IMG/VR virus record: IMGVR_UViG_3300025704_000078
Location: 1 to 31,800 of that record
Length of the DNA stretch: 31,800 nt
Strand: one strand, 5' to 3'
From: a virus
Shown: piece after piece, positions 1 to 31,800 of the stretch
Layout of the letters: each line of letters begins with the position of its first letter
Numbering within the stretch: position 1 is the stretch's first letter
Position numbers and translations under genes: made by a program
The notes under the pieces: model-generated
Told to the model about the DNA's origin: nothing
The model's database searches: none
What the model saw: only the letters and a program-made list of their open reading frames with translations

Positions 1-550
1 AACATTAGGTCCTGTATATGGAAAACAATGGCGCGATTTCTGTACTGTAGATCAGCTTAAAAATCTCGTGTATAGCATCAATACTAATCCAGATTCTAGA
101 CGCCTTATGGTCAGCGCGTGGGCTCCACATGAGCTTAACGCTATGGCTTTGCCGCCGTGTCATTACGCTTTTCAAGTTTATATCAACAATGGGGTTATGG
201 ATTTGATGTGGATGCAACGATCGGCTGATGTTTTCCTAGGCTTACCTTACGATATTGTAATGTATGGATTGCTATTAGAAATGCTAGCAAAAGGATCTGG
301 CTTAAAAGCAGGTCAATTAATCGGTCAATTAGGTGATTGTCACTTATACAATAATCACTTAGAGCAAGCTGAATTGTTCTCAGGTAGATCAAAGCGAGCA
401 CTACCGAATCTAATACTAGAAGAAGGTATTAAAATATCTAAAAAGATGGATGCAAGGGGTGCAATGATAATCCCAGAGAAAAGTGAAATTAAATTAAATA
501 ACTACAACCCTTACGCAGCTATAAAAGCACCACTAAGTGTTGGCAAATAA
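1..550 (+). CDS. Thymidylate synthase-family enzyme, 3' part; probably dCMP-directed
   Basis: The reading frame is open from base 2, so the 5' end lies outside the window. The first residues, LGPVYGKQWRDF, are the classic ThyA motif. The catalytic Cys is in LPPCHYAF (codon 158-160). The Arg/Ser of MQRSADVF lies 20 residues after it and the His/Tyr of GDCHLY 61 and 63 residues after it, exactly the spacing of E. coli ThyA (C146, R166, H207, Y209). The C-terminal IKAPLSV is also typical. At the place of E. coli Asn177, 31 residues after the Cys, there is Asp (LGLPYDI, codon 251-253). In T4 dCMP hydroxymethylase that position is Asp179, and an Asn-to-Asp change moves thymidylate synthase towards dCMP. 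The enzyme may therefore methylate or hydroxymethylate dCMP rather than make dTMP; the missing N-terminus prevents a decision. First gene of a plus-strand nucleotide-metabolism operon. Confidence 0.93.
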   Translation, partial: TLGPVYGKQWRDFCTVDQLKNLVYSINTNPDSRRLMVSAWAPHELNAMALPPCHYAFQVYINNGVMDLMWMQRSADVFLGLPYDIVMYGLLLEMLAKGSGLKAGQLIGQLGDCHLYNNHLEQAELFSGRSKRALPNLILEEGIKISKKMDARGAMIIPEKSEIKLNNYNPYAAIKAPLSVGK

Positions 551-559
551 ATTAAAAAT

Positions 560-1363
560 ATGTATTATATATACCACATACCTGGTAAAAAAATAGGAGT
601 TACACGTAATCTTAAAACAAGAGTTACCCTTGTACAAGGATATAAGGAGGGAGAGTATGAAGTTCTTGAACAGTCAACCGATATAGATTATATATCAGAC
701 CGTGAAAAAGAGCTTCAAAAATTTTATAAATATACCGTCGACTTTAACGACTTTAAAACATTAACTAATCAATTTAATCAAGGAAAAAAAATGGCAATAA
801 ACGTAACAGAACAAACAACAACATTCCCAGTAAGTAAGAAGGATCTAAAAGATTACTTAGCTAAAAATACAGGCTTTAAAATAGCAATCGGCAAAACTAA
901 TGTAGAGTTAAATGAAGGGGTACAAAAATGGATATTAAAAAATAGTAGGACATCTCATTTTAGACAAACTAGGAGTTATGTATACAACAAGTCTTTGTTA
1001 AACTTTCTAGAAGAAGAAGAAAAAGAGACTTTGTTCAGTAAAAAGGATAAGACAGCGCCACAGCCAGCACCTAATGTTTATGATTCAATTAGAGAATGGG
1101 CGTGTGCTAAAGGGATATATAAATCTGGAGACTGCAAAACTCAATATATAAAGCTAATGGAAGAGTCTGGCGAATTAGCCGATGCTCTATTAAAAAACAA
1201 CGATAGTGAAATTATCGATGCTATTGGCGATATGGTAGTTGTATTAACTAATTTAGCTGAGCTTAGAGGATATAGTATTGAAAGTTGTGTTTTATCAGCA
1301 TACAACACTATTAAAAGTAGAGAAGGTAAAATGGTTAACGGAACTTTTGTAAAAAACGCATAA
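560..1363 (+). CDS. GIY-YIG-like / MazG-type nucleotide pyrophosphohydrolase fusion
   Basis: A 267-residue protein with two recognisable parts. Residues 1-60 resemble a small, degenerate GIY-YIG nuclease: YYIYHI stands for the GIY strand, KIGVT for YIG, followed by Arg residues and a Glu in REKELQKF. Residues about 175-267 are MazG-like (all-alpha NTP pyrophosphatase): KLMEESGEL followed by EIIDAIGDM supplies the ExxE...ExxD metal-binding pattern. MazG and the related T4 dCTPase hydrolyse (d)NTPs to monophosphates, which fits its place after a thymidylate-synthase homologue. The middle (about 78-170) is unassigned. An ATG at 791 after GGAAAAAAA could be an internal start giving a free MazG form, but the frame is continuous and the fused form is the simplest reading. 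No substrate can be named from sequence. Confidence 0.8.
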   Translation: MYYIYHIPGKKIGVTRNLKTRVTLVQGYKEGEYEVLEQSTDIDYISDREKELQKFYKYTVDFNDFKTLTNQFNQGKKMAINVTEQTTTFPVSKKDLKDYLAKNTGFKIAIGKTNVELNEGVQKWILKNSRTSHFRQTRSYVYNKSLLNFLEEEEKETLFSKKDKTAPQPAPNVYDSIREWACAKGIYKSGDCKTQYIKLMEESGELADALLKNNDSEIIDAIGDMVVVLTNLAELRGYSIESCVLSAYNTIKSREGKMVNGTFVKNA

Positions 1364-1364
1364 T

Positions 1365-1658
1365 ATGGATAAACAAACAATAGAATTTAGAGACCCTGTA
1401 GTCAAACGTGTAGTTAATAAATTTGTATCAAGATCTGACGTAGGCTTTGCAAAGTACGGCATAACGCTTCAAGACGATCCCTCAGAGATGTTTGCATGGC
1501 TTAATCATTTGCAAGAAGAGCTTATGGATGCTGTATTATATTTACAAAAAGCTAAAGAGACATACACAGACAAAATTCAAGACGAGATGATAGCAAATAT
1601 GGAGCCTTATGAGATTTCAAACCATGTAAAAATGTCAGAAAATGAGGAAGCCATTTAA
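1365..1658 (+). CDS. Small helical MazG-like phage protein
   Basis: A 97-residue protein starting one base after the previous stop. The central part, with KYG, then WLNHLQEELMDAVLYLQKAK, is an amphipathic helix rich in acidic residues, like the MazG-like (all-alpha pyrophosphohydrolase) proteins of many phages, in which EExxD residues bind metal. I see no complete second metal-binding helix, so it may be a minimal or degenerate member. It follows another MazG-type gene and overlaps the endonuclease gene by 17 bases, which argues for co-translation in one operon. Nucleotide-pool clean-up is the likely role (inference). Confidence 0.6.
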   Translation: MDKQTIEFRDPVVKRVVNKFVSRSDVGFAKYGITLQDDPSEMFAWLNHLQEELMDAVLYLQKAKETYTDKIQDEMIANMEPYEISNHVKMSENEEAI

Positions 1659-2100
1659 AAGAAAAAGCGGAAAGCGTGGACCAGTAAGAGCAAAGAAGGT
1701 ATCATTTGATGGTATCGACTTTGCCTCCGGGCTGGAGAAGCACATGTACCAAGCTTTAAAAGAAGCAGGTATTAAATCGAAGTACGAAGGAGAAACATTT
1801 GTGTTACTACCTGGATTCCATTTTGACAATGAGGTTTATGAAAGACAAGCTAATGGAAAAGGGGAATACAAAAATAGAGGAGAGAAAAGAATCTTACCTA
1901 TCAAGTATACCCCTGATTTTATTGGTGACGATTTTATAATCGAAACAAAAGGTAGAGCTAACGAATCATTTCCTATGAGATGGAAACTGTTTAAAAGATT
2001 AGTTATGAATCAATTTCCTAATGTAACGTTGTATAAACCACAAAATCAAAAAGAATGTCAAGAGACTGTAAGAATAATACTTTCGAAGCGAAACGGTTAG
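1642..2100 (+). CDS. T7 endonuclease I-like Holliday junction resolvase
   Basis: A 152-residue protein. SGLEKHMYQALKEAGIKSKYE (Glu32) aligns with the N-terminal Glu20 segment of T7 endonuclease I. KYTPDFIGDDFIIETKGR supplies Asp92, Glu101 and Lys103, matching the T7 catalytic D55, E65 and K67. Length is close to T7 endonuclease I (149 residues). In T7 the enzyme resolves branched DNA before packaging and helps degrade host DNA; the same role is likely here. The N-terminus is strongly basic (KPFKRKSGKRGPVRAKK), suitable for DNA binding. A spacer with many charged residues (about 62-85) separates the Glu32 helix from the PD-(D/E)xK core and is longer than in T7. The start overlaps the preceding gene by 17 bases. 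Confidence 0.9.
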   Translation: MRKPFKRKSGKRGPVRAKKVSFDGIDFASGLEKHMYQALKEAGIKSKYEGETFVLLPGFHFDNEVYERQANGKGEYKNRGEKRILPIKYTPDFIGDDFIIETKGRANESFPMRWKLFKRLVMNQFPNVTLYKPQNQKECQETVRIILSKRNG

Positions 2101-2234
2101 CTAGACAAAAGTACGTCGAGCGCCAGATTGATAAGTTTGTCAAATGGAGTTGGGAAGTGCGAGGTAGAGTAAAGTATAAAGAATTAGTAGAATTAATGAA
2201 TTATTATAACATAAAAGCTTATGAAGCAAAGTAG
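2055..2234 (+). CDS. Small hypothetical protein (59 aa), overlaps the endonuclease 3' end
   Basis: ATG at 2055 begins a 59-codon frame ending at TAG 2232-2234. It overlaps the last 46 bases of the endonuclease gene in another frame and overlaps the next small gene by 14 bases. The product begins MSRDCKNNTF and is basic, with Arg/Lys/Tyr/Trp-rich helices (RQKYVERQIDKFVKWSWEVR). It fills what would otherwise be a gap of more than 250 bases in a tightly packed operon, the main reason to accept it. A later start is possible because codons for Leu-Ala-Arg follow right after the endonuclease stop. I do not recognise the family. Confidence 0.55.
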   Translation: MSRDCKNNTFEAKRLARQKYVERQIDKFVKWSWEVRGRVKYKELVELMNYYNIKAYEAK

Positions 2235-2373
2235 AAAAGAAAGAGAGTGGTCACTCACACTAGGAATTTATCCCGGCATATTGCTAGGGTTTAGAAGTTA
2301 TCGAGAAGAAACGTATACAACACATGTGCTATACATGCCTTTTATAGATTTAGCTTTTGTAATTGATAACTAA
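2221..2373 (+). CDS. Small hypothetical protein (50 aa)
   Basis: ATG at 2221 begins a 50-codon frame whose TAA overlaps the ATG of the next gene (TAATG, 2371-2375), an arrangement typical of translational coupling in phage operons. The product begins MKQSRKEREWSL, then GIYPGILLGFRSY, and ends in a hydrophobic stretch (VLYMPFIDLAFVID). The composition looks like a small folded beta protein rather than a membrane helix. Short proteins with a similar YPG-GFRSY pattern occur in other marine phages, from memory and without a search. No function is known. Confidence 0.6.
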   Translation: MKQSRKEREWSLTLGIYPGILLGFRSYREETYTTHVLYMPFIDLAFVIDN

Positions 2374-3341
2374 TGGGATTATTCGATGAGCGCGTAGCGT
2401 ACAAACCGTTTGAATATCCTAAGTATTACACAGAAGGATGGTTAAAGCAAGCACAGGCTTTTTGGTTACATACTGAAATACCGATGCAAAGTGATATTAA
2501 AGATTGGAAAGAAAAATTAAATGAAAAAGAAAAAAACCTCGTCGGAAATATTTTACTTGGGTTCGCTCAAACAGAATGCGCAGTTTCCGATTATTGGACT
2601 CAAAACGTTGTTGGATGGTTTCCGAAACACGAAATCCAACAAATGGCCATGATGTTTGGCTCACAAGAAACAGTACACGCGGTAGCATATAGTTACTTAA
2701 ATGAAACATTAAAATTAGAAGATTATGAGGCGTTTTTACACGAACCTGCTACGGCTGCTCGTTTTGACAACCTTGTTGCTAGTGGGGATAATGGCCGAGT
2801 TGGCATTGCTAGATCACTTGCTATCTTTTCCGCCTTTGCTGAAGGTGTTAGTTTGTATTCCGCTTTTGCAGTTCTGTATTCTTTTCAGCTGCGTAATTTA
2901 CTTAAGGGCATTGGACAGCAAATGAAGTGGTCAGTAAGAGATGAATCATTGCACAGTAAAATGGGATGTATGTTATTCCGCGATATGTGTGACGAAGATG
3001 ATCAATTACTAAGCTTATGTCGAGAAGATGTAATAAAAGCTGCTGAATCGATGGTAAAACTGGAAGCTAACTATATAGACAAGATGTTTGAAATGGGTGA
3101 TATAGAAGGTATTTCAGCCAATGACTTAAAGCATTTTATTAAAAAGAGAACAAATGAGAAGTTAGTTGAATTAGGTTATGTTGACTTAGGTAATTACTTT
3201 GCGTATGATGAAAAAGCCTCAGCTAATTTAGATTGGTTTTATCATTTAACCGGAGGAGTGACTCACACTGATTTCTTTGCAATGAGATCAACTGACTATT
3301 CAAAACCAACAGAAGGCGAGGACTTCGAAGATATGTGGTAG
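2373..3341 (+). CDS. nrdB: Ribonucleoside-diphosphate reductase, class I small (beta) subunit
   Basis: A 322-residue protein carrying the full class I diiron set: Asp44 (IKDW), Glu99 and His102 (QETVHAVAY), Glu157 (FAEGVS), and Glu191 and His194 (RDESLH). Tyr106, seven residues after Glu99, matches the radical Tyr122 of E. coli NrdB, so the enzyme should form a tyrosyl radical. It transfers the radical to the alpha subunit encoded next, making deoxyribonucleotides for phage DNA synthesis. The length is somewhat below that of E. coli NrdB (376). The C-terminal end, GEDFEDMW, has the acidic and aromatic character of the peptide that docks onto NrdA. It starts inside the stop codon of the preceding small gene. 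Confidence 0.96.
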   Translation: MGLFDERVAYKPFEYPKYYTEGWLKQAQAFWLHTEIPMQSDIKDWKEKLNEKEKNLVGNILLGFAQTECAVSDYWTQNVVGWFPKHEIQQMAMMFGSQETVHAVAYSYLNETLKLEDYEAFLHEPATAARFDNLVASGDNGRVGIARSLAIFSAFAEGVSLYSAFAVLYSFQLRNLLKGIGQQMKWSVRDESLHSKMGCMLFRDMCDEDDQLLSLCREDVIKAAESMVKLEANYIDKMFEMGDIEGISANDLKHFIKKRTNEKLVELGYVDLGNYFAYDEKASANLDWFYHLTGGVTHTDFFAMRSTDYSKPTEGEDFEDMW

Positions 3342-3374
3342 TAATAAACAAGAAATAAATAAATTATAAATAAT

Positions 3375-5093
3375 ATGTGGAATGAAAATTGGAAAAAAGG
3401 TGTCGATTGGCCTGAATGGGGTGACAACGACGTATACAAGCAGACAATATCCGGGGGATATCTATTCGACGGAGAAACACCTAGAGAAGCATACCAAAGA
3501 GTCGCTAAAACTGTGGCTAGAAGACTTTACAAACCGGAAATGGCCGAAACGTTTTTTAATTATATTTGGAATGGCTGGTTGTGTCTTGCTTCTCCGGTAC
3601 TTAGTAATACCGGTACTGATCGTGGTTTACCTATTAGCTGCTTTGGTATTGATGTAGCTGATAGCGTCTGGGATATCGGTCAAAAGAATACAGAAATGAT
3701 GATGCTTGCTAAAAACGGCGGGGGAGTAGGCATCGGCATTAATCAAATAAGACCTGCTGGAGCTAAAATAACTGGTAATGGAACATCTGACGGAGTTGTG
3801 CCTTTTTGTAAAATATACGATTCAACTATACTTGCCACTAACCAAGGATCTGTGCGAAGAGGAGCTGCATCAATCAATATTAACATTGAACACGCTGATT
3901 TTGAGGAGTGGCTCGAAATACGAGAACCTAGCGGAGACGTTAATCGTCAATCGCTCAATGTCCACCAGTGTGCTGTGGTCGGCGATAAGTTTATGCGAAA
4001 GCTGGAAGCTGGAGATAAAGAAGCGAGGGGGAAATGGTCTAAACTGTTACAGAAACGTAAAGGAACTGGAGAGCCTTATATCCTTTTTAAAGGAAATACA
4101 AACAAAAATAACCCAGCAGCTTATAGAGCCAATGGATTAAAAGTGCACATGACTAATATATGTAGTGAAATAACGCTGCATACAGACGAAAGTCACAGCT
4201 TCGTGTGCTGTTTATCAAGTTTAAATTTAGCTAAATATGAAGAATGGAAAGACACGAATCTTATACATGACGCCACTTGGTTTCTTGATGGAGTTATGGA
4301 AGAATTTATTCAAAGAGCAAAGGGACTTAAAGGATTTGAAAATGCGATACGATCGGCTCAGAAAGGAAGGGCTTTGGGCTTGGGTGTTCTTGGATGGCAT
4401 ACATATCTCCAGGATAAAGGTATTCCTTTTGAAGGTTTGCTTGCTCAGTTTGAAACTAGGAAAATATTTTCGCAAATTAAAGTTGAAAGTGAAAGAGCCT
4501 CAAGATCTCTTGCTGAAGTTTACGGCGAGCCTTTGTGGTGCGCTGGTACTGGTTTGCGTAATACTCACTTGCGCGCTGTTGCTCCCACTGTTAGTAATTC
4601 GAAACTTAGTGGGAATGTTTCGCCAGGAATAGAGCCTTGGGCAGCAAATGTTTTTACAGAGCAAGGAGCAAACGGAACTTTCATTAGAAAGAATCCTACA
4701 TTAGTTAAAGTATTAGAAGAACATAATTTAAACACGAATGAGATTTGGAGGAAGATCCTGGATGATGACGGTAGTGTTCAGGGTATCGATGCTTTGGATA
4801 GTATTACTGTGGGTCATAACATACCAGTTAAGGAAGTTTTTAAAACTTTTAAAGAGATTAATCAATTGGAATTAGTTAATCAAGCTGGATTGCGTCAGGC
4901 TTACATAGATCAGTCCGTTAGCTTGAATCTAGCGTTTCCTAAAGAAGCAACGCCAAAGTGGCTTAATACAGTCCATTTCGATGCTTGGAAGAAAGGTGTT
5001 AAGACTTTGTACTATATGAGAACTGAAAGTGTATTGCGAGGAGATATTGCTCAGAATGCCATGAGTGCAGAATGCTTAGCTTGTGATGGCTAA
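3375..5093 (+). CDS. nrdA: Ribonucleoside-diphosphate reductase, class I large (alpha) subunit, short form
   Basis: A 572-residue catalytic subunit. Cys89 (GLPISCFGI) and Cys278 (SFVCCLSSLNL) are the redox pair. Asn261, Cys263 and Glu265 (NICSEI) correspond to E. coli N437, C439 and E441. Tyr546-Tyr547 (TLYYMRT) are the radical-transfer tyrosines, and PTVSNSKLSGNVSPGIEP matches the substrate-binding region. The C-terminal reducible pair is CLAC (Cys567, Cys570), spaced CxxC rather than the CxxxxC of E. coli. The protein is much shorter than E. coli NrdA (761) and starts near the catalytic core, so the N-terminal ATP cone that mediates dATP inhibition is absent; the phage enzyme probably escapes that feedback. 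It is the last gene of the plus-strand arm, 33 bases after nrdB and directly before a terminator. Confidence 0.96.
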   Translation: MWNENWKKGVDWPEWGDNDVYKQTISGGYLFDGETPREAYQRVAKTVARRLYKPEMAETFFNYIWNGWLCLASPVLSNTGTDRGLPISCFGIDVADSVWDIGQKNTEMMMLAKNGGGVGIGINQIRPAGAKITGNGTSDGVVPFCKIYDSTILATNQGSVRRGAASININIEHADFEEWLEIREPSGDVNRQSLNVHQCAVVGDKFMRKLEAGDKEARGKWSKLLQKRKGTGEPYILFKGNTNKNNPAAYRANGLKVHMTNICSEITLHTDESHSFVCCLSSLNLAKYEEWKDTNLIHDATWFLDGVMEEFIQRAKGLKGFENAIRSAQKGRALGLGVLGWHTYLQDKGIPFEGLLAQFETRKIFSQIKVESERASRSLAEVYGEPLWCAGTGLRNTHLRAVAPTVSNSKLSGNVSPGIEPWAANVFTEQGANGTFIRKNPTLVKVLEEHNLNTNEIWRKILDDDGSVQGIDALDSITVGHNIPVKEVFKTFKEINQLELVNQAGLRQAYIDQSVSLNLAFPKEATPKWLNTVHFDAWKKGVKTLYYMRTESVLRGDIAQNAMSAECLACDG

Positions 5094-5111
5094 ATAGTTA
5101 TCACACATAAT

Positions 5112-5147
5112 AAAAAACGCCCCTAATTAATTTAGAGGCGTTTTTTT
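5112..5147. terminator. Bidirectional intrinsic terminator between convergent arms
   Basis: An AAAAAACGCC arm at 5112 pairs with GGCGTTTTTT ending at 5146. The inner arms CTAA and TTAG extend the stem past one C-A mismatch around a short AT loop. The A-run before and T-run after the GC part let it work on both strands. It lies just after nrdA and at the end of the minus-strand late genes, where the two arms meet. Confidence 0.9.
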
Positions 5148-5241
5148 ATTTGTCTTTGTAATTATGGAACATTAACTTATACATTAGCTTATTCCAGGTG
5201 CTTTTAAATTTGTAGATTAAATACTTGATGTCGGATTTCAT
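5146..5241 (-). CDS. Possible 31-aa peptide at the end of the late arm
   Basis: A minus-strand ATG at 5241 starts 11 bases after the amidase stop and gives 31 codons ending in TAA at 5146-5148, at the edge of the terminator. The product (MKSDIKYLIYKFKSTW...) is Lys- and Tyr-rich and amphipathic. The tight spacing and the ending at the terminator favour a real gene; the shortness leaves doubt. A second lysis peptide is conceivable but unsupported. Confidence 0.4.
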   Translation of the reverse strand: MKSDIKYLIYKFKSTWNKLMYKLMFHNYKDK

Positions 5242-5252
5242 GGTTTTTATTT

Positions 5253-5660
5253 TTAAATGTTACAGTATTCTTCGTTAGCATCAAAGCAAGGACAAGCTTT
5301 TGAGGAAAATTCGTTGTGTCCGTGAATTTGTGCTTCTGGGTGAAGTCTTTTTAATGTTTTTAATAAGTCTAACAGACCTTCTTTTTGTTCTCGGGTTCTA
5401 GTATCTTTAGGGTTTAAGTCTTTATCTAACCCTCCTATATAACATATACCTATACTATGTCTATTATGGAGTCTAACATGAGCGCCTACTTCCTCTACCC
5501 CTCTTCCATATTCAATATTACCATTTAAAGATACAACATAATGATAACCTATACCTCTCCAACCACGTTTCTTGTGCCATTGGTCTATGGTAGCAGCGCT
5601 TATATCCTGACCCTCTTTAGTGGCAGAGCAATGTACTATTATTTTATTTATTTTTCTCAT
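5253..5660 (-). CDS. N-acetylmuramoyl-L-alanine amidase (T7 lysozyme-like endolysin)
   Basis: A 135-residue Amidase_2 protein, shorter than T7 lysozyme (151). Zinc ligands are His10 (IIVHCSAT), His115 (GHNEF) and Cys123 (KACPCFD). Tyr39 and Lys121 sit where T7 Tyr46 and Lys128 act in catalysis; the offsets between all five residues equal those of T7 lysozyme. It cuts the amide bond between MurNAc and L-Ala in peptidoglycan for lysis. There is no signal peptide, so it needs a holin-type partner to cross the membrane. Its ATG overlaps the end of the upstream membrane-protein gene by 4 bases. In T7 the homologue also inhibits RNA polymerase; nothing here shows whether that holds. Confidence 0.95.
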   Translation of the reverse strand: MRKINKIIVHCSATKEGQDISAATIDQWHKKRGWRGIGYHYVVSLNGNIEYGRGVEEVGAHVRLHNRHSIGICYIGGLDKDLNPKDTRTREQKEGLLDLLKTLKRLHPEAQIHGHNEFSSKACPCFDANEEYCNI

Positions 5661-6373
5661 AAATCATATTTTAAATTTTTAAACCTACCGTTAAGAGCTT
5701 CAAATGTTGTTTGCATATCTTTAGGTAATAAATCAATACCCATCGCCCACATTTCAAAAACCGCTAGTAATAATTTATAGTTAGAGTCATATGCTGAATT
5801 ACTAAATATAGCGTTTATTCTATTTTCAAAAGACACAACCACATCGTATCTAAAGCTTTCAAATAATTGTATCACATAGTCTATATCTTTCTGCTGAACA
5901 CCTTTTTCGTACCATTCTTGCTTTACAGCGTTTACGTAAAGTTCATGCATGTAGGTTTGCTCATGGAACACATAGTTTTTCAAAGCATTTTTAGGTATAT
6001 AATCGATATCTTCCCTCTTTATCACGGCTTGCATTCTAATAGCGCATTGTTCCGTTTTATGTTTAGTAAAATCATGACACATGCGTGATTTAGTCTCATC
6101 GAATTTTTGGTCAGTATAAAACTTCATCATGTTAACCTGGTTGGCTATTCTTGTCATAGTTGGGAAAACATCGTGATTTAGCAAGGATAGGATCTTACTT
6201 TCAGTAGGTTTATTTTTTGCTATAACTCCTTCTTTGATAGCTTTTAGTATATTATCCTTAAATATAAACCCAAAAAAAGCAATTAGCACTATAGCTACTA
6301 GGTAAACAGGGTTATCAATTTTTTTAATTATTTCTACAGCAAAGCTTTCTGCTTGCAACATCTTTAAACTCAT
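5657..6373 (-). CDS. Membrane-anchored protein in the lysis cassette, possible holin function
   Basis: A 238-residue protein with one clear membrane segment near the N-terminus (about residues 22-38, PVYLVAIVLIAFFGFIF), followed by a long, mostly helical, charged soluble domain. The domain carries Cys and His residues (RMCHDFTKHKTEQC) that could bind metal or form disulfides, but no family is recognised. It overlaps the downstream amidase gene by 4 bases (ATGA), so the two are almost certainly co-translated. The single membrane anchor next to an endolysin without a signal suggests a role in releasing or controlling the amidase. Canonical holins are much smaller, so the assignment is contextual only. 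Confidence 0.6.
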   Translation of the reverse strand: MSLKMLQAESFAVEIIKKIDNPVYLVAIVLIAFFGFIFKDNILKAIKEGVIAKNKPTESKILSLLNHDVFPTMTRIANQVNMMKFYTDQKFDETKSRMCHDFTKHKTEQCAIRMQAVIKREDIDYIPKNALKNYVFHEQTYMHELYVNAVKQEWYEKGVQQKDIDYVIQLFESFRYDVVVSFENRINAIFSNSAYDSNYKLLLAVFEMWAMGIDLLPKDMQTTFEALNGRFKNLKYDL

Positions 6374-6378
6374 TTTTC

Positions 6379-6603
6379 TTAATATTTGGTTACTCTTCCT
6401 TTTGTATTCTTTTCCTTTTGAGCTTTTCTTTTTGATTCTGGAGTCACTTCACTCCATGTTTTTGGTGTATCTTTAGATACTTTTTTAGTTGGTCTAAAAG
6501 TGTTTTCACCTCCACTGTAATCTTCCTTACCGCTAGGTGTTTTCCATTCTTCTTTAAACCATCTATTTAGATTTTTAAATGGTGAATTTTGCTTATAAGC
6601 CAT
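6379..6603 (-). CDS. Small basic hypothetical protein (74 aa)
   Basis: I place the start at ATG 6601-6603 (MAYKQNSPFKNL), one base after the preceding TAG, rather than at the in-frame start 36 bases upstream, which would lie inside the neighbouring gene. The 74-residue product is hydrophilic: an aromatic NRWFKEEWKTPSGKEDYSGG part, then FRPTKKVSKDTPKTW and a Lys-rich end (RKAQKEKNTKGRVTKY). It has no membrane segment and is probably extended or partly disordered. Similar short proteins with the SKDTPKTW pattern appear in other marine phages, from memory. Its place among late genes suggests a minor virion or lysis-time protein. Confidence 0.6.
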   Translation of the reverse strand: MAYKQNSPFKNLNRWFKEEWKTPSGKEDYSGGENTFRPTKKVSKDTPKTWSEVTPESKRKAQKEKNTKGRVTKY

Positions 6604-6604
6604 A

Positions 6605-6901
6605 CTACTTAGATTTATTCCCCCAGTTAGCAGCACCAACTTTTCTACATTTAACTAAAGCCCCACTAGCGTATGCTGATGGCCACTTCTTATATCTGCT
6701 CTTAACTTTACTGTAGCAAGCGTCCTTCTTTTTAGCGGGTGAACCTACTTGATAACCTTTATTACCTTTAGCACCTAATCCTTGTAAACCTATTTTATAT
6801 ATAGGCCCACCTGATCCATCTGCTTTCATAGTTACTTCTTGATTTGTAGGATATGTGCGCGCGCCCCCTTTTTCTTTTACTACTGCTGTTATTGGTTTCA
6901 T
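6605..6901 (-). CDS. Small basic WPSAYAS-type protein (98 aa)
   Basis: A 98-residue, Gly/Lys-rich protein. The C-terminal half has the distinctive pattern ACYSKVKSRYKKWPSAYAS followed by GALVKCRKVGAANWGN. This short module recurs in many aquatic virus proteins (some collections list it as a domain of unknown function; I am unsure of the accession). Two Cys residues bracket the WPSAYAS core. It starts 2 bases after the stop of the giant internal protein. Strong positive charge suggests nucleic-acid or capsid binding, but no function is known. Confidence 0.65.
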   Translation of the reverse strand: MKPITAVVKEKGGARTYPTNQEVTMKADGSGGPIYKIGLQGLGAKGNKGYQVGSPAKKKDACYSKVKSRYKKWPSAYASGALVKCRKVGAANWGNKSK

Positions 6902-6903
6902 AT

Positions 6904-9900
6904 TTATTTCTTTTTATTCCAGCTTCCACGTTCTGCATTATTCCAGCTACCACGTTTTACATTGTGCCAGCCTTTCTTTTTACTCTTACCGTTCTTTCCA
7001 CTTTCTATCAACCCTAAATCCCATTGGCTGTAACCTAACATAAGCGCAATAGACTGCCACATTTTAGTTTCGTTATCAAGAGCTACTCTTATATTATCCG
7101 CTTTCTTTATTACTCTATCTAAAGGTACGTTAAACGCAGCTGAAACAATTTGCCCACCAGCGTAAAAAGCAGGATTATCTAAGCCAAATCCTTTCATCTT
7201 CTCTCTAGTTGTTTTGTAACTAAAAGCTCTAGAAGCACTCATTATTTTTCTCATTTTAGAATCTATAGGTGGAGATATACTTAAAGCTCTTTGAGCAGCT
7301 ACGGTATAATCCGGTCTATTTTTATTACTTTGAGAGTAAACTTCCGCTCCTATGTTTTTCAGGGTAGAAGCTATAGCTCCATATACACCTAGCCCACGTA
7401 ATATTGAATCTAACATTGAGTTAGCAACTCTGATCTTTTTATTTTCCTCAGCATCTTCGTCCTCGTCAAAAGCTATAGCAAATAAAGCTGCTTGTAAACT
7501 AGAAAATATGATATTTTGTACAGCTGTGTAATATATGATCTTAGTTACATTCGTCTTAACGTCCCCACGCCCATTTTTAAGATCCAAGAAAGCCTTTTTA
7601 GATAATCTCATGTATTGCATAGGGGTGTTTGCAAAAGCTAATATAATACGGCCTAATGGACTCGCTTGTTGTTGCGAGATTCTATCAGGTCTAGAAGATT
7701 GCTGTGTCTCTTCAGCTATTTCTTGGAAATCTAAGAACGCTTTTTCTTTAGCATCCGCTTCCGTCATACCCTCGCTTATGTACCCGTTAATTCTATTTCT
7801 TATAAAAGAAGCACCACCCATTGCTATAGCGAAACTATCTGCTATTTGAGTAGGTAAGAATCCAGCCTTTAATAAACTAGCGAAAACCGCTTTTGTTTTA
7901 TTAGTAGCTGTTTCTGCTGCATTTGCAATGTCATCAGCGTTGACATCATTCTTTAAACCGGATCTTCTTTGTTTTAGAAAGTCGGAGTTAAATAGCATTG
8001 AGAAGTCTGACCAGAATTGTTTTTGATTAGCGAAAGCTTTAGCAGCCTGAATAGGGTTGTTGTCATGCCAATTTATAAAGTTGACAATTGACAATGTTTG
8101 TAGTAAAGCAGATCTTGTATTAAAGAACATTATAGTACCCACAGAGTCGTTAACCCAGTTCATGAATTTGTTAGTAAGCTTATTTGCACCTGAAGGCCTG
8201 TTACGTCCAGTCTTCATTCGGTAAAGCATATCCTGTAAGGCTTCAACATAATTATCTCCAAAAGATGCTCTTAATTTATTTATGTTTTCTTTTGAAAATA
8301 TAACATCAGCATTATCTTGCCACTCTTGTAAAAACTCTGCTCTTTTAGTAGTGTTAACCATATTAATAGCATCTGTTGTAATAGTACCAGCTAGCCAGTC
8401 ATTTTGCGGCTCTGGATATCCATTTAAAACAGTGTCCATTTGGTTTGCAAAATCTTTAAGCTTTGGATTATTTGCAATAATTTCTATTAACTCTTTCTGA
8501 TCAACCGCTGTTAAACCTGGTATTTCATATCCATTTTTAACCCATAAATAAACTCTTACTGCAACTTCATTAGTAAAGCCAGTGCTATTTACTTTGTTTA
8601 ATCCAGATGGTATTTTCTTTATACTCTTTTTTAACTGGTTTACAATAGCTGTGGCATTCTGCTTGTAGCTCTCAAATTCTCTAATACCTTTTGCAAATGG
8701 ATCGAATAAAGCTTCTTTAAACCAAGCTTGGTGCGCTTCTCCACGCTTTCCTTTACCAGTTAGATTATATAATAAACCAGCAAAATCATCCGCAGATGGT
8801 GGTATAAAGAATTTGAATCTGCCTTTCTTTTCACCAAGCACTTTACCTTTAGCATCTGAAACTATTCTTTTAGAATCAATACCAGTAGTATCTTCTATTA
8901 TATTGTTGAACTCTTTGTTTAAGCTTTTAGAAAATTGAACTTTTGCTTGATGAACTTTTGATTTTACATCTGATTGCTCAAGTACTTCTTGTACAGCTTT
9001 TACATTCTTATAAGCGTCGTCCGCAAAATAAAAGTCGTTATAACCCTCGGCTACCTTGCCTATAACCCATTTGGCTTTAGCTATAGCGGTTCCATCGCCT
9101 AAACCAAATATATTATCTAGTTCAATATCAAGGCCAATACCTTCAAGAAACTCATGTATAGCATACTTTGAATCAGCCGGTCTAGCAGTCAAAATATAAA
9201 CGTTTTCGTTACCAAATTTTTTATTACGAGCAACAGCCTTATCAAACATAGGTCCTTTAGCTCCATTCATAACCTTGCTAAATTCACTAAAGTCAAAAGT
9301 AGCTCCTTTCGCAGCTAATTCATCTGCTTTTAAAGCAAACTCTGTTGCATTAATTTTATTAAGCTCTGATACAGCTCCTTTATCAAATACCACAATGTTT
9401 TCAGTATATCTTCCTTGATTTATTCCAGAAGCTATATTAGTGTCCTCAAATCTAGCTGCTTGTATGCCTTTCTTTTTTAAAGCATCAGCTAATTTAACCA
9501 TGTCTTTTTTAGAAAACGCTTGTTCAAATCTATCGTCGATAAGCTCATATAAGCTAGACTCATCAGCTTTCCAATCAGTGTCCTTTGGCTGTATACCTAA
9601 TTCTTCTATAACTCTACGTACTTGATCTTCATTACCTATAGCTTGCTCTCGTATTGAAAAACTACGAGTTTCACCTTGGTTTTCTTCAGAGTACGCATCT
9701 GCTTGTATTTTTTCTTCTGAAAAATATGCGAAACCTTTTATGTCCTTAGGTGACTTAATATCACCTCCGTGAAAAACCTGAGTTTGCCCAGGTAGTGTGT
9801 ATAACACATTACTTTTCGTAGTAGCCAGAGTGTCGTCAAAATCCCAAATACTAATCCCTTTAACAGGAGCGTCTACTCTATTAGCCATAGCTTTGGCTTC

Positions 9901-12900
9901 ATTAATCGTTTTGCTAAACGACACGATAGAGGTATCAATAGGATCCGCTTTGCTATTCTTAGAAAATTGTATAATTTTTTTATTTTTCAAATAATCCTTA
10001 ACTCGCTGGTCAGTATATCTTTTTTTCCCTCTCTCTCCTCTTTCTTTTTGAACTTTTCTTAAAAGTGTATCCAATTCCCTAGACACTAAGTTTACCTTAG
10101 CTCCCTCTAAAAAATTAATTAATTGTGTTCTATCTAATTTTCCTTCTACAAAATCTTTCCATGCTTGGAATACCTCCACAGCTTCAGTTTCATGTTCAAG
10201 TATAGAATCCTTAACTGCTAAACCTTCCATTGCAAATCCTGCAGAGTTCATTTTTCTTATAACACCCCTTTGATCTGCGCTTATTAAAGAAAGAAAACCT
10301 ATAAAAGAATCTTTATTCTTACTGTGTATAGCTTTTATAGCTTCATTAAGCAACCAATTTCTAACCTCTATAGCTTCTTCATTTATAGTTTTAACATTAT
10401 TAATGAAATCTGCTTTTATATTAGTTACATCAGCCAGACCCTGTAGTCTTACTCCATCTCTAAGGATATAAGACCTGTTTTTTTCTCTATCTATTTTTTT
10501 AGAAAATCCATATTTTTTAGGGTCGCCTAATACTGGTTTTAGTATTTGATCGTATACTTGCTCATTTCTTGTTATGCCATCAAGCTTAAGTGTTCTTATA
10601 GACCTACTTATATACCTTAAGAAAAGTTCTGCAACATACGCTTTTGCTTCTATTCCATTTACATTATTAAGAGATGATTTAAAGTTTGCCAAAGAATAAT
10701 CAAATCCAATAACTTTTTGTTGATACTTATATACTGTTTGGTATTCGTTTATAGCGCTTATTAAGAATTTAACAGTATCCGTGTAATTCAGTTTGTTCGC
10801 TAATAGCTTTAATAATTCTGCTCTATATGTTCTAATACTGTTTTTATTTAAAGTATCATTACCAGCATTCCATACAAGCTTCGCTAGACCTTCGAAATCT
10901 TTTACCTTCTTAACCCCCTCTAGTATATCTTGAACTACGTAATACTTAAAATCAGTGTTAGATAATTTTTCAAGTAAAGGAGTTAAAGCGTTAGATATGT
11001 TTTGCTTTTCTTCAGTAGTAACAGTTTTGGAAAATTGTATAATATCAAAACCTGTTTTTTCACCTTTATATCTATCAAGTTGACTTTGAAGATCATTTAA
11101 TTGAGCTTCTATTATAATACCCGCCTGAACATCTAGAGAGGTATCAGGGGCAAGCTCTTGAATAGATTTTAATTGACCTAGGTTTTCAGGTGTCGCGTAG
11201 TCTGCAATGACCTGCTTAGCTACTGGTTCAAGAATTTCTCTAAATAATTGCTTTTGTCTTTCTAATATAGTTGATTTTTTACCTTTAACAAAGTAAGTTA
11301 AGAAAGTTTTCTTATCAATTGGTTTAATTCTAAAAACAGGGTTGCCTTCTGCTGTTAATTCTCTACCAACTTTTTCTGTAGGAAACAACTTACCATAGCT
11401 CTTTTTAATGCTTTTAATTGGTAAAGCTTTAGTTACTATGTCAAAAGTGTTTGGATCGTTTAGAAAGTCTATATATGGTCCAGGGATAACTGTTTCACCT
11501 TCTCTTTCGCCTATCGCTCCTAATTTTTTAGATAATTTCTTAAACAACTGTTTATTAACATAGTTTTCTAACCAGGAAACAATGTAAGTGTCTCTACCTT
11601 TTTTTATACTAACAGTTTCAGATAAAGTACCTTTTTGAGTTCTTACTCGTATTTCTTTTTCTAAGTCAGTAGTTATGGCTTCGGTTAGAGCATCGTCAAC
11701 AACGTCTAGTTCATCAAAAGTAGCTTGGCCTCTTTCAACCGCTCCACTTCTGTCAATGCTTTGTGTATCTTCTGTAGAAACAACTCCCTTAGCGTCATCT
11801 ATATCTGAAGAAAACTCTGTGTTAGCATCTTTAAACATTAAAGACTGTCTAGTCTGCACTATCTTTTTTACATAACCAGCTAAATCTTTATTTAATTTAG
11901 GATTATATGTACGTATTGCACTACTTACCTCAGCTCTTAATATAGATAAAGCATCTTGAAACTCTAAAGCTTCTGTTGCAAACTGCTTGAATTTTTGCTG
12001 AACAATAGTGTTTATGTAGCCTTCAAACATAGGCACGAGTTTTCTTTCCAAAGAAGCAGGTAAAGGTTTACTACCTTTGTACTCAGTTCTTTCGATTCCT
12101 TCCATACCTTCGTCATAAGCATCCATTATTTTTTTAGACAACGGATCTCTTGGGCCTAGGTCAGTAGTTCTTGTAGGTTTTTCAGGTCTTCTAATTTTTT
12201 CTTTAGGTTTAACCTCTTTTTTAAGCTCAGGTACAACTGTTGGCGGAGCTTTTGCTGCTGCTTCAGCTTCATCTAATTCCTTTTCAGCTTTCTCGATGTT
12301 ATCTAAATAGTTAGGGTCATTAGGATCCGCGTCCATAGCTTCATCTAAAGCCGCCTCTGCTTCAGTTATAGTTTTAGAGAACTGATCTTCATTACTTACC
12401 GCTTCTGCTTCGGAAACTTTTACCCCTGTTTCTTTTTCTCTTTTAGTTATAGCTCCTGTTGTTTTTTCAGAAAGCTTACCTGATTTTATACTTTCAGAAT
12501 AAGATTTCATAAAATTATAAACACCTCTTCCACTTACGAAATCTATATTGTCAAATCCTTTGTCAATAAATGTTTTGGTTACCCAATCTTTTATTTTACC
12601 AAAAACATTTCTTTCAAAATTTATACGATTTTTAACTAAACCTTCAGAGAAAACAGTAAGATACTCGTTATAATATTCCTGAGTACCTTCTACTTTACCT
12701 TGTTTTTTAAGCTCTTTCTTTACCCAAGTAGCTTGCTCATTACTTAGCGCTTTTTCGAAACTTTGCACTATGCTTTTTTGAGCTTTTGCGTCTCCTACTA
12801 AAGCACTTAATATAGGGTGAAGTACCTCGTGACTACCCACTCCTACAGCCCCCATTTTTTTTGATTGCTTAGAATTTATTAGTATACCTCCTTTACCTAC

Positions 12901-14856
12901 AAAAACCCCGTTGGATCCTTTAAGGCTTCTTTTTACATCACCCCTTGTTATGCCAGGTGTCTCTTTTACTCTTTTTTCATATACAGCGTCAATATACTCT
13001 TCAAAAGTTTTATAATTTTGACTATCGGCAATAGCTTGTTCATACGCTGAATCATTATTAAGTATCTGAAGGCCTTCGCTGATGTTTAATTGGGCAGCTG
13101 CGGCTTTAGTGAACGCCATATTTTCTCCAAAGTTTTCTTTTAAAACTCTATCAAAAATAGTTTGATTTTCACTTACTAAATTGTTTATATCGTTCTCTAC
13201 GTCTTGAGAATTCTTACCCTCATTTAAAATATTTATTTTGTCAACGTTTTTCGCATAATCCATTAAATCCTTACCCTGAAGATTATCTAAAACCATTTGG
13301 TTTTTAATAGAAATGGTTTGTAATTCTTTCTTTAAATCATTATTTAACCCTTGTAGAACGTCAGCTTTCTTTTGATTACCTTCTTCTTTAGCTAATTTTA
13401 TTTGATTATTTTTTTCTACAATTTTTTTAAACAATTCTTTTTGGGCTTCTCTTTCACTAGCAGGCATTAACAAAAACTCAGCTCTAGCTTTTAAAGTGGC
13501 GTTACCTCGGGTAGCTGAAACAATACCAGCAATTCCACCCCCAGAAAAACCACCTATTATACCTTCATCAATGATTTCAAAAGCATCTTCTATTATTTTG
13601 CTTTTTGAATTCTCATAAACTTCTGATATATTCTTAGAGTCACCTAACCAAAGTTCATCGTTTATTTTTGTAGCTATACTTTGCCCCATTTCAGTAAGGC
13701 TTTCTTTACCTCCAATGCCTATTACATCTAGTATTTTTCTACCAATGCCTTTGTTCATTTCGTCTAATGCTTTTTCCGCATTTCCTTTAAAGTTTTTACT
13801 GTTTAAAAGGCCTTTTGCTCTAAACATTCTTCGGCTAATAAGAGAATCTATCATTTCAATTCCTCCAGTAGTAGCAGCGTTACCTGCTACTTTCCATAAT
13901 TCTTTGTCTGGATTTTTTGAATATTCCTCTACAAACTTATCGTTTGATATAGATAAGCCTAAAGCGGCAGCTGTGTAAGGGTTTAAAGCAGCTAAAGTGT
14001 AAGGCGAGCTAGTTAAAGCTCCCGAAAATATTCTACCTCCAACTTCTCCCCAATCTGCTTTGCTCCCCTTTAATATTTCTTCTGAAATAGTATTATCATG
14101 AACGGTTATGTGCTCGTTTAGCTTTTCAGTAATCTTACTTACTCCTTTCCTTGTAAACTGAGGGGATGTAAGAGCGATTATGTTGTCTAAGTAGTCATTA
14201 GTAGCTTTAGCTGACCTCGCTATCATTTCTTTCTCTTCCTTAGTGGCTGATCTACCTTTATCTAAGTAGTTAGACGTCTCCATCAAAGTAGTAATTACTG
14301 CCTCTCTACCGTCAACAAGTAAATCGTCTACTACTATTTTTGCAACAGTATTAAGCGCTCCAGGTATACCTTCAAGTGCATTTGCAAAGAATCCTTTAGG
14401 GTTTTCTTTTAAACCTCTTGCTATAGAATACATTTTACTTGGATCGTCAGGCGCTGCTTCGTTGGAATATGAATCTTTTACAGCTTTTGACGAGTCTACA
14501 CCACCTTGAATTGCAACCTCTATCATTTCATAAATAGGCGATATTTTTTTAATTAAGCCGTAAGTTTTACTTAGAAAATCCGATGAACCATTTTCCGATG
14601 TTGAATCCATATCGCTTTGATTTGACTCCACAGCTGGATCCGCACTTGCAGAGTCGTTTGTCTTTACTGGTAAAACATTAGTTTGCCAGTCTACAAATTC
14701 ACTTTCAGTATATCCTTTATCTTTTAGATATCCATATACGTTTTTCTGTACGTCTTCACTTTCTGATACATTAGTTTTCCATGTATCGAACTCTGAATTA
14801 GTTTTACCTGTAGAAGATAACTCATTCCAAATATTTTTTAATATGTCGTCTGCCAT
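6904..14856 (-). CDS. Giant polyvalent internal virion protein: metallopeptidase, ADP-ribosyltransferase-like and HAD domains
   Basis: I choose ATG 14854-14856 (MADDILKNIW), 10 bases after the preceding stop; an ATG 96 bases further upstream lies inside the neighbour. The product has 2650 residues. Residues 1-60 form a short helical domain. About 430-450 is a Gly-rich hydrophobic patch. HEVLH at 676-680, with Glu731 or Glu738 downstream, marks a zincin-type metallopeptidase. DFDDT at 1672-1676, Thr1890 (ILTARP), Lys1927/1929 and Asp1946-Asp1947 (FADDAY) mark a HAD phosphatase. Residues about 1694-1832 (VFHGG, FAYFSEE, YTENIVVFD) look like an ADP-ribosyltransferase fold within it. The C-terminal third (about 1980-2620, with PLGRIILAFANTPMQY and hydrophobic helices) resembles ejection proteins of marine podoviruses. 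QFSK-like motifs lie at 825, 1274, 1630, 1646 and 1974. Probably packaged and injected. Confidence 0.85.
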   Translation of the reverse strand: MADDILKNIWNELSSTGKTNSEFDTWKTNVSESEDVQKNVYGYLKDKGYTESEFVDWQTNVLPVKTNDSASADPAVESNQSDMDSTSENGSSDFLSKTYGLIKKISPIYEMIEVAIQGGVDSSKAVKDSYSNEAAPDDPSKMYSIARGLKENPKGFFANALEGIPGALNTVAKIVVDDLLVDGREAVITTLMETSNYLDKGRSATKEEKEMIARSAKATNDYLDNIIALTSPQFTRKGVSKITEKLNEHITVHDNTISEEILKGSKADWGEVGGRIFSGALTSSPYTLAALNPYTAAALGLSISNDKFVEEYSKNPDKELWKVAGNAATTGGIEMIDSLISRRMFRAKGLLNSKNFKGNAEKALDEMNKGIGRKILDVIGIGGKESLTEMGQSIATKINDELWLGDSKNISEVYENSKSKIIEDAFEIIDEGIIGGFSGGGIAGIVSATRGNATLKARAEFLLMPASEREAQKELFKKIVEKNNQIKLAKEEGNQKKADVLQGLNNDLKKELQTISIKNQMVLDNLQGKDLMDYAKNVDKINILNEGKNSQDVENDINNLVSENQTIFDRVLKENFGENMAFTKAAAAQLNISEGLQILNNDSAYEQAIADSQNYKTFEEYIDAVYEKRVKETPGITRGDVKRSLKGSNGVFVGKGGILINSKQSKKMGAVGVGSHEVLHPILSALVGDAKAQKSIVQSFEKALSNEQATWVKKELKKQGKVEGTQEYYNEYLTVFSEGLVKNRINFERNVFGKIKDWVTKTFIDKGFDNIDFVSGRGVYNFMKSYSESIKSGKLSEKTTGAITKREKETGVKVSEAEAVSNEDQFSKTITEAEAALDEAMDADPNDPNYLDNIEKAEKELDEAEAAAKAPPTVVPELKKEVKPKEKIRRPEKPTRTTDLGPRDPLSKKIMDAYDEGMEGIERTEYKGSKPLPASLERKLVPMFEGYINTIVQQKFKQFATEALEFQDALSILRAEVSSAIRTYNPKLNKDLAGYVKKIVQTRQSLMFKDANTEFSSDIDDAKGVVSTEDTQSIDRSGAVERGQATFDELDVVDDALTEAITTDLEKEIRVRTQKGTLSETVSIKKGRDTYIVSWLENYVNKQLFKKLSKKLGAIGEREGETVIPGPYIDFLNDPNTFDIVTKALPIKSIKKSYGKLFPTEKVGRELTAEGNPVFRIKPIDKKTFLTYFVKGKKSTILERQKQLFREILEPVAKQVIADYATPENLGQLKSIQELAPDTSLDVQAGIIIEAQLNDLQSQLDRYKGEKTGFDIIQFSKTVTTEEKQNISNALTPLLEKLSNTDFKYYVVQDILEGVKKVKDFEGLAKLVWNAGNDTLNKNSIRTYRAELLKLLANKLNYTDTVKFLISAINEYQTVYKYQQKVIGFDYSLANFKSSLNNVNGIEAKAYVAELFLRYISRSIRTLKLDGITRNEQVYDQILKPVLGDPKKYGFSKKIDREKNRSYILRDGVRLQGLADVTNIKADFINNVKTINEEAIEVRNWLLNEAIKAIHSKNKDSFIGFLSLISADQRGVIRKMNSAGFAMEGLAVKDSILEHETEAVEVFQAWKDFVEGKLDRTQLINFLEGAKVNLVSRELDTLLRKVQKERGERGKKRYTDQRVKDYLKNKKIIQFSKNSKADPIDTSIVSFSKTINEAKAMANRVDAPVKGISIWDFDDTLATTKSNVLYTLPGQTQVFHGGDIKSPKDIKGFAYFSEEKIQADAYSEENQGETRSFSIREQAIGNEDQVRRVIEELGIQPKDTDWKADESSLYELIDDRFEQAFSKKDMVKLADALKKKGIQAARFEDTNIASGINQGRYTENIVVFDKGAVSELNKINATEFALKADELAAKGATFDFSEFSKVMNGAKGPMFDKAVARNKKFGNENVYILTARPADSKYAIHEFLEGIGLDIELDNIFGLGDGTAIAKAKWVIGKVAEGYNDFYFADDAYKNVKAVQEVLEQSDVKSKVHQAKVQFSKSLNKEFNNIIEDTTGIDSKRIVSDAKGKVLGEKKGRFKFFIPPSADDFAGLLYNLTGKGKRGEAHQAWFKEALFDPFAKGIREFESYKQNATAIVNQLKKSIKKIPSGLNKVNSTGFTNEVAVRVYLWVKNGYEIPGLTAVDQKELIEIIANNPKLKDFANQMDTVLNGYPEPQNDWLAGTITTDAINMVNTTKRAEFLQEWQDNADVIFSKENINKLRASFGDNYVEALQDMLYRMKTGRNRPSGANKLTNKFMNWVNDSVGTIMFFNTRSALLQTLSIVNFINWHDNNPIQAAKAFANQKQFWSDFSMLFNSDFLKQRRSGLKNDVNADDIANAAETATNKTKAVFASLLKAGFLPTQIADSFAIAMGGASFIRNRINGYISEGMTEADAKEKAFLDFQEIAEETQQSSRPDRISQQQASPLGRIILAFANTPMQYMRLSKKAFLDLKNGRGDVKTNVTKIIYYTAVQNIIFSSLQAALFAIAFDEDEDAEENKKIRVANSMLDSILRGLGVYGAIASTLKNIGAEVYSQSNKNRPDYTVAAQRALSISPPIDSKMRKIMSASRAFSYKTTREKMKGFGLDNPAFYAGGQIVSAAFNVPLDRVIKKADNIRVALDNETKMWQSIALMLGYSQWDLGLIESGKNGKSKKKGWHNVKRGSWNNAERGSWNKKK
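6915..6972 (-). repeat. 24-base tandem repeat at the 3' end of the giant gene
   Basis: Two near-identical 24-base units (6915-6938 and 6939-6962) plus the start of a third encode RGSWNNAE, RGSWNKKK and a diverged GWHNVK. They form the extreme C-terminus of the giant protein, a basic Trp/Asn tail. Confidence 0.75.
8941..9855 (-). other. HAD domain with inserted ADP-ribosyltransferase-like domain (within the giant protein)
   Basis: HAD motif I (WDFDDTL, residues 1671-1677) is split from motifs II to IV (residues 1890-1947) by a segment with ART-like features at about 9361-9777: His1696 in VFHGG, FAYFSEEKIQADAYS, and Glu1819 before IVVFD. The HAD core resumes with the INATEFALKADELAAKG helix. 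Confidence 0.65.
12637..12831 (-). other. Zincin-type metallopeptidase core (within the giant protein)
   Basis: VGSHEVLHPILSAL gives the HExxH zinc motif (His676, Glu677, His680). NEYLTVFSEGL about 50 residues on offers Glu731 or Glu738 as third ligand. The spacing and the surrounding helices resemble metallopeptidase segments of phage polyvalent proteins. No activity is proven. Confidence 0.7.
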
Positions 14857-14866
14857 AAAATTTAAT

Positions 14867-16285
14867 TTAACCGAAGTTATTAGAACTTGCTGTTGTATTT
14901 GTTTCTTTAGTTTTAGTATTTTTCCCGCTAGAATCTTTAGACTGATTTCCATAAGAACCTATGTAATAGTTTTTAGCTTTAGGAGATAAGTCTGAATTGT
15001 TTATATAGAATTCAAACATTGATTTAGGATCTTTAATATCCACAGATACCCCCATAGCGTCTTGTCCTGCACTTTTAGGGTTTGTTATGTACATATCGAA
15101 ATTTCCAAATTGATCAGTAAATGCTTTTCTAGAATCGTTACTGTCTTCTTTATCTGTTCCTGCAAGAAAGTTTTTATATAAATTACCTTTTGTTACATAT
15201 ATTTTTGTCGATGTAGGGTCAATTGAATTTATTACACTAGCCATTTGACTAGCTGTAGTACTCCCATTTGCTCCCACGGCGTTCTTAGACAATAAAGAAA
15301 ACTCTAAAGCCTTATCAGCAATAGGCCCCGATACATTTATCTCGTCTTTTAAAGATCCGCTAAAACCACCACTGCCGCCTCTACTAGACGGTCTTTTATC
15401 TCTAGCTCCTTGAGCAGCGGTATCTGTAAAAATATTCATATAGCTATCTAATACAGCTTGCTTTAAAGCCTCGTCATTACCCGGAGCGAATAACTCAGGA
15501 TCTGTTAAACCTAATCCACCTTGTATTACAAAATCGTCTTCAGCTAATGATAATAAGCTTTTTCTACCGCCTCTTGTCAGTATATTATTTAACTGCTGGC
15601 GTACCATGTTTTTTCTAGCCCCTGTAAGAGATGAGCCTGCATTATATATACTTTTATTAACTTCTAAAAGTTTATTTGCTGTAGCGAAATCCTTTAAGAA
15701 AGGCTTTGGTATTTTACTGTATGGGTCGTAAGTTTCTTTACCCTCGTTCCAAAAAACAAGGCTACCACCTGGCCCAACACCTAACGATGCTTGATCAGTA
15801 TAAAGATTAGAGGCTTCATTCAATGTGTTAATTTCGTTCCCGTCAGATATTAAGTTGTTGTCAAAATCTTTGAGATATCCAGCTTTATCTTCTTTATATG
15901 AGTTCATTTGATTAGCTAAATTTTTAAATGATTGAGATATACCATTTATTTTAGAGCTAAGCTCCATGTATTGCGGATTAGTGGGATCTTCAATTCTAGC
16001 TAGTTGACTTGCTGCATTCGCATACTCTGATCTTTGTTTTACTAAAAAGTTTGTAATTGATTGTTGCTGAGATGGGGTAAGTTCAGTTATATCCACATTA
16101 GTATCTAAAGCATCGATATAACTAGCTACTTTTGTGTTTATAGCGTTTTTCTTCGCTTTGGCTTGCTGCATTATAAGTTTGGTATTAGCAAAACCTTCTG
16201 CGAATCCCTCTTGTAGACTTTCATCCCAAGTTTTTGCAGGAGGAGCGCTAACCAATGCACTACCTTGTACTAATTGCTTATTCAT
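14867..16285 (-). CDS. Internal virion (ejection) protein candidate, 472 aa
   Basis: A 472-residue hydrophilic, mostly helical protein. It opens with an Ala-rich helical half (residues 20-140, EGFAEGFANTKLIMQQAKAK and similar), continues with a mixed domain, has a Gly/Ser linker (SSRGGSGGFSGS, near 300-312), and ends in a Ser/Thr/Asn/Lys-rich disordered tail. There is no signal peptide or enzyme motif. It lies between the small Gly/Gln-rich internal protein and the giant polyvalent protein, the slot taken by T7 gp15-type internal core proteins, so I infer a virion component ejected with the DNA. The stop is 10 bases before the giant gene's start. I do not recognise a named family. Confidence 0.75.
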   Translation of the reverse strand: MNKQLVQGSALVSAPPAKTWDESLQEGFAEGFANTKLIMQQAKAKKNAINTKVASYIDALDTNVDITELTPSQQQSITNFLVKQRSEYANAASQLARIEDPTNPQYMELSSKINGISQSFKNLANQMNSYKEDKAGYLKDFDNNLISDGNEINTLNEASNLYTDQASLGVGPGGSLVFWNEGKETYDPYSKIPKPFLKDFATANKLLEVNKSIYNAGSSLTGARKNMVRQQLNNILTRGGRKSLLSLAEDDFVIQGGLGLTDPELFAPGNDEALKQAVLDSYMNIFTDTAAQGARDKRPSSRGGSGGFSGSLKDEINVSGPIADKALEFSLLSKNAVGANGSTTASQMASVINSIDPTSTKIYVTKGNLYKNFLAGTDKEDSNDSRKAFTDQFGNFDMYITNPKSAGQDAMGVSVDIKDPKSMFEFYINNSDLSPKAKNYYIGSYGNQSKDSSGKNTKTKETNTTASSNNFG

Positions 16286-16306
16286 ATTACTATATTATTA
16301 TATTAT

Positions 16307-16963
16307 TTAAAATCGCGGTACTCCATCCTGGTCAGCTCCGCTCATGAAGTCCCCAAATCCAGATTCTTTACCAAGAGCTCCACTTGCAAAACCACCAAGA
16401 ACTCCAGAAGCAAGACCTCCAATACCTTTAAGAATTTTACCCTTACCAGCTTCGTATGCTTGCGTTTTATTAGCTAAATCACTTTGAGCCATACCAAACA
16501 TTGTTTCTACTTTCTCTTTCTCCGCATCCCTAGATATACCTTCGCCTCTTCTCTCGTATATTTGCAAGTTAGCAGCTTGTTGTCTTTCTGCCATTTGATT
16601 CTGTCTTTCTTGTTGACCTATATCTGCAGAGGCTCTACGTAAATTTTGTGATTGCTGACCTGCTAGAGATTGGGCTAAAGCTGCAATACCAGATCCCCCG
16701 GCTGCGCCTTGCATCTGTCCCATTACATTAGACAAACCCTGTTGCTCTTGCTCTGCTTGAAAATTAGCAGCTTGCTGATTAACAGTAAGGTCTTCCATAG
16801 TATTTTGCATGTTCGAATATAGATTAGACGTATCTAAGCCTTCATATTGCGCTTTTCTTCTATCGTGTTCAGCTTGTGCCGCACGCATTTCTCTTTTTCT
16901 TTTTCCGCCACCTATTAGGCCGCCAGCAATACCTATACCAGCGTTCAGTAATCCTCCTATCAT
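16307..16963 (-). CDS. Small internal virion protein, T7 gp14-like in character
   Basis: A 218-residue protein with a Gly-rich hydrophobic N-terminus (MIGGLLNAGIGIAGGLIGGG), a long Gln/Ala/Arg-rich helical middle (about 22-165, strong coiled-coil character), and a second Gly-rich hydrophobic stretch (about 175-200, ILKGIGGLASGVLGGFASGALG). This hydrophobic-helix-hydrophobic layout and its position before two larger internal proteins match podoviral gp14-type proteins, which insert in the outer membrane and form the start of the DNA-ejection channel. Similarity is in layout, not in proven sequence identity. Confidence 0.75.
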   Translation of the reverse strand: MIGGLLNAGIGIAGGLIGGGKRKREMRAAQAEHDRRKAQYEGLDTSNLYSNMQNTMEDLTVNQQAANFQAEQEQQGLSNVMGQMQGAAGGSGIAALAQSLAGQQSQNLRRASADIGQQERQNQMAERQQAANLQIYERRGEGISRDAEKEKVETMFGMAQSDLANKTQAYEAGKGKILKGIGGLASGVLGGFASGALGKESGFGDFMSGADQDGVPRF

Positions 16964-16994
16964 ATCTATATTGTTTATATATTATTATTACATA

Positions 16995-17327
16995 TTATTT
17001 GCTACTTACAACAATATCAGTCCCCACAGAGAATAATTCGGCATAATTAGTAGAATTATTCTTAAACTGCACTTCAGCGTAGTAACCTTTTAAGCCGTTA
17101 GTGTTTACGCTAGCTGTTTTACTAAACAATATAAAACTAGTTAGAGAAGGTCTTGTTGTATTTGGATCTATTTCTGTAGTAACAGAATTTGAAGTCCTGT
17201 TAATTGCTATAATTAATCCCATAACCTGTATATCAGCACCGTTTACATCATTACTATAATAAGTAGTGTCTCCTACCTGTATAGATACATTTAGGGGGTT
17301 TGGGAATGTTAGTGTTATTTGATCCAT
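16995..17327 (-). CDS. Small conserved virion-associated protein (110 aa)
   Basis: A 110-residue, mostly beta protein: MDQITLTFPNPLNVSIQVGD at the N-terminus and GYYAEVQFKNNSTNYAELF, VGTDIVVSSK at the end. Proteins ending in a similar FKNNS...AELF.VG....SSK pattern are common next to tail genes in marine phages, from memory. Its location between fibre-like genes and internal virion genes suggests a small structural or assembly protein. It has no cysteine and no membrane segment. Confidence 0.7.
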   Translation of the reverse strand: MDQITLTFPNPLNVSIQVGDTTYYSNDVNGADIQVMGLIIAINRTSNSVTTEIDPNTTRPSLTSFILFSKTASVNTNGLKGYYAEVQFKNNSTNYAELFSVGTDIVVSSK

Positions 17328-17354
17328 TTAATTATTTTTATATTTATTCTTTAG

Positions 17355-18182
17355 CTATGTGCATGTTGAACTGCTAACAACAACTCCGTTTACAACTTCG
17401 TAAGCTTGACCTGCTGAGATATAGAATTGAGGAGTAGCTGTAGGGTTTAAAGGGTTAACTCCATTTTCGTCCGAAAAAACAAAATTGTAAAGACCAGGGG
17501 AAGTATTATTATCACCGCTATTTCTAGCGAAATACATAGGTGTGTTTTGGGTATTATTACAGGCATTTGTTGCTCCTGGAGCGGAAGCTATAACAGATGG
17601 CAATGCAGCCGGGCAATTAACCTCGACATTCCATCCGGTAGGGCAATGACCTAATACTTGTATACTAATAATACCAACTGCTTGATTAGTTTTAGGAATA
17701 ACTAAAGTATTAAACACGTCGCTCCCTCCTCCTTGAATATCTCCTGCTTCTAGCGTTATGCTTTGCTGTGTACCTGTATCATACCAAGCCCCGTTTGTAA
17801 TTCCATTATAAAAATCATAAGAGGTTGTATTTGGATATGAACCAGGCAAGCAAGCGTTAGCAGCATTACCTAATACAGTAAAAGAATCTGCGGGACTACT
17901 TGTTGTTTGTATTCTACCTGAAGTATTGTTGGTTACCGCATTGTAGTAGGTTCCATCATACTCTACTCTTATCCCATCCGGTACACTCATAGGGTTAAAG
18001 TATACAACAACTGCTCCTATATCTGAGGCAGTGACTCCTGCGTCAAAATCTAAATTATAGTAACCTTGATTTCCAGTTGGTATAGAGCTAACTGCTCCAC
18101 ATGGTTGCGGAGGAGCGGGACAAGCGGGACATGCGGCTGAAGCTAATAAGCTACCTAATAGTTGTTGTCTGTAATTTGGCAT
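17355..18182 (-). CDS. Secondary tail fibre/adhesin-like protein, 275 aa
   Basis: A 275-residue Asn/Thr/Gly/Ser-rich beta protein. Residues 1-30 hold a Cys/Pro cluster (AACPACPAPPQPCG) after a short hydrophobic run, a poor match to a lipoprotein signal. The middle reads like one or two Ig-like or carbohydrate-binding sandwiches. The last 60 residues (TPMYFARN..., FVFSDENG, QFYISAGQAYEVVNG, ending in Cys-Thr) match the C-terminus of the protein encoded just upstream, so the two share a module. Location and composition suggest a host-contact appendage; no enzyme motif is seen. Confidence 0.65.
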   Translation of the reverse strand: MPNYRQQLLGSLLASAACPACPAPPQPCGAVSSIPTGNQGYYNLDFDAGVTASDIGAVVVYFNPMSVPDGIRVEYDGTYYNAVTNNTSGRIQTTSSPADSFTVLGNAANACLPGSYPNTTSYDFYNGITNGAWYDTGTQQSITLEAGDIQGGGSDVFNTLVIPKTNQAVGIISIQVLGHCPTGWNVEVNCPAALPSVIASAPGATNACNNTQNTPMYFARNSGDNNTSPGLYNFVFSDENGVNPLNPTATPQFYISAGQAYEVVNGVVVSSSTCT

Positions 18183-18231
18183 ATTTGTTTGTGTATTTTG
18201 TAATTAACATGTTTGCAATAAGCAATATTTA

Positions 18232-18429
18232 TCAAGGCGGTGGAGCTATGCATGGGTCTATTGAAACGACCTTACCTAGATTAACCCCATAAGCAGTTAC
18301 TGATGATATGTAGTACATGGTTGTTGAAGTGTTGTTTAAAGGCGTTCCATTCGTATCTGAGAAAACATCATCCCCAATTAAAGGTGATTGATTTGTAGCT
18401 GGAGGTATTACTTGAAAATACATAGGTGT
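18232..18429 (-). other. Shared C-terminal module, copy 1
   Basis: It encodes TPMYF, VFSD-NG, PLNNTST, YYIS, AYGV and VVSIDPC in order. The same order of short blocks ends the next gene (17355-17543). The two copies are clearly diverged, so the duplication is old or each gene recruited the module separately. Confidence 0.7.
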
Positions 18430-20001
18430 TACCTGAGGACTTGAACATTCACCTGTAGTGTTACCTACTGAGGTGTTGAAAGCGGTTAAAGGTGGTAGTG
18501 AGCACGAAATACCCGCATCATCAGTGTAATATCCATCAGCAGCTTTAGTTTGGAATGTAATATCTGTATACAAATCACCTGTTACATCAGCCAAAGAAGC
18601 TACTTCTTCTGGTACGAATACCGTGCGAGGTCCAGAAGTTCCGCAACATAAATCGTCTTCGGTTAAAGCGTAACATAATGTTAATTCTGTATATGACAGT
18701 AAAAAGTTATCAATATTAAGTTCACTTAATAAAGGTTGAGTTCCTACTGCACCAATATTTGTTTCTAAATCTATTACTAAAGTTTTAGGATCTGACGCGT
18801 TGTTTACCGTTATAGATAACGGGCTTTGCACCGTTTGATTAGTATCAGGAAGCCCTAATCCTTGGCTACTCCAATCAGTATTAACAGGAACTGTACTAAA
18901 TATAAAATCTGAGCTACTGGCTGACTTAGAAGCTGACACACTATAAGAAGTAAGCCCTGGAATTAATGAAGGAGTGAAAAACTTATCATCTGGGGCACTC
19001 ACTGTTATGTTCGGATTAGTGGTAGTTAAGCTAAAACTAACTTCTTGCGAAGCATATTGATATAGTTGCCAAACAGATGGCTGTCCCGTTGGACAAGGCG
19101 TATAAGGAAAAACTGTACAAAAAGTACTTGCTAAATCTCCGGTTAATACAAACGAATAATCTACGTTGACCGATGCCGCTGGGAAAATTATATCTACTGT
19201 AGCTGATCCAGTGCCGTCTATTGTTCCTGAAAATTGTTGAATTGCCCCACCAATACTGTCTATAACTTCTAATTCCCAAGCCGCTCCGGTTATTCCATAG
19301 ATTGTAATAGGTCTAGTCTCTCCTGATATAAGTAAATAAGAAGAATTTATAGAATAAGATTGTATCTCCTGAACTGGATCGTATAATTCTACGGCGTCTG
19401 CTGAAATTATTATACTGTCACCAAATACAGAGTGATTTGGAAACTCATAATCTACAGTAAACATTGCCTGAAAAATATTACCACTAGGGTCAAAACCTAT
19501 CGTCCGCGAGATCGAATAGTTGCTTAATGAACCAGTAACTAAAGAAGCAGTAGGAGCTGTTGGAAAGTAATAACCACTGTCAGCTGTTATTGTTTGTGTA
19601 AATACAGTTTCAGATGAACCAAAAGAACCTGAGCCTGAATAAGGAATAAGTTGAGGCAATGGAGTAGAATTAGTTGTGTTAATATCAACACTTCCTTGAA
19701 CTGTAAACTCTTCTTCAGTCGCGAACCCTTGCACACATAGAAAAAACCGAACATCATTACTAGGCATTATAGTACCGCTAGCAAAATCAAAATTGAATTT
19801 TATGTTTAAGCCATCTTGACTAAGAGAATAGTTTATAATTTCCGGTGGAATCTCAGCTGCAGAAAAGTTGTTAACGTCTATAACATACCCTTCGTCTGGC
19901 GTAATAAGTAGAAAATGACTACCTGAATTGCCTAAGTCGTCTCCAGCTGTTTCGTTGAAGTTAACTTCGGAAATAGAATAATTTTGAAATTGAGTGCTCA
20001 T
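18232..20001 (-). CDS. Tail fibre/appendage protein with beta-sandwich repeats, 589 aa
   Basis: A 589-residue acidic, Ser/Thr/Asn-rich protein with almost no long helices. Several segments of about 100 residues with alternating strands (for example around FTQTITADSGYYFP, and ITIYGITGAAWELEVID) suggest a row of Ig-like sandwiches. A Cys-rich stretch lies at about 440-455 (LCYALTEDDLCCG). The final 65 residues (TPMYFQVIPP, VFSDTNG, MYYISSVTAYGV, ending near Cys) are shared with the next gene. It directly follows the 1881-residue tail protein and is probably attached to it as a fibre or decoration. I do not recognise a named family. Confidence 0.65.
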   Translation of the reverse strand: MSTQFQNYSISEVNFNETAGDDLGNSGSHFLLITPDEGYVIDVNNFSAAEIPPEIINYSLSQDGLNIKFNFDFASGTIMPSNDVRFFLCVQGFATEEEFTVQGSVDINTTNSTPLPQLIPYSGSGSFGSSETVFTQTITADSGYYFPTAPTASLVTGSLSNYSISRTIGFDPSGNIFQAMFTVDYEFPNHSVFGDSIIISADAVELYDPVQEIQSYSINSSYLLISGETRPITIYGITGAAWELEVIDSIGGAIQQFSGTIDGTGSATVDIIFPAASVNVDYSFVLTGDLASTFCTVFPYTPCPTGQPSVWQLYQYASQEVSFSLTTTNPNITVSAPDDKFFTPSLIPGLTSYSVSASKSASSSDFIFSTVPVNTDWSSQGLGLPDTNQTVQSPLSITVNNASDPKTLVIDLETNIGAVGTQPLLSELNIDNFLLSYTELTLCYALTEDDLCCGTSGPRTVFVPEEVASLADVTGDLYTDITFQTKAADGYYTDDAGISCSLPPLTAFNTSVGNTTGECSSPQVTPMYFQVIPPATNQSPLIGDDVFSDTNGTPLNNTSTTMYYISSVTAYGVNLGKVVSIDPCIAPPP

Positions 20002-20025
20002 ATATTAATTATTATTACGTGTAAC

Positions 20026-23000
20026 CTACGGTGGGCAAGTACCCCAAACAGGTTTAGAGGCGTTAGTTAAAGGTGCGTTTAAGCTAAACTCAAATGGTTC
20101 TGAACCAATATTTGTAACACACCAACTTGATATATTTTCATCAAAATTTAATGCGTTCCTAAACATCCTATCCATGTTAAGTACATTGGCAGTGTCCCAA
20201 GAGCCAATAGCCTGGTTGAAATCACTTGCCCCATTAAACATATAACGCATGTCAGTTACATTACTTGTGTTCCAATTACCTATATTTTGATCGAAATCAG
20301 CGGCTACATTGAACATAAATGCCATATCAGTAACATTACTTGTATCCCAATTGCTTAAAGTTTTATTGAAGTCATACGCTCCATCAAACATACCTCTCAT
20401 AGTGGTCACATTACTCACGTCCCAAGAATTTAAGTCTTTATCAAATCTATAAGCATAACTAAACATTTTACTCATATCTTCGACTTTACTAACATCCCAA
20501 GTGTTAACCGGTTGATTAAATACATCAGCATTATAAAACATGTTAGACATAGTTTCTACAGAACTAGTGTCCCAACCACTAAGATCTTGGTTAAAAGTGT
20601 TTGCCCCGCTAAACATAAAGTCCATACGCTCTACATTACTTACAGTCCAAAAGCTTATATCTTGATTGAAAAGTGTAGCGTCAGTAAACATCGAAGTCAT
20701 ATAAATAACCTCGGTTGTATCCCAATCTAAAGGTTGATTAAAAATATATGCTCTTTGAAACATACGAGACATGTCTACTACAGAACTAGGATCCCAATAA
20801 GTAATGTTGCCGTCGAATACATTCGCTTCTAAAAACATACTACTCATATCAGTCACATTACTCACGTCCCAAGCACTGATATCTCCATTGAAAGATTGAG
20901 CAAACTCAAACATTCTAGACATATCAATTGCTCCGCTAACATCCCATTCGCTAATATCACCATTGAATGTTGTTTTATCTTTAAAAGCACTTGAATAATT
21001 AGTCACTCTGCTAACATCCCAATCTGCCATCAGTCCAAATATAGGTACACTACCGCCGTTTACTGGATCTGCCAAAAGAGATAACTCCACAAGATCGTGA
21101 AAATTATCATCCGTAATAAATTGACATTCAGAGTCTGCACGCGCACTTACTTGTACATTAAACACTGAAGTTGCAGGGCCTGTTATACTGGTAGCTCTAC
21201 CGATTCCCTGTACGTTAAATTCTTTTGAGTCTACATTGTTATCACAATCATCTACAAAAAACGTAGGCAACCCTTTTATATAATTGTAGTACTTACCCTC
21301 TTTATTTATAAGTTCTTTAATTTCTCCCTCCTGTAGATCTGTTACTATAGAGTTAGCATACCAACCCTCAGTTGTCGAAACTTCTGTAGGCACTAATCGC
21401 TGAGCTTGTAATTGAGCTAAAGATAGTTGTTTATCACCGGTTGCTGTAGTTTTATATATGTATTTACGAGAATCCGTTCCGTTATAACTAATGGTTCTAA
21501 AATCCTTTACGGCTATAGAGCTTTCATTAAAAATATCAGTAAAAGAACTTTCATAGTAAGGCCCTAAGCTCACGTGTGATGGACCTATACCGTAGAAGTT
21601 ATTATACGATGTATTTGCATTCATTTCCCAGATCTTACCTGAGTTGAAAGTGTAGTACACGTTATTTAAACTAACACCGTCTTCGGGTATATATACTTTT
21701 CTAGAGGTCCAGCCGTTTACAGCATCTTTAAAAGATATTGTAGTCGAATATGTAGGGTACTCATTAATAAAAGCCCCGCATTCAGGGTCTTTATTAAGCC
21801 TGTCTGTTTTACCAGCCCCTAATGTTTGTTGCCAATAAGGAGTAAGAGTATTTAGAGTTACATTGTAATTACTTTTATCAGCATCCCAAGATCCGATTAT
21901 TCTATTGTTAACAGGTAAGTTGTCTTGAAAAAAGCCACTCATGCCATATTCTGAAACAGGTGTTATTCCGTCGTTAGATAATCTTATAACAGCTCCTCTA
22001 TTTGAATCTACAAAATACATTCTAAATCCGAATTCAGCAAATGATTCTGGATTTGTACCAATACCATATTCTCCTTGGTATGTTATTGTTTGGCCAAGAA
22101 CAGCTCTGTTGGATGTTACATTCGCGCTGCCATCGGCATTAAATAAAGCATCCTTATTAGCTAGAATCTTCATTGACTTGTTTTCGCACAATGTAACCAA
22201 ATCAGTGTCTCTAGCGTACAGTTTTTGAATTGAACCATATTCTGGGTTCACATCTTTTGTTATACTTTCCGCTTGAATAAATTGATTTAAACCATTAATA
22301 CCTGATGTTGAATTAAATATTTGTGAAAATATTAAACCATTAGATCTTGTTTCTTGCTCATAAGGTTCATCTAAAGTAGCAGAAGCCTTAACGCCATTAG
22401 ACATAGTAGGAGCGTTGTAATCATCTCTAATTCTGTCAGACTCCACTCCGTTACCAAATGAATAACAATTAAACCAATCTAATTCATGGGGGTCTCCGTG
22501 CTCATCTATAGGATAATTCCCTGATACTTCGTAATATATATCAAGCTCAGTAGCTTCTTTTGGCTCTGTTTCAAAAACAGCGGGGTTGGAACTTGTAAAT
22601 GATTTATCATTGTCATCTAAACCTAAAAACTCCATTCCTATAAAATTGTCTCCCTGAGCACTTGTTTGATAAGTCCATTCAGCAATACCACTACCGTCTG
22701 TTTGCTTTGTTGGATCCCATTGTAAACCAAACAAATCACCCTGCACGGGCTCTATATCTAATATCCACCAAGTTGTTTGATTCGTGGTATTAACAAAAGC
22801 GCCTCCTCGTTTACAATCGTAGTTTGTTAGCTTCTGTTCAACTGTTTTGGTTATTCTGTAAACAGTGTTGTTTGGATCAGCTTTACCGTTACCCGCATCA
22901 ACAAATCTAAACAGTGCTCCAGCTGTATTTAACTGAGTTAGTAATGCTGGATTGGATAACCTTAAGCCTTCGCTTCTACCGCTTCCATATCCTCCAGACC

Positions 23001-25671
23001 ATGCAACCCTTAATTTACCAGGTGTGCCTGTGCCTCCCTCAGCTACAGAGCTAGCTCCCGTGTAGTTACCTCTACTACACCTAGTTGCTACCGCTGATAT
23101 GTAAAATCGTGAGTAATTTCCTTGGGCATCTTGTTTTGTCCAGTTATTACCACCTACATTTCCTTTACCCCAAAAACTATTACTCTCACGAGACCCTGTT
23201 AAATAATAAGTGTAAGCTAAAGCTTTTCTTAAATAACTAGCACCTTGATTTGCTCCGGCATTTATAATTTTACTTTGAAGCAAAGCATCTTGATTTACCT
23301 TAACAAAAAATCTTCCTGTAAATTCCGGCTTATTTAATGTTTGAATTTCAGCTAATTCTAATGTTAATCCAGGAACCCTGGTGTTGAATCCATAAGGCTC
23401 TGTAGATGTGAAATTCATATCCGCACCAAAAGACTCGCTACAAGTTATCCTTACCTCTTGAACGCTACCGCCACCTACTAATCCAAAGGATGACACTTTA
23501 TACCATTCACTAGTGGAACCTGATGTTAAAACCCTTACTTGCAGTCCAGATTGACTTCTTGTAATTTCTCCAAAATCTTTGTCAAATTTTTCAACATTAT
23601 CAAACCAAATTTCGCTAGCTCCCTCTATTGGAAATCCTCCTACAGAATCCCATCCTATAGATTGTCCTTTAGATAGCCTAGTTTCTTTTAAATACTGGGG
23701 AGCTTCATTTTCAATAGCTATAACCTTATATTTAGCTTCTTCTGTTACAGGCTTATCGTTGTCATGCTCCTTCTTTAATACAAGGAAAGTTTCCTCGTCT
23801 ATTTTATTTCTTTCAGCAGATGGGAATGATAACCATATATTACCGTCTTCAGCATCGTAAAATCTGTCTAAACACAAATTATAATACTCTTGACTAGTCT
23901 CTTTTACGTAGTATTTAAAAGTGGAAAAAGTCTTGTTTTGAGCGTAGTAAGGTGTGTTATTAAGTAACTGAGCTTTTATGCTATTAGCAAATTGAGCCTC
24001 TCCTTTTTCAATTACAACAGAAGCGTCTTTACCTGTGAATACAGGAGTAGTCCTACCGTATTCATCTTGATAAGCAACACCTACTTGGTAGGTTCTAATG
24101 CTCTTTAAAGATGGATATACTCTATTGCCATCTAAACCTACTCCCTGAGTAACACCTAGGTCGTCTATAGTTAATATTTCTTTAGAAACAGTAGTTACAT
24201 TTAGATTAACTTGAAGAGGATCTAAAGTGGATGTTAACAGGTTAAAGTTCTGCGTGTAATTCGCATATATTAATCTGTTAGCAATTACTTCTTGCCCCAA
24301 AGCAAATCTAGGTACATTATCATAAGGTCTTAATAACTGATTACTCTGTACAACAGAGCTTATTATTTCGCTTGATATATTAAATGAATTAGAAGTCCAT
24401 TCCTCGTCGTTTTCTTTAAAAGTATCAACTACATATACGTTACCGTTGTCTGATGCTTTGTATAATATATCTACACTTGTTACACCGTCTGGTATATCTG
24501 CAGGTCTAAATCCTGAAATTTTTAGTTGCCTTATGTTATTAACCATACCTAAGTTGTACCCTTCTTTAGGTGAATAACTAAACGCTCCTGGAAGAAACGC
24601 TGGATTGGTAAAAGGAGAATAAGCTGATACTTCGTTATTTTTATATTTATATCTGTAACCGAATCTAGCAAATCTAAATTCAAAAAAAGGAGGCTGCTGT
24701 TCTAGTACAACATCGTAGGAAGTTAATTGTAAAGAACCTCCGTCATCAGACGATCCTACCGAAAGTACTGTAACTATAGCTCCTGTTTGATTGCCCCCTG
24801 TTCCTATAAGACTTTCTATGTTAACTCGAATAGAAGCTCCTGGATCTAAGGGATCGGCATTAGAATTTGTTAACAGTAGCTTTTGGCCTACTCTGTAAAA
24901 AGGTAAGTTTTGTCCTAGCCATGTTAGGGTTTGCGGCCCACTAGATGGAGTCATAGGCCCTATTTGAGTAGGGTCGCCTCCAGGTACTTGTTCGTAAAAA
25001 CTGTATAAGGTTGAAGTTTCTACATTAGCAGGATCTCCTTGGTCGTCCACTTCTGATGTTGAATAAGCCTGTATTACAGGCGGCTGCAGTGGGAATTTTT
25101 TTATAACAGTTGTGTCTGATTCTATAAAATCCCTGCCATAAAATTGCGATTGTGTAAAGAAATCAGGTGTAGATCCAACCCATTCTGATATATATATCTG
25201 CTTAGGTTCCGTTTGGTTATCGGTCCAAAGCAATATACCTTCTATTATGTTTATCCCCGTGATTAAATGGTCAGCATTGAAGTTAAAAACACTATTAACA
25301 TCTACTATCAAAGGTAAAGTAACTTTAGTTACTGTATTATAGCTAGCTATTATATCTGCTTCTTCTGAAGTAATAAACCAGTATATCATATCTGAATTAG
25401 GCTCTGCAATAGAACCTATACAAGTAGCATTAGTTAAAGCACTTATATATATAGCTGGATGCCATACAGTATATTGCTTTGTAATGGGATTGTAGCTAGA
25501 ATATGATTTTTCAATATTACCTTTTAAATTCTGAAATGTACCCACCTGAGAAGTGTCAGATGAAGCAACCTCTAAATTTAAAGCATCTCGATATTCACCA
25601 TTAGGAAGTAAACGCTCGTCAAGGTCTTTGTTCATTTTCCCTGACGTAAACGTGTGAATTAATTCTGGCAT
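20026..25671 (-). CDS. Large tail (nozzle/stabilisation-type) protein with C-terminal BspA-like repeats, 1881 aa
   Basis: The N-terminus (IHTFTSGKMNKDLDERLLPN followed by GEYRDALN) resembles the large tail-stabilisation or tail-tube B-type proteins of marine Bacteroidota podoviruses and crAss-like phages, recalled without a search. Residues up to about 1500 are mainly beta with many Asp/Asn/Gly turns. Residues 1547-1845 are twelve copies of a 25-residue repeat of the form WDVSNVTDMSSMF..A..FNQ, the BspA or surface-protein (DUF285-type) pattern. A capping segment with two Cys (SSWCVTNIG ... WGTCPP) ends the protein, as in many flavobacterial surface proteins. The core probably builds the tail tip, and the repeat arm probably binds the cell surface. 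Transfer of the repeat block from a host gene is plausible. Confidence 0.85.
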   Translation of the reverse strand: MPELIHTFTSGKMNKDLDERLLPNGEYRDALNLEVASSDTSQVGTFQNLKGNIEKSYSSYNPITKQYTVWHPAIYISALTNATCIGSIAEPNSDMIYWFITSEEADIIASYNTVTKVTLPLIVDVNSVFNFNADHLITGINIIEGILLWTDNQTEPKQIYISEWVGSTPDFFTQSQFYGRDFIESDTTVIKKFPLQPPVIQAYSTSEVDDQGDPANVETSTLYSFYEQVPGGDPTQIGPMTPSSGPQTLTWLGQNLPFYRVGQKLLLTNSNADPLDPGASIRVNIESLIGTGGNQTGAIVTVLSVGSSDDGGSLQLTSYDVVLEQQPPFFEFRFARFGYRYKYKNNEVSAYSPFTNPAFLPGAFSYSPKEGYNLGMVNNIRQLKISGFRPADIPDGVTSVDILYKASDNGNVYVVDTFKENDEEWTSNSFNISSEIISSVVQSNQLLRPYDNVPRFALGQEVIANRLIYANYTQNFNLLTSTLDPLQVNLNVTTVSKEILTIDDLGVTQGVGLDGNRVYPSLKSIRTYQVGVAYQDEYGRTTPVFTGKDASVVIEKGEAQFANSIKAQLLNNTPYYAQNKTFSTFKYYVKETSQEYYNLCLDRFYDAEDGNIWLSFPSAERNKIDEETFLVLKKEHDNDKPVTEEAKYKVIAIENEAPQYLKETRLSKGQSIGWDSVGGFPIEGASEIWFDNVEKFDKDFGEITRSQSGLQVRVLTSGSTSEWYKVSSFGLVGGGSVQEVRITCSESFGADMNFTSTEPYGFNTRVPGLTLELAEIQTLNKPEFTGRFFVKVNQDALLQSKIINAGANQGASYLRKALAYTYYLTGSRESNSFWGKGNVGGNNWTKQDAQGNYSRFYISAVATRCSRGNYTGASSVAEGGTGTPGKLRVAWSGGYGSGRSEGLRLSNPALLTQLNTAGALFRFVDAGNGKADPNNTVYRITKTVEQKLTNYDCKRGGAFVNTTNQTTWWILDIEPVQGDLFGLQWDPTKQTDGSGIAEWTYQTSAQGDNFIGMEFLGLDDNDKSFTSSNPAVFETEPKEATELDIYYEVSGNYPIDEHGDPHELDWFNCYSFGNGVESDRIRDDYNAPTMSNGVKASATLDEPYEQETRSNGLIFSQIFNSTSGINGLNQFIQAESITKDVNPEYGSIQKLYARDTDLVTLCENKSMKILANKDALFNADGSANVTSNRAVLGQTITYQGEYGIGTNPESFAEFGFRMYFVDSNRGAVIRLSNDGITPVSEYGMSGFFQDNLPVNNRIIGSWDADKSNYNVTLNTLTPYWQQTLGAGKTDRLNKDPECGAFINEYPTYSTTISFKDAVNGWTSRKVYIPEDGVSLNNVYYTFNSGKIWEMNANTSYNNFYGIGPSHVSLGPYYESSFTDIFNESSIAVKDFRTISYNGTDSRKYIYKTTATGDKQLSLAQLQAQRLVPTEVSTTEGWYANSIVTDLQEGEIKELINKEGKYYNYIKGLPTFFVDDCDNNVDSKEFNVQGIGRATSITGPATSVFNVQVSARADSECQFITDDNFHDLVELSLLADPVNGGSVPIFGLMADWDVSRVTNYSSAFKDKTTFNGDISEWDVSGAIDMSRMFEFAQSFNGDISAWDVSNVTDMSSMFLEANVFDGNITYWDPSSVVDMSRMFQRAYIFNQPLDWDTTEVIYMTSMFTDATLFNQDISFWTVSNVERMDFMFSGANTFNQDLSGWDTSSVETMSNMFYNADVFNQPVNTWDVSKVEDMSKMFSYAYRFDKDLNSWDVSNVTTMRGMFDGAYDFNKTLSNWDTSNVTDMAFMFNVAADFDQNIGNWNTSNVTDMRYMFNGASDFNQAIGSWDTANVLNMDRMFRNALNFDENISSWCVTNIGSEPFEFSLNAPLTNASKPVWGTCPP
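20137..21033 (-). repeat. Twelve 25-residue BspA-type repeats (75-base period)
   Basis: Every unit has Trp-Asp near position 4-6, Val near 10, Met-Phe near 15-16 and Phe-Asn near 23-24. Eleven units are 25 residues long and one (residues beginning QPLDWDTTEV) is one shorter. The spacing of Trp and Met-Phe is strictly kept while surface positions vary. The units encode part of the tail protein. Confidence 0.9.
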
Positions 25672-25674
25672 ATT

Positions 25675-26571
25675 CTAGTGTTTTATAATTTTGGACTTAT
25701 TGCGCATTACCTGAGCAATTTCCTCTATTTTAATATTTGATAATCTAATTTTTGTATTACGTCTTGCGGCTGCTAATTCTCTTTTATATCTACTAACTAA
25801 GTACTCTGGGGTGTTAGCTCTAGTTGCTAAAACAGCGTGGGCTATATACTTATACATTGCTTCCTCTGCAAATTTATGAACAGTAAGATCTTCATCATCT
25901 CCACCAAGTCCGTCAGATATATATTTTAATGTAACTATTTTACCTACAAAACTAGAGTCAAAGTTTATTACATTAGCTATTGGATCTATATAAAATACCC
26001 CGTTAACTTGAGCTCTTTCTGGTGTCAACCCGTATCTTCTGCCAATGCGATTAGTAAGTGTTAGGTCAAGATCACTTTGTGGCCTTGAAGTTCTGGTTTG
26101 AAAAGCTTCTTTTGTAGACGATTCGTCTGCTGTTATTACTTCTCTATTTTGTTCGTCATACAAGTATTCATATTCTGAGTCTTGTAATAAAGGTAATGGG
26201 TTTGAAGTTTTTATAGCAGGGTAAACCACTCTTTCAATACCACCATTGTCTGTCCATGTAATTTTCACATAGTTGACGTAATCTTTAGGTAATATAAAGT
26301 TTAAGCTAGGTCCTATTTCTATTTCTTGAGATTTCACAGAAGGCAGGACATCGTAGCTAAACTCTTGTAAGCAGCGCTGAGCATGGAAAGCAACATCTGT
26401 TCTTTTTATCTTACTTATTATTTTACCCTCACCAACATAAGCTATTATAAAATTATTTACAATGTCTTTAATGCTCGTGAACTGGTAAGCCCCGTAATCT
26501 TCGTCCCAGCTATTCCATTGACCATCTGGTCCTAAATAGTATTGTTCGTCTGTTTGATTTATTACGCTCAT
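25675..26571 (-). CDS. Head-tail connector / tail tube-type structural protein, 298 aa
   Basis: A 298-residue protein. The N-terminal third has IKDIVNNFIIAYVGEG and FHAQRCLQEFSYDVLPSVKS, a helical segment like that of podoviral tail-tube A or connector proteins. NFILPKDYVNYVKITW is a conserved beta segment also seen in crAss-like and marine Bacteroidota phage structural proteins (recalled). The C-terminal third is helical and basic (HKFAEEAMYKYIAHAVLATR, then RYKRELAAARRNTK), as expected for packing in a ring. It lies between a related-looking 263-residue gene and the large tail protein, only 3 bases from the first and 3 from the second. A ring protein of the portal-tail junction is the best inference. 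Confidence 0.75.
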   Translation of the reverse strand: MSVINQTDEQYYLGPDGQWNSWDEDYGAYQFTSIKDIVNNFIIAYVGEGKIISKIKRTDVAFHAQRCLQEFSYDVLPSVKSQEIEIGPSLNFILPKDYVNYVKITWTDNGGIERVVYPAIKTSNPLPLLQDSEYEYLYDEQNREVITADESSTKEAFQTRTSRPQSDLDLTLTNRIGRRYGLTPERAQVNGVFYIDPIANVINFDSSFVGKIVTLKYISDGLGGDDEDLTVHKFAEEAMYKYIAHAVLATRANTPEYLVSRYKRELAAARRNTKIRLSNIKIEEIAQVMRNKSKIIKH

Positions 26572-26574
26572 AAG

Positions 26575-27366
26575 TTATGCTTTTTCTTGTTGAATTTTCT
26601 GTTGTTCTTCCGCGTTAAATACTTGATACAAGCTTAAATCTTTAATAAGCACACCTGCAAGTTCTAATATTTTTATCACAAGCTCAGTCTCTTCTGATGG
26701 ATGTAGCTCAAAGTCTACTGAATAATTAGCATCATATAAAGCTTCTCCGTATATCATTTGATATCCCCATTCCACTTTAGCGGGTCTTTTTATATATGTA
26801 GCCTTAACATTATCTATTATTTCTTCGTTTCCATATACTTGTAGACCACTTCTGTCTGATGTATATACAGGTCTGCTATTTTTAGGCTTTGTTAAAGGCG
26901 AAGAATTTATATATAAAAATTCATTTTGATTAATCCTTTCTGCTTCTACAAAAGTGTTAGAAACTTGCCTGTAAATAACTGGGTTAACAAGTGGATAGTT
27001 AGCTGGCTGAGAAGGTGATGGATAAAGATCTTTAGTTGTAACATTTTTATATATTACGGTACCAAGGCGGTACATATCGCTAGGTAGTTCGAATTTAGGT
27101 TCGTCAGCGAGTGGATCCCTAACCAATGTTGCAGTAGTTTCAAATAGCGATATTTTTTTATTCAATGTATCCAACATATCTGAATATTCCGTGTCATTAC
27201 CCGGTATTCTTCCAAATTGGTTTATATCATAAAAATATTGTTCAAACAAATCCATTTGAGCTTGATTTGCAAACAAGTTAAATTCTTGAGGCGTAACGTA
27301 TCCTCGTTGTTCTTTATTGAGTATTCCTAATACTCTTTGGTAAACAGTATCTACACTTACGCTCAT
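26575..27366 (-). CDS. Head-tail adaptor-type structural protein, 263 aa
   Basis: A 263-residue protein. The N-terminus is helical with VYQRVLGILNKEQRGYVTPQ then FNLFANQAQMDLFEQYFYD, a pattern shared with structural proteins upstream of tail genes in marine Bacteroidota phages. A beta-rich middle (FELPSDMYRLGTVIYKN and similar) and a C-terminal helical segment (SEETELVIKILELAGVLIKD) follow. The layout, helix-sandwich-helix, matches adaptor or ring proteins that sit under the portal. It is the first gene after the hairpin at 27385-27423 and nearly abuts the next structural gene. Its role is inferred from position and general fold only. Confidence 0.7.
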   Translation of the reverse strand: MSVSVDTVYQRVLGILNKEQRGYVTPQEFNLFANQAQMDLFEQYFYDINQFGRIPGNDTEYSDMLDTLNKKISLFETTATLVRDPLADEPKFELPSDMYRLGTVIYKNVTTKDLYPSPSQPANYPLVNPVIYRQVSNTFVEAERINQNEFLYINSSPLTKPKNSRPVYTSDRSGLQVYGNEEIIDNVKATYIKRPAKVEWGYQMIYGEALYDANYSVDFELHPSEETELVIKILELAGVLIKDLSLYQVFNAEEQQKIQQEKA

Positions 27367-27384
27367 ATTCTTTTATTATTATTT

Positions 27385-27423
27385 ATAGTGATTAGGTCAC
27401 CTCTAAAGCGACCTAACCGCTAT
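27385..27423 (-). ncRNA. Strong hairpin between two late genes (RNA element)
   Basis: In minus-strand RNA a 4-bp outer stem (AUAG/CUAU), one mismatch and a 12-bp stem close on a 5-base loop. Three pairs of the long stem are G-U, which pair only in the minus-strand transcript. No U-run follows, so it is probably a processing, stability or pausing element rather than a standard terminator. Confidence 0.6.
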
Positions 27424-27433
27424 AAAAGGTAAT

Positions 27434-28261
27434 TTAATGAAGTTTATTTAATATTGCTTTATATACCTCCATACCTTCATCTGTCTTGAAGTATGCAGCT
27501 AAAGCAGAATAAGGGTGTTCATTAAAAGGTATAGTTAATAACTTTCTATCTGTGTCTCCGTAAGAAAATGTACGTTGATCTTGCGATAAACTTATAATCT
27601 TAGCTTCAACGGCTTTAACACCTACATTTCTTAATTGAACATTATCATCATTAGCTAACTGAATAAACGTAGCGGGTTGTCTTTTAGCAAAAATCATTAG
27701 ATCTCTTTTTATCTCGCTAGAAGATAATTCACTAACTTTGCTACCGAATTCAACTCTAAGAATCCCTTCAGCTTCGTCTACACTCAATAATTTAGCTAAA
27801 TTTAAAGCTTCTAATTCTAATTCAATCCAATCTAATTCATTCTCTGATATTCCTACTGGATCAAACTCGTAATATATTTGATCTTTGTAAGGGTGATACA
27901 GTGATAATAATTTTTGAAGCGCAACTTTTTCTTTAGGTACAACTAATTGTCCATTACGTAGTATTATTCTACCTAATGTTGAAGTTCCTTCTTGTTTATC
28001 CACAAAAGGGGATGGTTGATTTGTTGCGTATCTTATTTCTCTATTGTGACCAAGTTCTTTGTCAAAGTACAATAAAGGTTTTCTTGCAGAATGTTTTGAA
28101 GGTAAACTATAAACTAATGGTGATTTACCTGTTTTTAAAACATAAGTTCTGTCTTTGAATTCAAATACTGGCTTTGCCGGTACTTTTACTTTTGGTGTTG
28201 CTTGTTCCGCAACAGGCTGAGGAGCAACCTCAACTTTTTTTGCTCTAGCTTTTGTAGCCAT
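27434..28261 (-). CDS. Unassigned structural protein downstream of the capsid gene, 275 aa
   Basis: A 275-residue protein. Residues 1-32 are an Ala/Lys/Val/Pro-rich flexible tail (ATKARAKKVEVAPQPVAEQA). A beta part follows with FEFKDRTYVLKTGKSPLVYS and RIILRNGQLVVPKEKVALQK, then an acidic stretch near 130-165 (YYEFDPVGISENELDWIELE) and a basic end. The gene lies alone between two hairpins, just after the major capsid gene, so its transcript level may be set separately. In podoviruses this slot may hold a capsid decoration or head-completion protein. I do not recognise a family. Confidence 0.65.
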   Translation of the reverse strand: MATKARAKKVEVAPQPVAEQATPKVKVPAKPVFEFKDRTYVLKTGKSPLVYSLPSKHSARKPLLYFDKELGHNREIRYATNQPSPFVDKQEGTSTLGRIILRNGQLVVPKEKVALQKLLSLYHPYKDQIYYEFDPVGISENELDWIELELEALNLAKLLSVDEAEGILRVEFGSKVSELSSSEIKRDLMIFAKRQPATFIQLANDDNVQLRNVGVKAVEAKIISLSQDQRTFSYGDTDRKLLTIPFNEHPYSALAAYFKTDEGMEVYKAILNKLH

Positions 28262-28298
28262 AATATAATATAATTTAATAGTTTAATAAAAGTAATGA

Positions 28299-28325
28299 TT
28301 ACCCCCGTTCATGAGACGAGGGTAA
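28299..28325 (-). terminator. Hairpin after the major capsid gene, possible attenuating terminator
   Basis: In minus-strand RNA UUACCCUCGU pairs with ACGGGGGUAA around a 7-base loop: ten pairs, one of them U-G. The plus-strand copy would have a C-A mismatch there instead. The downstream run is only moderately U-rich (UUUUAUU a few bases on), so termination may be partial. Confidence 0.55.
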
Positions 28326-28344
28326 AAATTACAGTAATGTACCC

Positions 28345-29769
28345 TTATGCTTTTTTCAACAACACAAAATTGTTAGCAGCTTGTACACATAAACATCTTT
28401 CTGATAAGAAATGAACGTTCATTGCGTCTTCGTCGCTTGTATAGTTTCCACCAACAGATCCAGTGATCCAAGACTTCATCTTTCTGTCATCAGCTTCTGA
28501 AGCTCTGTAACGTATGTGTAAGAATGGTCTTGAAATATTCTGTCCTAATGATTGGTCATATACAGTTGAAGTTCCAGCAGGTACAATAACACCTTCAACA
28601 TCTCCAACTAAACCACGTGTAGTAGCATCGTTTAAATATTTCCAGTCTGTCTTGTAAAAGTCGTAAGAACCTCTTCTGAATCCAGAGAATCCTAAGTTAA
28701 GTGCCATATCTTCTGAATTTTCGAATACACCATAAGATGTTCCTCCAGTTCCATAAGAATTTTGAGCAGCTAACATATTGTCAATGCCTAAAGAAGTTGC
28801 ACGGTCTAAGAATAACATATTCTCTTCAATCGCTCCTTGTTTGTCAAGTTCACCTAAGATAGCGTCAAAATCTTCTAATCCAGATCCAGCAGCTCCAAAG
28901 TCAGCATCAGTATAAACTAATCCTCTATTTTCAAGAGCAGAGAATAATCCGTCAGATCCAGAGATTTGAGTACCTCCACCAAGTCCAGCAGCTGGTGCAA
29001 TTGGATTAGCAGCTTTTTCAGCTTCAATCATACTCATCTCTAATTGATCTTCGAAACGAATTCTTGCTTCGTGCTCAGATTTTAAGTACCATAAGTACCC
29101 AGAAGTTCCAGCTTCAGTAGTTACCTCAACCCATCCTATTTGTGCAGTATCAGAACCGTTTACAGCATACTTATCTCTAAGGATGATCGGTTTGTTATTG
29201 AATTGCTCAAAAGCAGCATCTACAGATGTACCAGCATTACTTGTACCTTTAGCATATTCAGAACCGTATACAAATACTTTACCGTCAGCATGAGCAGTAA
29301 TAGCTCCAGCATATCCAGCTACAGTAAGTGTTACATCTCCAGTACCACTTGGAGCACTAACAGCCTGTACGTAAGCTTTTTCTACAACCAATCCATTAGC
29401 AGAGGCAACAACGATTGTTGCTCCAGGTCCAATAAGATTAGTAGATGCGTTGTTAGCGTCACCAGGAATTACTACAGTTGTCGCTGTAGATACGATTGAG
29501 TCGTATGCAATGTGTAAACGCCCTTGCTCAGACCAAACTACTTGATCAGATGCCATAGGCATTTCAGCTCCTACCATACGTAAGAATCCAGAGATAGTAC
29601 GGTTTCCGTATCTTTCTACTTCTTTCTCATATACTTCTGGTAAGAATTGTTGTGTAAAATCTAAATCGTTTAGAGTTAGATAGTTGTCGTTAAACAATGT
29701 TTGTGTAGGTCTTGGCGTCAAGTGAGCTAATGCTCCTGCGCTACCCGTAAATGATCCGTTTGCGGCCAT
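28345..29769 (-). CDS. Major capsid protein
   Basis: A 474-residue protein preceded by a scaffold-like gene and the portal, the standard position for the capsid gene. The N-terminus (RPTQTLFNDNYLTLNDLDFT, then LPEVYEKEVERYGNRTISGF and LRMVGAEMPMASDQVVWSEQ) reads like capsid proteins of marine Bacteroidota phages. Residues about 95-190 form a Gly/Ala/Val-rich beta insertion that may project from the shell. The C-terminal half alternates helix and strand as in HK97-type folds (fold is inference). Codon use differs from the neighbours: Phe is nearly always TTC, TAC/AAC/GAC and CGT are common, as expected for the most abundant protein. The start has no Shine-Dalgarno motif. Confidence 0.88.
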   Translation of the reverse strand: MAANGSFTGSAGALAHLTPRPTQTLFNDNYLTLNDLDFTQQFLPEVYEKEVERYGNRTISGFLRMVGAEMPMASDQVVWSEQGRLHIAYDSIVSTATTVVIPGDANNASTNLIGPGATIVVASANGLVVEKAYVQAVSAPSGTGDVTLTVAGYAGAITAHADGKVFVYGSEYAKGTSNAGTSVDAAFEQFNNKPIILRDKYAVNGSDTAQIGWVEVTTEAGTSGYLWYLKSEHEARIRFEDQLEMSMIEAEKAANPIAPAAGLGGGTQISGSDGLFSALENRGLVYTDADFGAAGSGLEDFDAILGELDKQGAIEENMLFLDRATSLGIDNMLAAQNSYGTGGTSYGVFENSEDMALNLGFSGFRRGSYDFYKTDWKYLNDATTRGLVGDVEGVIVPAGTSTVYDQSLGQNISRPFLHIRYRASEADDRKMKSWITGSVGGNYTSDEDAMNVHFLSERCLCVQAANNFVLLKKA

Positions 29770-29791
29770 AATCGTAAATTTTAAATATTAA

Positions 29792-30943
29792 TTATTTTTT
29801 TCTTCTAATTTTCAACTTGGAAGAACTTTGACCACCTGATATTGATTTGACAGTCCAGCCGTTAGAAGCTTTGACATTTTCGTGAACACCTCTTGGGTCC
29901 ATGTCAATATTCTTGGCTTTAGCCATCGTCGTTTTTATAGCGTCGGATTTTCCTTGCTCATAAAAGTGATTTGCAATCGCGTCAGGATTCATAGCTGTGA
30001 ATAAGGATTTGTGGTATCCGGCAGCATCATTCATTTCATTTTTATCATTCAAGAACTTCTTGACGAAATTTGTGATGTCGGATTGACTCTCCTTAATTTT
30101 ATCTGCGTTGTTAACTTTGAATCGAAATTTCTTCTCTCCAACACTGAAATCAAAACCTTTGAAATCGTTGGAAAAAAGCTTTTCTGTTTTAGCGTCAAAC
30201 GTAGATTGTTGTCGCGCAGCTGTTGCCGTAGCTTCCTCGTTTTCTTTTTTATAACGATTGAAAAAATCAACCGCTTTTACTTGTTCTGGATTCAATTTAG
30301 ATCCAGCTTTTATTTCTTCGTAATACCTAGTCTTTAATCCGTCTAGGTGATTTTTAGCTTTTGACAGCTCTTCTCTTTTACTTATTTTTTTCCTACGTAT
30401 ATCTCTTTCTTCGTCTAAGTCTTCATCAAATGAAAAATTATCATCCATTAAAAAATCAATATCCTCCTTATCTAAGTGAGGTCTTGTACTTTCGTAGTAT
30501 TCTCTAAGTAACTGATCTTCGTTTAAAGAAGTGTAATCAGTATTAAGTTTTACATAATCTTCTAAGCTTCCGCCTGTTTCATTCATAAACTCAACTACCT
30601 TCTGAATATTTTCAGGTAACTCTACACCAGCTTGAGCTTCTACTATAGCTTGCTCAACCTCTTCTTCTAATACTTCTGCTTGTTGCTGTATTTCCTCGGT
30701 TATTTCTTCTAAAGCAGATTCTTCTACCTGAACATTAGGCTGCTCAACTTCCTGCGCGGCTTCAATAACTTCCTCAGGAGCTTCATTTGCGTCTGCTTCT
30801 ACTTCAGGAATAACTTCTTCTTGAGGTTTATTTAATTCTCCTAAATTAACTTTAATGACCCCGTCGTCGTAAGACATGGGTTTCTGTTCCTCCGCGGCTG
30901 CTTCTGCAACTTCAGGAACTTCTTGTTCTATTTCTTCTGCCAT
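29792..30943 (-). CDS. Capsid scaffolding-type protein, acidic, 383 aa
   Basis: A 383-residue protein. Residues 1-110 are extremely Glu/Ala/Val-rich and low-complexity (EEIEQEVPEVAEAAAEEQKP), a disordered acidic domain. The middle (about 150-265) is charged and helical (DEERDIRRKKISKREELSKA), probably a coiled coil. The last residues, SSKLKIRRKK, form a basic C-terminal tail, the part that contacts capsid protein in known scaffolds. Acidic N-terminus, coiled-coil middle and basic tail, plus the position between portal and capsid genes, are the hallmarks of phage scaffolding proteins. Sequence identity is not needed for this inference and I cannot claim it. It starts 17 bases after a run of tandem stop codons that ends the upstream gene. 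Confidence 0.8.
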   Translation of the reverse strand: MAEEIEQEVPEVAEAAAEEQKPMSYDDGVIKVNLGELNKPQEEVIPEVEADANEAPEEVIEAAQEVEQPNVQVEESALEEITEEIQQQAEVLEEEVEQAIVEAQAGVELPENIQKVVEFMNETGGSLEDYVKLNTDYTSLNEDQLLREYYESTRPHLDKEDIDFLMDDNFSFDEDLDEERDIRRKKISKREELSKAKNHLDGLKTRYYEEIKAGSKLNPEQVKAVDFFNRYKKENEEATATAARQQSTFDAKTEKLFSNDFKGFDFSVGEKKFRFKVNNADKIKESQSDITNFVKKFLNDKNEMNDAAGYHKSLFTAMNPDAIANHFYEQGKSDAIKTTMAKAKNIDMDPRGVHENVKASNGWTVKSISGGQSSSKLKIRRKK

Positions 30944-30960
30944 GATAAAATATTATATAA

Positions 30961-30978
30961 TTATTATTATTATTATTA
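30961..30978 (-). repeat. (TAA)6 tandem stop-codon run at the end of the portal gene
   Basis: Six in-frame TAA triplets follow the last portal codon (FDPK), in minus-strand sense. The run is also a trinucleotide microsatellite inside the 32-base gap before the scaffold gene. Confidence 0.85.
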
Positions 30979-31800
30979 CTTAGGGTCAAAGGAACCTAAG
31001 TCAAAATCTCCGCTAAGTATATCGTTTCCACTGGATTCAAAGTTTTTAGGCGGTAAATCATTACTTCTTTGGTTTATTAATTCACTCTGTTGTGACGCTT
31101 GTAATTTTGTACGCTCGTCTTTTCTATCTTCCTTTTCTGCTAATTCAGACTTTCTACCCTGAACCTCAATGCCTTTAAGCTGCATGTTCATTGAAAATTC
31201 TAATTGCATTAACTCTTTTTTCAAAGCAGCTTCTTGCATTAGCTTCTGAGCGTCAATTTGCGCTTTAGCTTGTTCAAAAGAAACTTTCTGTTGGGTCAAA
31301 GCTTGTTGTTTTTGAACTTCTGCCATCGCTGCAGCTTCAGCGGCTTGTGCATTAGCTTGAGCTTGTGCCTGCATATCTTGCTGCTTCATTTGCTGATCTA
31401 ACATTTGCTTTTCTTTCTTTCTTACTTTTAGCAACTGATTAGCTAGTTTTACACTTTTAATATCCCTCAAATCTATTGCATCGGATAAATCTATCATACC
31501 TGCACCAACGGCTGCTTGTATATTATTTTCTAAAACAGCTTTTTCCTCATCATCAGGAGCTAACTCTATAAATATACCAAAATCGTATAAATATAAATCT
31601 GCCATTTCAGATAGTACAGCTACATTTTGATTACCTATTTTATGTATGAAAGCATCTCTGGTTGGCGAGTACTCTAATATATCTGATATTCTTAATGATA
31701 AATTATCACATAAATCAGAAGTTAAAAACAAACTACCGTTTAATATATGTCTAGTAGCTGTATTTGAATTTGCTGCCGCTAATTTTTGAACACCTACTAA
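30976..31800 (-). CDS. Portal protein, C-terminal part (runs off the right edge)
   Basis: The frame is open to the last base of the window, so only the 3' part (about 274 codons) is present; a TTG at 31731 is not the real start. The visible part begins with helices (LVGVQKLAAANSNTATRHIL), followed by LYLYDFGIFIELAPDDEEKA and GMIDLSDAIDLRDIKSVKLA, then a Gln/Ala/Met-rich helix of about 90 residues with strong coiled-coil character, and ends in an acidic tail (SGDFDLGSFDPK). A long C-terminal helical barrel of this type, with the DAI-LR-LK-A pattern, occurs in portals of crAss-like and related podoviruses (recalled). Its place upstream of scaffold and capsid genes supports the call. Confidence 0.7.
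   Translation of the reverse strand, partial: LVGVQKLAAANSNTATRHILNGSLFLTSDLCDNLSLRISDILEYSPTRDAFIHKIGNQNVAVLSEMADLYLYDFGIFIELAPDDEEKAVLENNIQAAVGAGMIDLSDAIDLRDIKSVKLANQLLKVRKKEKQMLDQQMKQQDMQAQAQANAQAAEAAAMAEVQKQQALTQQKVSFEQAKAQIDAQKLMQEAALKKELMQLEFSMNMQLKGIEVQGRKSELAEKEDRKDERTKLQASQQSELINQRSNDLPPKNFESSGNDILSGDFDLGSFDPK

Follow-up and report, generated by a model that had tools for sequence, protein, structure and literature searches.

The 31,800-nt virus record IMGVR_UViG_3300025704_000078, referred to below as the window, begins inside a thymidylate synthase (TS) gene. The open reading frame is therefore open at its 5' end, with about 125 amino acids of the N-terminus missing at the contig end. 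The encoded portion is 87% and 86% identical to two full-length relatives (L002 and L003, respectively). It shows the marks of the TS superfamily (PF00303), namely a profile match, the catalytic Cys, the phosphate Arg, His207 and Tyr209. An earlier sequence-only reading of this DNA had placed Arg, His and Tyr at +20, +61 and +63 from the catalytic Cys, as in E. coli ThyA, and the codons (218–220, 341–343 and 347–349) fall exactly there. It had also reported Asp in place of Asn177 at +31; this was likewise seen, and the residue recurs in all 142 distinct relatives described below. The engineered L. casei TS (PDB 1njc) is among the best PDB sequence matches, with Asp at the 177-equivalent position in the alignment. 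Identities of 44–47% to solved TSs mean that the fold is already fixed.

The window and its relatives share the gene order primase-helicase, TS, MazG-like, 97-aa protein, DUF1064/resolvase-like nuclease, NrdB and NrdA (Table 1); the primase-helicase of that order lies upstream of the window's start. The MazG-like gene lies directly 3' of TS in 141 of 141 loci with enough sequence, and its product possibly supplies dCMP from dCTP. The N-terminus of this protein (window 560–800, + strand; MYYIYHIPGKKIGVTRNLKTRV...) shows similarity to the beginning of a GIY-YIG nuclease domain and may be a fusion or a remnant.

Table 1. Features of the window, with strand and basis of assignment.
Feature	Position	Strand	Basis
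TS homologue, C-terminal 182 aa, probable dCMP methylase	2..550	+	Pfam PF00303 (Thymidylat_synt) positions 89-266, E 4.5e-54
Leu codon at Cys-3 (Leu143); Asp/Glu there marks hydroxymethylases	149..151	+	Alignment; criterion from PMC6400193
Catalytic Cys codon (Cys146, E. coli ThyA)	158..160	+	Alignment
Asp codon at Asn177 position, the pyrimidine-specificity residue (Cys+31)	251..253	+	Alignment with relatives and ThyAs
Met codon at Ser180 position; site changed in every Asp177 sequence sampled	260..262	+	Residue comparison
MazG-like NTP pyrophosphohydrolase (C-terminal domain), directly downstream of TS	560..1363	+	Pfam MazG 1.3e-5, PRA-PH 7.9e-5; phrog_1992 3.4e-33
Small conserved protein, 97 aa, between MazG and nuclease genes	1365..1658	+	ORF/relatives; no Pfam match
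DUF1064 nuclease / Holliday-junction-resolvase-like protein	1642..2100	+	Pfam DUF1064 5.4e-10; phrog_190 1.2e-14
NrdB, ribonucleotide reductase small subunit	2373..3341	+	Pfam 1e-55; NCBIfam NF007186 over cut-off
NrdA, ribonucleotide reductase large subunit	3375..5093	+	Pfam 9.7e-90; NCBIfam NF006577 over cut-off
Virion structural (head) protein, lineage marker	28345..29769	-	phrog_13704 2.5e-97

Relatives of the head protein in GenBank phages were found only in phages of Flavobacterium, Cellulophaga and Maribacter and in unassigned phages. The clade thus appears to consist of uncultured phages related to flavobacterial viruses, its probable hosts being read from these relatives alone. Assignment to a crAss-like lineage, first prompted by relatives from Bacteroidota, was considered and rejected; the terminase matched only phages of Flavobacterium, Cellulophaga, Tenacibaculum and Maribacter, and one unassigned phage. 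An 1881-aa virion protein (window 20026–25671, - strand) ends in a long run of short repeats of the form W[DN][VT]S.VT.M..MF....F[ND], DUF285/BspA-like, and possibly serves adhesion or receptor binding.

Relatives of the TS were sought in IMG/VR using search patterns that excluded the Asp itself. A first scan yielded 80 relatives (63–87% identity, mostly N-terminally complete), all 80 with Asp177, and two further scans started from divergent members brought the total to 142 distinct sequences. Asp177, Leu143, His147, Tyr94 and Trp80 are present in all 142 by alignment, while Trp83 is replaced by Asp or Asn, even though the most divergent members average only 62–64% identity. Asn177 was found in all 80 of the closest bacterial homologues and in all 76 E. 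coli-like phage ThyAs (Asp in 0 of 156). Since Asp is present in every relative and Asn in all ThyA comparators, chance or sequencing error does not account for the change. The nearest full-length GenBank phage matches are only ~44% identical to the clade TS, and those examined, from Bacteroides, Acinetobacter, Arthrobacter, Bacillus and Salmonella phages, have Asn177. A second difference is seen at Ser180: of the 173 Asn-type sequences in the main sample 171 keep it, whereas no Asp-type sequence sampled does; two remote Asn-type phage TSs also lack it. The loss of Ser180 is common to the clade and the Xp12-like group, as are the changes F to Y at 176 and N to D at 68. The window enzyme and all 142 relatives thus have the residue of a dCMP-directed TS where ThyA has its dUMP-specificity Asn. 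According to PMC8670742, which cites Hardy & Nalivaika 1992 and Liu & Santi 1992, Asn-to-Asp TS mutants take dCMP, and the second of these studies described one such engineered enzyme as a deoxycytidylate methylase. Specificity for dCMP, as first proposed, is the best reading of the clade-wide change.

A tree joining T4 gp42, the Xp12 type and ThyA had been proposed in the sequence-only reading. Xp12, in whose DNA 5-methylcytosine replaces all cytosine, was represented by its relatives DLP4 and PaMx28 (PMC9206674; PMC7653180). In two TS trees built with FastTree, the Asp clade was monophyletic (support 0.99 and 1.0) and placed among ordinary ThyAs. T4 gp42 and the TSs of DLP4, PaMx28 and Roseobacter phage RDJL Phi 2 fell far from it. 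Because the clade nests within ThyA, apart from both T4 gp42 and the Xp12-relative TSs, the Asn-to-Asp switch appears to be independent of the known cases. A position deep within ordinary ThyA had been named as a sign against dCMP specificity. The clade does branch inside ThyA, but its uniform Asp suggests an independent switch and not ordinary ThyA function. Naming a donor lineage from the sister group was abandoned, as the sister group (Felix O1-like TSs in one tree) shifts with sampling. Two cultured phages, Microbacterium phage Clayda5 (L344, 1704–2618) and RDJL Phi 2 (L340, 2210–3100), encode annotated thymidylate synthases with Asp177; both enzymes could be dCMP-directed and amenable to laboratory testing.

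The product had been proposed as either 5-methyl- or 5-hydroxymethyl-dCMP, with further hydroxymethylase-specific changes to be sought in the N-terminal half. The relatives supply that half, and the published signature is absent from the clade. As proposed, the signature has two elements, an Asp or Glu at Cys-3 and a Ser or Thr lying two positions ahead of the catalytic Tyr; Asp145 is required for hydroxymethylation by the T4 enzyme (PMC6400193). Cys-3 is Leu in all 142 relatives. At the Ser94 position of the Ser94-x-Tyr96 pair, the window and 131 of 142 relatives carry Pro; nine relatives have Lys there, one has Arg and one has Ser. The C-terminal TS tail, which closes the active site and which T4 gp42 lacks, is kept, with nearly all members ending in IKAPLSVG(K) or KAELSVGK. 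Trp80 and Leu143 are needed for hydride transfer in TS. Both are kept in all relatives; the window shows Leu143, with Trp80 lying in its missing N-terminal half. Because the hydroxymethylase signature is absent and Trp80, Leu143, Tyr94 and the tail are retained, 5-methyl-dCMP is favoured over 5-hydroxymethyl-dCMP as the predicted product, narrowing the original proposal to its methyl option.

Nucleotide metabolism was surveyed in 31 long relatives (46–67 kb), each with exactly one TS. None of these 31 records gave an above-cut-off match to ThyX, dCMP deaminase or (trimeric) dUTPase. The DNMK model for T4 gp1-family dNMP kinases likewise found no match in them; it matches T4, and not DLP4, PaMx28 or RDJL Phi 2. 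No kinase-like Walker A ORF was seen in four clade genomes. A missing T4-type kinase was set aside as decisive counter-evidence, since the Xp12 relatives DLP4 and PaMx28 also lack it. The MetaGPA-associated DNA ligase domain PF14743 was dropped as support, being present in only 7 of the 31. The survey likewise gave no match to a DNA polymerase of family A. One surveyed IMG/VR record of 61,451 bases (G008, the L020 record) repeats its first 40 bases at 61,324 and appears to be a complete genome of ~61.3 kb, either circular or with terminal repeats; as it has no family A polymerase match, this phage probably relies on host replication. It also encodes a pyrimidine-dimer DNA glycosylase (PF03013, T4 denV-like; 42621–43112, - strand) with homologues in G001 and G009; the family occurs in 63% of sampled clade genomes and is absent from sisters. 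The 129,537-base record G004 (IMG/VR 3300047157_000162) has a second, broken TS-like match ~60 kb away, and could be an assembly chimaera of two phage genomes.

A phage with shielded cytosine need not avoid host restriction sites. We therefore compared observed counts of four-base palindromes with those expected from tri- and dinucleotides, and called a C-containing palindrome purged when it fell below 0.2 of expectation with at least 6 expected. Within the clade, purging was seen in 0 of 37 TS-flanking loci and 0 of 32 late regions or whole records (window included). Median observed/expected ratios for GATC were 1.11 and 1.02, respectively. TCGA was present once for 7 expected in two divergent clade loci, numbers too small to be called purging. 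A sister lineage was identified via the head protein, including 23 contigs without ThyA or ThyX in the sequence examined. Sixteen of these 23 were purged, typically with GATC at 0 of 50–90 expected; other palindromes often purged in sisters were CATG, CTAG, CGCG and GGCC. Purging extended to 21 of 27 further sisters (TS status unknown), 9 of 13 second sister regions and 3 of 4 GenBank relatives. Up to five palindromes were completely purged in single sister loci (L473, L478, L511, L447, L500, L520 and others), in sets differing by contig. This suggests that the hosts of the sister phages exert type II restriction that is both strong and varied.

The clade is monophyletic in the head-protein tree (support 1.0), with purged tips numbering 0 of 28 in the clade versus 40 of 53 elsewhere. 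Compared with a single rate, a model forbidding gain of purging in the clade was better by 14.7 log units. Diversity in the clade equals or exceeds that of its sisters (MCP identity 0.70 versus 0.79). Relief from avoidance of C-containing palindromes is thus a property of the clade, and lends independent support to the earlier proposal that the phage genome carries modified cytosine; we infer such a content for virion DNA. 5-Methylcytosine alone could give this relief, because Xp12 5-methylcytosine DNA resists 196 of 218 type II enzymes (PMC7653180). Every informative palindrome includes a C and a G, so the avoidance signal by itself does not tell which base is modified. The contrast represents one clade and one evolutionary event, and clade and sisters differ throughout the replication module, many of the clade's module genes being absent from sisters.

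We consider it probable that the clade encodes a ThyA-derived dCMP methylase which, together with dCTP hydrolysis by MazG, leads to 5-methylcytosine DNA resistant to type II restriction. Asp at the Asn177 position would recognise and protonate the cytosine ring. The retained ThyA machinery (Cys146, Trp80, Leu143, Tyr94 and the C-terminal lid) would transfer the methylene from methylene-tetrahydrofolate, and hydride transfer would then reduce it to yield 5-methyl-dCMP. The MazG-like neighbour probably cuts dCTP to dCMP, both feeding the methylase and removing unmodified dCTP, while the phage ribonucleotide reductase would provide deoxynucleotides. Host or unrecognised kinases would take 5-methyl-dCMP to the triphosphate for incorporation by the replication machinery. 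DNA fully or largely substituted with 5-methylcytosine would resist host type II restriction, removing the need to purge sites.

The enzyme might act as proposed and site avoidance still have been lost for another reason, such as a scarcity of type II systems in the hosts, an anti-restriction gene that escaped recognition, or another module-encoded modification. The clade being a single lineage, the many module genes absent from sisters and several conserved small proteins of no assigned function are all compatible with this. However, plausible ORFs of four genomes contained no methyltransferase-like motif, the scanned G001 and G008 proteins included no further base-modification family, and the diversity of the clade means that any shared host quirk must have persisted. 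We regard such a cause as unlikely. A dCMP hydroxymethylase like T4 gp42, giving 5-hydroxymethylcytosine DNA that is perhaps further modified, is distinctly unlikely. The clade enzyme shares with T4 an Asp at the specificity position (T4 Asp179) and the loss of Trp83, and the lost avoidance is compatible with any cytosine modification. Every member nevertheless has Leu at Cys-3, where the T4 enzyme needs its Asp145 (PMC6400193), and the Ser94 position holds Pro, Lys, Arg or, once, Ser. The TS-type tail, the remoteness of T4 gp42 in the TS tree and the lack of a glycosyltransferase or other hydroxymethylcytosine-decorating gene among scanned G001 and G008 ORFs also argue against it.

Two further explanations would leave the DNA unmodified or the substrate unchanged. 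Host dCMP deaminase might convert 5-methyl-dCMP to dTMP, bypassing any need for dUMP, as dCMP deaminases may act on 5-methyl-dCMP. The relatives' lack of dUTPase, dCMP deaminase, ThyX and T4-type dNMP kinase suits this bypass, as does the ThyX that sister phage MW202828 encodes instead; modified dCTP, moreover, would require another kinase. Yet it explains neither the lost restriction-site avoidance nor why Asp should have beaten Asn, and most sampled sister contigs have no TS at all, so that thymidylate supply is not generally needed. We judge it very unlikely. We give equally little likelihood to an enzyme that tolerates Asp and still has dUMP as its physiological substrate, be it an ordinary thymidylate synthase or one of dual specificity. 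Asn-to-Asp TS mutants may retain some dUMP activity, and the clade enzyme nests in ThyA at 44–47% identity with His147, Leu143, Trp80 and the tail kept. Against this, Asp is fixed across 142 sequences of considerable divergence, Ser180 is lost as in other Asp177 groups, no phage dUTPase or dCMP deaminase is present to feed dUMP, and the avoidance signal speaks for another function.

The preferred reading, of a dCMP methylase and 5-methylcytosine DNA, can be extended to the group as a whole. A large, uncultured clade of flavobacterial-type podoviruses would have turned ThyA into a MazG-coupled dCMP methylase independently, replaced genomic cytosine by 5-methylcytosine with no recognisable phage nucleotide kinase or DNA polymerase, and so escaped type II restriction that site avoidance was erased. 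We hold this full statement to be about evenly balanced between right and wrong. The association of Asp177 TSs with cytosine-modified phages is already known from MetaGPA; this clade, its independent ThyA-type origin, the constant MazG linkage and the vanished restriction-site avoidance appear to be new. If correct, this would be a further, evolutionarily independent origin of a dCMP-directed TS, in a group with no cultured member known to have one, and nature would have repeated the classic laboratory Asn-to-Asp switch. Comparing site avoidance between sister lineages with and without a candidate enzyme also suggests a sequence-only test for genome-wide base modification. The phosphorylation and incorporation of 5-methyl-dCMP by host enzymes would be testable predictions.

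The clade enzyme remains close to ThyA (E. coli, Felix O1-like phages and Bacteroides phages), with 40–47% identity overall and Trp80, Leu143, His147, Tyr94 and the tail in common, but Asn177, Ser180 and Trp83 of ThyA are all substituted. It has one change identical to that of the engineered mutants (L. casei N229D, PDB 1njc; E. coli N177D) on a ThyA-like active site, whereas its own change is natural, clade-wide and accompanied by others at 68, 83, 176 and 180. T4 gp42 is likewise a phage-encoded member of the TS superfamily with Asp at the specificity position, but T4 combines Asp145 (Cys-3), Ser94 and no tail with a T4-type dNMP kinase; the clade has Leu at Cys-3, mostly Pro at the Ser94 site and a tail, and the T4-type kinase was not found.

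The Xp12 dCMP methylase, compared through its relatives, and the TSs of DLP4, PaMx28 and RDJL Phi 2 share Asp177, Tyr176, Asp68, the loss of Ser180 and a Cys-3 residue other than the T4-type Asp. A nucleotide pyrophosphohydrolase gene adjoins TS in DLP4 and PaMx28, and the product in Xp12 DNA is 5-methylcytosine. These enzymes differ in forming a separate clade at ~35% identity over ~120 residues, in having Pro147 (His in the clade), Asn143 (Leu in the clade) and Phe83, and in being encoded with DHFR and dCMP deaminase. In MetaGPA, TS and PRA-PH co-occur in cytosine-modified contigs, and in sewage and coastal-water samples Asp177 is associated with the modified contigs (PMC8670742). The clade matches this pattern: its phage contigs, too, combine an Asp177 TS and a neighbour of the PRA-PH/MazG type. 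Position 147 also separates modified from unmodified contigs (PMC8670742), and here the clade differs in keeping the ThyA-like His147, a point against the dCMP methylase reading that calls for caution.

Follow-up and report, generated by a model that had tools for sequence, protein, structure and literature searches.

A giant gene that closes a structural module

The window (the whole 31.8-kb stretch that we analyzed, from the record of a marine bacterial virus) contains a minus-strand ORF for a giant protein of the polyvalent or ejection type (Table 1). This is the last gene of a minus-strand structural module with genes for a portal and other virion structural proteins, which are transcribed in the same direction; three small minus-strand ORFs come after it. 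A structural protein from the window is 43-51% identical to its counterparts from Flavobacterium phages elemo, Maribacter phage Panino, and podovirus MW202828. In Panino and MW202828, a giant gene also ends the same structural module. We describe the phage of the window as flavobacterial-podovirus-like. (The giant genes at this place, PANI_CDS0069 of Panino and UOF82488.1 of MW202828.1, are annotated as a tRNA methyltransferase and a reticulocyte binding/rhoptry protein; these names are probably misleading.)

Searches of the whole giant protein against Pfam and PHROGs gave nothing useful. Using tblastn against named phage genomes, we found no match for the HAD+ART region, for the HAD alone, for the ADP-ribosyltransferase (ART) alone, or for the C-terminal region. 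Also, neither Panino nor MW202828, which are related phages, gave a match to our ART, HAD, or kinase profiles.

Elsewhere in the window, a structural protein of 1,881 amino acids (20026-25671, minus strand) contains five DUF285 stretches and has a weak match to the crAss muzzle C-terminal domain; it is possibly a tail or receptor-binding protein. The small and large subunits of a phage ribonucleotide reductase and a MazG-like pyrophosphohydrolase are encoded on the strand opposite to the giant gene (2373-5093 and 560-1363, plus strand).

Table 1. Features of the window, with residue numbers counted from the start of the ORF.
Feature	Coordinates	Strand	Remarks
Giant polyvalent/ejection-type protein	6904..14952	-	2,682 residues; likely start Met33, codon 14854-14856
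HAD part 1 (residues 1698-1720)	9793..9861	-	Strand 1, motif I D1704-x-D1706-x-T1708, squiggle, first flap strand NVLYTL
HAD part 2	8938..9354	-	Second flap strand INATEF to motif II T1922, motif III K1959, motif IV D1978-D1979
Flap turn P1721...K1866	9355..9792	-	Grown from 7 to 146 residues; socket plus ART cargo
Predicted ART-fold domain (residues 1724-1863)	9364..9783	-	Modelled alone, pLDDT 92
His1728, first ART triad position	9769..9771	-	H in window subgroup and about half of family; N, A, or T in the rest
Tyr1743, second ART triad position	9724..9726	-	Mostly Y or F; some members differ
Tyr1754	9691..9693	-	Invariant in 27/27 ART relatives
Glu1851, third ART triad position	9400..9402	-	E in window subgroup; D, T, K, S, N, or Q in many relatives
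HEVLH, zincin-like metallopeptidase motif (residues 708-712)	12817..12831	-	Motif only; no Pfam match
FSK linker upstream of HAD+ART module	9958..9966; second copy 9910-9918	-	
FSK linker directly downstream of HAD+ART module	8926..8934	-	
Portal protein (C-terminal part)	30976..31731	-	Marks structural module; phrog_6547, 4.5e-31

An ART-type insert in the flap of the HAD domain

The HAD domain of the giant protein is encoded in two parts, and all of HAD motifs I-IV (DxDxT, T/S, K, and DD) are present (D1704, D1706, T1708, T1922, K1959, D1978, and D1979) and conserved across relatives. A first-pass annotation of this DNA had remarked on the long gap between motifs I and II and had proposed that an entire ART-type effector domain was inserted into a loop of the HAD. 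(That annotation counted residues from Met33, so 32 must be added to its numbers to obtain those of the ORF.) The motifs that it named are all found in the ORF: DFDDT is at residues 1704-1708 (9829-9843), VFHGG contains His1728, FAYFSEE is at 1741-1747, DAYS is at 1752-1755, Glu1851 (its Glu1819) precedes IVVFD, and the threonine of motif II is Thr1922 (in TARP). The gap is unusually long, as it had said: motif I and motif II are 217 residues apart, versus 78 in 97 of the 161 HAD copies in our first survey. This is because about 140 residues sit in the flap hairpin of the HAD.

In a predicted structure of the nested region (pLDDT 78, pTM 0.60), the two HAD parts build one Rossmannoid HAD fold. 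The best structural match of this fold was the LNS2 domain of Nir2 (Z = 10.3), and there were matches to many HAD phosphatases. The insert is flanked by strands E22-26 and E172-175, so that the flap strands hold an ART core between them, and the HAD core closes around it. The secondary structure elements of the ART modelled by itself recur between the flap strands. When the whole nested model was compared using Foldseek, PARP2 came first, as a weak match. With a pTM of 0.60, the predicted orientation of the ART over the HAD active site is not firm.

We also modelled the insert alone, with 27 relatives (mean pLDDT of 91.9). Its structural matches were almost exclusively to ART-fold proteins, with Z from 7.5 to 4.4 across 65-118 residues, although 7.5 (the best VIA value for the ART) is middling by the tool's own note, and the E values from Foldseek against PDB were weak. 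The top match (Z = 7.5) was the pre-ejectosome of cyanophage A4 (9k3a); further matches included diphtheria toxin, NatT, ParT and other RES toxins, KptA, tankyrase, and PARPs. Against viral models, Foldseek found polyvalent and ART-PolyVal proteins. In Pfam, ART-PolyVal (PF18760) matches 23 of the 27 relatives of the insert (best E = 4.2e-6), and the insert from the window itself scores below the cut-off (E = 0.095; 13.9 bits versus a gathering score of 31.2). A profile search against the sequences in PDB gave only unrelated chance matches. Judging from the models, the insert very probably has an ART fold.

As in the ART-PolyVal (PF18760) / Tox-ART-HYD2 clade, there is a His in strand 1 and a Tyr in strand 2. 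At the third position, the window copy has Glu, whereas Asp is described for the clade. It also differs from the clade in falling under the Pfam cut-off and in being nested in a HAD.

In HAD enzymes, a cap is defined as C1 by its insertion in the flap (PMC7822558, PMC3946280). This makes the insert a C1 cap by position and an ART by fold. The first-pass annotation had treated an ordinary HAD cap as the opposite of an ART, yet both descriptions apply. The giant protein resembles HAD phosphatases with C1 caps in the site of the insert and in the four conserved HAD motifs. In contrast to those enzymes, most of its relatives are capless (see below), and the site holds enzyme-type domains from other superfamilies, which alternate between close relatives.

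The ART core had been described as complete. This is correct for the window subgroup, and not for the family, in which neither the proposed catalytic Glu nor the His is conserved. His1728, Tyr1743, and Glu1851 (the H-Y-E set) are all present in the window and in the relatives that we label L020, L084, and L085. Other nested members have Asn in place of the His (L060, L190, L193, L195, and L196) or Asp, Thr, Lys, or Gln in place of the Glu. Among the free-standing ART relatives, these two positions are also occupied by Ala, Thr, Ser, or Asn. What is invariant in the family is Gly1740, Tyr1754, Glu1775, a Y-E-x-I-D-x-R-F block (1802-1809), and Asp1837. Because the triad is incomplete in many of the nested relatives, ART activity is doubtful for those and likely for the window subgroup only. 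For the window, the residues at these positions lead us to favor, by a little, a catalytic ART.

Within the inserts, dN/dS is 0.04-0.19 wherever dS is unsaturated (0.04-0.13 for the ART-A inserts), so they are maintained protein domains. Such low ratios in the ART-A inserts, and the retention of H, Y, and E in the window copy, argue against the idea that the nested domain is a catalytically dead ART scaffold, which would do no more than bind NAD, ADP-ribose, or the end of a nucleic acid and position a substrate for the HAD. That idea would explain why the H or E has been lost from many relatives, whereas none has changed Y1754, E1775, the YE-ID-RF block, or D1837. We view it as doubtful, with some weight in its favor.

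Empty and filled flap turns

We scanned viral contigs with only the HAD part that follows the insert. We found at least 593 relatives and kept the best 80. Most of these 80 have only 78-79 residues from motif I to motif II, and where the insert would be, VLYTM and INATEF are joined by a turn of 7 residues (P-DGTKG-K). Across all of our scans, which were biased towards inserts, there were 149 distinct viral HAD copies, with 89 empty turns and 60 filled ones. In an insert-blind sample, which was selected by a DNA pattern in motif IV, 66 of 73 HADs had the short spacing and 7 were filled. The site is fixed: the Pro at the start of the turn is kept in 59 of the 60 filled HADs.

These insert-less relatives, the predicted structure, and the ART relatives outside of HADs (described below) bear out the proposal that a whole ART-type domain lies within a loop of an otherwise intact HAD. 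The nesting is real, and it is a well-supported form of the modularity of polyvalent proteins. We rejected a chance motif match or an assembly artefact because similar inserts are found at the same turn in contigs from many independent metagenomes. An assembly chimera was rejected because the nesting is repeated in independent contigs.

The ART is not the only domain that is found at this turn. The window's type of ART fills it in 14 distinct copies. In 29 copies, the occupant is a P-loop kinase with matches to AAA_33 and Zeta_toxin in Pfam (up to 3.6e-16). A second ART-like type, with a YYHGT motif, is found in 3 copies; a putatively helical insert of about 46 residues, so described from its sequence, is found in 13; and a 22-residue piece is found in one. 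The second type (ART-B) had no significant match to the window ART when we compared them with hhalign, so we call it ART-like by motif only. Thus, the picture of a single insertion of an effector domain does not hold: the loop has served repeatedly as a socket, for at least four occupants besides this ART.

The kinase inserts (L088-L123; about 206-209 amino acids) are the commonest occupant that we found. Their Walker A motifs and the HAD motifs around them look intact, so these would be nested kinase-phosphatases. One 50-kb contig (IMGVR_UViG_3300025131_000066) encodes two separate kinase-filled HAD copies, L111 and L148, in opposite orientations.

A scan of genome contigs gave 8 contigs, which came from metagenome-assembled bins belonging to dissimilar taxa (Aliivibrio, Woesearchaeota, Bacteroidetes, and others). 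We took these for stray viral contigs and rejected them as evidence about hosts.

The same ART is also found outside of any HAD, in the same type of protein (L086, L087, L177-L182, L187-L189, L191, L192, and L197). In L177, L178, and L181, the HAD-free ART lies directly ahead of the FSK linker and the downstream domain that, in the window, come after the HAD. Similarly, in L116 and L117 (3001-3624), a Zeta/AAA_33-type kinase without a HAD occupies the slot of the HAD module and is followed by the same downstream domain.

Occupants have been exchanged repeatedly. When we made a tree from the HAD part that follows the insert, we counted at least 23 changes of occupant, where 5 would be the minimum. 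This tree was built from 135 columns and many of its forks are poorly resolved, and the well-supported branches alone force at least 6 changes of the ART. Individual pairs show the same discordance. For instance, the ARTs of L084 and L085 are 94% identical and their HADs are 57% identical, and the inserts of L021 and L167 are 92% identical and their HADs are 60% identical. Conversely, the HAD of L084 is 94% identical to that of L023, which is empty (as far as the Pro codon, their DNA is 97% identical), and the HAD of the window is 91% identical to that of L004, which is also empty. Synonymous divergence is lower in the insert than in the HAD for L021/L167 (0.23 versus 0.79), for L084/L085 (0.48 versus 0.73), and for L060/L196 (0.35 versus 0.61). 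Within the inserts of these three pairs, dN/dS is 0.04-0.14. In steps of 20 codons, identity shifts at the borders of the insert; in L084/L085, identity is already raised over the 20 residues that precede the insert.

Because the occupant changes, unrelated HADs share near-identical inserts, and synonymous divergence falls at the insert borders, we conclude that the flap is a socket whose occupant is exchanged. We are highly confident of the nesting and of this behavior of the flap. The pattern of identity and divergence is what recombination in the conserved flap strands would leave, and we infer that recombination was the mechanism.

Swapping either partner would yield the same discordance, so the ART could also have stayed in place while the HAD halves around it were replaced, instead of moving into HADs itself. 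The high divergence of much of the protein outside of the insert would suit this. However, the close empty relatives (94% for L084/L023 and 91% for the window and L004) show that the insert was gained or lost inside a single HAD lineage, which makes the exchange of HAD halves unlikely.

If the insert were instead an ordinary C1 cap that evolved in place, then it would merely resemble an ART and would serve the substrate specificity of the HAD, with no history or activity of its own. Its location at the classical C1 position, and the broken triad in many members, are as this would predict. But the same domain occurs outside of HADs in the same type of protein, which already weakens the argument; the ART moves between unrelated HADs; other folds alternate at the same site; and the model of the insert matches ART-fold proteins over 65-118 residues. 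We consider an ordinary cap to be quite unlikely.

Could the insert be a selfish or intein-like element, with the HAD as a neutral insertion site? By inspection of the inserts, we saw no splicing, homing nuclease, or recombinase sequences, and we rejected an intein or mobile element on those grounds. Also, unrelated types of cargo share the site, and they are the kinds of effectors that are known from polyvalent proteins (PMC5512222). Even with a fixed insertion point and mobility on its side, a selfish element is very improbable.

A proposed swappable roof for a phosphatase

Our preferred explanation, with a probability of roughly 0.7, is that the HAD flap acts as a socket for occupants within a polyvalent protein that is probably ejected, and that the occupant here is an ART. 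The giant protein, at the end of a podovirus-like module, carries a four-motif HAD whose flap beta-hairpin serves as the socket, holding an ART-fold domain with an intact H-Y-E set. The tip of the hairpin tolerates whole domains whose ends are adjacent, and the conserved flanks (VLYTMP and K-INATEF) can be arms for homologous recombination. In this way, phages exchange, gain, or lose the occupant, be it the ART, the ART-like type, the zeta-type kinase, the small putatively helical insert, or none. The giant protein would enter the host together with the DNA, and early in infection the nested ART might transfer ADP-ribose from NAD to a host molecule. An empty HAD would be a capless (C0-type) phosphatase for a large substrate or a substrate from the host. 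An occupant would roof the active site of the HAD and may alter its access or specificity.

Ejection with the DNA is plausible because the gene ends a podovirus-like structural module and because the best match of the ART is a pre-ejectosome protein from a cyanophage. By analogy to such systems, we think that ejection of the giant protein into the host is fairly likely. That the ART and the HAD are functionally coupled and act in sequence on host molecules is speculative. Similarly tentative is the proposal that the flap is a dedicated recombination socket, with which phages make two-enzyme machines by nesting: the product of the occupant (an ART or a kinase) would be processed or gated by the HAD, and swapping the occupant alone would switch the chemistry.

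Polyvalent proteins (Iyer et al. 2017, PMC5512222) are also giant multidomain proteins that are encoded near virion genes, have ART and zeta-type kinase cargo, and contain a HEXXH metallopeptidase motif. They are predicted to enter the host with the DNA (PMC5512222). Their domains are described as being in linear order, whereas here they are exchanged inside the loop of another enzyme. We saw no HAD domain in PMC5512222, and its text contains neither "phosphatase" nor "haloacid". The kinase-filled relatives resemble the kinase-phosphatase fusions of phages (PNK-HAD; PMC7824862) in having a P-loop kinase and a HAD in one polypeptide. In the PNK-HAD of jumbo phages, the kinase is fused ahead of the HAD, while here a zeta/AAA_33 kinase lies inside the HAD flap. 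The ejection proteins of podoviruses (PMC8954989), as well as the cyanophage A4 pre-ejectosome (9k3a), are large virion-encoded proteins with swappable enzymatic domains. In podovirus ejection proteins, whole segments or proteins are swapped (PMC8954989), in contrast to a socket inside a folded domain. In a limited search of the literature, we found no earlier report of an ART or kinase domain inside a HAD flap.

Polyvalent and ejection proteins are known to shuffle their domains end to end. Here, unrelated folds are exchanged at one hairpin turn within a folded catalytic domain. This shows a route by which a capless HAD can gain a foreign enzyme-type domain as a cap. It is also a natural case of a loop that accepts whole domains while the conserved motifs of the host fold are kept. 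The matched pairs of empty and filled HADs (94% and 91% identical) allow direct tests of the coupling of nested enzymes.

The giant protein contains nine FSK tripeptides, versus 0.9 expected from shuffles, and five of them are in linker-like places. FS[KR] is about three-fold enriched in relatives, partly by homology. Iyer et al. proposed that metallopeptidases process polyvalent proteins (PMC5512222). The HEVLH motif and the FSK linkers, as short motifs, fit this proposal, and the linkers are possible points of processing or recombination. (I/V)QFSK-like linkers lie at apparent domain borders, at 12373-12381, at 11026-11034, and at the three linker positions in Table 1.
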